Under the pieces are notes generated by a model. It had not been told where the DNA came from. It saw only the letters and a program-made list of their open reading frames with translations, and did no database searches. Positions 1 through 64,000 of a DNA stretch of 64,000 bases are shown piece after piece. The translations under genes and the position numbers were made by a program. Within the stretch, counting starts at the first letter, position 1; the number at the start of each line of letters is the position of its first letter. This stretch comes from an uncultured Roseateles sp. (GTDB lineage Bacteria > Pseudomonadota > Gammaproteobacteria > Burkholderiales > Burkholderiaceae_C). The DNA lies in assembly GCF_945956965.1 (NCBI RefSeq), contig NZ_CAMFJS010000005.1, positions 124,001 through 188,000 of the forward strand, written 5' to 3'.

Positions 1-2
1 GC

Positions 3-506
3 CTGGCCATGGCCCAAGACCCGCCGGCGCCGGCGGGCTGGGCCAGCGCCTCCGCCACGGCCTCCGGCCGGGCGACTGAGCCCAAGGGTCGCATCGTGCT
101 GACCCTGTCCGGCAAACTCAAGCGCCCCAATGCGCAGGACCGCGCCGTGTTCGACATGGCCATGCTGGCCGCTCTGCCGCAACACAGCTTCAAAACCAAA
201 ACGCCCTGGTACGCCGAGCCGCGCAAATTCACCGGCCCGCTCTTGCGCGATGTGCTGGCAGCTGCCGGCGCTGAAGGCAAGAGCCTGGAAGCCATTGCCA
301 TCAATGACTACAAGGTCAGCATTCCGGTAGAGGATGCGCTCAAGCACGAAGTCATCGTCGCCCGGCTGATGGACGATCAAGCAATGCCTCTGCGGGACAA
401 AGGCCCTTTGTTCATCATCTACCCCTTCGATGACGAGCCTGAACTGCGCAGTTCGCTGCACTACAGCCGCTCGGTCTGGCAACTCAAGGCCTTGGTGATC
501 CGCTAG
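3..506 (+). CDS. Small secreted molybdopterin-oxidoreductase-fold protein (5' end outside window)
   Basis: The reading frame is open to the left edge. The visible residues Leu-Ala-Met-Ala-Gln-Asp before a Pro/Ala-rich stretch look like the end of a signal peptide, so the ATG at position 9 is probably internal and the true start lies outside the window. The body resembles the sulfite-oxidase-like molybdopterin-binding fold (Oxidored_molyb type), with segments such as FTGPLLRDVLAAAG, INDYKVSIP and SVWQLKALVIR. No cysteine is present in the visible part, so the usual molybdenum-ligating Cys is missing and catalysis is doubtful. The hybrid kinase gene starts 25 bases downstream on the same strand, which suggests a periplasmic accessory or sensory role for that kinase (inference). 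Confidence 0.7.
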   Translation: MAMAQDPPAPAGWASASATASGRATEPKGRIVLTLSGKLKRPNAQDRAVFDMAMLAALPQHSFKTKTPWYAEPRKFTGPLLRDVLAAAGAEGKSLEAIAINDYKVSIPVEDALKHEVIVARLMDDQAMPLRDKGPLFIIYPFDDEPELRSSLHYSRSVWQLKALVIR

Positions 507-531
507 CCACGCGCCGCCCCAGTAGCCACCG

Positions 532-2853
532 ATGTCTTCGACCTTTTTTCTGCAGCGGCGCCGCTGGTCTGTGTTGGCAGCCAGCATGGTGCTGGCCTTG
601 GTCACGACCTTTGGCGGCGTGGCCATGCTGCAGCATCGGCAAACCGAGTTGCTCAATGCCACCGGGCGCTACGAAGAAGACTATCTGGCCTGGAGCTTGT
701 TCCAGCTCGAAGCTGAATTCCTCAAGCTGCAACTCTCACTGCAGCAGGCGCTGGACAGCCCCAGCCGCATCGACGCTGAACAGGTGGAGCAACGTTTCGA
801 GATTTTCGTCAGCCGCATCAATCTGATCGAAAGCGAATATGCCGCCAAGATGCTGCAGGCCAGCCCCAACTACGGTGTCACGCTGGCGCGCTGCAAGCGC
901 TTTGTGCAATGGGCCGATGCCCTGCCGCTGAATGCTGCCACGATGCGCGGCCATCCCGACCAAATGCGCCTGGCGCTAGCGCAGATGTCGGGCATGGGCG
1001 AAGCGATCCGCGATCTCTCGCTCACCGCCTCGCACCATGTGGCCGCACGCACGGTGGAGCGCAATGAGTTGGTTCGCTCCCAAGCCCGGCTGAGCATCGC
1101 CCTGACCTTGCTGCAATGCACCTTGACCCTGGCCCTGGCCGCGGTGGTGATCAGCCAATTCAGGCGCTTGGCCCGCTATGGCGATGAGCAGCTTGAACAC
1201 GCGCAGCATCTGCAACAGGCCCGCCGCGAGGCCGAGGCCGGCAGCCGCGCCAAGAGTGTTTTTCTGGCCAATATGAGCCACGAGTTGCGCACACCCATGC
1301 ATGGCCTGATGGGCATGTTGGGCCTGCTGCGCGACACCCCGCTGGACAGCTCGCAGCGCAGTCTGCTCAAAGCCGCGGAAGACTCCAGCCGCCATCTGCT
1401 GAGCGTGCTGAACGATATTCTGGATGTCTCCAAAATGGAGGCCGGTGGCATCACCGTGCACCTGGAGCCCGTGGCGCTGCAAGAGTTGCTGGCCGAGCTG
1501 CGTGAGCTCAGCCTGCCCAGCGCCCAGGCCAAGGGCCTGGCCCTGCGCATCGACGCCGAAGCCGGCCTGCCCGCTTGGGTGATGAGCGACCCAACCCGGC
1601 TGCGCCAGATCCTGCTCAATCTGCTCAGCAATGCGATCAAGTTCACCGAGCAAGGCAGTGTCAGTCTGCAGCTCAGCCGGCAAGCGGATGCCCGCGGCTT
1701 GCCGCTGCTGCGTTTCGAAGTCAGCGATACCGGGGTGGGCATGGACGCCGACACCCAGGCCAAACTCTTCCAACGTTTCAGCCAAGGTGATGCCAGCAGC
1801 TCGCGCCGCTTTGGTGGCGCCGGCCTGGGCCTGGAGATCTCCCGCAATCTGGCGCGCGCCATGGGGGGCGACATCACCGTCACCAGCGAATTGGGGCGCG
1901 GCGCCACCTTCACCCTGGACCTCAACCTGGTGGAAAGCCGGGCCCAGCTGAGCGCCAGCCCGGCCAATAAAGACGCACAAGCCTTGGCCCTGGCCACACA
2001 GCGGCTACACATTCTGGTCTCGGAAGACCATGAAACGAACCGCACTTTTTTGCGCGCCGTGCTGGACAAGCTGGGGCATAGCGCGCAGTTCTGCGAAAAC
2101 GGCTATGAGGCCGTGCAGCGCCTCAAGCAAGAGCCCTTCGATGTGGTGCTGATGGATTTACACACGCCGGTGATGGACGGTTTCGAGGCCGCCCGGGCGA
2201 TACGCGCCATGGCGCCGCCCCGTTCCGCAACGCCCATTTACGCACTCTCGGCCGATGCATTTGAAGAGACCCGCCGGCGCGCGCTCGATGCGGGTATGAA
2301 CGAGTTTTTGGCCAAGCCTGTCAGCGTCGAATTGCTGGCCCAGACCCTGCAGCAGCTGGCAAGCAAACTCGCCCCCGCCGCGACCGAGCCCGCCGGCCCA
2401 ACAAGCCTGCACATCGACCACGCAGCAGCAGCGGATGCCCATGTGCCAAAGCCAAACCCAGCTTCCCCGCCGGACCGCCACCTGGATACGCGGGTGCTGG
2501 CCGACTTGCGCGAACTCTTGGCACCAAGCGCCGTGGCCCATCTCTACCAAAGCTTTGCGCACAGCCTGCCGCAGACCCGCGCCGAACTGCAGCAAGCCTT
2601 GAACGAGCGCCAAGCCTTGCAACTGCGGGGCATTGCCCATGCGGTCAAAGGTGCGGCCGCCAATCTGGGCCTCTTGCTGGTGGTGGAGCCTGCGCTCAGC
2701 CTGGAGCTGAGCCTGCGCACGGCCATCAATACCGGGACTTTGGATTGGCCGCAGATCGGCCAACAAAGCAGCACATTGCTCGATGCCTTGGATCTCAGCT
2801 TGATCCTGTGCCGTGAACACGGGCTGGTGGAGCCCGCGTCAACGCTCAGTTAG
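532..2853 (+). CDS. Membrane-bound hybrid sensor histidine kinase (HK-REC-Hpt)
   Basis: 773 residues. Two hydrophobic segments (about residues 11-33 and 185-208) enclose a helical periplasmic sensor region. The HisKA motif [13 protein letters not shown] follows, with phospho-acceptor His250, then an HATPase with N box ([13 protein letters not shown]), G1 (DTGVGM) and G2 ([10 protein letters not shown]). A receiver domain carries phospho-acceptor Asp542 in [14 protein letters not shown]-terminal Hpt domain has His703 in [12 protein letters not shown]. This is a complete His-Asp-His phosphorelay without a visible cognate output regulator nearby. It lies directly downstream of the sulfite-oxidase-fold protein, probably in one transcript, and its end is only six bases from the end of the convergent murB. 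Confidence 0.93.
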
Positions 2854-2859
2854 GGCGCT

Positions 2860-3933
2860 TCACAACAAGACCGGCTCCGGCTCCAGGCGAATGCCAAAGC
2901 GGCCGTAAACACTTTCCTGAATCGCCCGCGCCAGGGTCACGACTTCAGCGCCACGCGCTTCGCCACGGTTCACCAACACCAGCGCCTGCCGCTCGTAAAC
3001 CGCCGCGCCGCCCACGGCCTTGCCCTTCCAGCCGCAGGCATCAATCATCCAACCCGCGGCCAGCTTGATCTGACCATCGGGCATTTGATAGTGCACCACG
3101 CTGGGGTCGCGGCCGATGATGTCGCGGCATTGTTCGGCCGTGACCAGGGGGTTCTTGAAAAAGCTACCCGCATTGCCGATCACCGCCGGATCGGGCAGCT
3201 TGGCGCGCCGAATGGCGCAGACCCAGTCGAAGATCTGCCGGGCCGTGGGCGCGGTGATGCCGGTCTCGCTCATCTTGCGTTCCAGCTCCAGATAGCCCAG
3301 CACCGGCCGCCAGGGCTTGGGCAGGGCGAAGCGCACATAGGTGATGACGCTTTTGCCGGCCAGCCCTCCAAAATCGCTGTGCTTGAAGACGCTGTCGCGA
3401 TAGCCGAACTTGCACACCGAGGCCGGCAGGCGCACCGCGCGGCCGGTCACCAGGTCCACCACTTCGACGCTCTCGATGCGGTCTTGCACCTCCAGGCCGT
3501 AGGCGCCGATGTTCTGCACGGGTGCCGCCCCCACCGTGCCAGGAATCAAGGCCAGGTTCTCCAGGCCGGGGTAGCCCTGATTCAGGGTCCAGGCCACCAA
3601 ATCATGCCAGGGCACGCCCGCGCCGGCCTCGATAATCCAGGCGTCGTCGCGCTCCTCCACCAAGCGCATGCCAGGGATTTCCATCTTCAGCACCACCGCC
3701 TCGATGTCCTTGGTCAACACCAAATTGCTGCCGCCACCCAGCACAAACTTGGGCGCGCGGCCGAATTCGGGGTGGTCCACCACGCGGCGCACATCGGCGG
3801 CTTCACGGATGCGCACCAAGCGCCGGGCTGTTGCCGGCAGGCCGAAGGTGTTAAAAGGCTTGAGATTGACGTCGAGTTCCAGCGCCAGTTTGGCACTCGA
3901 AACATCGTCTTGATTGACCGCTTTTTCATCCAT
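2860..3933 (-). CDS. murB: UDP-N-acetylenolpyruvoylglucosamine reductase MurB
   Basis: Reduces UDP-GlcNAc-enolpyruvate to UDP-MurNAc with NADPH and FAD, an early cytoplasmic step of peptidoglycan synthesis. The 357-residue protein shows NTFGLPATAR near the N-terminus, the FAD-binding VLGGGSNLVL (about residues 64-73), IPGTVGAAPVQNIGAYG (130-146), GYRDSVFK (177-184), the catalytic serine in NAGSFFKNP (Ser257) and the C-terminal glutamate region RLEPEP. The length fits the type I enzyme. I chose the ATG at 3933; a GTG 45 bases upstream is in frame but would add residues with no family resemblance. Divergent from yajQ. Confidence 0.95.
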   Translation of the reverse strand: MDEKAVNQDDVSSAKLALELDVNLKPFNTFGLPATARRLVRIREAADVRRVVDHPEFGRAPKFVLGGGSNLVLTKDIEAVVLKMEIPGMRLVEERDDAWIIEAGAGVPWHDLVAWTLNQGYPGLENLALIPGTVGAAPVQNIGAYGLEVQDRIESVEVVDLVTGRAVRLPASVCKFGYRDSVFKHSDFGGLAGKSVITYVRFALPKPWRPVLGYLELERKMSETGITAPTARQIFDWVCAIRRAKLPDPAVIGNAGSFFKNPLVTAEQCRDIIGRDPSVVHYQMPDGQIKLAAGWMIDACGWKGKAVGGAAVYERQALVLVNRGEARGAEVVTLARAIQESVYGRFGIRLEPEPVLL

Positions 3934-4001
3934 GGCAGAATTTTCCCAGATCAGGGGTGCGAATCCGCGCCCTTTCACCTCACAAGACTGAATAAACCTC
4001 T

Positions 4002-4496
4002 ATGCCTAGCTTTGACATCACCCTCGAACCCGATATGGTCAAGATCAAGAACGGGATCGAGACCAGCTCCAAAGAAATCGGCACCCGCTTCGACTTCAAG
4101 GGCACCAGCGCCAGCGTCGAGTTGAAGGAAAAAGAGAAGGAAATCCACGCCATCGGCGACAGCGATTTCCAACTCGAGCAGATCGAAGCCGTGGTCTACG
4201 GCAAGCTGACCAAGCAAGGCGTCGTCATCAGCTTCCTGGACAAACAAGACAAGGTCGAGAAGATGGGCGGCGACAAGGTCCGCCAGGTCTACAAGATCAA
4301 GAACGGCATCGAGGCGCCCTTGGCAAAAAAGATCACCGGCTTCATCAAGGAAACCAAGATGAAGGTGCAAGGCTCCATCCAAGGCGACACGGTCCGCGCC
4401 ACCGGCAAGAACCGCGATGACCTGCAAGTGGCCATCAATGCGCTGAAGAAAGAATTTGCCGACACGCCGCTGAGCTACGGCAACTTCCGCGACTGA
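4002..4496 (+). CDS. yajQ: YajQ-family nucleotide-binding protein
   Basis: 164 residues, full length for the YajQ/UPF0234 family. It has the characteristic start MPSFDI and the conserved RFDFKGT, IGDSDFQLEQ and KITGFIKETKMKVQ segments. Family members are small cytoplasmic proteins with two RNP-like folds; some bind cyclic di-GMP and act as transcription co-regulators, though that has not been shown for every member. Given the diguanylate cyclase and GGDEF-EAL genes in the same window, a c-di-GMP effector role is possible. The next gene starts six bases after its stop, so the two are likely co-transcribed. Confidence 0.93.
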   Translation: MPSFDITLEPDMVKIKNGIETSSKEIGTRFDFKGTSASVELKEKEKEIHAIGDSDFQLEQIEAVVYGKLTKQGVVISFLDKQDKVEKMGGDKVRQVYKIKNGIEAPLAKKITGFIKETKMKVQGSIQGDTVRATGKNRDDLQVAINALKKEFADTPLSYGNFRD

Positions 4497-4502
4497 ACCG
4501 CC

Positions 4503-5207
4503 ATGGCCACGCTCAGCATCAGGCTCGTCCGCCGCCTCCTCTGCGGCGCCAGCTTGGCGCTGATGGCCGGCCTTGTTAACGCGCAAAGCAGCGCCAACAC
4601 CGGCGCCGCAAGCGCCGGGCCCACGCTGAGCTTCAATGGCAGCCTGGGCCAAAAAGCCGCCCTCTTGCTGATCGGCGGCGAAGCCAAAACCGTGGCGCTT
4701 GGTGCCACGGTGCAAGGCGTGCGCCTGATCTCGCTGGATGAAGACCGCGCGGTGGTAGAGGTGAACGGGTGGCGCCAGACCCTGGTGCTGGGCGCCTCGC
4801 CCGGCCGAGTCGGGGACGCAAGCAGCAATGTGCGCAACGCCCGCCAAATCGTTTTAAGTTCTGGGCCGGGCGGCCACTTCACCAGTGGTGGCAGCATCAA
4901 TGGCCAGACCACGCAATTCCTGGTCGACACCGGTGCCACCGCCGTGTCCATCAGCCAGGCCGAAGCCGAGCGTTTGAACCTCAAGTACCGCGAGGGCCGG
5001 CGCATCATGACTCAAACCGCCAACGGGGTGGTACCCGCTCACCTGCTTCAGCTCGCGACCGTTCGTGTCGGCGAAGTCGAGTTGCGCAATGTCGATGCCA
5101 TCGTCACCCCAGGGCAGATGAGCCATGTCTTGCTGGGCAATACATTTCTGTCGCGCTTTCAGATGAAACGCGAAAACGAAATCATGACCCTGGATCTGCG
5201 CTACTGA
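4503..5207 (+). CDS. Periplasmic retropepsin-like aspartic protease (TIGR02281-type)
   Basis: 234 residues with an N-terminal signal peptide (hydrophobic to about residue 25, ending near LVNAQS). The C-terminal half (about residues 115-234) is a single-domain clan AA aspartic protease. It has the active-site motif FLVDTGATAVSIS, a flap-like segment, and VLLGNTFLSRFQM near the end, the usual layout of bacterial retropepsin-like proteins. These are thought to work as homodimers; substrates are unknown. The N-terminal part, with a short beta-rich segment (VQGVRLISLDEDRAVVEVNG), resembles PilP/GspC-like modules (weak). It follows yajQ by six bases. Confidence 0.85.
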   Translation: MATLSIRLVRRLLCGASLALMAGLVNAQSSANTGAASAGPTLSFNGSLGQKAALLLIGGEAKTVALGATVQGVRLISLDEDRAVVEVNGWRQTLVLGASPGRVGDASSNVRNARQIVLSSGPGGHFTSGGSINGQTTQFLVDTGATAVSISQAEAERLNLKYREGRRIMTQTANGVVPAHLLQLATVRVGEVELRNVDAIVTPGQMSHVLLGNTFLSRFQMKRENEIMTLDLRY

Positions 5208-5334
5208 AGCCGGGTGGTTTTCAGCCTTCGGCTCCCCCGCAAGCAGGGGGTTAGGGCCTGAACTTGTATGAACAAAGTCACCACGCGTTGAAGGCAGCGG
5301 CTGCAATTGCCTCCGAGTTGCGGATACTGTCGGG

Positions 5335-8172
5335 ATGACTGAACCCACCAAGCCACGCCTGCTGCCCATCACTTCGCCCGCAAGCGCATTGCGCCCCTTG
5401 CTCATGGCCATGCTTTTGGGCGCCAGTCTGGGTACCGCTCAAGCCTCGCCGGAAAAAGCCGCCAAGTTTTACGAAGACGCCCTGCAGCGTTTTGAAAAAG
5501 GCGATTTGAACGGCGCCAGCATTCAACTCAAGAACACCATCCAGGAAGACAAGCAGATGCTCGCCGCGCATCTTTTGCTCGGCAAGGTCTTGTTCAGGAG
5601 CGGCGAGCTCAAAGGCGCCGAGGCAGCGTTCGAAGAGGCCGTGCGCCGAGGCGTGAATCGCAGCGAAGTGGCGATTCCCATGGCGCAGCTCTATCTGCAG
5701 CAAGGCGAACGCAAAAAGCTGCTGGAGCAAATCAACACCACCGGCCTGGGCCCCAGCCAACAAGCCGAGTTGCTGACGCTGCGCGGCACCGCCTATGCCC
5801 AGAGCGGCAACACCACCTTGGCGAGCAAGAGTTTTGCTGAAGCCAAGGCGCTGGACCCACGCTCTGCCCTGCCCCTGATGGCCGAGGCCCAGATGCTGCT
5901 GCGCGCTGGCGAGCGCGACAAGGCACGCGCCACGGCCGTGCGCGCCACCGAACTGGCCCCCACCTTGGGCCTGGCCTGGTACACGCTGGGCGCCATTCAA
6001 CAAGCCACTCAGGACAATAAAGGCGCCCTGGCCTCGCACGAAAAAGCCTTGAGCATCAACCCCAGCCAGGTCGACGCCCGGGTGTCTCACGCCGCTTTGC
6101 TGATGAGCATGGGCCGCCAGAAAGAGGCGGAAGACGACCTGGCCTTGCTGGCAGCAGCCAAGCAAGAGGACCCTCGCGCCTCCTACATCCGCGCCCAATT
6201 GGCCAGCCAACGCGGCGACGCGGCCGCCGCCAAGAAGTCCTACACCGAAGCCGCGGGCATGATCGACGTCCTCCCTCCAGGGCTCTTGATTGGCAACGAG
6301 CCCTTGCTGCTGTCGGGCGCCCTGTCTCACAAAGCCCTGGGCAATAACGAAAAGGCGCGGGCCTATCTGGACATCCTGATTGCGCTCAATCCGCGCAACT
6401 ACACCGCGCAGGTTTTGCTGGCGACCATATTGCTGGACACCCGTGACTACGGCAAAGCCCAGCCCCTGTTGGAAAACCTGATTCGCGCCAAACCGGATGA
6501 CCCCCAAGTGCTCTATCTGCTGGGCTCGGTTCATCTGGCGCGCAAGCACTACGCGCAGGCCAGCGACGCTTTTGAAAAAGCGGCACAACACAGCAACTCG
6601 GCCGATGCCTTGCGCGAACTGGGCTTCAGCCAGCTGGGCCTGGGGCAGGACAAAGCGGGCTTGGGCAATCTGGAAAAGGCCTTTGCCGACAATCCCAAGG
6701 ACACCCGCGCCGGCGTCCAACTGGCCATGATTTACGCCCGCGATGGCCAAAGCGCCCGAGCCCTGCAAACCGCGCAAGCCATCGTCAAGCAAGACCCCAG
6801 CAACCTCACCATGCTCAATTTCCTGGGCAATATCAAAGGCCGCATCGGTGACAAAGCGGGCGCACGCGAGGCCTTCAGCCAGGTCTTGGCCAAAGACCCG
6901 GCGTTCCGCCCGGCGGGCATCAATCTGAGCTGGCTGGACATCGAGGAGAAAAAGTTCGAGCCCGCCCGCGTTCGCCTCAAGCAGATGCTGACCCGCGTCA
7001 AGGACGACCCCGATGTGCTGTTCGAACTGGGCGTGCTGGAGCTGCGCGCCGGCAATCCCGCCGACGCCATGGCCCAGTGGCAGCGTGCCGAAGACGTGCA
7101 GCGCGCCGACCCCAGGCCCGGCCTGGCGATGATTGACCTGTTGTCCAACCAGAAGCAGTTCGACAAGGCGCTTGCCACTGCCAAACTGCTGGTGGCCAAA
7201 CACCCCACCAAATTGCCCGTTCAGCTGGCCATGGGCCGCGCTTACCTGGCCGTGGGCGACAGCACCAACGCACGCCTGTCCTTCCAGGAAGCGACCCGTC
7301 TGGCTGAGTTCGACGCCGAGAAGCAGGTGATGATCGGCCGCATGCAATTGATGGCCGGCAACCCAGACGGCGCGGCCTACAACGTCCAAAAGGCCTTGCA
7401 AGCCCGGCCAGACGATCAAGCGGCCTTGGTCTTGCAGGTGGAAGTGGAGGCGCGCCGTGGTGATATGGCCAAGCTCGACGCCGGGCTCAAGCTGCTCAAC
7501 AGCAAATACCCCGGCACCTTGCCCACGCTGATGACCAGCGCCAATGTGGCCATGATGCGCGGCCAGATTCCGCAGGCCGTGAGCGCCTACCGGGCCGCCA
7601 TGGACAAGGCTCCGAACACCGGCACCGCCCTCCTGCTGGCACGCGCGCTCATCGTCTCGGGCGACACCAACCGAGCCCTGAGCCTGCTGGAAGACTGGTC
7701 CAAGAAGAATGCCGAGGACCGCAACCTGCTCAAGGCTTTGGCCGAAGTGCAGTTCCAGGCAGGTAAGACTGAAGCGGCCCGCGCCAGCTACAACAGACTG
7801 CTGGCGGCCGAGCCCGACGACGCCGACACCTTGAGCGGCTTCGCCTCTTTGCAGCAACGCATGGGCGACCCCGGCGCGGTGGCCACCGCCGAAAAAGCGC
7901 TGAAGCTCGCTCCCGGCAACCCCGAACTGAGCGACCAGCTCGGTTGGTTGCTGGTTCTCAACGGCAAGGCGGAAGCCGGATTGCGGCATCTGCGCGAGGC
8001 TCGCTTGCGCAACCCGGGCAGCGGCGAGATTCGCTTCCACCTGGCTTATGCCTTGGCAAAAGCAGGACGCAAGGCCGAAGCCCGCGAGGAATTGACTGCC
8101 GCGCTCAATGCGCCAGCCAGCGTTCAAGCCAGCCCGGAGCTGACCCGACTCAAGACCGAACTCGGGTTATGA
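5335..8172 (+). CDS. prsT: PEP-CTERM system TPR-repeat protein PrsT
   Basis: 945 residues. A signal peptide (hydrophobic about residues 20-37, no lipobox Cys) is followed by an almost uninterrupted array of tetratricopeptide repeats to the C-terminus; recurrent A..LGN.A.A and P.D...L features are visible. Length and repeat layout match PrsT, the TPR protein associated with exosortase/PEP-CTERM surface-protein and exopolysaccharide systems. The next gene encodes a PEP-CTERM protein, which supports the assignment. Neither exosortase (xrtA) nor the PEP-CTERM two-component pair (prsK/prsR) is visible here. It probably acts as a periplasmic scaffold for polysaccharide or protein export. Confidence 0.85.
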   Translation: MTEPTKPRLLPITSPASALRPLLMAMLLGASLGTAQASPEKAAKFYEDALQRFEKGDLNGASIQLKNTIQEDKQMLAAHLLLGKVLFRSGELKGAEAAFEEAVRRGVNRSEVAIPMAQLYLQQGERKKLLEQINTTGLGPSQQAELLTLRGTAYAQSGNTTLASKSFAEAKALDPRSALPLMAEAQMLLRAGERDKARATAVRATELAPTLGLAWYTLGAIQQATQDNKGALASHEKALSINPSQVDARVSHAALLMSMGRQKEAEDDLALLAAAKQEDPRASYIRAQLASQRGDAAAAKKSYTEAAGMIDVLPPGLLIGNEPLLLSGALSHKALGNNEKARAYLDILIALNPRNYTAQVLLATILLDTRDYGKAQPLLENLIRAKPDDPQVLYLLGSVHLARKHYAQASDAFEKAAQHSNSADALRELGFSQLGLGQDKAGLGNLEKAFADNPKDTRAGVQLAMIYARDGQSARALQTAQAIVKQDPSNLTMLNFLGNIKGRIGDKAGAREAFSQVLAKDPAFRPAGINLSWLDIEEKKFEPARVRLKQMLTRVKDDPDVLFELGVLELRAGNPADAMAQWQRAEDVQRADPRPGLAMIDLLSNQKQFDKALATAKLLVAKHPTKLPVQLAMGRAYLAVGDSTNARLSFQEATRLAEFDAEKQVMIGRMQLMAGNPDGAAYNVQKALQARPDDQAALVLQVEVEARRGDMAKLDAGLKLLNSKYPGTLPTLMTSANVAMMRGQIPQAVSAYRAAMDKAPNTGTALLLARALIVSGDTNRALSLLEDWSKKNAEDRNLLKALAEVQFQAGKTEAARASYNRLLAAEPDDADTLSGFASLQQRMGDPGAVATAEKALKLAPGNPELSDQLGWLLVLNGKAEAGLRHLREARLRNPGSGEIRFHLAYALAKAGRKAEAREELTAALNAPASVQASPELTRLKTELGL

Positions 8173-8340
8173 GCGTTGAACACGCCCTTGTTTTGGCAAC
8201 TTAAACAAATCATTCGCGCGTTTTGCCACACCAAGGGAAACCACCCCCCAGGTTCACGGGGTTGTTACAAAATGCACCGCTGCTAACCTACTCGCCATAA
8301 CTTCAAACTTGTTTCCATTCAACAGGGATAGGCCAAAATC

Positions 8341-9162
8341 ATGACAAACATTGATCTGCGCGCCAAGGCGCCTCTCGCAGCGATGGCACTGGTGGCTAGC
8401 CTGGGAATGGGCCAAGCCATGGCAGCCTCCACGGTGCTGAACACCAACAATGTCAGCGCGACCACCTCGGTCAATACCGAGTTTGGCGGCAGCACCGCGA
8501 CTGCAGCGAACACCAACGCAGGCGCCTTCCAGGTGACGGACAGCAGCAACACGTCCTTCTGGGTTTATTGCCTGGATCCCCTGACCACCTACAAGGCAGG
8601 CGCCACCTACAACACCGCCATGCTCACCGACTTTCTGAGCTTGGGGGGCAGCAGCAGCAGCTACAACCAGCTGTTCACCAAGTCCGCCTACACCGCGGTG
8701 GCGTCGCCCAATGTTTCGGCGGCCAACTCCTACCAGGCTCAAAACACCACCACCGTGCTGAACAAGTTGGTGTCGCTGTACTCCCATGCTTACAGCGAAT
8801 CTTTGACCAGCAGCACCAAGTCGGCCGCCTTCCAGTACGCCGTGTGGGAAATTGAAGGCGACTCCAGCTACTCCAGTACCGCTGGCGGCCTGAAGACGGC
8901 TTCAACAGGCGCATTCAAGACTCAGGTGGATGCCTACTTGAGCGCACTGACCAGCGGCAACTGGAGTTCGGTCAATGGCGTCAATCTCAGCGCCACCAAG
9001 AACTACATCTACACCGCTTACGCCTCGGCCCCCATCGGTGGCTCGCAATCTTTCCTGCGCGTGACCGACGCACCCAACACAGTGCCCGAGCCTGGCTCGA
9101 TTGCCCTGGTGAGCTTGGCCTTGTTTGGTGTGGCCTACACCCGCCGCAGCAAGCGCAGCTGA
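8341..9162 (+). CDS. PEP-CTERM surface protein with thioester-domain-like signature
   Basis: 273 residues: signal peptide (cleavage near GQAMAAS), a Ser/Thr/Ala-rich mature region, and a C-terminal sorting signal made of VPEPGS, a hydrophobic helix and a basic tail (RRSKRS). This is the classic PEP-CTERM tripartite signal, cleaved by an exosortase. The mature domain contains Cys77 in FWVYCLDPLT and Gln165 in FQYAVWEIEGD. The pair resembles the [YFL]C and hydrophobic-Q-x-x-hydrophobic motifs that form the internal Cys-Gln thioester in Gram-positive adhesins. Whether a thioester forms is inference. An RBS-like AGGGA lies upstream, and a rho-independent terminator follows at 9188-9210. Confidence 0.85.
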   Translation: MTNIDLRAKAPLAAMALVASLGMGQAMAASTVLNTNNVSATTSVNTEFGGSTATAANTNAGAFQVTDSSNTSFWVYCLDPLTTYKAGATYNTAMLTDFLSLGGSSSSYNQLFTKSAYTAVASPNVSAANSYQAQNTTTVLNKLVSLYSHAYSESLTSSTKSAAFQYAVWEIEGDSSYSSTAGGLKTASTGAFKTQVDAYLSALTSGNWSSVNGVNLSATKNYIYTAYASAPIGGSQSFLRVTDAPNTVPEPGSIALVSLALFGVAYTRRSKRS

Positions 9163-9187
9163 TCAAGCCTGTTTGGCAAGACAAGAC

Positions 9188-9210
9188 AACGGCCCTGCGG
9201 GGCCGTTTTT
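9188..9210 (+). terminator. Rho-independent terminator after the PEP-CTERM gene
   Basis: An eight-base perfect stem (AACGGCCC with GGGCCGTT) and a four-base loop, followed by five T residues. It lies 25 bases after the stop codon of the PEP-CTERM gene. Confidence 0.85.
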
Positions 9211-9280
9211 CATTGGGCGCAGCGAAACCACAGACCTGTCCGCGTCAACTCTGGCCTGTCTCTGTCGGGACAGCAAAAAA

Positions 9281-9296
9281 TAGCACGGCCGTGCTA
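9281..9296. promoter_or_regulatory. Perfect 16-bp palindrome, candidate TetR-type operator
   Basis: The sequence TAGCACGGCCGTGCTA is a perfect palindrome flanked by A-tracts, 59 bases upstream of the first acyl-CoA dehydrogenase ATG. Size and symmetry suit a dimeric repressor such as the TetR-type regulators that often control acyl-CoA oxidation genes. No regulator gene is adjacent, so the binding protein is unknown. Confidence 0.5.
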
Positions 9297-9355
9297 AAAA
9301 CAGCGTCAAATGAAGCCACCGCCGCATTGATGGCCCGACCGCCAGGAGACGCCCG

Positions 9356-10534
9356 ATGAATTTGAACTTCACACCCGAGGAACAGGCCTTTCGCGCCGAA
9401 ATCCGCGAATGGGTGAGCAACAACCTTCCCGCTGACATCAGCCAGAAAGTCCAGCAGGCCCAGCGCCTGAACAAGGACGATCTGCAGCGCTGGGCCAAGA
9501 TTCTTGGCGCCAAAGGCTGGCATGGCTGGGCCTGGCCCAAAGCCTTTGGCGGGCCGGGCTGGAATGCCGTTCAACGCCATTTGTTCGAAGAGGAATGCGC
9601 CATGGCCGGCGCGCCGCGCATCGTGCCCTTCGGCCCGGTGATGGTGGCACCGGTGATCATGGCTTTCGGCTCACGCGAGCAGCAAGAGCGCCACCTGCCC
9701 GGCATCATGAGCGGCGAAGTCTGGTGGAGTCAGGGCTATAGCGAGCCAGGCTCGGGCTCGGACCTGGCTTCGGTGAAAACCAAGGCGGAGCGGGTGGGCG
9801 ATAAATACATCGTCAACGGCCAGAAGACCTGGACCACCCTGGGCCAATACGGCGACTGGATCTTCTGCCTGGTGCGCACCGACAGCTCCGGCAAGCCGCA
9901 GACCGGCATTTCTTTCTTGCTGATCGACATGAAGTCACCCGGCGTCACCGTGCGCCCCATCATTATGCTGGATGGCGAACATGAGGTGAACGAGGTGTTT
10001 TTCGACAATGTCGAAGTGCCGGTGGAAAACCTCGTGGGCGAGGAAAACAAGGGCTGGACCTATGCCAAATACTTGCTGGCCCACGAACGCACCAATATTG
10101 CCGATGTGAACCGCGGCAAGCGCGAGTTGGAACGGCTCAAGCGCATCGCCAAGGCCGAAGGCCTGTGGGAAGACCAACGCTTCCGCGACCAGATCGCCCT
10201 GCTGGAGGTCGATCTCGTGGCGCTGGAGATGATGGTGCTACGCGTGCTGTCAGCGGAAAAGAGCGGTAAGCAGTCACTCGATGTGGCGGGGCTTTTGAAG
10301 ATTCGCGGCAGCGAGATCCAGCAGCGCTACACCGAGTTGATGATGCAAGCCGGCGGCCCCAACAGCCTGCCTTTCATCCATGAGGCGATGGAAGCTGGCT
10401 GGCAAGGCGACCATGTCGGCCCGGCCCACTGCGCGTCACTTGCCAGCCATTACTTCAACTACCGCAAGACCACCATCTACGGTGGATCGAACGAAGTGCA
10501 GCGCAATATCGTCGCCCAGACGGTGCTTGGTTAA
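9356..10534 (+). CDS. Acyl-CoA dehydrogenase, pimeloyl-CoA dehydrogenase large-subunit-like
   Basis: 392-residue FAD flavoprotein that oxidises an acyl-CoA to the trans-2-enoyl-CoA. Visible family features are the N-terminal helical domain (MNLNFTPEEQAFR), the FAD/substrate segment YSEPGSGSDLASVKT, the beta-domain TWTTLGQYGDW, and the C-terminal FNYRKTTIYGGSNEVQRNI typical of class I ACADs. The start has a good RBS (AGGAGA). A second, more divergent ACAD follows after 12 bases. This two-gene layout resembles the large and small subunits of pimeloyl-CoA dehydrogenase (PimC/PimD); the actual chain specificity cannot be read from sequence. Confidence 0.88.
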   Translation: MNLNFTPEEQAFRAEIREWVSNNLPADISQKVQQAQRLNKDDLQRWAKILGAKGWHGWAWPKAFGGPGWNAVQRHLFEEECAMAGAPRIVPFGPVMVAPVIMAFGSREQQERHLPGIMSGEVWWSQGYSEPGSGSDLASVKTKAERVGDKYIVNGQKTWTTLGQYGDWIFCLVRTDSSGKPQTGISFLLIDMKSPGVTVRPIIMLDGEHEVNEVFFDNVEVPVENLVGEENKGWTYAKYLLAHERTNIADVNRGKRELERLKRIAKAEGLWEDQRFRDQIALLEVDLVALEMMVLRVLSAEKSGKQSLDVAGLLKIRGSEIQQRYTELMMQAGGPNSLPFIHEAMEAGWQGDHVGPAHCASLASHYFNYRKTTIYGGSNEVQRNIVAQTVLG

Positions 10535-10546
10535 GAGGACACAGAC

Positions 10547-11668
10547 ATGGACTTTGATTTCACCGAAGACCAAGAATCGCTGCGCGAAGCCCTGCGCCGC
10601 TGGGTCGAGAAAGATTACAGCTTCGAGCGCCGCCAAAGCATCGTCAAGGCCGGCGGCTTCAGTCGCGAGGCCTGGGACGGCTTGCTCGGCCTCGGCCTGG
10701 GTGGCCTGCTCATCCCCGAAAGCCAAGGCGGCCTGGGCTTTGGCGCCGTCGACGCCATGGTGGTGATGGAGGAATTGGGTCGCGGCATCGTCATGGAGCC
10801 CTTTGCGCAAGCCGGGCTGATGGCGCCCGTGGTGCTGGCCCATGCCCCTGCCGCCACGCAAGCCGCCTGGCTGCCGCGCATGGCCAGCGGCGAGGCCTTG
10901 CTGGTGCTGGCGCATCAGGAACAAGGCGCGCGCTATCGGCATGAGCAGATCAAGACACTGGCACGCGATCACAAACTCACTGGCAGCAAGACGCTGGTAG
11001 CAGCAGGCGATGTCGCCGATGCCTTCATCGTGCCGGCCCGGCTGGAAGCGGCTGAAGGCGGGGGCATTGCGCTCTATCTGGTCGAGCGGCAGCAAGCGGG
11101 TGTCAGCACCCGGGCCTACAGCTTGCAAGACGGCTCGCGCGCGGCCGAGTTGGTTTTGCAAGACGCAGCCGCCACGTTGCTGGTGGGGCGTGAGCAAGGC
11201 CTGGCCGTGCTGGAGTTGGCGCTCGACTGGGGAATTGCCGCCTTGTGCGCCGAGGGCGTGGGGGCGATGGAAAAGCTGTTGGCCATCACGGCCGACTACC
11301 TCAACACGCGCAAGCAGTTCGGCGTCGTCATCAGCAGCTTCCAAGCCCTTCGCCACCGCATGGCCGATATGAAAATGCAGCTGGAGCTGGCCCGCTCGAT
11401 GAGCTATTTCGCCACCCTCAAGCTGGGCGATGCGCCCGATGCGCGCCGCATGGCGCTGTCGCAAGCCAAGCTGCAGCTGTGCAACTCCATGCGCTTTGTC
11501 GGGCAGCAGTGCACCCAGCTGCACGGCGGCATTGGCGTGACCGACGAGTACATCAGCAGCCACTACTTCAAACGCCTGACCGTCATGGGCATGCAGTTCG
11601 GTGACGATCTGCACCACCTGGGCGAAGTCAGCCAGCGCATGCAGGACAAGGCCGGTGTATTCACCTGA
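10547..11668 (+). CDS. Acyl-CoA dehydrogenase, pimeloyl-CoA dehydrogenase small-subunit-like
   Basis: 373 residues, N-terminus MDFDFTEDQESLREALRRW, with the C-terminal ACAD segment QLHGGIGVTDEYISSHYFKR. It is more divergent than its partner. The FAD/substrate loop (WSQGYSEPGSGSD in the partner) is replaced by LAHQEQGARYRHEQ, which suggests a mainly structural or accessory role in a heteromeric enzyme (inference). It has an AGAGGA ribosome-binding site and lies 12 bases after the large-subunit-like gene, so the two are co-transcribed and presumably share control by the upstream palindrome. Confidence 0.87.
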   Translation: MDFDFTEDQESLREALRRWVEKDYSFERRQSIVKAGGFSREAWDGLLGLGLGGLLIPESQGGLGFGAVDAMVVMEELGRGIVMEPFAQAGLMAPVVLAHAPAATQAAWLPRMASGEALLVLAHQEQGARYRHEQIKTLARDHKLTGSKTLVAAGDVADAFIVPARLEAAEGGGIALYLVERQQAGVSTRAYSLQDGSRAAELVLQDAAATLLVGREQGLAVLELALDWGIAALCAEGVGAMEKLLAITADYLNTRKQFGVVISSFQALRHRMADMKMQLELARSMSYFATLKLGDAPDARRMALSQAKLQLCNSMRFVGQQCTQLHGGIGVTDEYISSHYFKRLTVMGMQFGDDLHHLGEVSQRMQDKAGVFT

Positions 11669-11692
11669 AGGCGGCTGAGGGACAATGGCGGC

Positions 11693-12439
11693 ATGAAAAT
11701 GCGCCTGTCCCAAATCCTCTTCTCCCAAGGCTTCGGCACCCGCCGCTTGTGCTCGGGCTTGATCTACAACGAGCAAGTCAGCGTCGCTGGCGAGATGGTC
11801 GATGACCCGGACGCCGAGTTCGAAACCGAGGGCTTCAGCTTTGAAGTCAGCGGCAAGACCTGGCCCTTCTACGACAAGGCCTTGATTCTGCTGAACAAGC
11901 CGGCCGGCTACGAATGCTCGCGCAAGCCCAAGCATCACCCCAGCGTGATGAACCTGCTGCCCGCCCCCTTGCGCGAGCGCGATGTTCAGCCCATTGGCCG
12001 GCTGGACGAAGACACCACCGGCCTGCTGCTGCTGACCGATGACGGCACGCTGATCCACAAGCTCACCAGCCCCAAGCACCATGTGCCCAAGGTGTATGAG
12101 GCCCAGTGCAAGCATCCGGTCACGCCCGAGATGGTGGCCAAGTTGCTGGAAGGCGTGGAGTTGCGGGAACCTGAATCCACCAGCGCCAACAAGCCGGTGC
12201 GCACCACGCCTTATGTCGGCGAGGTGGTCAAGGCCGAAGGCGCCGAAAGCTTTGGCACGCACGGCCTGCGCTTGACCCTGGTTGAAGGCAAGTACCACCA
12301 AGTCAAGCGCATGGTGGCGGCGGCCGGCAACCGGGTCGAAAGCCTGCACCGCCCGCGTTTTGGCGCCCTGGACTTGCCCAGCGATCTCAAGCCAGGCGAA
12401 TGGATCTGGGTCAGCAGCCCCAAGCTCATCACACCCTGA
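11693..12439 (+). CDS. rsuA: RsuA-family 16S rRNA pseudouridine synthase
   Basis: 248 residues. An S4-like N-terminal segment (MRLSQILFSQGFGTRR) precedes the catalytic domain, with LNKPAGYECS and the catalytic-Asp motif GRLDEDTTGLLLLTDDG. The C-terminal part contains EGKYHQVKRMVAAAGNRVESLHR, typical of RsuA/RluB/E/F enzymes. RsuA converts U516 of 16S rRNA to pseudouridine; other family members act on 23S rRNA, so the precise target is inferred from overall similarity. An ATG two codons downstream is an equally possible start. Confidence 0.88.
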   Translation: MKMRLSQILFSQGFGTRRLCSGLIYNEQVSVAGEMVDDPDAEFETEGFSFEVSGKTWPFYDKALILLNKPAGYECSRKPKHHPSVMNLLPAPLRERDVQPIGRLDEDTTGLLLLTDDGTLIHKLTSPKHHVPKVYEAQCKHPVTPEMVAKLLEGVELREPESTSANKPVRTTPYVGEVVKAEGAESFGTHGLRLTLVEGKYHQVKRMVAAAGNRVESLHRPRFGALDLPSDLKPGEWIWVSSPKLITP

Positions 12440-12479
12440 GCGCGCGTCGACTCGCCAACTCACGCTCTCTTGACCCCGC

Positions 12480-12500
12480 GCAAACCCCTAGTGGGTTTGC
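12480..12500. other. Hairpin after the pseudouridine synthase gene
   Basis: An eight-base perfect inverted repeat (GCAAACCC/GGGTTTGC) with a five-base loop, 41 bases after the stop codon. No T-run follows, so it may be a weak terminator or a binding site in the leader of the downstream kinase gene. Confidence 0.45.
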
Positions 12501-12663
12501 ATGAAATCTGCGGCGCCCATGCGACGCTCTAGGGTTCATACCGGGTAATTTGTCACATCCGGCAGGTACAAACTCTCCCCTTGGAGGATGGGCGCAGCAC
12601 GCAGAGGCTGCCCCGCTAGCAGAGCGCCGGCATCAGCCGGGCCAGTGGTCGAGGGATTGAGAA

Positions 12664-14694
12664 ATGTACACACAGCCATCTCCTGGTTCGCCGGGTGTGG
12701 GTGATGAGGGCGCATGCCCCAATATCGCCAGCAGCGTCAAGCTCGAGCAGCTGGCCGCCTTGCTGGGCCGAAGCGTCACCCCCAGCATCGCCGGGCTGGC
12801 GTACAGCATGGTGCCGGTGCTGCTGTTCTGGCCGCATCTGTCAAAAATCATGCTGCTGAGCTGGCTGGCAATGCGGGCGCTGATCGTGTCCCTGCGCTGG
12901 GCCGATGTGCTGCGCTTCAAGCGCATGAAGCCCGCCACCTTGACCCTGGCGCAAACCGACCGCTGGCGCCAACGCCACCTGCTGCTGCTGGGCCTGGACG
13001 CCTTCAGCTGGGGCGTGATGGGACATCTCTTCTACCTGCCTGCCGCGCCTGAACTCAATGGCCTGATCCTGGCCTCGGTGCTGGCCGTGATGGCCATCAG
13101 CCTGTTCTCGCTCGGCAATACCTTCAGCGCCAACCTCGTGTGTTCATCCCTGGCCGTCCTGCCCATGGTGTTGCACCAGTTCAGCCTGGGCACGATGACG
13201 GCAAGCTTCACCGGACTGGGCCTGCTGATCTTCCTGGGCCTGGCCCTGAGTGAATCGCGCAAGATGGAGCAGCGGCTGACCGAGTTGCTGCGCCACCGCT
13301 TCGCCAATGCCTGGGTGGCCGAGCAGCGCCAGCAAGCCCTGCAAACCGCCGAGCATTCCAGCACCAGCAAGAGCCGCTTCGTGGCCGTGATGAGCCATGA
13401 GATCCGCACCCCGCTGAACGGCATCCTGGGCATGACCCAGTTGCTGGAGCGCTCCAATCTGGACGGCACGCAGCGCGAGCAGGTCAACATCATGCGGCGC
13501 TCCGGCCAGCACTTGCTGGCCCTGGTCAACGACATCCTGGACCTGGCCCGCATCGAATCCGGCAAGCTGGCAGTCGACACCGGGCCGGTGAATCTACGCG
13601 AAACGGTGGACGATGTGTGCCAGCTGCTGTCACAAACCGCGCATGAGAAGGGCCTGGCCTTCGATTTGCGGCTCAGCCCGGCCCTGCCGCATTTCGCGCT
13701 GGGTGATGCCTCCCGCATCAAGCAAGTGCTGCACAACCTGATCGGCAATGCCATCAAGTTCACCGAGAAGGGTCATGTCCGCGTGGAAGTGGCCACCGTG
13801 CACGATATGCGCGCCGGCACCATGCTGCGCTTCGCGGTGCACGACAGCGGCGAAGGCATTGCGGCTGACCAACTGGAGCGTGTTTTCGCACCCTTCGAGC
13901 AAGCCCAAGACCTGCGCCGCAAAACCTCCAGCAAACGCAAGGACGGCACCGGCCTGGGCCTGACGATTTCGCGCGAACTGGCGCGGGCCATGGGTGGCGA
14001 TCTGCGCTGCAGCTCGGCGCCGGGCCACGGCTCGCTGTTCGAATTCACCCTGCCGCTGCAGCCTTGCGAAGCCAGCAACAGCGATAAGTCGAGCGAGGCC
14101 GCAGCGCCCGCCACAACGCCCTCGCCCGCTCCTGCGGCAGAACCGGCGGCCCAGGCCTTGGGCGGCAACCTCGGTGACCTGCTCGCAGCCGCAACCAGCA
14201 CACCCTCGCCGGAGGAACCCACAGTTGCAGCAAAGCCGGTCGCGCCAACAGCCAGCAGCCAGCCCACCGCCCAGGCGAAGCGCCCTGCGCGCCAGGTGCC
14301 GCGCCTGAGCGGCCGCGTGCTGCTGGTGGACGATAGCGCGGTCAATGTGCTGGTGGCCTCGTCCATGCTGGAGCAATGCGGCTTGCAGGTCGACCAGGCC
14401 GAAAACGGCCAAGAAGCGCTCGATCAGCTCAAGACCAAGGACTACGACTTGGTCTTGATGGATTGCCAGATGCCGGTGCTGGACGGCTTTGAGGCCACCC
14501 GCCAATGGCGCAGCATCGAGCGCCGCGAAGCGATGGGCCATGTGCCCATCGTGGCCCTGACTGCCAGCGCGGTCAACGGCGACCGCGACCGCTGCATCCA
14601 AAGCGGCATGGACGACTATCTGGTCAAGCCCTTCGAAATGGATGATTTGCTGGGCGTGGCCCAGCGCCATTTGTCTGCAACACAGGCCGCCTGA
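12664..14694 (+). CDS. Polytopic hybrid sensor histidine kinase (HK-REC)
   Basis: 676 residues. Five or six hydrophobic segments occupy about residues 40-195 with almost no periplasmic loop, so the sensor is the membrane domain itself. HisKA follows, with His245 in [12 protein letters not shown], then an HATPase with LIGNAIKFTE, DSGEGI and [10 protein letters not shown] long Ala/Pro-rich linker (about residues 465-550) precedes a receiver domain with Asp600 in LVLMDCQMPVLDG. No Hpt domain or response regulator is adjacent. A 224-base gap separates it from the preceding gene, so it probably has its own promoter. Confidence 0.92.
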   Translation: MYTQPSPGSPGVGDEGACPNIASSVKLEQLAALLGRSVTPSIAGLAYSMVPVLLFWPHLSKIMLLSWLAMRALIVSLRWADVLRFKRMKPATLTLAQTDRWRQRHLLLLGLDAFSWGVMGHLFYLPAAPELNGLILASVLAVMAISLFSLGNTFSANLVCSSLAVLPMVLHQFSLGTMTASFTGLGLLIFLGLALSESRKMEQRLTELLRHRFANAWVAEQRQQALQTAEHSSTSKSRFVAVMSHEIRTPLNGILGMTQLLERSNLDGTQREQVNIMRRSGQHLLALVNDILDLARIESGKLAVDTGPVNLRETVDDVCQLLSQTAHEKGLAFDLRLSPALPHFALGDASRIKQVLHNLIGNAIKFTEKGHVRVEVATVHDMRAGTMLRFAVHDSGEGIAADQLERVFAPFEQAQDLRRKTSSKRKDGTGLGLTISRELARAMGGDLRCSSAPGHGSLFEFTLPLQPCEASNSDKSSEAAAPATTPSPAPAAEPAAQALGGNLGDLLAAATSTPSPEEPTVAAKPVAPTASSQPTAQAKRPARQVPRLSGRVLLVDDSAVNVLVASSMLEQCGLQVDQAENGQEALDQLKTKDYDLVLMDCQMPVLDGFEATRQWRSIERREAMGHVPIVALTASAVNGDRDRCIQSGMDDYLVKPFEMDDLLGVAQRHLSATQAA

Positions 14695-14740
14695 ATGCCG
14701 GCGCCCGGGCTGCAGCCGGTGGCCCGGCGATAATCCACGC

Positions 14741-15781
14741 ATGCAGGTTTTTCGCGGTTTTCATCATCCCGGCATCGCCAGCGCTTGTGCGCTGACGATT
14801 GGCAATTTCGACGGCGTCCACCGCGGCCATCAGGCCATGCTGGCCTTGCTCAAATCGGAGGCCGAACATCGTGGCCTGCCGAGTTGCGTGATGAGCTTTG
14901 AGCCCCATCCGCGCGACTACTTTGCCGCCAAGCTCGGCAAGCCCGAGCTGGCGCCCGCCCGCATCGCCTTGCTGCGCGACAAGCTCAGCGAACTGGAGCG
15001 CTGCGGCATCGACCAAGTCATCGTGCTGCGCTTCGACGCCGCCCTGGCCGCGCTGAGTGCCCAGGACTTCATTCAACAAGTGCTGGTCCAGGGCCTGGGC
15101 AGCAAATACGTCTTGGTCGGTGACGACTTCCGCTTCGGCGCCAAGCGCCTGGGCGACTACGCCACCCTGGACGCCGCCGGCCGCGCCCAAGGCTTCGATG
15201 TGGCCCGCATGATGAGCTATGAGGTGCATGGCCTGCGCGTCAGCAGCTCGGCCGTGCGTGAGGCCCTGGCCGCTGGCGATATGGCTGCCGCCACCCGCTT
15301 GCTGGGCCGGCCCTACGCCATCTCAGGCCATGTCGTGCATGGCGCCAAGCTCGGCCGCAGCCTGGGCGAATCGGCACCTGCCGCGGGCGACGGCTTTCGC
15401 ACCCTGAACTTGCGCTTCACCCACGACAAGCCGGCCGCCCACGGCATCTTCGCGGTGCGGGTGCATGGGCTGGGGGGCCAGGTGCTGGACGGTGTGGCCT
15501 CTCTGGGCGTGCGCCCCACGGTGGAAGACGCCGGCCGGGTGCTGCTGGAGGTGCATTGCCTGGATTGGCCCGCCGAGCTGGGTGCAGCGGGCGGCTACGG
15601 TAAACTCGTGCGGGTGGAACTCCTGCACAAACTTCGCGATGAAGCCCGTTACGACGGGCTGGCTACGCTGACGGCCGCCATCGCCCAGGATGTTCGCGAC
15701 GCACGCGCTTTTTTTGCTGGCGCCCAGGCGCCCGGCGCCCACGCGGCCTTGCGGCGCCAGACCACCCGCGACCGAATTTGA
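14741..15781 (+). CDS. ribF: Bifunctional riboflavin kinase / FAD synthetase RibF
   Basis: Converts riboflavin to FMN and FMN to FAD. The 346-residue protein starts MQVFRGFHHPG. It has the nucleotidyltransferase signature TIGNFDGVHRGHQAML (about residues 18-33), GDDFRFGAKRLGD and VSSSAVREAL in the N-terminal FAD synthetase domain. The C-terminal riboflavin kinase domain includes RTLNLRF and GVASLGVRPTVE. I chose the ATG at 14741 because it begins exactly where family resemblance starts; an upstream in-frame start would overlap the preceding kinase gene. First gene of the conserved ribF-ileS-lspA cluster. Confidence 0.95.
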   Translation: MQVFRGFHHPGIASACALTIGNFDGVHRGHQAMLALLKSEAEHRGLPSCVMSFEPHPRDYFAAKLGKPELAPARIALLRDKLSELERCGIDQVIVLRFDAALAALSAQDFIQQVLVQGLGSKYVLVGDDFRFGAKRLGDYATLDAAGRAQGFDVARMMSYEVHGLRVSSSAVREALAAGDMAAATRLLGRPYAISGHVVHGAKLGRSLGESAPAAGDGFRTLNLRFTHDKPAAHGIFAVRVHGLGGQVLDGVASLGVRPTVEDAGRVLLEVHCLDWPAELGAAGGYGKLVRVELLHKLRDEARYDGLATLTAAIAQDVRDARAFFAGAQAPGAHAALRRQTTRDRI

Positions 15782-15880
15782 GGCTGACAGCAGGATCTGC
15801 CCTGCTTCGCTGAATCGCCTCTTTCTCCGCTTCAAATCCCCCAAGGCTGCGCCTCCCGCCTGGCCTCACCGAGTTTTGCC

Positions 15881-18715
15881 ATGAGCACCACCAAAGACTA
15901 TCGCGCCACCCTCAATCTGCCCGACACCCCCTTCCCCATGCGCGGCGACCTGCCCAAGCGCGAGGCCGGCTGGGTCAAGGAATGGGACGACCACGGGGTC
16001 TACAAAAAGTTGCGCGATGCGCGCTGCGGCGCGCCGAAATTCGTTTTGCATGACGGCCCGCCCTATGCCAATGGCCAGATCCACATCGGCCACGCCGCCA
16101 ACAAAATCCTCAAGGACATGATCGTCAAGGCGCGCCAGCTCAAGGGCATGGACGCCGCTTACATCCCGGGCTGGGACTGCCACGGCCTGCCGATCGAGAA
16201 CCAGATCGAAAAGACCTTCGGCCGCGGCCTGCCGCGCGATGAGGTGCAGGCCAAGAGCCGCGCCTACGCCGGCGAGCAGATCGACGCGCAGCGCCTGGAC
16301 TTCAAGCGCCTGGGCGTGCTGGGCGAGTGGGACAACCCTTACCGCACCATGAACTTCGCCAACGAGGCGGGCGAGATTCGCGTGCTCAAGCGCTTGTTCG
16401 AGCGCGGCTTTGTCTACCGCGGCCTCAAGCCCGTGTACTGGTGCTTTGACTGCGGCTCCTCGCTGGCCGAGTTCGAAATCGAATATCAAGACAAGCAAAG
16501 CCCGGCCGTGGACGTGGCCTTGCTGAGCGCCGAGCCCGAGAAGCTGGCCGCTGCCTTTGGCCTCCCCGCGCTGAACAAAGAAGCCTTCACCGTCATCTGG
16601 ACCACCACGCCCTGGACCATCCCGGCCAACCAGGCGCTGAACCTGAACCCGGAGCTGGTCTACGCCCTGGTGGACACGCCGCGCGGCATCTTCATGGTGG
16701 CCGAAGCCCTGGTGGAGAAGTGCTTGGCGCGCTGGAAGCTCGAAGGCGCGGTGCTGGCCACCACCGTCGGCAAAAACCTGGCGATGCTGAAGTTCAAGCA
16801 TCCCCTGGCCCATGTGGATGCCGGCTTCGACCGCACAAGCCCCGTCTACCTGGCCGATTACGCCACCGCCGAAGACGGCACCGGCGTGGTTCACTCCGCG
16901 CCCGCCTACGGTCTGGACGACTTCCAGAGCTGCATCAGCCACGGCATGGCCTTCAAGGACATCCTCAACCCCGTGCAAGGCAATGGCCAGTACGAGGCCG
17001 AACTGCCGCTGTTCGGCGGCCTGCACATCTGGAAGGCCAACCCCGTCATCGCCCAAGCGCTGGAAGACGCGGACCGCCTGCTCTCGCACGTCAAGATCAC
17101 CCACAGCTACCCGCACTGCTGGCGCCACAAGACACCGGTGATCTACCGCGCCGCGGCCCAGTGGTTTGTGCGCATGGACGAAGGTGAAGGCTTGTTCGCC
17201 ATCGATGCACCCGCGAAAAGCTTGCGCCAGACCGCACTGGAAGCCATCGAAGCCACCGGCTTCTACCCCGAGAACGGCCGCGCCCGCCTGCGCGACATGA
17301 TCGCCGGCCGCCCCGACTGGTGCATCTCGCGCCAGCGCAGCTGGGGCGTGCCTCTGCCCATCTTCCTGCACAAGGACAGCGGCCAACCTCACCCCGACAC
17401 CCTGGCCTTCATCGAGCGCGCCGCCGCCCTGGTGGAAGCCGGCGGCGTGGAAGCCTGGGCCAAGCTGGACCCGGCCGAGTGGCTGAGCGAGCAAGCCGAG
17501 CACTACAGCAAGGGCAGCGACATCCTGGACGTGTGGTTCGACTCCGGCTCCACCTTCGAGCATGTGCTCAAGGGCAGCCACAAGGGTGCGGCGCATGAGA
17601 GCGGCCCCGAGGCCGATCTGTATCTGGAAGGCCATGACCAGCACCGCGGTTGGTTCCATTCCAGCTTGCTGATCGCCTGCGCCCTGCACGGCCGCGCGCC
17701 CTACAAGGGCTTGCTGACCCACGGCTTCGTGGTGGACGGCAAGGGTCGCAAGATGAGCAAGTCCGAGGGCAATGTGGTGGCCCCGCAAGCCGTCAGCGAC
17801 AAGATGGGCGCCGAAATCCTGCGCCTGTGGTGTGCCTCCACCGATTACTCGGGCGATCTTGGCCTGGACGACAAGATCCTGGCCCGCGTGGTGGACGCCT
17901 ACCGCCGCATCCGCAACACCTTGCGCTTCTTGCTGGCCAACGTCAGCGACTTCGATGCCGCCACGCAAAGCGTGCCGCTGGAGCAGTTGCTGGAAGTGGA
18001 CCGCTTTGCCCTGGCCCGCGCCGCCGAGTTGCAGGCCGACATCCTGGCCCACTTCGAGCGCTATGAGTTCCACCCCGTGGTGGCCAAGCTGCAGGTGTAT
18101 TGCTCGGAAGACCTGGGCGCCTTTTACCTCGATGTGCTGAAGGACCGCCTCTACACCACCGCCCCGGGCTCGCTGGCGCGCCGCTCGGCACAGACCGCGC
18201 TGTGGCACATCACCCAGGCCATGCTGCGCTGGATGGCGCCTTTCCTGAGCTTCACCGCCGAGGAGGCCTGGAAGGTCTTTGCCGGCGCCCAGCCGGGTGA
18301 GAGCATCTTCACCGAGACCTACTGGCAGTTCGAAGCCGCTGACACGGCCTTGCTGGCCAAGTGGGGCCGCATCCGCGAGATCCGCGAGGCGGTCAACAAG
18401 GCCATCGAGGATGTTCGCTCCGCCGGTGGCGTGGGCTCATCGCTGCAGGCCGAGGTGGTCCTGGGCGTGAACCCGCAAGACCTGAGCCTGCTGCAGTCCC
18501 TGGGCGAGGATTTGAAATTCGTGCTGATCACCTCGGCCGCCAGCTTGGTGGCTGCGGATGAGTTGAGCGTCACGGTCACGCCGTCCACCCAGCAAAAGTG
18601 TGAGCGCTGCTGGCACTACCGCGATGACGTCGGCAGCAATCCCGAGCACCCGACCATTTGCGGCCGCTGCGACAGCAATCTGCACGGCACGGGCGAAACA
18701 CGCCTGGTGGCCTGA
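15881..18715 (+). CDS. ileS: Isoleucyl-tRNA synthetase
   Basis: 944-residue class I aminoacyl-tRNA synthetase that charges tRNA-Ile. The ATP-binding HIGH motif is at residues 68-71 (in [11 protein letters not shown]) and KMSKS at 624-628 (in [10 protein letters not shown]). Between them lies the CP1 editing domain with the [13 protein letters not shown] segment. A zinc-binding C-terminus has paired cysteines (CERCWHY and ICGRCDSN). The length matches bacterial IleRS. It lies 99 bases after ribF and 38 bases before lspA in the gene order common to proteobacteria. Confidence 0.98.
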
Positions 18716-18753
18716 ACGACTTTTGGCGCAAGAGAAGCAATAACACCCCCTTC

Positions 18754-19251
18754 ATGGCAACAAAAAAAACTGCCGGCGGCAATCGCCTGGGCCTGTGGCT
18801 GGGCATCGCCCTGATCGTCATCTTGCTGGACCAGTTCACCAAGGTGCTCATCCTCGGTAACTTCCAGCTCGGCGACAGCCGCTATGTCACCAGCTTCTTC
18901 AATGTGGTGCGGGTGCACAACTACGGCGCCGCCTTCAGCTTCTTGCACGATGCCGGAGGCTGGCAACGCTGGTTCTTCGTCGGCCTGGGCGCGGCGGCCA
19001 CCGTCTTCATCACCGTGATGCTGCGCCGCCATGGGCAGCAAAGCTTGTTCGCCTGTGCGCTGAGCCTGATTTTGGGTGGCGCCATCGGCAATGTGGTGGA
19101 CCGCCTGATGCACGGCTATGTGGTGGACTTCATTCAAGTCCACTGGGGCGCGAAGTACTACTTCCCCTCTTTCAACATCGCCGACAGCGCCATCACCATC
19201 GGCGCCGTGCTGCTGATCCTGGATGAGTTGCGCCGGGTGCGCAAAGGGTAA
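18754..19251 (+). CDS. lspA: Lipoprotein signal peptidase LspA
   Basis: 165-residue inner-membrane aspartic protease (signal peptidase II) that cleaves prolipoprotein signal peptides after lipidation. It has four predicted membrane helices. The family's catalytic aspartates sit in [15 protein letters not shown] and [11 protein letters not shown], and LLDQFTKVL and NYGAAFSFL are conserved. I chose the ATG at 18754, 38 bases after ileS; an earlier in-frame start would overlap ileS. Confidence 0.96.
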
Positions 19252-19308
19252 AACCGGCTAGGACAAGTCCCCTGGTGGGCGCTTGGCGCGTGGCCTACGC
19301 TGCGTGGC

Positions 19309-20163
19309 ATGACGCCTATCGAAGCCCCAGCGACCAATCATTCGGCCCAGCCAACAGCGCCCCCCTCGGCCAGCCCGGCCGAGAACGAGATCCCGGCCGA
19401 CAGCGTTTTCGCCATCCAGCTGCGCACGCTCAGCCTGGCCGCCCCCTTCCATTGGTTGGCCTTGGGCTGGCGCGACTTCAGGCGTGCGCCCCTCATCGGC
19501 GCTTTTTACGGCCTGTGCTTCATGCTGATGGGCTGGGCGCTGGTGGCGGTGTTCAAACATGCGCCGGTTTACACCCTTGCGCTGTCGGCGGGCTTCTTGC
19601 TGGTGGGGCCGCTGACCTGCCTGGGTCTCTACCAAGTCAGCTACCGCCTGGAAGTGGGTGAGACACCGCGCTTGCTGGACTCGCTCACCGTCTGGCGGCG
19701 CCGCACCGGGCAGTTGGCCATCTTCGGCTTTGTGCTGCTCATTCTCGAAATGCTGTGGGCACGCTCGGCCCTGGTCGTGTTTGCGGTGAGCTTCAACGGC
19801 ATGCCCGATTTCGCAGGCTCGCTGAGCAAATTGGTGGACAGCCAGAACCTCGGCTTCATCGTGGCCTATGTGGCCGTGGGCGGCTTGTTCGCCGCGCTGA
19901 TCTTTGCCGTTAGCGTGATCTCCATGCCCATGCTCTTGCACCGTGAGACCGACGCCATCAGCGCCGGCCTCACCAGCATGCGCTTGGTGCTCACGCAAAT
20001 GGGCGTGATGCTGGTCTGGGGCGCGGTGATCACCGTGCTGGTGGTGCTGGCCCTGCTGCCTGGTTTTGCCGGCCTGATCCTCGTCGGCCCGCTGCTGGGC
20101 CACGCCAGCTGGCATGCCTACCGCGAGGCGGTGGTGGACAGCCCGCCGCCCAAGCAGGCCTGA
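19309..20163 (+). CDS. DUF2189-family integral membrane protein
   Basis: 284 residues. A short disordered Ala/Pro-rich N-terminus is followed by RTLSLAAPFHWLALGWRDF, typical of DUF2189. About six hydrophobic segments then run through the rest of the chain, with GPLTCLGLYQVSYRLE and SVISMPMLLHRETD between them. Members are found widely in alpha- and betaproteobacteria next to respiratory or unrelated genes, and no function is established. Near the end of the reading frame is GPLLGHASWHAYREAV. Confidence 0.85.
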   Translation: MTPIEAPATNHSAQPTAPPSASPAENEIPADSVFAIQLRTLSLAAPFHWLALGWRDFRRAPLIGAFYGLCFMLMGWALVAVFKHAPVYTLALSAGFLLVGPLTCLGLYQVSYRLEVGETPRLLDSLTVWRRRTGQLAIFGFVLLILEMLWARSALVVFAVSFNGMPDFAGSLSKLVDSQNLGFIVAYVAVGGLFAALIFAVSVISMPMLLHRETDAISAGLTSMRLVLTQMGVMLVWGAVITVLVVLALLPGFAGLILVGPLLGHASWHAYREAVVDSPPPKQA

Positions 20164-20310
20164 GTGCAGGGCGCGGCCGGTGATGCCAAGGACCAACGAT
20201 TTGCGGAATTAGGCCGCAGGCGAGCCGAGACGCAAGCCGATGGCAAGCCGGCCACGCCACAATGTCGCCTAGCGCCCATTGACCGCCTCCCGCCGCCCCA
20301 TTCAACGTCC

Positions 20311-21879
20311 ATGCTCGACTTTTCCTGCCTGACCCACTACGACTGGCTCGATGTGCCCATGTGGGTCTTCGACCAAGAGCGTATGCGCAATGTCTGGGCC
20401 AATGCCGCAGCGCTGCGCTTCTGGCAGGCCGAGAGCGCCGAGGCCTTTTTGTCGCGCAGCCATACCGACACCGCCGAGGCCGTGCGCGAACGCCTGGCCG
20501 TGACCGCGGCCGACCATGCGCAGGAAAAAATCGTGCGCGAGCAATGGACGCTCTACCCCAAGGGCGTGCCCACCACCGTCATGCTGGTGTCGCGGGGTAT
20601 CCGCACGCCGGACCGCCGTCAGGTCATGCTCTTCGCTGCCGACTCGCTGGCCAGCGGCGAAGACTTAGGCCTGCGCCGTGGCGTCGAAGCCTTGCAGCAC
20701 ACCTCGGTTCGCATCGCCGTGTTCAGCTTGAAGGACGGCAGCTTTTTGATGCGCAACCCCGCTGCGGCCCTGGCCTTCAAGAACGATCACAGCGGGCCCG
20801 GGCTCAAGCCCAGCGACTTCGGCAGCGTATTCCTGGACCTGGCGGATGCGGCCAAGATATTCGCCCAGGTGCAGGCTGGGCATAGCTTCAAGGACGATGT
20901 GGAGTTGCTGACTGAGCAAGGCCGCTGCTGGCATGCCGTCAACGCCCGCCCCATGCGCGACCCGGTGACTGGCGAGCAGGTGCTGCTGCTGAATGCCCGC
21001 GATATTGCCGACCTCAAGGCCAGCCAGGCCGCGCTGGAAGTGGCCCGCGAAGTGGCCGAGGCTGCCAGCCTGGCCAAGAGCAGCTTTCTGGCCAATATGA
21101 GCCACGAAATCCGCACCCCCATGAACGGCGTGCTGGGCCTGACCGAGCTGGTGCTGCAGACCGAGCTGGATGACAAGCAGCGCCGCTTCATCGAGCTGGC
21201 CCATAACTCCGCCAAGGGGCTGATGGTCATCATCAACGACTTGCTGGATGTGGCCAAGATTGAATCCGGCCGCGTCATCATTGAGCAAGCACCCTTCTCA
21301 CTGCACGATTGCTTGCGCGAGGCCTTGCACCCGCTGCTGCTGCAGGCGCATGAAAAAGGCATTCAGCTCAATGCGCGCGTGCAGCCGGGCGTGCCTCAGC
21401 ATGCGGTGGGCGACGCCTTACGCCTGCGCCAGGTGCTCGTCAATCTGGTGGGCAATGCCCTCAAGTTCACCGAGAACGGCGAGGTGCGGGTGGAAATCCA
21501 GCGCGTGGATAGCAATGACAGCAGCAATGAAAGCAAGGATGCTGACGGCAGCCAGGATAGCGAAGCCCAATCTGCGACAAGCGCCTCAGCCAGCAAGCCC
21601 GACCCCGATCTGCTGCGCCTGCGCTTTGCCGTGCATGACACCGGCATCGGCATGACGCACGATCAGATCGCGCATATTTTTGAGCCCTTCACCCAGGCCG
21701 ACGGCAGCATCACCCGCCGCTTTGGCGGCACCGGCCTGGGCCTGACCATCGTGCAACGCCTGGTGCTGCTGATGGGCGGTCAGGTGCAGGTGGAAAGCGC
21801 CGCAGGGACCGGCTCCTGCTTCAGCTTTGAGGTCCCGTTGCGGCGCGCGCCCAGCCCCGCAACGCCGGCAAGCAACTAA
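20311..21879 (+). CDS. Soluble PAS-domain sensor histidine kinase
   Basis: 522 residues with no membrane segment. Two PAS-like modules occupy about residues 1-120 and 120-240; the first contains the [21 protein letters not shown] segment split around residue 20. HisKA has phospho-acceptor His265 in [13 protein letters not shown]. The HATPase has [21 protein letters not shown] and [10 protein letters not shown] Ser/Asp-rich insertion (about residues 405-430) sits inside the ATPase domain between the N and G1 boxes. There is no receiver domain and no adjacent response regulator. I chose the ATG at 20311 over a GTG 147 bases upstream because PAS resemblance begins there. It ends five bases from the convergent QOR gene. 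Confidence 0.9.
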
Positions 21880-21884
21880 GGCTT

Positions 21885-22892
21885 TTAGACCAGCAAGATG
21901 CCACAGCCCACCGTCTTGCGGGCTTCCATATCGCGGTGCGCTTGCACCACCTCGGCCAGCGGATAGCGCTGCTCCACGGGGATCTTGACCTGGCCGCTGA
22001 GCACCATGGCGAACAAGTCGTCAGCCATCAGCTGGCTGCTTCCACGCGTGGCCAGATGGGTGAATAACGTCGGCAGGGTCACATAAAGCGAACCCTTGGC
22101 CGCCAGCGTGCCCAGGTTCAGCGGCGGCGCCATGCCCGAGGCATTGCCAAAGCTGGCCAGCAAGCCAAAGGGCGCCAGGCTGTTGAGTGAGCCTTCCCAG
22201 GTATCCGCGCCCACCGAGTCGTACACCACTTTGACCCCGCGGCCGCCGGTGATCTCACGCACCTGGCTGGCGAAGTCGGGCTCCCGCCGGTAGTTGATGA
22301 CATGGCTCGCCCCGGCCTGCAGCGCCAGCGCGCATTTCTCATCCGATCCGGCCGTGCCGATCAATTGCAGCCCCAGGGCCTTGGCCCATTGGCAAGCGAT
22401 CAGCCCCACGCCACCGGCGGCCGCATGAAACAGCACATGGTCGCCGGCCTGCAAGCCACCCTGCGGCAGGGTGCGGCGCAAGAGGTATTGGGCCGTCAGG
22501 CCCTTGAGCATCATGGCCGCGCCGGTTTCAAAATCGATGGCATCGGGCAGCTTGCACACCGAGCGTGCCGGCAGCACCCGCGCCGTGGCGTAAGCCCCGG
22601 GTGGCGGGCTGGCATAGGCGGCGCGGTCGCCCACGGCCAGATGCGTCACGCCCTCGCCTACCGCCTCCACCACGCCCGCGGCCTCCATGCCAAGGGCGGC
22701 AGGCATGGGCAGCGGGTAGCTGCCGTTGCGGTGATAGATGTCGATGAAATTCAGCCCGCAGGCCTTGTGCCGGATGCGCACTTCGCCGGGGCCGGGCATG
22801 CCGGTCTCCACCGCCACCAGCTTCATTTGCTCGGGGCCGCCGACTTGGTCTATGCGCACGACCTGCTCGGTGCTGGTCCAAATACTCGTCAT
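21885..22892 (-). CDS. Quinone oxidoreductase-like MDR enzyme
   Basis: 335-residue medium-chain dehydrogenase/reductase of the zeta-crystallin/QOR type, which reduces quinones or enones with NADPH. Features are the N-terminal GroES-like half with ACGLNFIDIYHRNG, the NADPH-binding motif AAAGGVGLIACQWAKALG and VVYDSVGADTWEGSL. The structural and catalytic zinc ligands of alcohol dehydrogenases are absent, as expected. I chose the ATG at 22892 as the start of family similarity; the longer frame adds an unlikely Arg-rich leader. It forms a leftward group with the SDR and transporter genes upstream. Confidence 0.92.
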   Translation of the reverse strand: MTSIWTSTEQVVRIDQVGGPEQMKLVAVETGMPGPGEVRIRHKACGLNFIDIYHRNGSYPLPMPAALGMEAAGVVEAVGEGVTHLAVGDRAAYASPPPGAYATARVLPARSVCKLPDAIDFETGAAMMLKGLTAQYLLRRTLPQGGLQAGDHVLFHAAAGGVGLIACQWAKALGLQLIGTAGSDEKCALALQAGASHVINYRREPDFASQVREITGGRGVKVVYDSVGADTWEGSLNSLAPFGLLASFGNASGMAPPLNLGTLAAKGSLYVTLPTLFTHLATRGSSQLMADDLFAMVLSGQVKIPVEQRYPLAEVVQAHRDMEARKTVGCGILLV

Positions 22893-22989
22893 GGTGTCGG
22901 CCCTTTCAAATGTGTGGCGGAAGAATGCGCCATCCTGCCAGGATTGCGCGCTTCGCGCCGAGAGTCGCGCCATGCTGATGCCCAGTCGG

Positions 22990-23778
22990 CTAGAACGCCC
23001 CGGGGTAGGCGCCGCCGTCCAGCAAGATGTTCTGGCCGGTCAGATAGCTCGCCTGCGCGCTGCACAACATGGCGCAAATGGCGCCGAATTCCTCCGCCGT
23101 GCCAAAGCGTTGGGCCGGGATGGCCGCGCTGCGCTTGGCTGCGGCCTGGGCCACGTCCATGCCGCTTTTGGTCGCGCCGACGGCAATGTTCTTCTGCAGC
23201 CGTTCGGTGTCAAAAGCACCGGGCAGCAGATTGTTGATGGTGACATTGCGCCCGGCCAAGCCCGGTTGGCGCGCCAGGCCGGCCACAAAGCCGCTCAAGC
23301 CCGAGCGCGCGCCATTGGACAGACCCAGGATGTCGATGGGCGCCTTGACCGCCGCCGAGGTGATGTTGACCACCCGGCCAAAGCCGCGCGCAGCCATCGC
23401 ATCCACCGTGGCCTTGATCAGCTCGATGGGCGTCAACATATTGGCGTCCAAGGCGGCCAGCCAGTGTTCGCGCTGCCAGTCGCGGAAGTCGCCGGGCGGC
23501 GGGCCGCCGGCGTTGTTGATCAAGATGTCCACCTGCGGGCAGGCGGCCAGCGCGGCCGCGCGGCCCTCGGGCGTGGTGATGTCGCCCACCACAGCACGCA
23601 CTTCGACAGCGGGGTTCAAGCCCCGCAGCGCCTCGGCCGTGGCCTGCAAATCGGCCGCGCCGCGGGCGGTGATCACCACATTCACGCCTTCGGCCACCAG
23701 GCTTTGCGCGCAGCCGCGCCCCAGCCCCTTGCTGGCGGCGCACACCAGCGCCCAGCGCCCTTGCAGACCCAAATCCAT
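22990..23778 (-). CDS. SDR-family protein with atypical active site
   Basis: 262 residues with the short-chain dehydrogenase fold: CAASKGLGRG in place of the usual TGxxxGxG, NNAGGPPPG, VVNITSAAV and a C-terminal LLDGGAYPG. The catalytic Tyr-x-x-x-Lys is not present; the corresponding stretch reads LGLSNGARSGL. This pattern fits the BKR-like SDR subgroup (cd05344 type) known to lack a perfect tetrad. It may be a non-classical reductase or a binding protein. It is four bases from the DMT transporter gene upstream, so the two are co-transcribed. Confidence 0.88.
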   Translation of the reverse strand: MDLGLQGRWALVCAASKGLGRGCAQSLVAEGVNVVITARGAADLQATAEALRGLNPAVEVRAVVGDITTPEGRAAALAACPQVDILINNAGGPPPGDFRDWQREHWLAALDANMLTPIELIKATVDAMAARGFGRVVNITSAAVKAPIDILGLSNGARSGLSGFVAGLARQPGLAGRNVTINNLLPGAFDTERLQKNIAVGATKSGMDVAQAAAKRSAAIPAQRFGTAEEFGAICAMLCSAQASYLTGQNILLDGGAYPGAF

Positions 23779-23782
23779 GGCA

Positions 23783-24736
23783 TTACCTCCAACGCGTCAA
23801 AAGCCACACGCCGCCCAGCACCAGCAGCGTGCCCGCGGCCACCATGGGCGTGAAGGGTTCCCCCAGAATCACCACGCCCATCAAAATCGTCGACATGGGG
23901 CCGATCATGCCGGTCTGCGCCGCCAGCGTGGCGCCCAGCCGCTCAATCGCCATCATCACCATCAGCACCGGCGCAAACGTGCAGGCCGTGGCATTGAGCA
24001 CCGACAGCCAGATCACCTCCGGCGCCACCGCGCCCAAGCTGCCCAGCGGCCGCAGCAGCACAAACTGGCCGATGCACAAGACGCAGGCCACGGTGCTGGC
24101 GAGGCCCGTCAGGCGCATCGCCCCCAGGCGCTTGACCTCCTCACCGCTGAACACCAGATAGAGCGCATAACTCACCGCGCTGCCGAACACCAGGGCCGCG
24201 CCCAGCAGCACATGGGCGCCTTGCAAATGCAATTCCTGGCCGAACACCAGCAGCACACCCGAATAGCTCAGCGCCAGGGCCAGCAACTGCCGCGTGCTCA
24301 CGCGCCGCTTGAACAGCACCCAACCCAGCAGCAGCACGATGGTGGGGTTGAGGTAGAGAATCAGGCGCTCGAAACTGGCGCTGACATAGGCCAGGCCCGC
24401 GAAATCCAACATGCTGGCCAGGTAATAGCCCGAGAAGCCCAGGCCCAGCACGGCGATCCAGTCACGCCGCGTCAGCGCCCGCTTGCCGCGCCCGGCCCAC
24501 CAGGCCAAGGCCACAAACAAGGGCAGCGCGAACAGCATGCGCAGCATGATGAGCGTGACCGCATCAACACCATGCCGATAGGCCAGCTTGACGATGATGG
24601 CCTTGCCCGAAAAGGCCACGGCGCCCAAGCTGGCCAGCACAAGCCCGGGCCAAATCGGTTTCGGGTGGGAGGGAACGGGGGCGGAAGCCGGGGCCGGAGC
24701 GGGCGCCGGATCGGGCGCGTTGGAAGCAGAACTCAT
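23783..24736 (-). CDS. EamA/DMT-family transporter
   Basis: 317 residues with ten predicted membrane helices in two EamA repeats, after a Pro/Ala-rich cytoplasmic N-terminus of about 25 residues. Characteristic segments include AFSGKAIIVKLAYRHG in helix 1 and GPMSTILMGVVILGEPFTP near the end of the second repeat. Members export amino acids, metabolites or drugs; the substrate cannot be read from sequence. It is the first gene of the leftward DMT-SDR pair. Confidence 0.9.
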   Translation of the reverse strand: MSSASNAPDPAPAPAPASAPVPSHPKPIWPGLVLASLGAVAFSGKAIIVKLAYRHGVDAVTLIMLRMLFALPLFVALAWWAGRGKRALTRRDWIAVLGLGFSGYYLASMLDFAGLAYVSASFERLILYLNPTIVLLLGWVLFKRRVSTRQLLALALSYSGVLLVFGQELHLQGAHVLLGAALVFGSAVSYALYLVFSGEEVKRLGAMRLTGLASTVACVLCIGQFVLLRPLGSLGAVAPEVIWLSVLNATACTFAPVLMVMMAIERLGATLAAQTGMIGPMSTILMGVVILGEPFTPMVAAGTLLVLGGVWLLTRWR

Positions 24737-24880
24737 TGCACTGCATTCTAGAAGTCAGCCCTGCGCCCTGCTCGGCGGCGCTCGCCAAGACCCTTCTTGG
24801 CTGAACGAGTCAGCCTTTGCGACTTTCCTCGCTGGCTCGCTGGCGCGAAGCGCTATTGCACGGCCCTTCGCGCCGCGAGC

Positions 24881-26092
24881 TCAGGCCTGCTTAGGTAGCA
24901 AAGGCGCGCCCAGCAAACGCATCATCAGATCGCGCGCCGAGCGAATCTCCGCACCAAAGGGCAAGGCCCCGGCGCCGCGGAAGAACAAACCCTTGGCGAC
25001 ATCGCCGCGCAGCGCTGCGGCGAGCTGGTTGTCGATGCAGAACTGGCCCCAATCCTTGAAACCATCGCGCAAGCCGCATTGCGCCAGGCAATCAAAAGCC
25101 TTGGTGCAACGGCTTTTCACCTGCGCCACGGCCTGCAGCTTGGGCGCGGCGCGCAGATAGTTGCGCAACCAGGGCGTGTTCACCGCGCGGGCGGGCAGAC
25201 CGGCCACGCTGGTGAACTCCACCAAGTCCGCATCGCTGGCCTGGGCCAGCACTTGTTTGAAGGCCTCGTGGGCATCGCAATCGCTGGTCACGGCGAAAGG
25301 CGTGCCCAGTTGCACACCGGCCGCACCCAGGGCTTGCAGGCGCTGAATGTCCTCGAAGCTGCGCACACCACCGGCCACGATCAGGGGGATCTTGCCGGCC
25401 AGGCCGGCCTTCTCGAAATAGGCCAGGCATTCGGGAATGACCCGCTCAAAGTCAAAGCGCGGATCGTTCAAATCCTCCACCTTGGCCGCGCCCAAATGGC
25501 CGCCGGCCAAGCGCGGGTGTTCGATCACGATGGCGTCGGGCAAGCGCTGCTTGCGCTCCCACTTGCGCACGATGAGCTGCACACCGCGAGCATCGCTGAG
25601 GATAGGAATCAGCGCCACCTCAGGATGATCCACAGCCAGTTCCGGCAGATCCAGCGGCAGGCCCGCGCCCACCACCACGGCGTCAATGCCGCAAGCCAGC
25701 GCGCGTTTGATGGTGGGCGCGTATTCGCTCACTGCACGCATCACATTCAGGGCCACCAGGCCGCGGCCGCCGCTGCGCTCACGGGCGCCAGCGATCTCAC
25801 GCTCCAGCGCAATCAGGTTCACTTCATCGATCAAAGCCTTGGCGGCAGCGCCGGCGCTCTGCCCTTCCGTGCGAGCCATCAAATCGGGATGATGGCGGCG
25901 CAGATCCACCGAGCTCAGCGTGCCCACACCGCCCAGTGCGGCAACACTGCCAGCCAGACGCTGAGCACTCACGCCAACCCCCATGCCGCCCTGCACCACC
26001 GGCAACAAGCGCCGCCCTTTGAGCATCAGGGGCGCCAAGCCGCTGCGTGCAAACAAGGGCTCAAGATCAGGGGCAATGGCGTTCGAATTCAT
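24881..26092 (-). CDS. Nitronate monooxygenase-family flavoprotein
   Basis: 403 residues with the FMN-dependent TIM-barrel of nitronate monooxygenase and 2-nitropropane dioxygenase-like enzymes. Near the N-terminus is LLPVVQGGMGVGVSAQRLAG; the FMN-phosphate region PLIVAGGVRSFEDIQRLQALGAAGVQLGTPF is seen in two blocks. A Cys-containing C-terminal extension (TKAFDCLAQCGLRDG) is typical of a distinct clade. The start at 26092 (MNSNAIAP) is chosen over one 27 bases upstream. Physiological role probably detoxification of propionate-3-nitronate or a related anion (family knowledge). Confidence 0.87.
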   Translation of the reverse strand: MNSNAIAPDLEPLFARSGLAPLMLKGRRLLPVVQGGMGVGVSAQRLAGSVAALGGVGTLSSVDLRRHHPDLMARTEGQSAGAAAKALIDEVNLIALEREIAGARERSGGRGLVALNVMRAVSEYAPTIKRALACGIDAVVVGAGLPLDLPELAVDHPEVALIPILSDARGVQLIVRKWERKQRLPDAIVIEHPRLAGGHLGAAKVEDLNDPRFDFERVIPECLAYFEKAGLAGKIPLIVAGGVRSFEDIQRLQALGAAGVQLGTPFAVTSDCDAHEAFKQVLAQASDADLVEFTSVAGLPARAVNTPWLRNYLRAAPKLQAVAQVKSRCTKAFDCLAQCGLRDGFKDWGQFCIDNQLAAALRGDVAKGLFFRGAGALPFGAEIRSARDLMMRLLGAPLLPKQA

Positions 26093-26422
26093 GAGGTCGG
26101 CGGGTCGAAAAATTGGCAAGCCGCCACACTAAGCCCCTCAGCAGCGGCATTAGTTGACAAAAATCACGGCCAGCGCAAACGCACTGTGCAAATTCCCCTT
26201 TGGTGCTGACAGGCGCGACCGATAGCTGCTGCGTCAGGGGCTTGACGCGCACATCAAAAAGACCGGTCAACGGCCATGGCGTCAAGGGGAGAAACGGTTC
26301 TAGCAACAAGCGGTCTTGCGGACCGCCGCGCTAATTCGGTTTGTCCCGCCCAAGCAGCGCAACGCATCAAATGGTGGGTTGCGGCGTAGTGGAAACAAAC
26401 GAATTGCGCCCGAAGGACTTTG
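26093..26422. other. Divergent intergenic region between nitronate monooxygenase and diguanylate cyclase genes
   Basis: About 330 bases with no convincing gene. It must hold the promoters of both divergent genes. A TTGACA hexamer at 26154-26159 has no good -10 partner at normal spacing. A small hairpin (GCGGTC/GACCGC, five-base loop) lies at 26310-26326. No repeat or mobile-element remnant is seen. Confidence 0.5.
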
Positions 26423-27487
26423 ATGAGATACCCAGACAGCATGTCGCGTAGCGCCGAACATTTGCGCGCCGCTCTCCCGCTGATGACTCGCCAACGCACC
26501 GCCCTGCATCCGATCAGTTACGCCGTTTGGTACGAATTCGTCACCAGCCGAAATCTCCCGCTCAACCAGGCGCTGCTGGCGCAAACGCGCGACGGCGCCA
26601 CCCTGGATGAGGCACAAACCTGGGAGCTCTACCGCCAGCACATTGGCGACGGCATGAAGGCCGATGAGATCGCCAAGGCCAAGCAGATCGGCGAAGGCCT
26701 GTCCAAGGTGCTGGACCACATGGCCGTTACCGCGGCGGAAGCCGGCCAGGAAACGGCGCGCTTTGATGATTCGCTAGGCACATGGGTGGAGCAATTGCTC
26801 GCCGGGCCGAGCGAGCAGACCCAGTCCGAAGTCTTGCGTGAATTGCTCAGCGGCTCGCGGGAAATCCGCGCCGCCATGGCGGTGCTGCAAACCCATCTGA
26901 GCCACAGCCAGCAAGAGATCGACAGCCTGCGCAAGGAAGTGCAAAAGGCGCGCGGCGAAGCGCTGGTGGACGCGCTGACCGGCCTGCCCAACCGGCGCGC
27001 CTTCGACCAGCAATTGAGCGCCTGCATGGCCGAGCAGCATCAGCGGGGCAGCGGGCCAAGCACACCGGCCAATGCCATGGCGCCCTGCCTGCTGCTGGGC
27101 GATATCGACTTCTTCAAGCGCATCAACGACAGCTTCGGCCACAGCTTCGGCGATCAGGTTTTGCGCGCCGTGGCAAGAACCCTGCAATCAACGCTCAGCG
27201 ACGGCGCCTTGGCCGCGCGGGTGGGTGGCGAGGAATTTGCCATCCTGCTGCCCAGCAGCAGCCTGGACCAGGCCCAGCGCCTGGCCGAGAACCTGCGCAG
27301 CAAGGTCGCAGCCGGGCGCATCCGCCGCGGAGAACGCGTGCAAGAAGCTGAGAACGTCACGATCTCTTTGGGCGTGACCCGGTTGGCCGCAGGCGAAAGC
27401 GCCGCTGACTTTTATGGCCGCGCCGACCGCGCCCTCTACGCGGCCAAGCATGGAGGTCGCAATCGAATTGCCGCGTTGGCGCACTGA
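26423..27487 (+). CDS. Diguanylate cyclase (GGDEF)
   Basis: 354-residue soluble protein. The N-terminal part (about residues 1-185) is mostly helical, with a coiled coil just before the catalytic domain. The GGDEF domain contains DALTGLPNRRAFDQ and the active-site GGEEF at residues 268-272, so it should make cyclic di-GMP from GTP. The RxxD product-inhibition site normally five residues upstream is absent, so feedback inhibition is not expected. The ATG at 26423 follows GAAGGA; a TTG directly before it is less likely. Confidence 0.92.
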   Translation: MRYPDSMSRSAEHLRAALPLMTRQRTALHPISYAVWYEFVTSRNLPLNQALLAQTRDGATLDEAQTWELYRQHIGDGMKADEIAKAKQIGEGLSKVLDHMAVTAAEAGQETARFDDSLGTWVEQLLAGPSEQTQSEVLRELLSGSREIRAAMAVLQTHLSHSQQEIDSLRKEVQKARGEALVDALTGLPNRRAFDQQLSACMAEQHQRGSGPSTPANAMAPCLLLGDIDFFKRINDSFGHSFGDQVLRAVARTLQSTLSDGALAARVGGEEFAILLPSSSLDQAQRLAENLRSKVAAGRIRRGERVQEAENVTISLGVTRLAAGESAADFYGRADRALYAAKHGGRNRIAALAH

Positions 27488-27530
27488 TCGATTGATGGCC
27501 GTGCCATTCCCCATACGGTAAAAAGAACAA

Positions 27531-27562
27531 GGCGGGGGCGCTCGGTACAGGGCGCCCCCGCC
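27531..27562. terminator. GC-rich hairpin, probable weak terminator
   Basis: An eleven-base perfect stem (GGCGGGGGCGC with its complement) around a ten-base loop, 43 bases after the diguanylate cyclase stop. There is no T-run to its right; the A-rich bases to its left would give a U-tract only for leftward transcription. Confidence 0.5.
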
Positions 27563-27715
27563 GCGTTGCCTGCCCGGCACAAAGCCCTTACGCGAACGGA
27601 AAAACCAAAGCGCCAAGCCCGTCACTTGCCCCTACACTGGCGGCATCGCGCAAATGTGCTTCCTCGACCGGCCATGACGCTTTACCACCTGCCCTTCTCC
27701 TGCTCCTCAAGCCAG

Positions 27716-27737
27716 CTTGATCGGCAGTCCGATCAAG
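27716..27737. promoter_or_regulatory. 22-bp inverted repeat just upstream of a kinase start
   Basis: Nine-base perfect arms (CTTGATCGG/CCGATCAAG) separated by four bases, ending 19 bases before the ATG of the HAMP kinase. It could be an operator overlapping the transcription start or a hairpin in the leader that affects translation. Confidence 0.45.
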
Positions 27738-27756
27738 TCGTGATTTAGGTCCAGCC

Positions 27757-29319
27757 ATGCGATCCTCCTTGCGCTTTGCCGTGGTGGTGGCCTTGTTGCT
27801 GGGCTTGCTGGTGCCAACGGCGGCCGTGCTGCTCTTCGACTTACAAAAAACTCGACTGGTGGCGCTGGAGGATGTGAGGCGAGACCTCAGCCGCAGCGTG
27901 GAAGTGATGGCCCTGTCCTTGGCGGCGCCGGTGTGGCAGGTCTCCCCCGATCTAGCCGAGCCCATGATCAAAGCGCAATTCGATGACCCTCGTTTTGTGT
28001 CAGTGGTGGTGCTTGAGCCGGCCAATAGCAACCCATTCCAGGAACACCGCCGCGCGCAAGCGTCCGGCGAGCAAGACCTGACCCTGAGCGCCACCCGCCC
28101 CGTGGTGCGTGATGGCCGGCAAATTGCGAGCGTCACGGTGGAGATGAGCGCGGCACCACTGCTGGCAGAAAAGCGTGCCGATATGGTGCGCAGCCTGTGG
28201 CGCAGCGCGGCCACGCTGACCTTTTCCCTGGTGCTGATTCTGTTTGTGATGCAGCGCCGTGTCTTGCGCCCGATGACGCGCTTGACCCAAGCCGCCGAGG
28301 CCTTGGCCGCCGGCGCCCTGGACAAGCCCCTCGAGCTCAGCGGCAGCGACGAGATCGCGCGCGTGGGCCAGGCCATGGAGCACATGCGCAAAGAGCTGCA
28401 GCAAGCTTTCGAGTCCTTGCAAGGGCATGCCAACACGCTGGAAGCCCAGGTCGTCCAACGCACCCAAGAAGTGACCCGCAAGAATGAGGACTTGGAACAG
28501 GCGCTCGGCCATTTGCGCACTGCCCAGCATGACTTGGTTGAGTCAGAAAAGCTCGCCTCGCTAGGCCGCTTGGTGGCCGGTGTTGCGCATGAAATGAACA
28601 CGCCGCTGGGCAATTCACTCACCGTGGTGTCATCGCTGGAAGACCGTTTCCGCAAGCTAGAAGAACTGCTGGCCAGCAACACGCCCATGCGACGCAGTGT
28701 GCTGGAAGAACTGGTGCGCGACGCCCGGCGCGGCCAAGACATCTTGCAGCGCAACGTGCAAAAGGCGGCCGACCTGGTCCGCGAGTTCAAGCAAGTGGCC
28801 ATTGACCAAACCTCTGACCTGCGCCGCGACTTCGACCTCGCCAAGGTGGTGGAAGACGTGCTGGTGATGGTGGAGCCCAGCTTCAAGCGCACCCCGTTTC
28901 AAGTTCAGGTGTCGCTGGAACCCGAGATCTTGATGAACAGCTACCCCGGCTCGCTGGGCCAGGTGCTGACCAACCTCATGATCAATGCCCTGGTGCACGG
29001 CTTTCACGGCCGCAGCATGGGCGTGGTGCGGGTGCAGACCCGGCGCCTCAGCCCCTCGGAAGTGGAGCTCAGCGTCAGCGACGATGGTGCAGGCATGGAC
29101 GAGTCGGTGCGCCGGCGTATTTTTGACCCTTTCTTCACCACCAAGCTGGGCACCGGCGGTTCAGGCCTGGGCATGCACATCGTCCACAGCATGGTCACCA
29201 ATGTGTTGGGTGGCCAAATCGATGTGATCAGCAGCCCCGGCCAAGGCGCCCGGATGGTGATCCGCATGCCTTGCGTGGCGCCGCAGCGCAGCGGCGAAGT
29301 CGCCCCCACCGACGAGTAA
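27757..29319 (+). CDS. HAMP-domain sensor histidine kinase
   Basis: 520 residues. Two membrane helices (about residues 6-28 and 148-170) enclose a periplasmic domain of about 120 residues. A HAMP domain and a long coiled coil (to about residue 265) follow. The HisKA box is GVAHEMNTPLG with His278. The HATPase has VLTNLMINALVHGF, DDGAGM, FFTTKLGTGGSGLGMH. The HEMNTPLGNSL box is typical of kinases related to HisKA-type ATPases that often work with stand-alone regulators. No receiver domain or adjacent response regulator is present. Confidence 0.9.
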   Translation: MRSSLRFAVVVALLLGLLVPTAAVLLFDLQKTRLVALEDVRRDLSRSVEVMALSLAAPVWQVSPDLAEPMIKAQFDDPRFVSVVVLEPANSNPFQEHRRAQASGEQDLTLSATRPVVRDGRQIASVTVEMSAAPLLAEKRADMVRSLWRSAATLTFSLVLILFVMQRRVLRPMTRLTQAAEALAAGALDKPLELSGSDEIARVGQAMEHMRKELQQAFESLQGHANTLEAQVVQRTQEVTRKNEDLEQALGHLRTAQHDLVESEKLASLGRLVAGVAHEMNTPLGNSLTVVSSLEDRFRKLEELLASNTPMRRSVLEELVRDARRGQDILQRNVQKAADLVREFKQVAIDQTSDLRRDFDLAKVVEDVLVMVEPSFKRTPFQVQVSLEPEILMNSYPGSLGQVLTNLMINALVHGFHGRSMGVVRVQTRRLSPSEVELSVSDDGAGMDESVRRRIFDPFFTTKLGTGGSGLGMHIVHSMVTNVLGGQIDVISSPGQGARMVIRMPCVAPQRSGEVAPTDE

Positions 29320-29516
29320 AGGCGGGCTTCAAGTGCGGCCGGCGGCGCTGCCGCCCCACCCCATTGGCACGCACTAGCTCTTTGCTGGCGCAGCCCGCAG
29401 CCCCTCCCCTGCCGCTTTCAGCACTTCACACAGCTTTACGCCTAGGTCAAGGCTCGTCACAGAGCGAACACAGGGTTTGTACTGAGTCTGCGCCTCGGTT
29501 TCGCCACAATGAGTCA

Positions 29517-29551
29517 TCGCCGCTAGAGACCCCCACGGGACTAGGCGGCGA
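29517..29551 (+). other. Hairpin in the leader of the outer-membrane protein gene
   Basis: An imperfect inverted repeat (TCGCCGCTAG with CTAGGCGGCGA, one bulged G) lies about 37 bases upstream of the ATG at 29589. It may stabilise the mRNA leader or be a regulator site; nothing else distinguishes the two. Confidence 0.35.
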
Positions 29552-29588
29552 AGCCAAATCTCTGGTGAAACGTGAAAGGTATTTCCAT

Positions 29589-30161
29589 ATGAACTCGAAT
29601 AACAAGACCCGCCCCGTCGCTCCCTTGGCTGCGCTCACACTCGCCATGGCCGCATTTGCCGGCAGCGCTTCAGCTGACCAGAACAAGGGCTTCTACGTCG
29701 GCGGCAACATCGGCCAGTCCCATGCGGATGTGACGGCCAGCGTCCCCGGCATGACTGTGGACAAGCGCGACACCAGCTATGGCATCCTCGGCGGCTACCA
29801 ATTCAACCAATACTTCGCGACCGAGTTGACGGTCAATTATCTGGGCAAGGCCCGCCTCGGCGACAGCGAGGCCAAGACCATGAGCTATTCGCTGGACGCC
29901 ATCGGCAGCCTGCCGGTGAATGACAAGTTCAGCCTCTTCGGCCGACTGGGCGTGGCCCAGAACGAGCGTGATTTCAAGGGCGTTGCCCAGCTCGACAGCC
30001 AAGGCAACACCGGCTTCAAGGTGGGCCTGGGCGCCGACTACAAGCTGAACAAGAACTGGTTTGTGCGTACGGAATTGACCCGCTTCAACAACGTGCCCAC
30101 AGCCGGCATGTTCAGCAACACGATCGACACCTGGAACGTCGGCGTGAACTACCGCTTCTAA
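29589..30161 (+). CDS. OmpA/OmpX-like outer-membrane beta-barrel protein
   Basis: 190 residues. The signal peptide ends near AGSASADQ. The mature part is an eight-stranded-type barrel with GFYVGGNIGQSHAD, YGILGGYQFNQYFATELTVNYLG, and a C-terminal aromatic strand NVGVNYRF ending in Phe as required for BAM insertion. No periplasmic OmpA peptidoglycan-binding domain follows. The ATG at 29589 has a GAAAGG ribosome-binding site. A strong hairpin follows the gene. Confidence 0.87.
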   Translation: MNSNNKTRPVAPLAALTLAMAAFAGSASADQNKGFYVGGNIGQSHADVTASVPGMTVDKRDTSYGILGGYQFNQYFATELTVNYLGKARLGDSEAKTMSYSLDAIGSLPVNDKFSLFGRLGVAQNERDFKGVAQLDSQGNTGFKVGLGADYKLNKNWFVRTELTRFNNVPTAGMFSNTIDTWNVGVNYRF

Positions 30162-30192
30162 GCAAAGCCACTGGCTAAGGCCGGAAACGAAA

Positions 30193-30226
30193 AAGGGGCG
30201 GGGTCGCAATCGCGGCCCCGCCCCTT
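30193..30226. terminator. Strong hairpin terminator between convergent genes
   Basis: An eleven-base GC-rich perfect stem (AAGGGGCGGGG with its complement) around a twelve-base loop. It lies between the outer-membrane protein gene and the convergent small membrane protein gene. A short A-tract on its left would give a U-tract for leftward transcripts; rightward only TT follows. Confidence 0.65.
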
Positions 30227-30275
30227 GTCACGTCCAGTCGACCCTGCTGAGCCGAACCTGTATGTGCGGTCTGGC

Positions 30276-30485
30276 TTACATCGAAGCCGCCGAAGCCGCT
30301 GCACTTGCCGCCGGCAAAGCCTCGCTGGCCGCCGCTGCCGCCACGGGTGCAGAGGCAGGCGCCTCGCTGTGCGGGGCCGCCACATCATGCTTTTCGCCGC
30401 CCATATCGATGTCGCCACCGCTCTTGGTCAAGATGTAAAGCGCCAGGGCCGCAAAGACGATGAAGCCAACGAACAGTTTCCACAT
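30276..30485 (-). CDS. Small single-pass membrane protein of unknown function
   Basis: 69 residues. One N-terminal hydrophobic helix (WKLFVGFIVFAALALYIL) is followed by a short acidic segment with GGDIDMGGEKH and a long Ala/Ser/Pro-rich tail. The start has a clear Shine-Dalgarno (GAAGGAG) nine bases upstream, which supports a real gene. It lies between the outer-membrane protein and the response regulator. No family is recognised. Confidence 0.65.
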   Translation of the reverse strand: MWKLFVGFIVFAALALYILTKSGGDIDMGGEKHDVAAPHSEAPASAPVAAAAASEALPAASAAASAASM

Positions 30486-30698
30486 GATTGATTCCACTCC
30501 TTCAATGATTGAATGCCGCGATTGTTGTGCCGCAAGCTGACGCCGAACTGAGCGCCCGGCTCGCGGTGCGGTATGCAGCGTGAGGGCGATCCTGCAGCCA
30601 TTGGGCCCAGGCAAAGGTCTAGACCCAATGGGGGGCTCGCAAGTGAAGGCAAGGGCCCCAAAGCCTGACTAAGATCAGCGCACAGGAGGGCGTCCATC

Positions 30699-31406
30699 AT
30701 GAAAGTCTTGCTCGTCGATGACCACGCGCTGTTTCGCGAGGGCGTTGCCCTGCTTTTGCGTCCCTTGGTGAACGAGCCGCTGGAAATCAGCGAGGCCGGA
30801 TCCTGCGAACAAGCGCTGGAGCTTTTGGCCACACAGCCTCAAGCCGAAGGGGCCCCGCCCATGGACTTGATCTTGATGGATCTCGGACTGCCCGGGATAT
30901 CAGGCTTGGACGGCATTGCGTTGCTGCGCGATCGATATCCAGAGGTGCCCGTGGTGGCACTGTCCTCCAACGACGACAAGCAAAGTGTCATGCGAGCCCT
31001 GGATGCCGGGGCCATGGGATTCATACCCAAAAGCTCCAGCTCGCCCATCCTGATTCAGGCCTTGCGCCTCGTGATGGCCAAAGGCATTTACCTGCCGCCG
31101 GCAGTATTCCTGGGCAGGCACGATTTGACCGAGTCCAGGCCCAAAAGCATGGTCACGGCACCCGCAGCAGGAGAGCCGACCAAGACCGCGCAAGACCTAG
31201 GTCTCAGCCCGCGCCAAGTGCAAGTGCTGCATCTGCTGCTGCAAGGCAAGTCGGCCAAGCTGATTTGCCGTGAGTTGGATTTATCGGCCAGCACGGTCAA
31301 GGCGCACACCTCCTCGGTGCTGCGCGCCCTCAATGTGACGACACGGACACAGGCGGTTCTGGCCGCCAGCCGCCTGGGTCTGCGTTTTGATCAGCAGGCG
31401 TCCTAA
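30699..31406 (+). CDS. LuxR/NarL-type response regulator
   Basis: 235 residues. An N-terminal receiver domain (MKVLLVDDHALFREG, phospho-acceptor Asp in LILMDLGLPG) precedes a C-terminal LuxR-type helix-turn-helix (LSPRQVQVLHLLLQGKSAK ... STVKAHTSSVLRALN). An excellent Shine-Dalgarno (GGAGGG) precedes the ATG. Its last 77 bases overlap the 3' end of the convergent hybrid kinase gene. It is the probable output partner for that kinase, whose own receiver would be an additional relay or regulatory module (inference). Confidence 0.92.
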   Translation: MKVLLVDDHALFREGVALLLRPLVNEPLEISEAGSCEQALELLATQPQAEGAPPMDLILMDLGLPGISGLDGIALLRDRYPEVPVVALSSNDDKQSVMRALDAGAMGFIPKSSSSPILIQALRLVMAKGIYLPPAVFLGRHDLTESRPKSMVTAPAAGEPTKTAQDLGLSPRQVQVLHLLLQGKSAKLICRELDLSASTVKAHTSSVLRALNVTTRTQAVLAASRLGLRFDQQAS

Positions 31407-33696
31407 GGTCCGCTTGTGACCGCGCCAGAACGCTGCGCATCGCGGCGAGCAAGCGCTCGGTATTGGCGGGCTTGGTCAGCAGCATGGCGCCACATGCGCG
31501 TGCCCGGCTACTGACTTCCTCGCTCATTTCCGCGCTCAAAATCAAGGCTGGCACCGGCTCAGCCAGTACATCGCGGATGAAGCAGATCGCCTCATCACCG
31601 CGCTCACCATCGCTCAGATGGAAATCACTCAGGATCAGATCAGGCGTACGCAAATGCGCGGCCAATAAGGCCTGCGCCTGCACCCCACCGCTGGCGGCCA
31701 CACACAAAATCCCCCACTGCACGCACAAGGACTCGAGCACCTCTCGGTTGTCGCGGTCGTCTTCAATGATCAGGACAAAGCTGCCCGCAAGCGCGTCGGC
31801 CGGCCCGCCAGGCAAGACCTGACCCTGGATCTGACTCAATCCCTTCGGCACCCCTGCGGCCAGAGGCAAGTCCACCTCAAACATCGAGCCGCACCCGAGC
31901 TTGGAGCGCAAGCGCAAGCGGTGCCCCAACAGTTCAGCACTGCGTTTGACGATGGACAGCCCCAAGCCCAAACCTTGCACCGACTGCCCGTCAGCTGGTG
32001 TGACGCGGTAGAACTCATCGAACACCGCCGCCAACTCACTGGCGTCTATGCCACACCCGCTGTCCCACACCTGAATGGCCAACCCGTGCTCGCCACGTTT
32101 GCGGCAGGCCAACAAGACGCCGCCCCGCTGGGTATAACGCAAGGCGTTGCTCACCAAATTGGACAAGATGGACTCCAGCAAGGCGGGGTCACTGCGCACC
32201 AGCGCGCCACATGGGCGCACCCGTAAACGCAAGCCCCGGCTTTCCGCCTGCGCCGAAAAGGCATGCTCGATATGGCGCAAAAGCAGCTCGATCGGAAAGT
32301 TCTCAAATTGCGGCTTGACGGCACCAGCGTCCAGCTTCGAGATGTCCAGCAAGCCGCTGAACAAGCCCTCCATCATGTGGGCGGTGGCGCTGAGCTTATC
32401 GGCGAGCTCCATGGCTTGGCGGCCACGCAAACGCTCGCGCAACAAGCTCACCAACAAGCTGATGGTGTGCATGGGTTGGCGCAGATCATGGCTGGCGGCG
32501 GCGAGAAAGCGCGTCTTCGCGGCATTCGCTTGCAAGGCCTCGTCGCGAGCGAGGGACAACTCCTGCGTACGCGCCTCCACCTTGGCTTCCAATCCGCTGT
32601 AAGAGGCCTGCAGCTGGCTGGCCATCAGATTGAAATCACCCGCCAACTGCGCCAATTCATCTTCACCCTTCGTCGCAATTCGGGAGCTCAGATCACCTTG
32701 CGCGATACGGCCGGCAGCCTCGCGCAACTGCACGATGGGGCGCGCCAACTGGCGCGCATACCAGCCCGCCACCAGCACCGCCAAGCCGCCTCCAAGACCA
32801 AAAAGAACGAGCGTACGGCGCAAGGTGGCAAAGGCTGACTCCAGGGCCTCGGCACGCGGCTGCTCCACAAACACCAACCAGTCCGGCGCGCCTAATGCCA
32901 CTGCCGTGGCTATGACCGGTTTGCCGTCAAAGTCCTGTGTTTCCATGGCCTTTACCCGTAGGCCAGGGCGGCCTGCGTTTCGCCGCGCGGCCTGCACCGC
33001 CGGCTGATCACTCATTTGCAACTGACGCAAGACCTGAGTTGCCTGGGGGTGAGCGATCAGGCGGTTCTCCGCATCCAGCACAAAGGTCCGTCCGCCCTCG
33101 CCGACGCGCAGCTTGGACAAGCCATCAGCCAGAAAGCGTAACTTGATCGTGGCAATGACCATGCCCGCAGCCTCACCGCGACCAGAGGGCTGATTCAGGT
33201 CCACCAAGGGCTCAGCCCCCTGACCAAAGTAGCTACTACCGAAACCTACAGCGGGCGGCAAAGGCAGGGCCGAACCGCGTGATGCATGACCGCCTACACG
33301 GTCCAAGTCACTGCGGGATACAAATAGCCGCTCCTGGCCTTGAGGGCTTAGGTCGCGCATTTGCAAAATGGCTGGGAAGAGGCTCATCAAACGATGAAAT
33401 TCCTCTCGCTTGTGCTCCTGCTCAAATCCGGGCAAGCCCCAGGGCAGCCGGGTGACTTGATCCAGCCCAGCCTCCACGCTCTGCAAGTATTGCTTGATCT
33501 CGCGAGCCGCCCCTTCGGCCTGCGCGGCTTGCAAACGCGCCATCTCGATCTTGGCCTCCCGGAATGAGAAGTACATCTCCGTCACGCCCGAGGCCAAAAG
33601 CAGGGACGCTGCAATACCCGCCACTTGCATTGAATAGCGGCGGGCAATAGACCGCCGAAGGAAGGCTACCGATGTCCTTGCAGAAGGCGATTGCAT
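31330..33696 (-). CDS. Hybrid sensor histidine kinase with extracytoplasmic sensor (Cache-like)
   Basis: 788 residues. A membrane helix at about 22-46, a periplasmic Cache-like sensor to about 290 and a second helix at about 294-315 lead to a HAMP domain (RPIVQLREAAGRIAQGD). A coiled coil and HisKA follow, with His403 in ASHDLRQPMH, then an HATPase (LSNLVSNALRYTQ, DSGCGI, GLGLGLSIV). The C-terminal receiver has Asp691 in LILSDFHLSDG. The HDLRQPMH box is typical of kinases paired with LuxR-type regulators. The start lies nine bases after the stop of the binding-protein gene, so the two form an operon. The last 25 codons overlap the response regulator gene on the other strand. Confidence 0.92.
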   Translation of the reverse strand: MQSPSARTSVAFLRRSIARRYSMQVAGIAASLLLASGVTEMYFSFREAKIEMARLQAAQAEGAAREIKQYLQSVEAGLDQVTRLPWGLPGFEQEHKREEFHRLMSLFPAILQMRDLSPQGQERLFVSRSDLDRVGGHASRGSALPLPPAVGFGSSYFGQGAEPLVDLNQPSGRGEAAGMVIATIKLRFLADGLSKLRVGEGGRTFVLDAENRLIAHPQATQVLRQLQMSDQPAVQAARRNAGRPGLRVKAMETQDFDGKPVIATAVALGAPDWLVFVEQPRAEALESAFATLRRTLVLFGLGGGLAVLVAGWYARQLARPIVQLREAAGRIAQGDLSSRIATKGEDELAQLAGDFNLMASQLQASYSGLEAKVEARTQELSLARDEALQANAAKTRFLAAASHDLRQPMHTISLLVSLLRERLRGRQAMELADKLSATAHMMEGLFSGLLDISKLDAGAVKPQFENFPIELLLRHIEHAFSAQAESRGLRLRVRPCGALVRSDPALLESILSNLVSNALRYTQRGGVLLACRKRGEHGLAIQVWDSGCGIDASELAAVFDEFYRVTPADGQSVQGLGLGLSIVKRSAELLGHRLRLRSKLGCGSMFEVDLPLAAGVPKGLSQIQGQVLPGGPADALAGSFVLIIEDDRDNREVLESLCVQWGILCVAASGGVQAQALLAAHLRTPDLILSDFHLSDGERGDEAICFIRDVLAEPVPALILSAEMSEEVSSRARACGAMLLTKPANTERLLAAMRSVLARSQADLRTPADQNADPGGWRPEPPVSVSSH

Positions 33697-33705
33697 GCGG
33701 CGGCC

Positions 33706-34686
33706 TCAATAGACAAGATCAGCGCGTCGCAGCACCGCAGCACTGAGCGTCTGCCCATCGACGACCTGCCCGGCCCGCACCGCCAATAACACCCGTTTGG
33801 GATGTTCTACCGGAATTTGAGCAGCGTCCTCGCCGTCCAGCACCCGCTTAACCAAGTCAGACAAGGCCTCCAGCACAAAACCCGTGTCATGCGCATAGAC
33901 CATCAAGGCGCCGAATTCCATATCGCGCAGATAGCCATGAATGGCCGGCTTATCCAAACGCCGCAAATGCGCGGCGATCTGCTCACCCCAACGTATGTCG
34001 AGAAAACTGGCTGGGATGTACCAAGCATCCAACTGTGCCACCTCAGTCTTGAGCATGGCCTCATCAATTTGCTGAGGATCTTCCACAACGATCAAGCGCA
34101 CTTGCATGTCAAAAGCAGTCGCGGCCATTTGCAAAGCCTGGCCATAGCGTCTGACCCAAGCCAAGTCAGCCAAGACCCCCAGGTCGCGCACGCTTGGAAA
34201 GGCTTGCTGCAAAAGTTCAAGCCGTTTGATGTGTAGGTCATCAGCCTGCGAAACGCCAGTAATGGGCTGAGGCTGCCGGACACCAGGGACGATCAAGCCG
34301 GACTCCAGGGGTTCATCACGCGATGCAAACACGATGGGCGTATGCGTCGCCAATCCCTTGGCATATTTGGTGGCGGACCCGGTCGGCGTCACCAGCAACC
34401 GCGGCCCATCCGCCACTGTCTCTTTGATACGACTCAGTATGCCCTCAAGGCTCTCGATGGGCACACCCACATAGCGCAGTTCCACCTGCTCCAGCAATGC
34501 CGGATGCCTTTGTTGCAGGGTGCGCGTAAAGCGCTGAAAAACGGGATCAGTCTGCGCAGAGAAAACACCGATATATGCGATGAAAGGCCGCAAAGCGGGC
34601 GCTTGCCCATCTGACTTCATGCCCAGCAACACCGCCAATACCCAAAAGGTCAATCCTAAAGACTGAGCAAGATGGCGCTTCTTCAT
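33706..34686 (-). CDS. Lone ABC-type substrate-binding protein (PF04392-like)
   Basis: 326 residues. The signal peptide (hydrophobic about residues 9-22) is followed by a periplasmic type I binding fold like the ABC_sub_bind family. Visible segments include IAYIGVFSAQTDPVFQ, VELRYVGVP, LLVTPTGSATKYAKG and PIVFASRDEPLES. No permease or ATPase gene is nearby. The gene is upstream of and co-directional with the hybrid kinase, nine bases apart. The likely role is therefore as a periplasmic ligand sensor for the kinase rather than as part of an importer (inference). The chosen ATG follows GGAGG; an in-frame start 69 bases earlier is less likely. Confidence 0.88.
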   Translation of the reverse strand: MKKRHLAQSLGLTFWVLAVLLGMKSDGQAPALRPFIAYIGVFSAQTDPVFQRFTRTLQQRHPALLEQVELRYVGVPIESLEGILSRIKETVADGPRLLVTPTGSATKYAKGLATHTPIVFASRDEPLESGLIVPGVRQPQPITGVSQADDLHIKRLELLQQAFPSVRDLGVLADLAWVRRYGQALQMAATAFDMQVRLIVVEDPQQIDEAMLKTEVAQLDAWYIPASFLDIRWGEQIAAHLRRLDKPAIHGYLRDMEFGALMVYAHDTGFVLEALSDLVKRVLDGEDAAQIPVEHPKRVLLAVRAGQVVDGQTLSAAVLRRADLVY

Positions 34687-34776
34687 CAAGCCTCCAAAGC
34701 GTAAGGTGGGCGCACTTGCCAGCGAGCCGTGAAGCAAGCCGTTTTTTAGAAGCAATCAAGCAAGGAGTCAAACGCC

Positions 34777-35943
34777 ATGCCAACGACCTCTTTCTATTGG
34801 CTGAAAGTCAGCAATGCACCGAGAGATAGCATCCCTGCTCCGCCGCCTTCTGTCTCTCAGGCTGCGCTGGTAAAAATCACGCAGTTGGCTGTCACCCAAC
34901 AGGCGGGCACCGACGGCACTTGCGTCGGTAGTTGGGGCCGGCCGCATAACTCAGTGCCACAGAACGCACCCGCGCAGCAACTCAAAATGGCAGCGGCGTT
35001 CAATGGTGCCAAGTCCAAAGACAACTGGGTGAGTCAATCACCGGTACATGACAGCTGGGATAGCGCAATCAAATGGCTGGCCGCTAACCAAGACTGGTTG
35101 GCCGATGCCACTACCTATGTGCTGATGTCTTTTGAGCAATTCAGCCCTGCCGAGATCGAGGCCAGCAAGCAGCCATTACCGGCGCCGAATTGGCTTGAGC
35201 CAAAAGCTGACTGGGTGGCAGCGGCACGCAAAGCATTCCAAACTAGCCCCTTTGAGCTCCCTGGCTGGGACGAAAAGTTCCGCCATCTGGCCGCGCCCAT
35301 GAACAATTGGCTCACGACAGACTGCCTGGACAATTTCGATTGCCCGATGCCTCTCACCTCAAACGAATGTGCCGAGCTCTTGTCCTTACAAAGAAGCCGC
35401 ACCCCTGATCAAGAAGCGGAAATCACGCTTCAAGCCGCCTCGATTCTGGATGCGCTGTGGCCGGTGCAAAAGATCTTGGGGGACCCTCACGCATCAGCGA
35501 CAGGACAGCCTCTGAAACCTGCCACGATCGAGTTGTTTGCCGAAATGCTTGACGCCGTGCAATGGCCTTTGTTCATCCTCAAGCGCATCTTCAATCGTGG
35601 CCGCCCTGGTCAATGCTGCGGAGGGGAATTGAGGCCCATGTTCGCCGACTCGCCCCTGCAACCCAAGCACCCATCGTTCCCTAGCGCGCATGCATGCAAT
35701 GCCTATACGTTGGCGCTGCTGCTGAACCAGATCAAGCCAAAGGCAGGCAAGACAAGTGGCTTATCCGCCTATGAAGAGGCCGCCCTGAAGGTCGCCAGAA
35801 ACCGCGAGATCGCCGGCCTGCACTACCCCAGCGACAGTGTTGCAGGCATCGCTTTGGCCAAGCACCTCTTTGCCCTATTGAACGCGGCGCCTTCAAGCCA
35901 ATACTCCGCCTTGCTAGCAAATGCAAAGGCAGAGTGGGCATGA
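34777..35943 (+). CDS. PAP2 / vanadium-haloperoxidase-fold protein
   Basis: 388 residues without a signal peptide. The three phosphate/vanadate-site motifs of the superfamily are present: KX6RP at residues 269-277 (in KRIFNRGRP), a PSxxSAH variant with His305 (PSFPSAHA; Ala replaces the usual Gly), and RX5HX3D at 343-353 (in REIAGLHYPSD). The N-terminal 230 residues have no recognised domain. It could be an acid phosphatase-like enzyme or a vanadium-dependent peroxidase. Its codon use is less GC-rich than that of its neighbours, a hint of separate ancestry. A good Shine-Dalgarno (AAGGAG) supports the start. Divergent from the binding-protein gene. Confidence 0.82.
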   Translation: MPTTSFYWLKVSNAPRDSIPAPPPSVSQAALVKITQLAVTQQAGTDGTCVGSWGRPHNSVPQNAPAQQLKMAAAFNGAKSKDNWVSQSPVHDSWDSAIKWLAANQDWLADATTYVLMSFEQFSPAEIEASKQPLPAPNWLEPKADWVAAARKAFQTSPFELPGWDEKFRHLAAPMNNWLTTDCLDNFDCPMPLTSNECAELLSLQRSRTPDQEAEITLQAASILDALWPVQKILGDPHASATGQPLKPATIELFAEMLDAVQWPLFILKRIFNRGRPGQCCGGELRPMFADSPLQPKHPSFPSAHACNAYTLALLLNQIKPKAGKTSGLSAYEEAALKVARNREIAGLHYPSDSVAGIALAKHLFALLNAAPSSQYSALLANAKAEWA

Positions 35944-35945
35944 AA

Positions 35946-35971
35946 AAAGGGCGGCCCACAGGCCGCCCTTT
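35946..35971. terminator. Bidirectional terminator
   Basis: An eleven-base perfect stem (AAAGGGCGGCC with its complement) and a four-base loop between the convergent PAP2-type gene and MHS transporter gene. Six A residues at its left side give a strong U-tract for leftward transcripts. Confidence 0.85.
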
Positions 35972-35995
35972 CCACATCAGAATCGCACGCCGAAC

Positions 35996-37678
35996 TTAGT
36001 CGTTAGCGTAGATATTGACGTCTTTGGTTTCGCGCACAAACAGCAGGCCGATCACCAGGGTCATCGCGGCGACCCCGATGGGGTACCACAGGCCGTGATA
36101 GATATTGCCGTTCTGAGCCACCATCGCGAAAGTGATGGAAGGCAGCAGGCCGCCGAACCAGCCGTTACCGATGTGGTAAGGCAAGCTCATCGAGGTGTAG
36201 CGGATGCGGGTCGGGAACATTTCCACCAGCATCGCTGCGATGGGGCCGTAGACCATGGTCACGTACAGCACCAAGATGCTCAGGATCGCCACCACCAAAG
36301 GCTTGTTGATCTTGGCGGGGTCGGCCTTGGCAGGATAGCCAGCAGCCTTGAGGCCTTCGGCGAGTTCCTTCTTGAAGGCAGCAATGCCCTTGACCGTCGC
36401 TTCATCGAACTTGTAGTCGTTGAGCTTGGTGGCGTTCAGGCCGGTGACAACCTTGTCGCCGAACTTGATGACGGCCACCGAGCCAGCGGGGCCGGACAGG
36501 GTCTCATAACTGGCCGAGCTTTGTGCCAGAGCGCGCTTGGCGATGTCGCAAGAGCTGGTGAAGTCCACTTCCTTGGCCACCGGGCTGCCCTGGAAGGAGC
36601 AGGTGCTGGTGTCCACCGTCAGCGTGATCTGAGCCGTGGCTTGGGCCTTGGCCAGATCCGGGTTGGCGGCAGCGGTCAGGGCCTTGAACAGAGGGAAGTA
36701 GGTGACGATGGCCAGCAGCAGGCCCGCCATGATGATGGGCTTGCGGCCGATCTTGTCCGACAGGGTGCCGAAGACCACGAAGAACGGTGTGCCGATCAGC
36801 AGCGAGGCCGCGATCATCAAGTTCGCCGTGGCCGAGTCCACCTTCAAGACGCTGGTCAGGAAGAACAAGGCATAGAACTGGCCCGTGTACCAGACCACGC
36901 CCTGGCCAGCGACCAGGCCGAACAGTGCCAGCAACACGATCTTGAGGTTCTTCCATTGGCCGAAAGACTCGGACAGCGGCGCCTTGGAGGTCTTGCCCTC
37001 GCTCTTCATCTTCTGGAAAGCGGGCGACTCGTTCATCGACAAACGAATCCACACGCTGATGCCCAGCAGCAGAATCGAGACGATGAAGGGAACGCGCCAG
37101 CCCCAGTCGGAGAACGCGGCTTCGCCGATGACGCTGCGGGTCCCCAGAATCACCATCAGCGACAGGAACAAGCCCAGGGTCGCGGTGGTTTGAATCCAGG
37201 AGGTGTAGGCGCCACGCTTGCCAGCCGGTGCATGCTCAGCCACATAGGTGGCGGCACCGCCGTACTCGCCGCCCAGAGCCAAGCCCTGCAGCATGCGCAA
37301 GCCGATCAAGATGACTGGCGCAGCCGCACCGATGGTGGCCGAGCCGGGCAAGATACCGACGATAAAGGTCGACAAGCCCATGATCAGAATCGTCACCAAG
37401 AAGGTGTACTTGCGACCGATCATGTCGCCCAAACGCCCGAACACCAGTGCGCCGAAGGGGCGCACGATGAAGCCGGCAGCAAAGGCGAGCAAGGAGGCAA
37501 TGAAGGCCGCCTGGGGATCAAGCTGGCCGAAGAACTGCTTGGCAATGATGGGTGCCAGCGAGCCGTAGAGGTAGAAGTCGTACCACTCGAACACGGTGCC
37601 CAGCGAAGAGGCGAAGATGACCTTCTTCTCTTCGGCGGACATCGGCGTGTTGGTGGACACTGCGGTTGCAGTTGCCAT
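35996..37678 (-). CDS. MHS-family (metabolite:H+ symporter) MFS transporter with a large extra domain
   Basis: 560 residues. Helix 1 with SSLGTVFEWYDFYLYGSLAP and the MFS loop FGRLGDMIGRKYTFL are typical of MHS (ProP/KgtP/ShiA-like) transporters for organic acids and osmolytes. GLALGGEYGGAATYVAEHAP and the second-half motif DKIGRKPIIMAG also match. About 110 residues are inserted between helices 8 and 9 (roughly residues 330-440), rich in Ala/Thr/Lys with two cysteines. This insertion is not part of the canonical MFS fold and probably faces the periplasm. No substrate can be assigned. Possibly regulated through the AT-rich inverted repeat at 37815-37831. Confidence 0.9.
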   Translation of the reverse strand: MATATAVSTNTPMSAEEKKVIFASSLGTVFEWYDFYLYGSLAPIIAKQFFGQLDPQAAFIASLLAFAAGFIVRPFGALVFGRLGDMIGRKYTFLVTILIMGLSTFIVGILPGSATIGAAAPVILIGLRMLQGLALGGEYGGAATYVAEHAPAGKRGAYTSWIQTTATLGLFLSLMVILGTRSVIGEAAFSDWGWRVPFIVSILLLGISVWIRLSMNESPAFQKMKSEGKTSKAPLSESFGQWKNLKIVLLALFGLVAGQGVVWYTGQFYALFFLTSVLKVDSATANLMIAASLLIGTPFFVVFGTLSDKIGRKPIIMAGLLLAIVTYFPLFKALTAAANPDLAKAQATAQITLTVDTSTCSFQGSPVAKEVDFTSSCDIAKRALAQSSASYETLSGPAGSVAVIKFGDKVVTGLNATKLNDYKFDEATVKGIAAFKKELAEGLKAAGYPAKADPAKINKPLVVAILSILVLYVTMVYGPIAAMLVEMFPTRIRYTSMSLPYHIGNGWFGGLLPSITFAMVAQNGNIYHGLWYPIGVAAMTLVIGLLFVRETKDVNIYAND

Positions 37679-37814
37679 GTTGAGAAGTCTCCATTTTTTG
37701 CTTGAGGGCTGCCGACCGGAAACCCTTGAGCGCGACTATGGAACTCCCCTCTGACCGAACTCTGACGCGGGACTGAATCCAAGCTGACAAAATAGACTGC
37801 AACCCGCAGCCCGA

Positions 37815-37831
37815 ATTTCTCAATATGAAAT
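37815..37831. promoter_or_regulatory. AT-rich inverted repeat upstream of MHS transporter gene
   Basis: ATTTC-N7-GAAAT lies about 137 bases upstream of the transporter start. It is in the most AT-rich stretch of the region and could bind a dimeric regulator such as an IclR-type protein (speculative). Confidence 0.35.
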
Positions 37832-37959
37832 ATTAGGGCAATTAAGGGTAAGTCTTGAGCGCTTTCCGCCCCGCTTTTATCGGCCTGCTTTTTGTCGGCC
37901 GGCCGCTATCAGCCTCGGTCAGCGTCGACCGCGCCCGCCGCCGCCGCCGCAGCCAATCC

Positions 37960-38610
37960 TCAGTGCTGCACCCGCTTCACGCTGGGCCGCGACAAGGCCG
38001 CCGCTTCCCAATCCCCTTGCTCGAACCAAGGGTCGCCGCGCAGATAAGCGGCCAGCATGTCCAGCGAGTCCTGGCCCCAGAATAGCTTGCCATCCACCTC
38101 AATGGTGGGCACGCCGAACACGCCGCCATTGAGTGCGGCCTCGGTGGCGGTGCGCAAGTTCTCTTTCACCTCTTCGCTGGCCGGGTCGCGCTGCGGGCTC
38201 AACTCTTGCGTCAGCGCCGCCAAGCGGGGCGCAGCGTTGGCATCGGCGCCCGCGCCTTGCCAGACATGGCGCATGATTTTTTCCACCGTCAGCCGGTTGG
38301 GCGTGCCGCCCGCTGGCGCGCAGGCCCAAGCCAGGCGCAGCAAGGGCAGCGGGTTGAAGGGGTGCTGGGCCGGCACCTGCAGCGGGATGCCGTGCTGCCG
38401 AGCCGTCCAGGCGACCTGGCGGAAGGTCCATTGCCGCTTGGACTCGATCTCGGCCGGACCCTTCTGGCCAATCGCGTGCAGCAAGGCCGCGAACAGAATC
38501 GGCCGGTACTCGACGCTGTAGCTGCAGCCCTTCAGGGCCTCGGGCAGGCGCTCAAACGCCAGGGCGGCATAGGGCGAGATGGGGTCGAAATAAAAACGCA
38601 GGTGTTTCAT
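37960..38610 (-). CDS. 2-hydroxychromene-2-carboxylate isomerase/DsbA-family protein
   Basis: 216 residues. The N-terminal YFDPISPYAALAFERLP has the SPY motif of kappa-class GST/HCCA isomerases. A long helical insertion follows, and the C-terminal thioredoxin-fold portion carries GVFGVPTIEVDGKLFWGQD. No CXXC is present, so it is unlikely to be a disulfide oxidoreductase. The substrate is probably an aromatic-degradation intermediate or a glutathione conjugate, by family. It is the last gene of the leftward group with DUF1289 and YbaK. Confidence 0.88.
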   Translation of the reverse strand: MKHLRFYFDPISPYAALAFERLPEALKGCSYSVEYRPILFAALLHAIGQKGPAEIESKRQWTFRQVAWTARQHGIPLQVPAQHPFNPLPLLRLAWACAPAGGTPNRLTVEKIMRHVWQGAGADANAAPRLAALTQELSPQRDPASEEVKENLRTATEAALNGGVFGVPTIEVDGKLFWGQDSLDMLAAYLRGDPWFEQGDWEAAALSRPSVKRVQH

Positions 38611-38642
38611 GGTGAGGGGGTGTTCTTCTTGTTGGGGTGAAT

Positions 38643-38876
38643 TCAGGGGCCGGAGCTCTCAGGCGCGGCGCTAAAGATGCCTTGGGCCACGAGGATCTCG
38701 CGGCGCTCAGGCAGCAGCGCCAGGATGGCCAAGCGCGTCGCATCGTCCGCCTTGGACCAGATCGTGATTTCGGGAATGGTGCGCGCGCAGCCCTGGCACC
38801 AGCCGGTGGCTTCGTGCATTTTGCAAACATTGCTGCAGGGGCTGGGCACTGTCGACACGGGGATATTGCCGCTCAT
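38643..38876 (-). CDS. DUF1289-family small Cys-rich protein
   Basis: 77 residues with the typical cysteine pattern SPCSNVCKMHEATGWCQGCART, followed by an acidic helix that matches the DUF1289 (PF06945-type) signature. The four cysteines probably bind a metal or Fe-S cluster. Its ATG overlaps the stop of the YbaK gene by four bases (ATGA), so translation is coupled. Confidence 0.85.
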   Translation of the reverse strand: MSGNIPVSTVPSPCSNVCKMHEATGWCQGCARTIPEITIWSKADDATRLAILALLPERREILVAQGIFSAAPESSGP

Positions 38877-39388
38877 GCCTGCACCACCTCGATCACCGGC
38901 GCGCCGGTCAGCGCCTCCAACTGGGCCGGGCTGAGCTGGAACACGCCATTGGGATGGCCGGAGGCCGCCCAAATCGTGTCAAAGCGGAACAACTCACGGT
39001 CGACAAACAGCAGGGGCTTGGCCAGGCCAGCCTCAGGGGCAAAGCCCAGCGGCGAAACCCCGCCGATCGAAAAGCCGGTATTGGCCTTCACGAAATCGGC
39101 ATCGGCGCGGCCCAGCGGCCCGGTGTGGACGGCCAGCTTGTGCTCGTCCACCCGCTTATCGCCCGAGGCAATCACCAGCACCGCAGCCGCGTCCGACTTA
39201 CGGCGGAACACCACTGATTTGGCGATCTGGCCCAGGCTGACGCCCAAGGCGTCGGCAGCCTCTTGCGCGCTGCGGGCAGAGACCTCCAGCCACAGGGGCG
39301 CATGGGGATGTTGGCGGGCCTGCAAGGCAGCCTGCACGCGCAAGAAGCCCTCTGGGCGAGCACTGGTGGATTGGGTGTCGGAAATCAT
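38873..39388 (-). CDS. ybaK: YbaK/EbsC-type aminoacyl-tRNA deacylase
   Basis: 171 residues. The YbaK/ProX-like editing fold is visible as IAKSVVFRR, VLVIASGDKRVDEHKL and FSIGGVSPLGF, the last matching the conserved GGVSP loop. YbaK hydrolyses misacylated Cys-tRNA(Pro). Divergent from the ParB-like gene 64 bases away; overlaps DUF1289 by four bases. Confidence 0.9.
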   Translation of the reverse strand: MISDTQSTSARPEGFLRVQAALQARQHPHAPLWLEVSARSAQEAADALGVSLGQIAKSVVFRRKSDAAAVLVIASGDKRVDEHKLAVHTGPLGRADADFVKANTGFSIGGVSPLGFAPEAGLAKPLLFVDRELFRFDTIWAASGHPNGVFQLSPAQLEALTGAPVIEVVQA

Positions 39389-39452
39389 GCCCGCATTGTC
39401 TCAGAGCGCATAATGCCGCCCCTTCTCCCGCCGAATTGAAGCTGAGTCCGCC

Positions 39453-40334
39453 ATGAGCAACATCACCGTCCTCGAAGAACTGCGCATCTACATCGACCCG
39501 CTGACGCCCGATGAACACCAGGCCCTGGAACGCAGCATCCTGGCCGAAGGCTGCCGCGACGCGCTGGTGCTGTGGGGCGATGTGCTGGTGGACGGCCACA
39601 ACCGCTATGGCATCTGCCAAAAGCATGGCATCCCCTTCCAGACGGTGCAAAACACCCGCTTCAAGTCCATGGACGACGTCCATCTGTGGATGATCGACCA
39701 GCATCTGGGCCGCCGCAGCGTGTCGGACTTCCAGCGCGGCGTGCTGGCCCTGCGCAAGAAGGAAATCGTCGCCGCCCGAGCTATTCCCAGCGCCGACACA
39801 CCCAACCCCTTCGAAGGCAGCGATGAATTCGCCTCCGCGGCCGCCCTGCCGCCGCCCGAAAAGCTCAATACCCGCGAAGCCATTGCCAAGGCGGCACGCA
39901 TCAGCGCCAACACCGTGGTGCAGATCGAGAAGATTCAGAAAAGCGCAGCGCCTGAGTTGGTAGAGGCCATCAAGGCCGGCACCATCTCCATCAACGCCGG
40001 CGCCACCGTGGCCAGCTTGCCGCAGGAAGAACAAGTCGCCGCCGTGGCCGGCGGCAAGAAAGAACTGCAACAAGCCGCCAAGCGCGTGCGTGAAGGCAAG
40101 ACCGGCCGCCGCGCCGAGCCCACGGCGGAAGGCGAAGCCAGCGCCGAAGCCCCCGCCGCCGCGGAGTTGACGGCCGAAGAGCGCGATCAGCGCAACCGCG
40201 AAGCGCAAGTGGCCCTGCTGCAAAGCACGGTGGCCGAGCTGACGGCCGAGAACAAGGCCTTGAAGGATCAGGTGGCACGCTTGCAGGACGAGCTGGAGCA
40301 AGCGAAGCAGCAAGCCGGCGGCGCCGCGGCCTGA
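39453..40334 (+). CDS. Orphan ParB-like DNA-binding protein with C-terminal coiled coil
   Basis: 293 residues. The N-terminal ParB/Srx-like domain has LVLWGDVLVDGHNRYGIC; a central helix-turn-helix region follows with NTREAIAKAARISANTVVQIEKI. A low-complexity Ala/Glu-rich linker precedes a coiled coil (about residues 240-285). There is no parA partner and no parS-like site nearby, so it is unlikely to be the chromosome-segregation ParB. Plasmid or phage relatives use this layout for partition or as transcription factors. It may be a domesticated mobile-element gene. Confidence 0.78.
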   Translation: MSNITVLEELRIYIDPLTPDEHQALERSILAEGCRDALVLWGDVLVDGHNRYGICQKHGIPFQTVQNTRFKSMDDVHLWMIDQHLGRRSVSDFQRGVLALRKKEIVAARAIPSADTPNPFEGSDEFASAAALPPPEKLNTREAIAKAARISANTVVQIEKIQKSAAPELVEAIKAGTISINAGATVASLPQEEQVAAVAGGKKELQQAAKRVREGKTGRRAEPTAEGEASAEAPAAAELTAEERDQRNREAQVALLQSTVAELTAENKALKDQVARLQDELEQAKQQAGGAAA

Positions 40335-40433
40335 GGTCGGGCTAAAGCCCTGATTGCAGGGCCAACGCTGGCGCCGACTCAGGCGGCACAGTCAACGCCG
40401 CCCGATGCTGCGCTGGCGCCTAGCGCGCCCCGC

Positions 40434-41237
40434 TCAGCGCAGGCGCAACTGCCACAGCGGCCCGCCATCGTCGATGCACACATGCTGGGCGTCACCAAAG
40501 CCGCTGGCCGCCAAGGCCGCCGCCGCGGCCAAGCCCGGCGCCCCCACCTGGCCCACGGCCGCCTGCGCCGCCTCGCTGAGGAAGGACAGATACAAGGTCT
40601 GGCGCGGCAGCAGTGCGGCCAGATGGCTGCGCCAGGCATCACCAAAGCGGGCCTGTGCCTGGCTGGGCTGGCCCTCATAAAAATGCGCCCCCAGCCCGCG
40701 CCAGAAGGGCGAGGTGGACGCAGTCTCAGCCCCATCGCTTGGCGTATCGCCGGGCGCGTCGCGCAGGCCCGCCAACTCGACGATCAAGACCTCGCCATAA
40801 GCACTTGGTGACTCGGCAATGCGCGCCAGTGCGGCTTGCACCAGTGCACTCAGATAAGCCACTTGCCGCTCAGCGGGCAAGCCCGGGGCAAAGGCCAGAT
40901 CGGCCAGTTCACTCTCCCCCGTGTGGTCATTGCCCAGCAGCAGAGTTCGCTGGGTGCAAAACAAGCCCAGCTCGGCCGCTGCATGCACCACACGGCCGAC
41001 GTGATAGCTGTAGCGCGGCAGGCGCATGCCCAGCTGCCGCACCAAACGCAAGCAGGCCAAGGGCTGGTCATTTTCAGCATCGGCCAGAACCAACCACTCC
41101 GCCTGATCCGCCTCCGGCGTTTCGGCCACGCTGAGGCCAAAGCCGGTCTGGTTGACCCAATGCTTCAGCTGTGCCTCATCGCTGGCTTGCTTGGCGCGTA
41201 GGCGCTGCTTGGGCATGCCCATCAAAGCTTCACTCAT
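40434..41237 (-). CDS. Shortened arginine N-succinyltransferase paralogue (AstA/AruF-like)
   Basis: 267 residues, clearly related to the upstream AstA through NDHTGESELADLAF (against LCHDLTGYTLLTSF), SPFWRGLGAHFYEG (against SPFWDAVGRRFFAM), LLPRQTLYLSFLSEAAQAAVGQV and IDDGGPLWQ (against IFDGGPTVE). It lacks the N-terminal acetyl-CoA-fold region equivalent to the first 60-70 residues and the C-terminal 60-70 residues of the full-length protein. In Pseudomonas the enzyme is an alpha/beta heteromer (AruF/AruG), so this may be the alpha-like partner or a degenerate subunit. Its ATG overlaps the upstream AstA stop by four bases (ATGA). Confidence 0.75.
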   Translation of the reverse strand: MSEALMGMPKQRLRAKQASDEAQLKHWVNQTGFGLSVAETPEADQAEWLVLADAENDQPLACLRLVRQLGMRLPRYSYHVGRVVHAAAELGLFCTQRTLLLGNDHTGESELADLAFAPGLPAERQVAYLSALVQAALARIAESPSAYGEVLIVELAGLRDAPGDTPSDGAETASTSPFWRGLGAHFYEGQPSQAQARFGDAWRSHLAALLPRQTLYLSFLSEAAQAAVGQVGAPGLAAAAALAASGFGDAQHVCIDDGGPLWQLRLR

Positions 41238-42319
41238 ACCTGCCCCACTTCCATCAGCGAAGGCTGCAGCGGGCTGACCAATAAGCGCGCCTCGGCCTGC
41301 GCCTTCAAGTCCAAACGCTCAAGCAGCTCATGGCCGGGCGCCAGCAACTGCGCGTTCTGCGGAATCTCTGCCAACACGGCCTTGAAGCTGGCACGCTCAC
41401 CCGTCGCCACCAGATGCCAGTCCGGCGGCGATTCCGTCGCCTGCCCCACGGCTTGCACGCTGATCTGGCGGGCATGCTTCACGGTGCGCAGCAAGCCCAG
41501 GCTGGCCTCCACAGTGGGGCCGCCGTCAAAGATGTCGATGTAGGTGTCGGCATCAAAGCCTTCGTCTTGCAGAATCGAAAAAGGCAGCTCCCCGACCGGG
41601 TGCAGCTGGCCGATCGCCCATTGCGCGGCCTCGGGCAAGAGCGGCACATAGATCGGCGACTGCGGCATCAGGTCAGCAATAAAGGCCTTGCTGCGCCCGC
41701 CGGTCACGGCTTCGGCCTGCGGATAGTCCATCGCAAAAAAGCGACGGCCCACCGCGTCCCAGAAAGGGCTCTGGCCGGCCGCGTCGGCCAGTCCCGGGCT
41801 TTCTGCCGCAATGCGGTCATTGAAACGCTCGGCAAACAGCAAGATGAAAAGCAGCCGCGCCCGCGACAGCAGCTGCGGCGCCAGGCCGCTGCTGTAGTCG
41901 GGTGCGATGTAGAAGGACGTCAGCAGTGTGTAGCCGGTCAGGTCGTGGCAGAGATGCAAGGTGTGCAGGCGCCGGCTCACGCCTAACTGCGCACTCGCAT
42001 GCACCACAAATTCATTGCGATAGCTGTAGAAGCGATCATGAAAACCCGCACTGGCGGCAATGCCGCTGGTACCCACCACCTCGCCGCAGGCGCGATCCTC
42101 CAGCACAAAGAGATAGGTTTCTTCGCCGCTGGCGTCATCCATGCTGGCGAAAGCGTGCAGCGAGCGTTCGATGCGCGCGCGCAGCTTGGCGCTGTCATTG
42201 GGCAGCGAGCTGATGCCGGGCTCACTGGCCGCCGCGATGCGCTCCAGCGCCGGCAAATCAGCCAAGGCCACCGGCCTGAGCATCAGGCTGCGCGGATCCG
42301 TGGCGGCATTAGTCATCAT
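41234..42319 (-). CDS. astA: Arginine N-succinyltransferase (AstA / AruG-like)
   Basis: 361 residues. First enzyme of the arginine succinyltransferase (AST) pathway, transferring succinyl from succinyl-CoA to the alpha-amino group of arginine. It closely matches AruG/AstA: SSLPNDSAKLRARIERS, YLFVLEDRACGEVVGTSGI, FYSYRNEFVVHAS, LCHDLTGYTLLTSFYI, SPFWDAVGRRFFAMDY, FIADLMPQSPIYVPLLP and YIDIFDGGPTVEA, all in order. Astute context: it follows the ArgR-like regulator and a predicted cyanophycin-dipeptide hydrolase. The start ATG overlaps the regulator's stop codon by four bases; an ATG one codon downstream is also possible. Confidence 0.93.
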   Translation of the reverse strand: MMTNAATDPRSLMLRPVALADLPALERIAAASEPGISSLPNDSAKLRARIERSLHAFASMDDASGEETYLFVLEDRACGEVVGTSGIAASAGFHDRFYSYRNEFVVHASAQLGVSRRLHTLHLCHDLTGYTLLTSFYIAPDYSSGLAPQLLSRARLLFILLFAERFNDRIAAESPGLADAAGQSPFWDAVGRRFFAMDYPQAEAVTGGRSKAFIADLMPQSPIYVPLLPEAAQWAIGQLHPVGELPFSILQDEGFDADTYIDIFDGGPTVEASLGLLRTVKHARQISVQAVGQATESPPDWHLVATGERASFKAVLAEIPQNAQLLAPGHELLERLDLKAQAEARLLVSPLQPSLMEVGQV

Positions 42320-43434
42320 GCGTTGTCTCCTGGGGCAGGTCGGCGCAGGGCCGCTGCACGCTGGCTGCGCTCGTCGCGCGGCGTCTTGTCAAAGTGGGTC
42401 TTGTAGGCATTGGAAAAATGCGGCCCGGAAGAGAAGCCGCAGCTCAGACCGATTTGCAGAATCGACTGGCTGCTCTGCTGCAAAAGGCGGCGCGCCCGGT
42501 TCAGGCGCAGCGCCAGATAGTAGCGGGAGGGCAAGGCGTCGAGGTGCTGCTTGAACAGCCGCTCCAGCTGGCGGCGCGACACCCCTACCAAACGTGCAAC
42601 CTCTTCGGTGGGCAGCGGCTCGCTCAGATTGGCCTCCATCAGGCTGAGCGCCTCGGCCAGCTTGGGGCTGCCGCCACGCTGCTCGGCCACCGGGCGGCGC
42701 TGGCGCTCACCCGGCCCGCGCGCGCGCTCCAGCCCTAAGCGCAGGGTCAGGTCTTGCGCCAGGCGTTCGCCATGCAGGCCACCCAGCCAGGCAATCATCA
42801 AGTCCAGGCTGGCGCCGCCGCCAGCGCAGCTCAGCCGGCTGGCTGTGGCATTGATTTCCCAGACATTGCCGGTCCAGATCACATCCGGAAAATCTTCCTG
42901 CAGCGCCTCCACCAAGTCGCCATTGACGGTGGCGCGCCCGCCACGCAACAGGCCCGCCTCGGCCAAGACCGCCGCGCCGCCATCCACCCCAGCCAAGGCC
43001 ACCCCAGCGCCGGCTTCATTGCGCAGCCATTGCTGCAAAGCGGCGCCGTCCCCTTGACCCCAATCGCCCCACTCCCCTTCGGCGCTGAGCACGAACACGG
43101 CCCACCAGGCCGAGGGCACAGGCCCGGCCGAGGGCGGCATTTGCACCAAGGCGGTCGTCGGCAGCATCAAGCCGCCGCAATCGACCTGCTGCCCATCCAG
43201 TGACAGCAGCGCCGTCGCATAGCGCGCCTCCTGTTGCAGCTCATTGACCTCACTCAGGGCGGACAAGATGCCCGCCAGCGCCAGGAGCGAAGCGCCCGGC
43301 AAGAGCAAGACGCCGCAAGCCCGGTGCGGGACTGATCCAACAGCTGGCCCCGAAGCAAGCCCAGTCCCAGGCGCAGACAGCCCCACCCCAGCCGCATGGC
43401 TGACGATCTCGGCGGGCTTGGCGTAGGCGGGCAT
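42316..43434 (-). CDS. AraC/GATase-type regulator, ArgR-like (GlxA family)
   Basis: 372 residues. The N-terminal half is a DJ-1/PfpI-type GATase-like domain (about residues 40-220) without the catalytic Cys, as in GlxA-type regulators. The C-terminal AraC DNA-binding domain has both helix-turn-helix units, with PTEEVARLVGVSRRQLERLFK and SILQIGLSCGFSSGPHFSNAYK. This matches the architecture of P. aeruginosa ArgR, which activates arginine catabolism. Its stop overlaps the astA start by four bases. The nearby intergenic regions carry ArgR-pattern half-sites, which supports control by this protein (inference). Confidence 0.9.
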   Translation of the reverse strand: MPAYAKPAEIVSHAAGVGLSAPGTGLASGPAVGSVPHRACGVLLLPGASLLALAGILSALSEVNELQQEARYATALLSLDGQQVDCGGLMLPTTALVQMPPSAGPVPSAWWAVFVLSAEGEWGDWGQGDGAALQQWLRNEAGAGVALAGVDGGAAVLAEAGLLRGGRATVNGDLVEALQEDFPDVIWTGNVWEINATASRLSCAGGGASLDLMIAWLGGLHGERLAQDLTLRLGLERARGPGERQRRPVAEQRGGSPKLAEALSLMEANLSEPLPTEEVARLVGVSRRQLERLFKQHLDALPSRYYLALRLNRARRLLQQSSQSILQIGLSCGFSSGPHFSNAYKTHFDKTPRDERSQRAAALRRPAPGDNA

Positions 43435-43480
43435 TGAAGTCACGGCCGCACTGTAAAGCAGGCCGCGGCGGCCTTGGTGC

Positions 43481-44869
43481 TCATTGCCAGTTGATCAGCG
43501 CAGGCAGCGCCAGCAAGACCATGGCCATCACCAGATACACCAACTGCAGCGGAATCATCCAACGCGCCCAGCGGGTCCAGGGGATGCCGGCCAGGGCCAG
43601 CACACCGACGGTGATGCCCGAGGTGGGGATCATGGGCGTGGTCAGCTCACCGAACTGAAAAGCCAGAATGGCGGTCTGCCGGCTCACGCCCACCAGATCG
43701 GCCAGCGGCGCCATGATGGGCATGGTCAGCGCGGCTTGGCCCGTGCCGGAGTGGATGAAAAAGTTGATCACCGACTGGATCAGGAACATCTTCTGCGCCG
43801 AGAAGATCGGGCTGCTCGATTCAATGAAGGGCACCAGGGCGTGCAGCAAGGTGTCGATGATGTGACCATCACGCATCAGCACCACGGTGGCCTTGGCCAA
43901 GGCGATGACCAGCGCGGTGCTGACAAGGTCCTTAGCGCCGGCCAGAAAGCTGGCGATGAATTGATCGGCATTGAGCCGACCGACCGCGCCCACCAGCAGC
44001 GCCATCACCAGAAATAGCGCGGCGATCTCTTCGATGTACCAGCCGAAGCGGACCACGCCGAAGATCATCACGCCCAAGGTCGCCGCGAACAGGGCCAGAA
44101 CCAGCTTGTGGCGCGGGCGCATGCCGGCAAAGGCCTCGAACTCCGCCAGATTCAGGTGTTTGCGCTTTTCCTGATCCATCTCGAAACAGGGGCTCAACTC
44201 GGGGCTGCGCTTGATGCGCGCGGCGTACCACATCAAAAAGGCGAAGGTCAGCGCAGTGGCAATCGCCCAGCAGATCAGCCGGTAGCCCAGGCCTGAGAAC
44301 ATCGGCACGCCGGCAATGCCTTGCGCCACGCCCACATTGAAGGGGTTCAGAAAGGCGGTGGCAAAGCCCACCTGGGAGCCGACGAAGGGAATGGAGACGC
44401 CAACAATGCTGTCGTACTTCAGCGCCAGCGCCAGCGGAATGAAGATCAGCACAAACGGTATCGCCTCCTCGGCCATGCCGAAGGTGGCGCCGCCCAGCGA
44501 AAACAGGGTCACAAAGACCGGGATGATGGCCACCCGAACCCAGGCCGAGCGCGTATGCGCCTTGGCGACCGACTTGATGGCGGAGTCAATCGCCTCCGTG
44601 CTTTGCAGCACCGAGAACGCGCCGCCCACAATCAAGACAAAGCCGATGATCAAGGAGGCTTCAACAAAGCCTTTGATCGGCGCCGTCATCAGCGCCGCGA
44701 AGCCCTGCGGTTTGCTAGCCACGGTGTGAAAGGAGTCCGCAATGATGACCTTCTTGCCGGCCACCATTTCGGTCTCGTACTGGCCGCCAGGCACCAGCCA
44801 AGTGGCCAAGGCGATCAGCGCCAAGAGGCCGAACAAGAGCACAAAGGTATTGGGGAATTTGAGTTTCAT
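43481..44869 (-). CDS. YfcC/DcuC-type inner-membrane carrier (predicted arginine or beta-Asp-Arg importer)
   Basis: 462 residues. It belongs to the C4-dicarboxylate anaerobic carrier-like/YfcC family (PF03606 type), with ten or more membrane helices, FPNTFVLLFGLLALIALATWLVPGG at the N-terminus (split here for length), GGATFGMAEEAIPFVLIFIPLA and FFIHSGTGQAALTMPIM near the end. YfcC-like proteins transport dicarboxylates or basic amino acids; the substrate here is inferred from context. The start at 44869 follows AAGAGA; an earlier in-frame start would overlap the CphZ-like gene. Gap of 43 bases to the CphZ-like gene upstream, 46 bases to the regulator downstream. Confidence 0.85.
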   Translation of the reverse strand: MKLKFPNTFVLLFGLLALIALATWLVPGGQYETEMVAGKKVIIADSFHTVASKPQGFAALMTAPIKGFVEASLIIGFVLIVGGAFSVLQSTEAIDSAIKSVAKAHTRSAWVRVAIIPVFVTLFSLGGATFGMAEEAIPFVLIFIPLALALKYDSIVGVSIPFVGSQVGFATAFLNPFNVGVAQGIAGVPMFSGLGYRLICWAIATALTFAFLMWYAARIKRSPELSPCFEMDQEKRKHLNLAEFEAFAGMRPRHKLVLALFAATLGVMIFGVVRFGWYIEEIAALFLVMALLVGAVGRLNADQFIASFLAGAKDLVSTALVIALAKATVVLMRDGHIIDTLLHALVPFIESSSPIFSAQKMFLIQSVINFFIHSGTGQAALTMPIMAPLADLVGVSRQTAILAFQFGELTTPMIPTSGITVGVLALAGIPWTRWARWMIPLQLVYLVMAMVLLALPALINWQ

Positions 44870-44912
44870 ATCTCTTAGCTGAACTTGAATGGGCGAGATG
44901 CGTGCCTCAGAC

Positions 44913-46049
44913 CTAGAGCGACAGCAAATTGCCGCTACGAAATGCCGTGCTGCCGGCCACCTTGCAGACCCGCATGCCGGCACTGGCATAACGCCGCGCC
45001 ACCCTGGCAAACAGCAGGCCGGCCACGCTGGCCCGCAGAGGCGTGCGCTGATCTGTCAGCGGATCAATGACCTCGGCCACCACCTCGCCAGCCGCCACCA
45101 CATCACCGGGCGCCTTGCAAAAAACCAGGATGCCGTTGTGCGGCGCGGTGATGGGCTCCACGCCTTCCAGCGGCGTGGCCTGACACAACGGTGCGGGCCA
45201 AGAGTTGGCTGGATCGGCGGCCTCGGAGCCTGGATCAATATGCCCGCGGTGCTGCAAGAACTGCAAGAGCGCTTGCGCGTCCTGCGCGGCCAGGCTGTGA
45301 TCCACCTCGACCTCCCCGCGCAACTCCACCGTGGCGGCGAAGCAGGCCAGGGGCACCGGCCGCGTGGGGCCGAAGTGTTCGGCCAGCTCCCACCAGATGC
45401 GCGAGATGGTTTCGTCGAAAGGATCGTCCCCCGACACCCGCGCCACCAGCAAGGCCTGCGCCTGCAGCGCCTGCGCCAGGGGCTTGGCCTGCTCGCTCAA
45501 GGGCTCACCGGCGTAGACATGCAAGACGGCCTGGTTATCGCAATGCAGGTCCAGCACGATGTCGGCATCCATGGCCAGGGTTTGCAGCAGCTGCTTCAGG
45601 CCATCCGTGGCGCTGGCGGGGGCGGCGGCGCCCAACAGCTGAAGACTGGCCTGACGAATCAGCCGGGTGTTTTCGGCGGGGTCCGCGCCCAGCAGCGGCT
45701 CCAGCAGCGGAATCAGGGCAGCGGTGAGGTGGCGGTACTGGCGATTGAAATTGATGCCGGTGCTCATATCGAAGCGCCCGCACAAGCTGCCCTGCATTTC
45801 CTGCGCCAAGCCGATCGGATTGGCCATGGGCACCAGCACGATTTCACCGGCGATGCGGTCGGCCTGCTCCAGCGCCAGCAATTGCTCGCGCAGATGCTGG
45901 GCCACCAGCATGGCCGGCACTTCGTCGGCATGCAGGCTGGCTTGGATATAGGTCTTGCGGCCGCTTTCACCGCGCCCGAAGTGCAGGCTGCGCAGTTGAC
46001 GCGTGGTTCCCGCGCTGGCGGGGGGCAATGCATGCAGCAGTGTTCGCAT
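44913..46049 (-). CDS. Zinc hydrolase of the AstE/AspA family, CphZ/AotO-like
   Basis: 378 residues. The succinylglutamate desuccinylase/aspartoacylase fold has its zinc ligands in ASLHADEVPAM (His40, Glu43) and VLDLHCDN (His169). INFNRQY binds the substrate carboxylate and the general-base glutamate lies in ATVELRGEVEVDH (Glu242). The C-terminal beta domain (residues 300 onward) carries APHNGILVFCKAPGDVV. In P. aeruginosa the homologue AotO/CphZ cleaves beta-Asp-Arg dipeptides released from cyanophycin. The gene sits 43 bases upstream of a YfcC-type carrier and 147 bases downstream of a cyanophycinase. I chose the ATG at 46049; a GTG 135 bases upstream is in frame but lacks family similarity. 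Confidence 0.82.
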   Translation of the reverse strand: MRTLLHALPPASAGTTRQLRSLHFGRGESGRKTYIQASLHADEVPAMLVAQHLREQLLALEQADRIAGEIVLVPMANPIGLAQEMQGSLCGRFDMSTGINFNRQYRHLTAALIPLLEPLLGADPAENTRLIRQASLQLLGAAAPASATDGLKQLLQTLAMDADIVLDLHCDNQAVLHVYAGEPLSEQAKPLAQALQAQALLVARVSGDDPFDETISRIWWELAEHFGPTRPVPLACFAATVELRGEVEVDHSLAAQDAQALLQFLQHRGHIDPGSEAADPANSWPAPLCQATPLEGVEPITAPHNGILVFCKAPGDVVAAGEVVAEVIDPLTDQRTPLRASVAGLLFARVARRYASAGMRVCKVAGSTAFRSGNLLSL

Positions 46050-46196
46050 GATGGGGAGTTGTCCAGTCTTGAGTAACGCTTCTGGCGGGCAGGCCAGCTG
46101 AAAGGCAGGCAGGCGAGCAGGTGCAGGCACGCCCAGATGCCAGGGGCGATCAGTTGCGAAATGAAAGTCCGGCGGGCAAGTCACCCGCGCTCAGTG

Positions 46197-47531
46197 CTAA
46201 CGTGGCAGGCCAGCGGCAGCCAGGGGTTTGTAGAACGGCCGGCTGATGATCACCGGCTGCACATCCAGGCGCAGGCGCAGCACCGTGTAGTCCTCGCCGC
46301 CCATCGCGGCACTGAACCAGCCCCGGCTGCCCTCGCCCTTGTAGAGCCGGAACTCAAAACCCAGATCGGGTTGCGGCTCGGTGCTGGCACTGCGCCCATC
46401 GAAAGCCACGCCCAGCACTTCAGGGAATGGGCTGTCCAGCAACTGCCCCATGGCGTTGACGATGGTGCTGTCGCCCAGGATGTCGAGGTAGAAAGGCTGC
46501 TTGGTGAAGAAGGGCTTGAAGTCCTTGGCGGCAGGGTCAATGACATGGCCCGCCAGCTTCTTGGCCGAAGGCGTGGTCTGACCGGTTTTGAGGTTATGGC
46601 GATCGCCTCGGTCCAGAAAGCTGAGCTGGGCATTGCGGATATTGAAGGCGGCGAGCGTCTTGTCCTGGCTGGCCTGGCTCAGATCAACCAGCAGCACACC
46701 CTTGGCACCCAGCACCTCCACATCGTCCCCGCGCAGCAGCGCGGCGCTGTTCTCCTCCACGCCCAGGCCGAGCTGATAGCCCTCGGCTTGCATCAAGGGC
46801 AGCAAGCGCCCGATGCGGCCCCGCTTGAGGAAATGCTGATCGATGAAGAGCTTGGGGCCGACAAAGCCCAGGCCGCGATCCACCTCCTTCCCGCGCCGCA
46901 TCTGACCTTTGAGCACATGCAGCGCATCCTGCGCATCGCGAAACATCGTCGTGCTCATGATGGCAGCACCCGCGCTGGTGCCGGCAATCAACCCACCGCG
47001 CTGATACACCGACCAGATCGCCTGCAACATGGGCGTCACTTGGCCACCGGGCTGAAAGGTGTCGACGATCAACTCCTGCGCGCCGCCCGAGAAGAACACA
47101 GCCTGGGCCGCGCCCACTTTGGCGATCAGGGCTGGGTCATTGAGACGCGCTTGCAGATCGCTGCCCGCCAGACGGGGCGCCACCGGGATGTGTTCGGCCC
47201 GCGCGCCCTGAGCGTTCAAGGCCTCAATGATCTGGCCGGCGCTGCGTTCGGGGTTGGCGGCAGCGGTCGCAAAGACCGCGATGCGCGCGCCCGGGCCACC
47301 AGCCTCGTCCACGATGCGCTTCCAAACCTCGGCGTTATCAAACTTGAGCGCGCCGCCAATGATGACCAGCGCGCCGGTGGCCGCGGGCCGTGCAGGAGTA
47401 TCGGCAGCATTCGCCGGCGCGGCCCATGCAGGCAGCACCCACAAGCTGCTGGCGAGCAAGGCAAGCGCCAGCGCAGCGCGCCGCCCTGGGCGGGCGGCTC
47501 GGCGATGGATTGAGCGGACAAGGTCTGACAT
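46197..47531 (-). CDS. Secreted cyanophycinase (copy 1)
   Basis: 444 residues. N-terminal signal peptide (hydrophobic about residues 18-36, ending AWAAPA) and an S51-type serine-peptidase domain from about residue 52. The nucleophile is Ser186 in IAGTSAGAAIMS. Other conserved segments are IIGGALKFDN, VFFSGGAQE and RGLGFVGPKLFIDQHFLKRGR. Cyanophycinase cleaves the Asp-backbone/Arg-sidechain polymer to beta-Asp-Arg. The signal peptide marks it as CphE-like, acting outside the cytoplasm on external cyanophycin. It is first gene of the leftward six-gene run and divergent from a TonB receptor. Confidence 0.92.
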   Translation of the reverse strand: MSDLVRSIHRRAARPGRRAALALALLASSLWVLPAWAAPANAADTPARPAATGALVIIGGALKFDNAEVWKRIVDEAGGPGARIAVFATAAANPERSAGQIIEALNAQGARAEHIPVAPRLAGSDLQARLNDPALIAKVGAAQAVFFSGGAQELIVDTFQPGGQVTPMLQAIWSVYQRGGLIAGTSAGAAIMSTTMFRDAQDALHVLKGQMRRGKEVDRGLGFVGPKLFIDQHFLKRGRIGRLLPLMQAEGYQLGLGVEENSAALLRGDDVEVLGAKGVLLVDLSQASQDKTLAAFNIRNAQLSFLDRGDRHNLKTGQTTPSAKKLAGHVIDPAAKDFKPFFTKQPFYLDILGDSTIVNAMGQLLDSPFPEVLGVAFDGRSASTEPQPDLGFEFRLYKGEGSRGWFSAAMGGEDYTVLRLRLDVQPVIISRPFYKPLAAAGLPR

Positions 47532-47642
47532 GGCAATGGCGTCTTGATGCAAGGGAATGGCGCCAGTCTGTCAGCGACGCTGCGCGCTCGCTAGCGGGTA
47601 TGGCCTCAAAACGGTGCGAAATGGCTCCGCATCGCAAATGCA

Positions 47643-47678
47643 TGTCGCATCGCTGCAAGCCCTGTTGCGCCTGTTCAT
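47643..47678 (+). promoter_or_regulatory. ArgR-pattern element on the + strand
   Basis: TGTCGC at 47643-47648, eight bases, then AA at 47657-47658 matches the half-site pattern TGTCGC-N8-AA exactly. A second, weaker copy (TGTTGC at 47663-47668, N8, AT) starts 20 bases later. Confidence 0.5.
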
Positions 47679-47685
47679 CGCAGGT

Positions 47686-47722
47686 TTACATGCAAGCGAC
47701 GCGCAATTGCACGCAAGCGACC
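47686..47722 (-). promoter_or_regulatory. Tandem ArgR-pattern half-sites on the - strand
   Basis: Read on the minus strand, GGTCGC-N8-AA-N5 is followed at exactly 21 bases by CGTCGC-N8-AA, ending at 47686. This matches the published P. aeruginosa ArgR operator pattern of two direct repeats TGTCGC-N8-AA-N5 except for the first base of each copy. On the plus strand it appears as a repeated GCAAGCGAC at 47692-47700 and 47713-47721. Confidence 0.6.
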
Positions 47723-47733
47723 GAGCCACCAAA

Positions 47734-47769
47734 ACCCCATAGGCAAGTCATCCGGGCCGCTTCTAGAGT
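47734..47769 (+). promoter_or_regulatory. Probable promoter of TonB receptor 1
   Basis: A -10-like TAGAGT at 47764-47769 lies 30 bases after the start of ACCCCATAGGC (47734-47744). The same two blocks occur at the same spacing upstream of TonB receptor 2 (52495-52530). No -35 consensus is visible, consistent with activator dependence. Confidence 0.5.
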
Positions 47770-47914
47770 GACTCCAAGGCCAAAGCGCCAAGCCCTGATT
47801 TCGATCGACGCCCACGCGCCAAGCCTTTGCTCCATAGATGTCCTCGGGCAGCCCCTGCTGCATTTCGTTCTTCTTGCCACTCTTCCCACCTCTTCAGCCA
47901 AAGAAGGCCCCACC

Positions 47915-50677
47915 ATGACCCCAACACGCACGCCGCGCCACACCCGTTCGGCCCGCCTATTCAAGATGAAAAGTCTGGCCCAAGCGGCCACGCTCTTGCT
48001 GATCGGTGCGCAGGCGCTGCAAGCGCAGGCCCAGACGCAAGAAGCCAAGCTTGAACGCGTCGAAGTGACTGGCTCCAGCATCAAGCGCCTGGAGGGCGAG
48101 AGCGCCCTGCCGGTGCAAACCATCAAGCGCAGCGATATCGACAAGACCGGCGCCACCACGGCCGCCGAGATCATGAAGAGCATCAGCGCCAACGCTGCGG
48201 CACTGACCGATGGTGCATCGATCACCGACAACACCGGCGGCCAGCGCGGCATGAACGGTGCCAATCTGCGCGGCCTGGGCGTGTCCAGCACCTTGGTGCT
48301 GCTCAATGGCCGGCGCATGGCCAACTTCGCTTCGCCTGGCGACAACGCCGGTGTTGACTTGAACAATATCCCGGCCGGCGCCATCGAACGGGTCGAGGTC
48401 TTGAAGGACGGCGCCTCGGCCATCTACGGCACCGATGCCATCGGTGGCGTGATCAACTTCATCACCCGCAAGGACTATCGCGGCGCCGACGTCAATGTCT
48501 ACGCCGCCCGCACCCAAGAAGGCGGCGCAGAAAAGACCGCCGCATCGGTGGGCGGCGGCTTCGGCGATCTGGAGAATGACCGCTTCAACGTCTTTGGTGT
48601 GCTGGACATTCAAAAGCTCGGCAGCTTGCGCTCCAGCGAACGCGACTTTCTGAAAGACCGCCCGCTGGCCACCACCCTGCCCTTTTATATGTCGAGCCGC
48701 ACCTTCCCGGGTAATATCCGCCTGGCTTCGAAGGCGGCGGCGCGCAAGGTGCAACTCGATGCCCTGGCTGCCGCCGGCATGACATTCAACGGCGCGCCCT
48801 ATAACCAGCGCACCATCAATCTGTATGCGCCGGCCTGCAATCCGCCGGCCACCGTGTACGCCAAAGACAATCTCTCCCAGGCCTGCAGCTTTGACTATAT
48901 GCAGGACACCGAGCTCTATCCCGAGTCGGACAAGAAGTCCTTCCTTGGCCGCGGCGTGTTCCAGCTCAACAAGGACACCCAGCTCTTCGCTGAAGTGGTG
49001 AAGAGCCAGACCCAGACCCGCTACGTCGCCAGCCCCAACCCGATCGAAATCACCGCCGTGCCCACGGCGGCCATCAACCCCTTCCTGCCCAAGCCTCTGC
49101 CTTTTGGCGGCACGGTCGATGTGCGCCAGCGCGTCACCGAAGGCGGCAACCGGACCAACCAGGTCAGCAGTGATGCCGACCGCCTGGTTGCCGGTGTCAG
49201 CGGCACACTGGGCGGCTGGGACTATGACGTAGCCCTCAACCACGCCATCAATCGCACGGCGGATTCGCTGCGCGACGGCTACTTCCTCTACGACAAGTTC
49301 GTGGACGGCGTGCGCACCGGCAAGATCAATCCATTCGGCGCCTCGCCACAAGCCGGCAAAGACTTGCTCAAGAGCATTGCCGTGCAAGACGATGCCCGCA
49401 AGTCCAAGGGCAGCACCACCACCCTAGACGCCAAATTCAGCGGTGTGTTGGCCCAGCTGGCCGGTGGTGATCTGGGTGCGGCCTTCGGCGCCGAGTTCCG
49501 CCGTGAGGAAACCGAGTTCACGCCCTCAGCCCTGCTGCTCACCAACAATATCCAGGGCGACCGCAGCTCTCGCGGCGACGCCCCGCCCGCCAGCAGCAAT
49601 AGCCGCAAAGTGGCCGCCGTGTTCGGCGAGTTGAATGCCCCGCTGAGCAAGGAGCTGGAGCTGCAAGTGGCCGCCCGCTACGACAAATACAGCGGCGTCG
49701 GCGACACCTTCAACCCCAAGCTGGGCGTGCGCTGGCAACCCAGCAAGGCGCTGATGCTGCGCGGCTCTGCGGGCACAGGCTTCCGGGCGCCCTCGATCGA
49801 CGAGCTGACCCGCCCGACCTCGTTTGGCTCCAGCTCCGCCTTCCTGACCGACCCCGGCTGCGTGGCCCAAGGCTTCGCGGTGGCGGACTGCACGGATCAG
49901 TGGCGTGTTGAGCGCCGCAGCAATGCCAATCTGAAGCCAGAGAAGTCCAAGCAGTTCTCCTTCGGCCTGGCGTTTGAGCCACTCAACGAACTCAGCGCCA
50001 GCGTCGATTACTGGAACATCCGCAAGACCGATGTGATCAGCGATTTGTCCGAGCAAGTCATCCTCGGCAACTTGGCCCGCTACGAGAAAGACTATGTCAA
50101 ACGCGACCAGTACGGCGAGTTGATCGACACCATTTTGCTGAAGAAGGAGAACCAGGGTGAGCTGCGCACCTCGGGCATCGATGTGGACCTGCTCTACCGC
50201 CTCAAGACGAATGAGCTGGGCCGCTTCACCGCCAGCCTGACCGGCACCTATGTCTTGAACTACGAGCGCCAGTTCGGTGACGGCGAGCCCTTCCTGAACA
50301 ACGCCGGCCAGTTCCTCAGCGACCAGGTGATTCAGAAGTGGCGCCACCGCCTGGCGCTGGACTGGGACATTGGCAACTGGGGCCTGACCGTGGGCAATAC
50401 CTATTTGTCGGGCTATCGCGACCACAACACGGCCTTCAACCCCTACACCGACCAATTGCTGGAGGCGCGCAGCGTCAGCAGCTACTCGCTGTGGGATCTG
50501 TCGGGCTCGTGGCGCGTGAACAAGGACATGAAGCTGCGCGCTGGCGTGCAGAATTTGTTCAACACCCAGCCTCCCTTCTCCAACCAGGGCTACTACTTCC
50601 TGGCCACTTACGACCCGACCTACACCGACCCGCGCGGCCGGACCTTCTACGCCAGCTTGAACTACTCGTTCCGCTGA
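47915..50677 (+). CDS. TonB-dependent outer-membrane receptor (copy 1)
   Basis: 920 residues. Signal peptide ends near ALQAQAQ, then the N-terminal plug domain has LERVEVTGSSIKRLEGE (TonB-box region), NLRGLGVSSTLVLLNGRRM and ERVEVLKDGASAIYGTDAIGG. The 22-strand barrel ends with FYASLNYSFR, an aromatic C-terminus. Such receptors import large substrates using ExbB/ExbD/TonB energy; location suggests cyanophycin fragments or beta-Asp-Arg (inference). The ATG at 47915 has an AAGAAGG ribosome-binding site; the frame extends further upstream but not as plausible coding sequence. Paralogue of the receptor at 52563. Confidence 0.93.
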   Translation: MTPTRTPRHTRSARLFKMKSLAQAATLLLIGAQALQAQAQTQEAKLERVEVTGSSIKRLEGESALPVQTIKRSDIDKTGATTAAEIMKSISANAAALTDGASITDNTGGQRGMNGANLRGLGVSSTLVLLNGRRMANFASPGDNAGVDLNNIPAGAIERVEVLKDGASAIYGTDAIGGVINFITRKDYRGADVNVYAARTQEGGAEKTAASVGGGFGDLENDRFNVFGVLDIQKLGSLRSSERDFLKDRPLATTLPFYMSSRTFPGNIRLASKAAARKVQLDALAAAGMTFNGAPYNQRTINLYAPACNPPATVYAKDNLSQACSFDYMQDTELYPESDKKSFLGRGVFQLNKDTQLFAEVVKSQTQTRYVASPNPIEITAVPTAAINPFLPKPLPFGGTVDVRQRVTEGGNRTNQVSSDADRLVAGVSGTLGGWDYDVALNHAINRTADSLRDGYFLYDKFVDGVRTGKINPFGASPQAGKDLLKSIAVQDDARKSKGSTTTLDAKFSGVLAQLAGGDLGAAFGAEFRREETEFTPSALLLTNNIQGDRSSRGDAPPASSNSRKVAAVFGELNAPLSKELELQVAARYDKYSGVGDTFNPKLGVRWQPSKALMLRGSAGTGFRAPSIDELTRPTSFGSSSAFLTDPGCVAQGFAVADCTDQWRVERRSNANLKPEKSKQFSFGLAFEPLNELSASVDYWNIRKTDVISDLSEQVILGNLARYEKDYVKRDQYGELIDTILLKKENQGELRTSGIDVDLLYRLKTNELGRFTASLTGTYVLNYERQFGDGEPFLNNAGQFLSDQVIQKWRHRLALDWDIGNWGLTVGNTYLSGYRDHNTAFNPYTDQLLEARSVSSYSLWDLSGSWRVNKDMKLRAGVQNLFNTQPPFSNQGYYFLATYDPTYTDPRGRTFYASLNYSFR

Positions 50678-50697
50678 TTCAGAGGGCTTCAGTAAAA

Positions 50698-50737
50698 CGG
50701 GGAGTTGGCGCCACGGCGCCAACTCCCCGAACTTTTT
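50698..50737. terminator. Strong terminator after TonB receptor 1
   Basis: A fifteen-base perfect stem (CGGGGAGTTGGCGCC with its complement) is followed by five T residues. It lies between the receptor and the convergent cyanophycinase 2. Confidence 0.9.
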
Positions 50738-50749
50738 GTCAAAACGAAA

Positions 50750-52288
50750 TCAGGAACCGTCGCCGCGCTCCACCGCGCTGGCCGCCGGCACTACGGTGCG
50801 CGCGCCAGAACCCTGCCAGGGCGCGTAAATCGGCTGCGGCATGCGCACCGGCGTCACATCCAGGTAAAGGTTGACGACGGTGTACTCCTCACCGCCCATC
50901 TCATCCGTGCTCCAGCCATAGCTGCCGCGGCCTTTGTAGAGGCGGAACAAAAAGCCCAGATCGGCCACTTGATCGCCCGGCTTGGGCAAGGCGTCGAAGC
51001 TCAGTCCGCGCACCTCGTTGCGATTGCTGTCGATCAAATAGCTCATCGCATTGGAGATGGTGGAGTCGCCCAGCATATCGATGTGGAACAGCTCCTCGGT
51101 GTAGTAGGGCTTGAAGTCGGCGGCCAGCGGGTCAAGCTTATCGCCGCGCAATTTGAGCGCGGAGGGCATGGTGACTCGGGTCTTCAGATTGAATTTATCG
51201 CCATGGTCAAGATAGCTCAGGCGCGCATTGGTGACGTTGAAGGCGCCCAGGGTCGGGTCGGTCTTGACCTCGCTAAGGTCCACCAGCAAAGCCCCCTTGC
51301 CACCAATCACCTCGACCTCGTCGCCGTGCACCACAGCGGCCGTGTTCTCATCCACGCCCAGGCCCAGCTTATAGCCCTTGGCCATCATCAGCGGGATCAT
51401 GCGACCGAAGCGGCCGCGCTTCAAAAAATGCTGGTCCACAAACAGATCCGGCCCGACAAAGCCCAGGCCGCGGTCAATCTGTTTCCCCTCGACCCATTTG
51501 CCTTTCATGATGTTGATGACGCTGGGTGCATCCCGGAACATCACCGCGCTCATGATGGCCGCCCCGGCCGAGGTGCCCGCCACCACGCCGCCACGGCGGT
51601 AGACATCCCAGATCGCCTCCAGCATGGGCGTGGCATTACCGCCGGGGGCCAGCACGTCAACGATGCGCTCTTGCGCGCCACCGGTGAAGAACACACCGCG
51701 GGAGTTCTTGATCTTGGCAATCAACGCCGGGTCACGCACCACCTTGTTGAGATCCACCCAGCTGAATTTGGGCGCCACCGGCAAAGCCTCGGCCACCGCG
51801 CCACGCCGCTGCAGCAACTCAATCGCCTGCTTGGCGCTGGCCTCGGGGTCTTCCGAAGCAGTGCTGAGCACCACAAAGCGAGCACCCTTGCCGCCGGCCA
51901 GACTGACGATGCGGCCCCAGACCTCTTCGTTGTCGGACTTCAAGGCGCCGCCGATGGCCACCGCATAGCCCTTGATCAACAAATCCCCTGCCGCGGCGGA
52001 CGAGCCCGGTGGCAATGCCCCCAAGGGCGCGGGTGTTGTGGCACTGCTCGACGGCGTGGCCGTCGCCGGCGCGGGCTTGGTGGCGGAGGCGCCCGAACCG
52101 CGAATCACCGTCCACACACCGGTCTTGGGATTGGTGGGCGTCTGCACCGGGCCGCTGGCCGCATTGGGGCCTGTGCCGAGTACCGAGTCGGCCGCCTGCA
52201 GCGCACCGGCGCCGCACAAGGACAGCACAACAAGGCCAGCACCCAGCCAGCGTGAGCCGCTTGATGCGAATGGAGGAACGATCTTCAT
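50750..52288 (-). CDS. Secreted cyanophycinase (copy 2), with an N-terminal linker
   Basis: 512 residues. Signal peptide (about residues 14-33, ending ALQAAD), then a Ser/Ala/Thr/Pro-rich linker (about residues 36-100) containing TPTNPKTGVWTVIRGSG, and the cyanophycinase domain from about residue 105. The nucleophile is Ser240 in VAGTSAGAAIMS; FFTGGAQE and RGLGFVGPDLFVDQHFLKRGR are conserved. Compared with copy 1 it has the added linker and a longer C-terminus. Divergent from TonB receptor 2. The chosen ATG at 52288 (MKIVPP) is preferred to a TTG 21 bases upstream. Confidence 0.92.
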   Translation of the reverse strand: MKIVPPFASSGSRWLGAGLVVLSLCGAGALQAADSVLGTGPNAASGPVQTPTNPKTGVWTVIRGSGASATKPAPATATPSSSATTPAPLGALPPGSSAAAGDLLIKGYAVAIGGALKSDNEEVWGRIVSLAGGKGARFVVLSTASEDPEASAKQAIELLQRRGAVAEALPVAPKFSWVDLNKVVRDPALIAKIKNSRGVFFTGGAQERIVDVLAPGGNATPMLEAIWDVYRRGGVVAGTSAGAAIMSAVMFRDAPSVINIMKGKWVEGKQIDRGLGFVGPDLFVDQHFLKRGRFGRMIPLMMAKGYKLGLGVDENTAAVVHGDEVEVIGGKGALLVDLSEVKTDPTLGAFNVTNARLSYLDHGDKFNLKTRVTMPSALKLRGDKLDPLAADFKPYYTEELFHIDMLGDSTISNAMSYLIDSNRNEVRGLSFDALPKPGDQVADLGFLFRLYKGRGSYGWSTDEMGGEEYTVVNLYLDVTPVRMPQPIYAPWQGSGARTVVPAASAVERGDGS

Positions 52289-52462
52289 GGGACGCAGACG
52301 CTGTGGCAACTTGCTTTGAAAAAAAACGGTGGAGGCTGACGCCGCAGCACGCTGAGCCTTTGGGGCAGCAGATGCTCATCACCAGGGACGATGCATGGTA
52401 GCCCAGGCATGCGCGGCCCGCGCTGGTCTGCTCCCCCTAGTTCCAAGTCAAAAACCCAGCCG

Positions 52463-52486
52463 CAAAGTTGTGTGCACGCGACTTTG
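52463..52486. promoter_or_regulatory. 24-bp near-palindrome containing an ArgR-pattern half-site
   Basis: CAAAGT and ACTTTG arms surround a central GTGCAC, 20 of 24 positions symmetrical. On the minus strand it contains AGTCGC-N8-AA. The site lies 42 bases from the -10-like TAGACT, the same as the corresponding site upstream of receptor 1. Confidence 0.55.
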
Positions 52487-52494
52487 TGCGGTTG

Positions 52495-52530
52495 ACCCCA
52501 CTGGCCCCAGCCCGGCGGGCTTCCTAGACT
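52495..52530 (+). promoter_or_regulatory. Probable promoter of TonB receptor 2
   Basis: ACCCCACTGGC (52495-52505) and a -10-like TAGACT (52525-52530) are arranged exactly as in the promoter of TonB receptor 1. No consensus -35 is visible. Confidence 0.5.
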
Positions 52531-52562
52531 GGACCAAACACCTGTAGCCACCAAGGGAAGCC

Positions 52563-55352
52563 ATGAAGATCAAACGCCGCCAAGAACTGCCGATCAGCGC
52601 GTGCAACAAGCGCCCGCTTTTGCGCAGCAGCCTGCAAGCCGCCCTGCTCGCCCTCATCAGCCTGCCGGCCGCCGCACAGGAAAGCGCCGACGCCAAGAAG
52701 CTGGAGCGGGTGGAGATCACCGGCTCGGCCATCAAGCGCATCGACTCCGAGGGCTCGCTGCCGGTGCAAGTCATCACCCGGGCCGATATGGTCAAGGCCG
52801 GCATCACCACCGCCGCCGAGTTGGTGGCCACGCTCAGCGCCGGCAGCAATGCGCTGACCGACGGCGTTAGCATGGCCTTCGGCGGCTACAAGGATCAGCA
52901 AGGCCTCAACTCGGCCAATCTGCGCGGCCTGGGCACCTCCTCCACCCTGGTGCTGCTGAATGGCCGGCGCATGGCCAATTTCGCCTCGCCGGGCGACGAC
53001 TCCGGCGTGGACCTGAACAGCATCCCGGCCGCCGCCATCCAGCGCGTGGAAGTGCTGCTGGACGGCGCCTCGGCCATCTACGGGGCCGACGCAATTGGTG
53101 GCGTCGTCAACTTCATCACCCGCAAAGACTACCAAGGCTTTGAAGCCGAGGTCTATGCCGGCACCAGCCAGGAAGGCGGCGCGGGCAAACGCACCATCTC
53201 ACTGTCCGGTGGCTTTGGCGACATTGCGCGCGACCGTTTCAATGTCTTTGGCGTGCTGGATGTGCAGCGCACCGACGCGCTGTCCACCTCGCAGCGCAAA
53301 TTCATCGATGATTTGAAAATCCCAGAGCGGCTGCCGCATTTGCTGTCCTCGGCCGGCTTCCCCGGCAATATTCGCCTTAGCGGCGACCAGCGCGATTACC
53401 TGGAAAGCCAGAACTTCCAGATCAACGGCACGCCCATCAGCAGCCGCACCATAAACCTGAGCGCGCCCAAATGCCAGCCGCCGCACACGCTCTACCTGCC
53501 GGGTGGCGTTGGCGGCACGGATGGCTGCACCTTCGACTACATGCGCGATGTGGAGCTCTACCCCAAAACCGACAAGGCCGATTTCCTTGGCCGCGCCGTG
53601 CTGCAACTGGGCGACAAGCACCAGCTCTTTGCCGAGGTTTCGCTGACCCAGGCCAAGAGCTTCTACACCGGCACATCCAACCGCATTGACGGCGAATTGG
53701 ATGTGTCGATGATTCCCGCCCTGGCCGCCACCGGCCTGGGTGACGCCCTGCCAGACGACCGCAGCATCACCGTACGAACCCGTTTGCTCGATGCCGGCCG
53801 CCGCACCAGCGAGGTCACCAGCACCGGCAAGCGCTTTGTGCTGGGCCTGACCGGCAATGTGGCCGGCTGGGACTACGACATGGCCTACAACCACAGCGAG
53901 AACAAGGTGGCGGAGCGCGATGTGGCCGGCTACCTGCTCTACGACAAGACCATGGCCGCTTTTGCCAACGGCACCGTCAACCCCTTCGGCGCCCAATCCG
54001 CCGCAGGCCTCAAGTTCCTGCAAGACAATCAGCTGAATCAGGAAGTTCGCAATGCCAGGGGCACCATGGATGCCTTCGACATCAAGGGCAGCGGCGTTGT
54101 GGGCCAAACGGCCGGTGGCGACATTGCGATGGCCGTGGGCGCGGAGTTCCGCCGCGAGGCGAGCAAATCGGCCGCGTCCGATCTGCTGATCTCCGACAAC
54201 ATCGTCGGTGACCCTTCGCCGGGCGACTCGCAGTTCACCGACCACTCACGCAAGGTCTGGGCGGTGTATGCCGAAGTGATCGTGCCCCTGAGCAAGCAGC
54301 TTGAATTGCAAGCCGCTGTGCGCCACGACCACTACGATGTGGTGGGCGGCACCACCAACCCAAAGCTGAGCCTGCGCTACACGCCCATGAAGGAAGTGGT
54401 GCTGCGCGCCTCCGCCGGCACGGGCTTCCGCGCCCCCTCATTGAACGATATGTACCGCCCCACCAAGGTGAGCGAAACCTCGGTGTTGCCGGATCCGGTC
54501 TGCATGGCCGAAAACGGCAACGACCTGGGCTACTGTGCCGACAACTGGAAGACCCGCACCTACGCCAACCCGAACTTGAAGCCCGAGAAGTCCAAACAGT
54601 TCTCCTTCGGCGTGGTGGTCGAGCCGCATCCGCTGATCAGCCTGGGCCTGGACTACTGGAATATCGAGAAAAGCGATTTGATCAGCACCATCGGTGACGA
54701 CGTCATCCTGGCCAATCTCGACAAATACGGCAGCCTGGTGCACCGCTTCAATATGGACGAAGGCCTCAAAGGTTGCGACTACGACGCCGGTGATTCAAGC
54801 ATTTGCTTCATCGAGTTGCGCAAGGAAAACCGCGGCAAGCAGCGCGCCTCGGGCCTGGACTTCACGGTGGATGTGCGCTCACACGCCACGAGCCTGGGCA
54901 AATTCGGCGCCAAGCTGGTGGGTTCTTTGACGCTCAAGTCTGAACGGCAAACCGGCTTTGGCGATGGCTTCATCAGCAATCTGGGCCAGTTCGTCACCGA
55001 CGGCGTGGTGCAGCGCTGGAAGCACCGCCTGAGTGTGGATTGGGCCAGCGGCCCCTGGAGCCTGGCGCTGAGCAATAGCTACTCCAGCGGCTACACCGAC
55101 CAGAACTCCGCCATCGACACCAATTCGGGCACCGTGGTGGGGGCCAACAAGGTCAAGGCCTATTCCTTGTGGGATCTGTCGGCTGCCTGGGATGTCAGCA
55201 AGGCCATCACCTTGCGCGCCGGCGTGAAAAACCTCCTGGACACGCCGCCGCCCTATTCCAACCAGGCCTACTTCTTCATCTCCGGCTACGACCCCAGCTA
55301 CACCGACCCTCGCGGGCGCTTTGGCTACCTGAGCGCGAAGTACAGCTTCTGA
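52563..55352 (+). CDS. TonB-dependent outer-membrane receptor (copy 2)
   Basis: 929 residues, paralogous to the receptor at 47915 along its length. Signal peptide ends near LPAAAQES; the plug has LERVEITGSAIKRIDSE, NLRGLGTSSTLVLLNGRRM and QRVEVLLDGASAIYGADAIGG; the barrel ends YLSAKYSF. The start has an AAGGGAAG ribosome-binding site. Divergent from cyanophycinase 2, reproducing the layout of copy 1, so the two modules probably arose by duplication. It is followed by a strong terminator. Confidence 0.93.
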   Translation: MKIKRRQELPISACNKRPLLRSSLQAALLALISLPAAAQESADAKKLERVEITGSAIKRIDSEGSLPVQVITRADMVKAGITTAAELVATLSAGSNALTDGVSMAFGGYKDQQGLNSANLRGLGTSSTLVLLNGRRMANFASPGDDSGVDLNSIPAAAIQRVEVLLDGASAIYGADAIGGVVNFITRKDYQGFEAEVYAGTSQEGGAGKRTISLSGGFGDIARDRFNVFGVLDVQRTDALSTSQRKFIDDLKIPERLPHLLSSAGFPGNIRLSGDQRDYLESQNFQINGTPISSRTINLSAPKCQPPHTLYLPGGVGGTDGCTFDYMRDVELYPKTDKADFLGRAVLQLGDKHQLFAEVSLTQAKSFYTGTSNRIDGELDVSMIPALAATGLGDALPDDRSITVRTRLLDAGRRTSEVTSTGKRFVLGLTGNVAGWDYDMAYNHSENKVAERDVAGYLLYDKTMAAFANGTVNPFGAQSAAGLKFLQDNQLNQEVRNARGTMDAFDIKGSGVVGQTAGGDIAMAVGAEFRREASKSAASDLLISDNIVGDPSPGDSQFTDHSRKVWAVYAEVIVPLSKQLELQAAVRHDHYDVVGGTTNPKLSLRYTPMKEVVLRASAGTGFRAPSLNDMYRPTKVSETSVLPDPVCMAENGNDLGYCADNWKTRTYANPNLKPEKSKQFSFGVVVEPHPLISLGLDYWNIEKSDLISTIGDDVILANLDKYGSLVHRFNMDEGLKGCDYDAGDSSICFIELRKENRGKQRASGLDFTVDVRSHATSLGKFGAKLVGSLTLKSERQTGFGDGFISNLGQFVTDGVVQRWKHRLSVDWASGPWSLALSNSYSSGYTDQNSAIDTNSGTVVGANKVKAYSLWDLSAAWDVSKAITLRAGVKNLLDTPPPYSNQAYFFISGYDPSYTDPRGRFGYLSAKYSF

Positions 55353-55390
55353 AAACGGGGCGTCAGCGCTGAGCAGCGCTGCCCTTGACC

Positions 55391-55430
55391 AGCCTGGCGC
55401 GGCCGCATGGCCGCCGCGCCAGGCTTTTTT
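55391..55430 (+). terminator. Rho-independent terminator after TonB receptor 2
   Basis: A thirteen-base perfect stem (AGCCTGGCGCGGC with its complement), a nine-base loop and six T residues follow the receptor stop by 38 bases. Confidence 0.9.
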
Positions 55431-55441
55431 GCGTGCAGACC

Positions 55442-55702
55442 TTATTTGCTGCCGGGCGTGCCCGGACCAACGCTCTTGTTGAGCAGGTCTTGTGCAGCGT
55501 CCTTTTCCAGCACCTTGACGTTCATGGCCTTGCCATCCCGCTTGGGCAGATTGGAGCCGGTTTGGGCGCCAGCCACATAGCTGGGCTCGGCGGTGTCGGC
55601 CGGCGGCAATTCGGCGCAGGCCGCCAAGGTCAGGACCAGCAAACCAAGAGCCGTGCCTTGCAGAACACGCGGGCCAGCGGCCTTTGAAAAGCGCAGAGTC
55701 AT
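55442..55702 (-). CDS. Small putative outer-membrane lipoprotein
   Basis: 86 residues. The N-terminal signal sequence ends with a lipobox LTLAAC (Cys29), and the mature part has about 57 residues, Pro/Ala/Gly-rich with a short charged segment (SNLPKRDGKAMNVKVLEKDAAQ in two overlapping parts). No family is recognised. The start is preceded by a weak GGGGAAG. Proximity to the receptor does not by itself imply a link. Confidence 0.65.
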   Translation of the reverse strand: MTLRFSKAAGPRVLQGTALGLLVLTLAACAELPPADTAEPSYVAGAQTGSNLPKRDGKAMNVKVLEKDAAQDLLNKSVGPGTPGSK

Positions 55703-55832
55703 ATCAGCTTCCCCGGAGTAGTTGAAGCCCGGCATGCTAGGCGCTGCCCCTGCGGCTGGCAAGGCAAGATACCCCAGCGCGCGTCCCCGAATTCCGGCTC
55801 CGCCGCCGCCCTGCACGGCAGAGGCGGGCGGC

Positions 55833-56486
55833 TTAGTCCGAGCTCAGCCCTAACTCGGCAGCCATACGGTGCACCAGGGCCTTGAGTTGAAGCAACTCCG
55901 CATTCATGCGCTGCTGCTCGGCGCGCAAAAAAGCCAGCTCTTCATCCCGGGCCATCTGCGCTGACCCCGCTTGACTCGTCTCGGGCTGGCTGACCTCACC
56001 ACACAGCAGATGCGCCCAGCGCGGTTCACGCGCGCCCGGCGCACGCGCCAGCTTGACGGCCAGGGGCGGCGTGCGTTCGGCCAGCTCATTCAGAAAGCCT
56101 TCGACCGAGGACACATCCGCAAAGCGATGCAGGCGCTCGGTGTTCTGGCGCAACTCGGCCGCGGTCTGCGGGCCACGCAGCATGAGCAGCGTCAACAAGG
56201 CCAGGGCCGCACCCGGCACTGCCAGGCCGCGCGCGCCGTTGTGCTCGAAGCGCACCACGCGGTTGCCACTGACGGAACTCACCAAGTGCATGGCCTTGAG
56301 TTCTTCCAGCGCCTCCAAGACATCCGCCTCGCTGGCGGCCATCACCGGGTCGCGCGCGGTTTTCTGGTTGCAGCCCAGGGTCAGGGCATTCAGGGACAGC
56401 GGGTAGCTGTCAGGCACCGTGGATTCTTTTTCCACCAACACGGCCAGGACGCGCGCCTCCAGCGCGCTCAAAGTACGAAGCGACAT
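55833..56486 (-). CDS. yceH: YceH-family (UPF0502/DUF480) protein
   Basis: 217 residues. The conserved YceH N-terminus ALEARVLAVLVEKESTVPD, YPLSLNALTLGCNQKTARDPVM and LRGPQTAAELRQNTERLHRFADV are in order, and a coiled-coil C-terminus ends LKALVHRMAAELG. Two winged-helix modules are typical; no function is established. I chose the ATG at 56486, 13 bases after the upstream SDR stop; an earlier in-frame ATG would overlap that gene. Confidence 0.9.
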   Translation of the reverse strand: MSLRTLSALEARVLAVLVEKESTVPDSYPLSLNALTLGCNQKTARDPVMAASEADVLEALEELKAMHLVSSVSGNRVVRFEHNGARGLAVPGAALALLTLLMLRGPQTAAELRQNTERLHRFADVSSVEGFLNELAERTPPLAVKLARAPGAREPRWAHLLCGEVSQPETSQAGSAQMARDEELAFLRAEQQRMNAELLQLKALVHRMAAELGLSSD

Positions 56487-56499
56487 GCTTTCTTTCTTT

Positions 56500-57282
56500 T
56501 CAAACACCAAATCCGTCATCAGCCTGAATCACCGCACCATTGATGAAGTGGCTCTCGTTGGCGCACAACATCAACAAGCTGGTATCCAGATCACGCGGCT
56601 GCCCCACCCGCTTGCGGGGCAGCAAGTCCATCAGTTTCTTGCCTTGCTCGGTGCCCCAGTGGTGGTGGTTGATCTCGGTATCGATATAGCCCGGGCAGAT
56701 AGCGTTGACGTTGATGCCGTACTTGCCCCACTCCAAGGCCATGGCGCGGGTCATGTGAATGACTGCGGCCTTGCTCATCGAATACACGCCGATCTGACTC
56801 AGCACCCGCAAGCCCGCCATCGAGGCGATGTTCACGATGCGCCCACCAATGAAGGTGCCCGGCGCCGAGCCACGCGCCCGGCCCAGCATGCGCTTACCCA
56901 CCTCTTGCGCAACGAAGAAGGCGCCGCGCACATTGGTGTCCATCACAAAGTCGTAATCATCCGGGCCCACATCCAGCAGCGGCTGGGTGCGGCTGACGCC
57001 GGAGTTATTGATCAGGATGTCGAGCGTGCCCACCTCGGTCTCGGCATGCGCCACCGCCGACTTGATGCTGTCCAGATCGGTCACGTCCAGATGCACCACA
57101 TGGGCATCCCCGCCCGCCCCCTCGATCTCGCTGCGCAGGGTCTTGAGCCGCTCGGTGCGCCGGCCCGCCAACACCACACAGGCGCCGGCCTGCGCCAGGG
57201 TCTTGGCAAACTGCGCGCCGAGGCCGCTAGAAGCGCCGGTGACCAAAGCCACCCGGCCTGACAAGTCAATGCTGTAGCTCAT
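56500..57282 (-). CDS. Short-chain dehydrogenase/reductase
   Basis: 260 residues with the complete classical SDR signature: VTGASSGLGAQFAK, NNSGVSRTQ, the catalytic serine in IVNIASMAG and YSMSK (YxxxK) in GVYSMSKAAV, then ICPGYIDTEIN. It reduces or oxidises an alcohol/ketone with NAD(P); the substrate cannot be assigned. First gene of a leftward pair with yceH. I chose the ATG at 57282 over an in-frame start 72 bases upstream. Confidence 0.93.
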   Translation of the reverse strand: MSYSIDLSGRVALVTGASSGLGAQFAKTLAQAGACVVLAGRRTERLKTLRSEIEGAGGDAHVVHLDVTDLDSIKSAVAHAETEVGTLDILINNSGVSRTQPLLDVGPDDYDFVMDTNVRGAFFVAQEVGKRMLGRARGSAPGTFIGGRIVNIASMAGLRVLSQIGVYSMSKAAVIHMTRAMALEWGKYGINVNAICPGYIDTEINHHHWGTEQGKKLMDLLPRKRVGQPRDLDTSLLMLCANESHFINGAVIQADDGFGV

Positions 57283-57462
57283 GGGGAAAACCTCTAAAAA
57301 GTTCTGGCTTGACGATAGCATGCCCGCCCCCGCCAGCCCCCACATTCTGGTCAAAAACCAGGCTCAGGCGGGCCAGCGCCTGGCGCGAAAATGCCAGCGA
57401 TTGGCCGAACTTTTAGAGCTTGCTCAAGCGGCGTCCACCCTGCCGCTGCCGGTGCATTTGCA

Positions 57463-58137
57463 TCAAGGGCGCGGTTCGCGCGTGATGATGGCCAGCGGAA
57501 TCAGGATGGGCGCCAGCACCGCGAAGTAGACCAACAAAATGCCGTCGCTGCCGACGGTCAACGGCGTGGCCAAGCTGTCAGCCATGGCGCTGCCACGGCT
57601 CTGGTCCACACTGATCTCTACCGTGTAGCTCTTGTTGAGCGGCTCCAGCTGACGCCCTTCGCGGAAGGCGCCCTGCAAAAAGCGTTGGCCCTTCAGCTCG
57701 CCGCTCGCCCGCCATGGCCCGCCGTCTGCCGCAGGGCTGAAGCCAAGTTCGCGTGCCGCTTGTGCTTGCTGCTCATCCAGGGGTTCAGCCAGGCTGAGCT
57801 GGTAGTGGCCGCTGATGCCGTTTTCCGCATCCACATGGAGCTGGGAAATCTCACCGTCCATGCTTTGATGCAGGGGCGACGCCAGGCTCGCCACCAATTG
57901 CGCCGGGGCGTCCAAGACATAGTGGTAGCTGCGGCCGATGAAGACGATGTGCTTGCCGTCCCGCGAGATCAGCAAGGCCTTGACCGTCTCGGTATAGGGC
58001 TTGATGGGTGCCTTCAAGCTAGCACTCTCGGCACAGCCGCCCAGCGCAGCCAAACCGCTCAAGGCCAAGGGAGTGGCGCCAGCCAAGCGAAGCGTCTGGC
58101 AAAGGAAATGACGGCGAGGCAGCAAGCGTTGGGTCAT
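57463..58137 (-). CDS. Hypothetical lipoprotein-like membrane protein
   Basis: 224 residues. The N-terminus has RRHFLCQTLRLAG and a lipobox-like LAALGGC (Cys about 35), suggestive of export and lipidation. A soluble domain contains KALLISRDGKHIVFIGRSYHY and YQLSLAEPLDEQQ; a C-terminal hydrophobic helix (ILLVYFAVLAPILIPLAII) follows. No family is recognised. Starts near a divergent region with the ETF-ubiquinone oxidoreductase gene. Confidence 0.7.
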   Translation of the reverse strand: MTQRLLPRRHFLCQTLRLAGATPLALSGLAALGGCAESASLKAPIKPYTETVKALLISRDGKHIVFIGRSYHYVLDAPAQLVASLASPLHQSMDGEISQLHVDAENGISGHYQLSLAEPLDEQQAQAARELGFSPAADGGPWRASGELKGQRFLQGAFREGRQLEPLNKSYTVEISVDQSRGSAMADSLATPLTVGSDGILLVYFAVLAPILIPLAIITREPRP

Positions 58138-58384
58138 GGCAAGCACTTAAGTCCTGAGCGATGAGGAGCGCGCAGGCTAGCAGCATGTGCGCTTGGCGGA
58201 CCCTTTCGGCGGCGATTCTAGAGTTGCGCTTCCAAATTGCGACGCTCAATCTCGCCGCCCATTGCCCAGCCACAACGCTGGCTTAGGTCGGACTGCCTAC
58301 AAAATCGAACGACCGTGCTTTTTATGCCAGAGGCTGGCTAGAATCGCTGCCAATTCGACGCTTACTTTTTCAGGACCTTCAGCA

Positions 58385-60070
58385 ATGACCCCACAGGACA
58401 TCCTCGCCCAATACGGCCCGCGTGAATCTATGGACTATGACGTGGTCGTGGTAGGCGGAGGCCCCGGCGGCCTGGCCACCGCCATCCGTCTCAAGCAGCT
58501 GGCCGCGGCCAAGGGCAGCGAGCTGTCCGTCGTGGTGCTTGAAAAAGGCTCCGAGCCTGGCGCTCACATCCTCTCCGGTGCGGTGATGGATCCGCGCGCG
58601 CTGACCGAGCTGCTGCCCAACTGGAAAGAGCTGGGCGCGCCGCTGAACCAGCCCGTGACCGAAGACGAAGTGCTGTTCCTCAACGAGACCGGCGCGCACC
58701 AAACCCCGCAATGGCTGATTCCCGGCTGCTTCCATAACGATGGCAATTTCGTCATCTCGCTGGGCGCCGTGACCAAGTGGCTGGGCGAGCAAGCCGAAAG
58801 CCTGGGCGTGGAAATCTTCCCCGGCTTCACCGCTGCTGAAGTGGTTTACGGTGAAGACGGCGCCGTGCGCGGCGTGGCCACCGGCAATCTGGGCGTGGGC
58901 AAGGACGGCGAGCCGACCGAGAACTTCCAGCTGGGCATGGAACTGCTGGGCAAGTACACCATCTTTGCCGAAGGCGCTCGCGGCCATTTGGGCAAGCAGC
59001 TGATTGCCAAGTACGCGCTCGACGCGGGCAAGGATCCGCAGAGTTATGCCATCGGCATCAAGGAGCTGTGGGAAGTGCCCGCAGACCAAGCCAAGCCCGG
59101 CCTGGTGGTGCACACCGCCGGCTGGCCGATGAATGCCGACACCTACGGCGGCGGCTTCCTCTACCACCTGGAAGGCAATAAGGTCACGCTGGGCTATGTG
59201 GTCGGCCTTGACTACAAAAACCCTTGGCTCTCGCCTTTCGAGGAAATGCAGCGCTGGAAGACCCACCCCAGCATCCGCAAGCACATCGAAGGCGGCAAGC
59301 GCATCAGCTATGGTGCGCGCGCCATCACGGCAGGCGGCTTGCTGAGCCTGCCCAAGACTGTGTTCCCGGGCGGCGCCCTGGTGGGCTGCGACGCCGGTTA
59401 TCTGAATGCCTCGCGCATCAAGGGCAGCCACGCCGCCATCAAGAGCGGCATGCTGGCCGCTGAAGCCGCGTTTGAGGCGGTGACGGCGGGCCGTCAATAC
59501 GACGAGCTCAGCGCCTACCCGGCCGCGTTTGAGCAAAGCTGGTTGCACACCGAGCTGGACCAGGCGCGCAACTTCAAGCAATGGTTCAAGAAGGGTAATC
59601 GGGTCGGCACCTTGATGACCGGCATCGAGCAATGGCTGCTGCCCAAGCTGGGCTTCAAGAGCCCACCGTGGACCATCCATCGCCCGCAGGCCGATCATCT
59701 CTACCTGCGCCCCGCGGCCGAGATGCCCAAGATCGACTATCCCAAGCCGGATGGCAAGCTGACATTTGATCGCCTCTCTTCGGTCTTCGTCTCGAACACC
59801 AACCACGAAGAGAACCAGCCTGCCCACCTGACGCTGAAAGACGCCTCGGTGCCGGTGGCGATCAATCTGGCCAAGTACGCCGGCCCCGAGAGCCGCTACT
59901 GCCCGGCGGGTGTCTATGAGTTCGTCAAGTCAGAAGCCGGTGAAGACCGTCTGCAAATCAATGCGCAGAACTGCGTGCATTGCAAGACTTGCGACATCAA
60001 GGACCCGACGCAGAACATCGTCTGGGTCACGCCCGAAGGCGGTGGCGGTCCGAACTACGCAGGCATGTAA
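58385..60070 (+). CDS. Electron transfer flavoprotein-ubiquinone oxidoreductase
   Basis: 561 residues. Takes electrons from ETF, reduced by acyl-CoA and amino-acid dehydrogenases, to ubiquinone. The FAD-binding N-terminus is DYDVVVVGGGPGGLATAIRL, the ubiquinone-binding and membrane-associated regions follow, and a C-terminal 4Fe-4S cluster is seen in YCPAGVYEF ... NCVHCKTCDIKDPTQNI. It fits the bacterial ETF-QO length. Functionally it would accept electrons from the acyl-CoA dehydrogenases in this window. The start at 58385 follows CAGGAC. Confidence 0.96.
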   Translation: MTPQDILAQYGPRESMDYDVVVVGGGPGGLATAIRLKQLAAAKGSELSVVVLEKGSEPGAHILSGAVMDPRALTELLPNWKELGAPLNQPVTEDEVLFLNETGAHQTPQWLIPGCFHNDGNFVISLGAVTKWLGEQAESLGVEIFPGFTAAEVVYGEDGAVRGVATGNLGVGKDGEPTENFQLGMELLGKYTIFAEGARGHLGKQLIAKYALDAGKDPQSYAIGIKELWEVPADQAKPGLVVHTAGWPMNADTYGGGFLYHLEGNKVTLGYVVGLDYKNPWLSPFEEMQRWKTHPSIRKHIEGGKRISYGARAITAGGLLSLPKTVFPGGALVGCDAGYLNASRIKGSHAAIKSGMLAAEAAFEAVTAGRQYDELSAYPAAFEQSWLHTELDQARNFKQWFKKGNRVGTLMTGIEQWLLPKLGFKSPPWTIHRPQADHLYLRPAAEMPKIDYPKPDGKLTFDRLSSVFVSNTNHEENQPAHLTLKDASVPVAINLAKYAGPESRYCPAGVYEFVKSEAGEDRLQINAQNCVHCKTCDIKDPTQNIVWVTPEGGGGPNYAGM

Positions 60071-60080
60071 AGCCCTTCGC

Positions 60081-60107
60081 GTGGCGCGCCACTTCAGCGC
60101 GCGCCAC
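60081..60107. terminator. GC hairpin between convergent ETF-QO and acetyltransferase genes
   Basis: A nine-base stem (GTGGCGCGC with its complement) around a nine-base loop without a T-run, ten bases after the ETF-QO stop. It may contribute to termination in both directions, though it lacks the U-tract of an intrinsic terminator. Confidence 0.35.
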
Positions 60108-60164
60108 CGGAATGCGGCGCTGCGGCCGGTGGACTGGCCCAGCGCCTGTCAGCATCAGAGCCTC

Positions 60165-60821
60165 TCAGCGCAGCATCCCCGCCAACCGCGCCTTCACCTG
60201 CGGCCATTCGCTTCGGATGATGGAAAAGTAGACCGTGTCGCGCACCCGCCCATCCGGGCAGATCACATGGCTGCGGAACACGCCTTCCTGCGTGGCGCCG
60301 ATGCGCGCGATCGCGGCGCGTGACTTAGCGTTGAGAAAGTCCGTCTTCAGCTCCACCCGCAAGGCGTCAAGAACCTCGAAGGCATGGGTCAGCAACAAGG
60401 TCTTGGCCTCGGTGTTGGCGCCGCTGCGCTGATGTGAGGGCGCCACCCAGGTCCAACCGATTTCCAGGCGCCGGTCCTTGGCCGAAATGCTGCCAAAGCG
60501 GGTGCTGCCGATGATGGCTTGGCTGCGCGCATCCTGAATCACAAAGGGCAAGGCCACTCCCTTGGCCTGCTCTTGCAAAGCCAGCTCCACATACTGCTGC
60601 ATATCGGCGCGATCCCGCATCAAGGTGGGCACCCAGGTCCACAGTTGCGGCGCCAAGCCGACTTCCGCCAGCGCATCCACATGCGCCAGGCTCATAGGCA
60701 GCAGGCGCACATGGCGGCCCTGCAAGGTGCAGGTCTGCAATTGCAGGTGGCGCACATGGGTCATGGTCGGGGCCGCAACAGGGGCGTCGGCGGCGGTTCG
60801 AATTTGCTCGTTGGCGCTCAT
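60165..60821 (-). CDS. GNAT-family N-acetyltransferase (RimJ/RimL-like)
   Basis: 218 residues. An acetyl-CoA-fold with LQGRHVRLLPMSLAHVDALAE at the N-terminus, IGSTRFGSISAKDRRLEIGWTWV in the middle and the AcCoA-binding region with NTEAKTLLLTHAFEVL and RVELKTDFLNAKSRAAIARIGA. This layout is typical of the RimJ/RimL group, which acetylates proteins or small amines; the substrate is unknown. The ATG at 60821 is preferred to the TTG directly before it. Confidence 0.88.
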   Translation of the reverse strand: MSANEQIRTAADAPVAAPTMTHVRHLQLQTCTLQGRHVRLLPMSLAHVDALAEVGLAPQLWTWVPTLMRDRADMQQYVELALQEQAKGVALPFVIQDARSQAIIGSTRFGSISAKDRRLEIGWTWVAPSHQRSGANTEAKTLLLTHAFEVLDALRVELKTDFLNAKSRAAIARIGATQEGVFRSHVICPDGRVRDTVYFSIIRSEWPQVKARLAGMLR

Positions 60822-60902
60822 CAAATACTCATGGTCTCGTGGGGTTGATCAAAGCGAAAGCTCCGGGGGCAAGCGATCAAAGGGCTGTCTCGCGAAGACA
60901 GT

Positions 60903-61520
60903 TCACAGGGCGAGGCGCAGCATCCAGTCGGCCACCGCCTGCTCCTGCGCCCCGCCTTGCTGGAAGGCCTGGACAATGCGCGCGCGTTCGGCCGCTGAGC
61001 GGTTCTGGCTCAGCTTGGCCTTGGCCTCGCAACGCGTCACGTGCAGGCGAAAGCCCACAATGGCGCCAAGCAGCTTGGCCTGGAAGTCCGCCGGCAAGCC
61101 GCGCCATTGCGCTGCATAAGCCGGCTCATGCTGCGCAATCAAGCGTTTGAGCAGACCGTCCTTGGCCTGCGCATCATCCATGAACTCCAGCCGGCCATGC
61201 ACATGCACTGCCAGGTAATTCCAGGTCGGCACATTGCGCTCGTGCTCGTAATGGCGTGGCGACACATAAGCGCTGGGGCCACTGAACACGGCCAACACCG
61301 AGGCCTGCTTCTGCAGCCAAGCCCAATGGGGATTGGCACGCGCCATATGCCCCTCCAGCAACCAGCCGCCCTGGCCATCATCCATGGCCGTCAAGGGCAG
61401 ATGGCTGACAAAAGACTCTCCCGCGCCGTCCGGGCCGACCAGCATGGCCAATGGCTGCTCGGCAATCAGCTGTCGAATTTGTGCGGCATGGTTCCATTCG
61501 AAATGTGCGGGGGTATACAT
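60903..61520 (-). CDS. PaiB-family FMN-binding protein
   Basis: 205 residues. It has the PaiB signature: MYTPAHFEWNH at the N-terminus, FVSHLPLTAMD, GHMARANPHWAWL and NVPTWNYLAVHVHGRLEFMDD, then VGFRLHVTRCEAKAKLSQNRS. PaiB-like proteins bind FMN in a split-barrel fold and were first described as negative regulators of sporulation and protease genes in Bacillus; the role in proteobacteria is unclear. Confidence 0.88.
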   Translation of the reverse strand: MYTPAHFEWNHAAQIRQLIAEQPLAMLVGPDGAGESFVSHLPLTAMDDGQGGWLLEGHMARANPHWAWLQKQASVLAVFSGPSAYVSPRHYEHERNVPTWNYLAVHVHGRLEFMDDAQAKDGLLKRLIAQHEPAYAAQWRGLPADFQAKLLGAIVGFRLHVTRCEAKAKLSQNRSAAERARIVQAFQQGGAQEQAVADWMLRLAL

Positions 61521-61866
61521 GGCCAGAACATCGTGTGGGTATCGGAGCTGCCAAGCATAAGGCGCAGCAAAGCCGCCGCTTTGGACGCGTCCCTATTTTT
61601 CGCGATCACCCCGGGCAAATGCGGTGATCTAACGTCTATCGTCCACGTTAAGCTCGCGACTCCATCGCTAGCTCAACAGCAGGCCTGCTGGCGAAATTTT
61701 GGACTCCGTCCCTTATTTGCGGCTAAAGCAAAGGCAGTGGTCTCATGGTGTATCACTCCCGTGTGAGCAGAGTCATCTGGCCGCAAGGCGTTTCTTGCCA
61801 GTGCGGCTGTGGCTTGCGTTGTGCCGCATCAAGCATGGCGGCAGCAATGCGCAAGTCCGCGGCCAC
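61521..61866. other. Intergenic region upstream of the interrupted GGDEF-EAL gene
   Basis: About 346 bases with no convincing gene. A perfect 14-base palindrome (CAGCAGGCCTGCTG) lies at 61677-61690. A TTGGAC hexamer at 61699-61704 has no clear -10 partner. The region must hold promoters for the divergent PaiB-like gene and the GGDEF-EAL gene. Confidence 0.45.
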
Positions 61867-64000
61867 ATGAAAATCAACAAGCCCAGCTGGGGCACTTTTT
61901 TGGTGGTTTGCATTGTCTTGATGATATGCACCACGGCCTTCTTTCTGCTGCGCGAGCGGGCGCAGATTTGGTCTAGCGCGACGCAGAACAGTCGTGATGC
62001 TGCCATCAGCCTGCAGACATCCATGAGCAGCCTGCTGGCCCAATCGGTCGCCAGCATCGAAGGCATTCAGCAGCATCTGCAACTGGATGAAAACCTCGGG
62101 GGCAACGAAGCCATTCGCATCACCCGCAGTGCAATGCGGTTTGACCCGCTCTCCAGCTACCTGGGCTTCAGGGATCGGGTCAGCGGCCGCTACTTCGTCA
62201 TGGACCGAGAGGGGCATCTGGTCAATACGGCCGTGGGCCGCTAACTGGCCACGCAATGGAGCAGCCCGAATTCCGATCGAGTCGAGATCCTGCCACTGGT
62301 GCAAATGCCAGGGGACTCGACCTGGTACATGCCTCTGCTGCTGAAGATTGAGGGGAGAGAGGTCGAGTCTGACCTCACCTTTTCGCTGGTTTCGGTCAAT
62401 CGCTTGGTGGCGGGCACCTCACATTTGAAGAGCATACCCGGCAGCTTTCTGGTCATCATCAACACCAACGGCCGCCGCCTGCTGAGGCTCAAGAAGCTGG
62501 ATGAGCCACAGGACGTCAACGGCCCACCCGTGACCCAGGACATCATTGACTTAATCAAAAGGCACAAACAAGGCAACTTCGAACGCGTTAGCGCCCTTGA
62601 CGGCGTGCGCTCGATCTTCGGCTATTCGGTTTCTGACACCTTACCCTTCCAAGTCGCCATCGGCGTTCCAGTGAGCCTGCTGCAAGAGCGCTGGACCACG
62701 CAGTCCCTGGCGCCGCTGATCGTGCTGCTGGTCTCCATTAGCTTGATCGCTTGGCTGGGCTCACGGCTGAAAGAAGCCTTTCGGCAACTTCAAGCCACCA
62801 CCACAGAGCAGGCGTACGCAGCCAGGCATGACAAGCTGACCGGCCTGCTCAGCCGTGAAGCCTTTATTCATGACGTCAGCCAACAGATGGCCGCGGCCAC
62901 CTCGCAGGACGAGAGGGCCACCGAGCCCGCCACCGTCATGTTGCTGAACCTGAATCGATTCAAGGACATCAACGACACCTTGGGCCATGAAGCGGGCGAC
63001 AGCCTTTTGGTCGAAGTAGGTCGCCGCCTCACCGACTCCTTGGCCGGCAGTACGGCCCTGGTCGCACGCCTGGGCGGTGACGAATTCGCCGTCTACATGG
63101 CCGAGTCGACAGCCATCGAGTGGCTATCGCAAGCGCCTCACTCGGGCTACGCCAGAGTGTCCAGACGCTTGCAAGTCCATCGCAGCGAATTGGAGTTCTC
63201 CGCCAGCATCGGCTATGCGAACTGGCCACAAGATGCAGCCAGCACCGATGAGCTGCTGCGCTGCGCCGATGTGGCCATGAATTTCGCCAAGCAGAACCTC
63301 AAGCCCATGAGCGCCTACCTGGCCGCCTTCGACAGCTTCTCGCCGGACATGCTGGACTTGCGCGTCGACTTCATCAAAGCCTTGCGCAGCAACGGGCTGA
63401 GCCTGGAATACCAGGCCAAAGTCAGGCTCAGCGACGGCGCTTTGATCGGCGTGGAGGCGCTGTCGCGCTGGGTCCACCCGAGCAAGGGCAATATCCCACC
63501 TTTGACCTTCATCCCGCTGGCCGAGAACTCAGAGCTGATTCACGACTTCACGCATTTCGTTCTGGAAGCCGCCCTGCTTCAGGCCAAGGCCTGGGCGCAA
63601 GAAAGGCATCCGCTGCCGGTGGCAGTCAATCTGAGCGTGAACAACTTGCTTGACCATCGTTTCGTTGAGCGCCTGGATGCACTGCTCAGGCGCATCGACC
63701 TGGCGCCTCATTTGCTGGAAATTGAAGTCACCGAAAGTGCTGTGATGCGCCACCCCGAGCTCACGCTCAAGACCCTGCACGCTATCCGGGACATGGGCCT
63801 GCGGCTTGCCATTGACGACTTCGGCACCGGCTATGCCTCGTTGGCCTATTTGAAGCAGCTACCCGTTCACTGCCTCAAGATCGATCGCGCCTTCATCGAC
63901 AACTTGGAAGGCGACGATGCCAACCGGCGCATCGTCAAGAGCTCCATTCAACTCGCCCACGAATTCAATCTCGATGTGGTGGCCGAAGGCGTTGAAGACG
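61867..64000 (+). pseudogene. Membrane GGDEF-EAL protein interrupted by an in-frame stop; 3' end outside window
   Basis: From the ATG at 61867 the frame encodes a membrane helix (about residues 10-28) and the beginning of a periplasmic Cache-like sensor, then meets TAA at 62242-62244 after 125 codons. The same frame continues without further stops to the window end. It encodes the rest of the sensor, a second membrane helix (SLAPLIVLLVSISLIAWLG), a GGDEF domain with intact GGDEF at 63073-63087, and an EAL domain with EAL at 63454-63462 and DDFGTGYASLAYLKQLP. Changing only one base (CAA to TAA, Gln codon) would restore a single reading frame. It is therefore a probable nonsense mutation, unless a sequence error or stop-codon read-through is involved. 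If intact it would both make and degrade cyclic di-GMP. Confidence 0.82.

Follow-up and report, generated by a model that had tools for sequence, protein, structure and literature searches.

In Pseudomonas, the aot operon has the order SBP-permease-permease-CphZ-ATPase, with an AraC-type regulator and AstA-type genes behind it; its gene aotO encodes CphZ. ARG boxes have been described with the consensus TGTCGCN6GNAA and as tandems with 5-bp spacing (PMC10963909). The name 'cyanophycin utilization locus' was given earlier by Ben Hania et al. to a locus of the spirochaete L21-Spi-D4, in which cyanophycinase genes are clustered with a dipeptide-cleaving enzyme and a transporter for scavenging (PMC10206079). 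For Citromicrobium sp. JLT1363, a cyanophycinase with a TonB transporter as its neighbour was described in 2012, and cyanophycin was proposed as the receptor substrate (PMC3400609). Finally, CphE designates extracellular cyanophycinases with a leader peptide (PMC3235067).

The locus presented here lies in a window of 64,000 nucleotides from an uncultured Roseateles sp. and resembles each of these systems in part. It shares ARG boxes with 5-bp tandem spacing with the aot/ArgR system of Pseudomonas, and loci L082-L085 and L057 of its relatives show the aot gene order itself (SBP-permease-permease-CphZ-ATPase, then the AraC-type regulator and AstA-type genes). By contrast, the window adds receptors and putatively secreted cyanophycinases, has a YfcC-type carrier in place of the ABC set and lacks both AstB and AstD. 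The clustering of cyanophycinase genes with a dipeptide-cleaving enzyme and a transporter is common to the L21-Spi-D4 locus, which however is described with iadA rather than CphZ; the passages on it name neither a TonB receptor nor an ArgR regulator or AstA genes (PMC10206079). The receptor-cyanophycinase pairing is that of Citromicrobium sp. JLT1363, although there it is the neighbourhood of a single strain, presented in a passage that does not mention a CphZ, ArgR or AstA context (PMC3400609). The putative leader peptides recall, at the level of description, that of CphE (PMC3235067), whereas the window has the gene twice in tandem and each copy diverges from a TonB receptor gene. The first-pass annotation, which knew of no earlier description of this assembly, had not taken in the receptor-cyanophycinase pair reported before (PMC3400609) or the utilization locus (PMC10206079). 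The parts are known singly, but the gene set as a whole looks new, and so do its switch sites. We put at about three in four the probability that the locus is dedicated to scavenging external cyanophycin, under ArgR-type control and with a fate for arginine outside the AST pathway.

Gene content and likely substrate

Pfam and NCBIfam profile searches confirmed that two cyanophycinases, two TonB receptors, a CphZ/AotO-like hydrolase, a YfcC-type carrier, an ArgR-like regulator and AstA genes, as first annotated, all lie together at 40434-55352. The receptor-cyanophycinase pair is present twice. The first unit consists of the TonB-dependent receptor TBDR1 (47915..50677, plus strand, start predicted from its hydrophobic N-terminus) and the cyanophycinase CphE1 (46197..47531, minus strand, predicted start), and the second of TBDR2 (52563..55352, plus strand) and CphE2 (50750..52288, minus strand, predicted start). 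CphE2 is 54% identical to CphE1 and TBDR2 49% identical to TBDR1; the two units are a diverged tandem duplication. Both receptors, with PF00593 and PF07715 matches, are recognised by the general TonB receptor family alone. Distances among cyanophycinases and among receptors are correlated (Mantel r 0.82, against a maximum of 0.30 in 999 permutations), a value from which shared ancestry is not removed.

Both enzymes pass the TIGR02069 equivalog cut-off of 126.6 bits, CphE1 with 128.8 bits and CphE2 with 144.1 bits, and CphE1 also matches 7UQV and 3EN0. The Ser, DQHF and Glu (GLGVEEN region) columns, which hold the cyanophycinase catalytic triad, are invariant in all 17 aligned sequences, with the nucleophile motif GTSAGA replaced by GSSAGA in 2 of the 17. 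The evidence for CphE1 includes an AF2 model (pLDDT 73) that was searched as a whole with Foldseek. Both proteins carry an N-terminal hydrophobic segment, on which the label 'secreted' is based and which would fit the periplasm and the outside of the cell equally well.

Next to CphE1 lies a putative CphZ/AotO-like beta-Asp-Arg hydrolase (44913..~46049, minus strand, predicted start within an ORF listed to 46184). This protein of the AstE/AspA fold has no hydrophobic N-terminus and, in a PDB sequence search, matches 8EIN at 1.2e-70 and 8EIP at 8e-70; we assume that 8EIN is CphZ, the entry itself being named succinylglutamate desuccinylase. Of the metal and catalytic residues, it keeps the HxxE, the H and the Glu at which the 8ein and 8eip chains differ. 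It is followed by a DcuC-family inner-membrane carrier (43481..~44869, minus strand, predicted start within an ORF listed to 45010; PF03606, 317 bits) with 9 hydrophobic segments on a simple scale. Since this carrier scores 375 bits against NF008611, below the cut-off of 500, 'YfcC' is its best match and not an equivalog call.

These assignments bear on the substrate. Other isoaspartyl or arginine-rich peptides might be taken up instead of cyanophycin, given the breadth of the S51 and TonB receptor families and the fact that both cyanophycinase scores lie only slightly over the cut-off. The combination of a CphZ-like enzyme with two enzymes that exceed the cyanophycinase equivalog threshold nevertheless indicates one polymer, and we regard other peptides as an improbable alternative. 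If cyanophycin is indeed the substrate, it would be taken up through receptors much as polysaccharides are. The likeness to a polysaccharide-utilisation locus drawn at first does not extend to the SusC/SusD sense of the term, as Pfam matched no SusD-like surface lipoprotein, either within the locus or in the flanking ORFs that were scanned.

Recurrence among relatives and proposed route

The search for the same cluster in other genomes, suggested at the outset, found it again in the family. Across 150 genomes, own genome included, 16 AstA pairs occur in 14 genomes (own included). All 16 adjoin a TonB receptor and an AraC regulator, and 15 of the 16 adjoin a cyanophycinase and likewise a CphZ. 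The importer beside these 16 pairs is YfcC in 6 cases and Aot-like ABC in 7. CphZ is found in all 14 AstA genomes versus 30 of the 136 others (Fisher 6e-9, not corrected for kinship). Synteny is seen in named Roseateles, Paucibacter, Pelomonas and Ideonella loci; because the gene order repeats in relatives, the locus is not a chance assembly.

In the route that we propose, cyanophycin, in which other microbes store nitrogen, would cross the outer membrane as chains or oligomers through the TonB receptors, and the putatively secreted S51 cyanophycinases would cut these, probably in the periplasm, to beta-Asp-Arg. This dipeptide would be brought in by the YfcC-type carrier here and by an Aot-type ABC importer in relatives, a role suggested by the mutual replacement of YfcC and ABC within the same operon. 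Family and catalytic residues point to a cytoplasmic CphZ that would split beta-Asp-Arg into Asp and Arg. The digestion, import, dipeptide cleavage and arginine-type regulation first proposed for the locus find comparative support in protein families, residues, synteny and ARG boxes.

Whether the polymer comes from outside is a separate question, for which cphA is relevant. A search for it, also suggested earlier, showed that the own genome carries cphA together with a cphA-like gene, as do 11 of the 14 AstA carriers (own included), and many locus bearers in the family also seem to store cyanophycin. This would suit a locus that mainly recycles own or kin cyanophycin, released by lysis or kept inside. 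Against such recycling, each cyanophycinase begins with a hydrophobic segment and is encoded beside an outer-membrane receptor, cphA sits on another contig, and a search for cphA at the chosen threshold drew a blank in 3 of the 14 carriers; we give this reading little weight. Scavenging of external cyanophycin would connect freshwater-type heterotrophs with nitrogen-polymer turnover from cyanobacteria and from bacteria that store cyanophycin.

The regulator and its candidate ARG boxes

The regulator (42316..43443, minus strand) combines an AraC HTH (PF12833) with an N-terminal domain whose predicted fold appears DJ-1/PfpI-like: its AF2 model (pLDDT 74) is matched by Foldseek to 3oio, 3gra and DJ-1-type folds. 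Its best NCBIfam match is GbdR, at 229 bits against a cut-off of 480. It is a regulator of the AraC type, ArgR-like in the Pseudomonas and not the E. coli sense.

Between CphE1 and TBDR1, a first tandem is formed by a box with 7 of the 9 consensus positions (47622..47637, plus strand) and, after a spacer of 5, by TGTCGCATCGCTGCAA (47643..47658, plus strand), which has 9 of 9. A reverse tandem follows, with GGTCGCTTGCGTGCAA (47707..47722, minus strand, 8/9) and, 5 bp from it, a second half in a conserved block that was assigned by eye (47686..47701, minus strand, 8/9). The motif CTAGAGT (47763..47769, plus strand), 56 bp from the reverse-box start, is the putative -10 of TBDR1. The second unit has a single degenerate ARG-like box, AGTCGCGTGCACACAA (52468..52483, minus strand, 7/9), upstream of CTAGACT, and 10 further unit-2 promoters have a box of this type at the corresponding place.

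Tandem boxes with 5-bp spacing are present in the receptor/cyanophycinase promoter of all 19 units adjoining the regulator (18 distinct ones, as L038 equals L088 in sequence), and boxes of the same stringency, meaning the full TGTCGCN8AA site, in none of the 28 units without an adjacent regulator. These 47 units are the divergent receptor/cyanophycinase pairs of the ORF caller; the regulators of L074 and L087 were identified by tblastn. The 28 include 5 second units in regulator-holding loci (L027, L029, L031, L037 and the window). For L026, L040 and L047 less than 5 kb downstream is covered, and L028 and L059 end soon, so that a regulator may lie beyond. A degenerate AGTCGYN6RCAA box lies 53-55 bp from a CTAGACT-like element in 11 of the 28, all Paucibacter-type unit-2 promoters with the window included, and was absent from the best 2 sites per promoter in the other 17. 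Outside the 47 stand units or part-units of L028, L033, L042, L046, L050, L055, L059, L061, L075, L079, L082 and L086. Separate scans found boxes in L028, L059, L075, L079, L082 and L086, as tandems in L079, L082 and L086 and as a single box only in L075. L033, L042, L046, L050 and L061, where no regulator was seen, had neither a full site nor a tandem pair; L055, which has no upstream sequence, was left out of the scan.

Besides the TGTCGCATCGCTGCAA box, the genome has only one other strict site, which lies within the rpoA coding sequence. Across 14 genomes the strict box yields 28 sites versus 15 for a reversed control pattern, and it marks the locus in 9 of the 14 only. When the window was searched by itself with one mismatch allowed, 8 boxes were found versus 9.3 expected, no better than chance, and the case therefore rests on conservation and spacing. 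A test for full boxes and tandem pairs found no ARG box in the own Aot-CphZ operon (L089) or around the own arginase gene (L122). Applied to 19.5 kb surrounding cphA (L090), it gave a full box and a tandem pair, both inside ORFs, which we take as chance matches.

The tandem boxes and their linkage to the regulator are new regulatory evidence; the regulator, presumably arginine-sensing, would bind these boxes and so act on the divergent promoter. It is predicted that arginine or beta-Asp-Arg induces the receptor through these boxes.

The AstA pair and the fate of arginine

AstA1 (41234..42319, minus strand; PF04958, 364 bits) is arginine/ornithine succinyltransferase alpha-like, scoring 366 bits against TIGR03243 (above its cut-off of 284) and 383 bits against TIGR03245 (below 459), and matches 1YLE at 2.7e-93. 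AstA2 (40434..41237, minus strand; PF04958, 124 bits), a short, diverged AstA-family subunit of 267 aa, matches 1YLE weakly, at 1.7e-17. The two are the sole PF04958 matches genome-wide.

The AST pathway was assessed through AstA, AstB and AstD. AstB is absent from the own genome and from all 150 family genomes (own included), and AstD reaches at best 263 bits in the own genome, against a cut-off of 579, and passes it in none of the 14 AstA carriers. Good as AstA1 is as a succinyltransferase, the initial proposal that arginine is fed into a working AST pathway begun by the local AstA genes fails on these two missing enzymes, for which the E. coli and Caulobacter controls score over cut-off, and AST catabolism was rejected as very improbable.

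The AstA pair is conserved and unable to serve the textbook AST pathway. A decaying AstA2 was also considered. Its recurrence in relatives speaks against this, and so does dN/dS, which is 0.18-0.32 in three of four comparisons (106-123 codons), values that are rough because dS is near or above 1; the fourth locus gave no match. For a cyanophycin-scavenging locus, arginase would be the likelier entry of arginine, and the AstA-like proteins would do something else, speculatively the acylation of arginase-made ornithine. The fuller version, in which the arginine-type regulator controls 'selfish' polymer uptake ahead of periplasmic digestion and arginase acts first, AstA1/AstA2 then acylating ornithine without AstB and AstD, is doubtful. 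The own genome does have an arginase above profile cut-off; a link to the locus was looked for there and not found, the gene lying elsewhere among unrelated neighbours. In L074, the sole AstA locus with an arginase match, the arginase gene is directly behind AstA2.

Gene content and enzymes of the locus

The window represents 64 kb of a 4.96-Mb genome, and its locus (40434-55352) has its nearest named relatives in Roseateles, Paucibacter, Pelomonas, and Ideonella, on which basis the genome is regarded as Roseateles/Paucibacter-like. Every gene named in the first-pass annotation was found. The minus strand carries cyanophycinase 1, followed by the CphZ/AotO-like hydrolase, the DcuC/YfcC carrier and the AraC-type regulator, then AstA1 and AstA2. 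TonB receptor 1 is transcribed divergently from cyanophycinase 1, and another divergent cyanophycinase-receptor pair comes next. Direct repeats run across the two pairs, the five longest fitting the pattern having 68-78% identity and a spacing of 4595-4654 bases; they show that the pair arose by tandem duplication. Residue identity between the copies is 54% for the cyanophycinases and 49% for the TonB receptors.

Both S51 proteins of the window exceed the cyanophycinase equivalog cut-off. For cyanophycinase 1, the only one searched against the PDB, solved cyanophycinases are the best sequence matches and also the best fold matches of its model. An alignment of 17 sequences has no variation in its serine-motif, DQHF, and Glu columns. 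On a simple hydrophobicity scale, both N-termini have a charged start followed by a hydrophobic stretch, and the two enzymes are therefore likely exported, with the periplasm and the outside alike possible as destinations. The CphZ-like hydrolase, which has no hydrophobic N-terminus on this scale, matches 8EIN (1e-70) and 8EIP (8e-70) and retains the metal motifs, plus the Glu at which these two chains differ. Another contig of the same genome encodes a third, cyanophycinase-like S51 protein, 424 aa in length (G000:C10:143389-143592; stretch L002, 922-2196, minus strand). It has a hydrophobic N-terminus and looks different from the window cyanophycinases.

Constant and variable parts among relatives

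A scan of named genomes yielded 38 loci, many of them on stretches too short for flanking neighbours to be judged. Receptor and cyanophycinase matches are both found in 34 of these loci (the exceptions are L046, L050, L055, and L061, some being contig ends), whereas CphZ was located at 6 loci only and the regulator at 7. What stays constant is thus the receptor-cyanophycinase pair, and what varies is the CphZ-to-AstA block. A DUF480 neighbour is present in 28/38 loci, and the DsbA/MFS neighbours of the opposite side in 19/38. Six loci carry a conserved gene directly behind the second TonB receptor that is not seen in the window (L027 5519-6661, L029 5511-6911, L031 3557-4735, L037 3536-4714, L076 3301-4467, and L088 2964-4094). 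In L038, the gene in the equivalent place (5611-6741) encodes a beta-lactamase-fold serine hydrolase (PF00144). The gene behind the second receptor might cleave a released product.

A family sample of 150 genomes, including that of the window, contains 16 AstA pairs in 14 genomes, all of which are among the 44 with a CphZ relative. The first-pass annotation had proposed looking for the same cluster elsewhere, and comparison of the window with the stretches around the 15 other AstA pairs revealed a TonB receptor and the regulator in 16/16, a cyanophycinase in 15/16 (missing from L086), and CphZ in 15/16 (missing from L088). The inner-membrane importer varies: YfcC at six loci, Aot-like permeases with an ATPase at seven, an ATPase alone at one, and none found at two. 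ABC-type loci with the full gene set (L082-L085 and L057) are ordered SBP-permease-permease-CphZ-ATPase-regulator-AstA1-AstA2, the order of aotJQMOP-argR in Pseudomonas; L086 is arranged differently. At YfcC-type loci, CphZ keeps its position in the operon and YfcC adjoins the regulator. The second CphZ of the window's genome sits in a complete Aot-type operon (L089).

In Citromicrobium, cyanophycin was already proposed as a TonB transporter substrate from a single neighbourhood (PMC3400609). PMC10206079 cites a 'cyanophycin utilization locus' in which cyanophycinase and iadA accompany a transporter, and also mentions M14/AstE-type enzymes, now named cyanophycin dipeptide hydrolases. The terms 'cyanophycin' and 'ArgR' both occur in PMC4258820, PMC2242806, PMC9723716, and PMC9196836. 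Among the papers searched, none combines cyanophycin and YfcC, and none was found with the full receptor-CphZ-ArgR-AstA set, part of which may be described in the key CphZ paper (Sharon 2023).

ARG boxes in the shared promoters

The Pseudomonas ARG box, TGTCGCN6GNAA, occurs in tandem with 5 bp between, a spacing that is variable in P. alloputida (PMC10963909). TGTCGCN8AA is present in the shared promoter of 19/47 divergent receptor/cyanophycinase units (50 random draws: mean 1.8, maximum 5), and these 19 are exactly the units with a regulator gene in the operon. The tandem-box score peaks at 5-bp spacing, where all 19 regulator units reach at least 15/18; at other spacings from 0 to 12 bp, at most 5/19 do so. 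At 5 bp this score is reached by 0/28 units without the regulator and by 7/470 random windows, some of which may overlap true sites. A site matching at 9/9 positions occurs in 17/19 regulator units, 0/28 others, and 8/470 random windows. The Fisher value for the association (1e-13) overstates independence because the loci share kinship. The association does hold among receptor-2-type units alone, 5 of which (4 distinct) have regulator and box and 28 neither at full stringency. Outside the 47 units, boxes were found at four regulator loci (tandem in L079, L082, and L086, one full site in L075) and in none of five further units without the regulator.

A strict form of the pattern, TGTCGCWWNNNNGCAA, has two sites in the whole genome of the window, one at 47643-47658 and the other within the coding sequence of rpoA. 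Across the 14 AstA carriers it has 28 sites, versus 15 for a control with the pattern reversed. Eleven of these 28 sites are identical in letters to the rpoA site, only the window genome's rpoA site having been examined. It marks the locus in 9/14 genomes, the boxes deviating in G011, G021, G062, G140, and G143. An alignment of nine promoters contains boxes in both orientations. Of the regulator units, 14/19 have a CTAGA(G/C)T element, with receptor-side boxes 53-56 or 75-77 bp before it, i.e. one 21-bp step apart. The promoter stretch 52468-52530 of the window's second unit carries just one degenerate box, at the proximal distance, as do 10 other Paucibacter-type units of the 28. Such a degenerate box, at a fixed distance from CTAGACT in 11/28 unit-2 promoters, suggests that the second pair is under weak or lost control by the regulator. 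Near cphA, a single full site resembling the ARG box and a single tandem pair (L090, 4493 and 14554) were taken as chance occurrences, both lying within ORFs.

Fate of arginine and cyanophycin synthesis

The proposal that arginine feeds the AST pathway is not supported: AstB is absent from all 150 family genomes, that of the window included, and AstD above the cut-off from this genome and the other AstA carriers, with E. coli and Caulobacter positive as controls. Judged by these two enzymes, the AST step is not present in the window's genome. Arginase and agmatinase are, each over its cut-off, the arginase gene lying away from the locus among unrelated neighbours. An arginase with 88% identity to this one is encoded in L074, immediately after AstA2. 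In L093 (G001:C8:37500-57000), an arginase gene (83% identical to that of the window's genome) lies between two Aot-type CphZ operons, an arrangement that is another hint of arginase as the arginine route in the family. AstA1 is close to 1YLE, the structure of an arginine N-succinyltransferase alpha chain, and AstA2 is short and diverged. Both look to be under constraint (dN/dS 0.16-0.22 in four comparisons for AstA1, 0.18-0.32 in three for AstA2). Our guess is that, without AstB, they may acylate ornithine.

The first-pass annotation had also suggested a search for cphA, which is indeed present, adjoined by a shorter cphA-like gene (G000:C13:26969-31755; L006 and L007), and the cell therefore probably produces cyanophycin itself. 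The same two genes occur in 10/13 other AstA carriers, so that the majority of bearers of the scavenging locus in the sample are likely to be cyanophycin makers.
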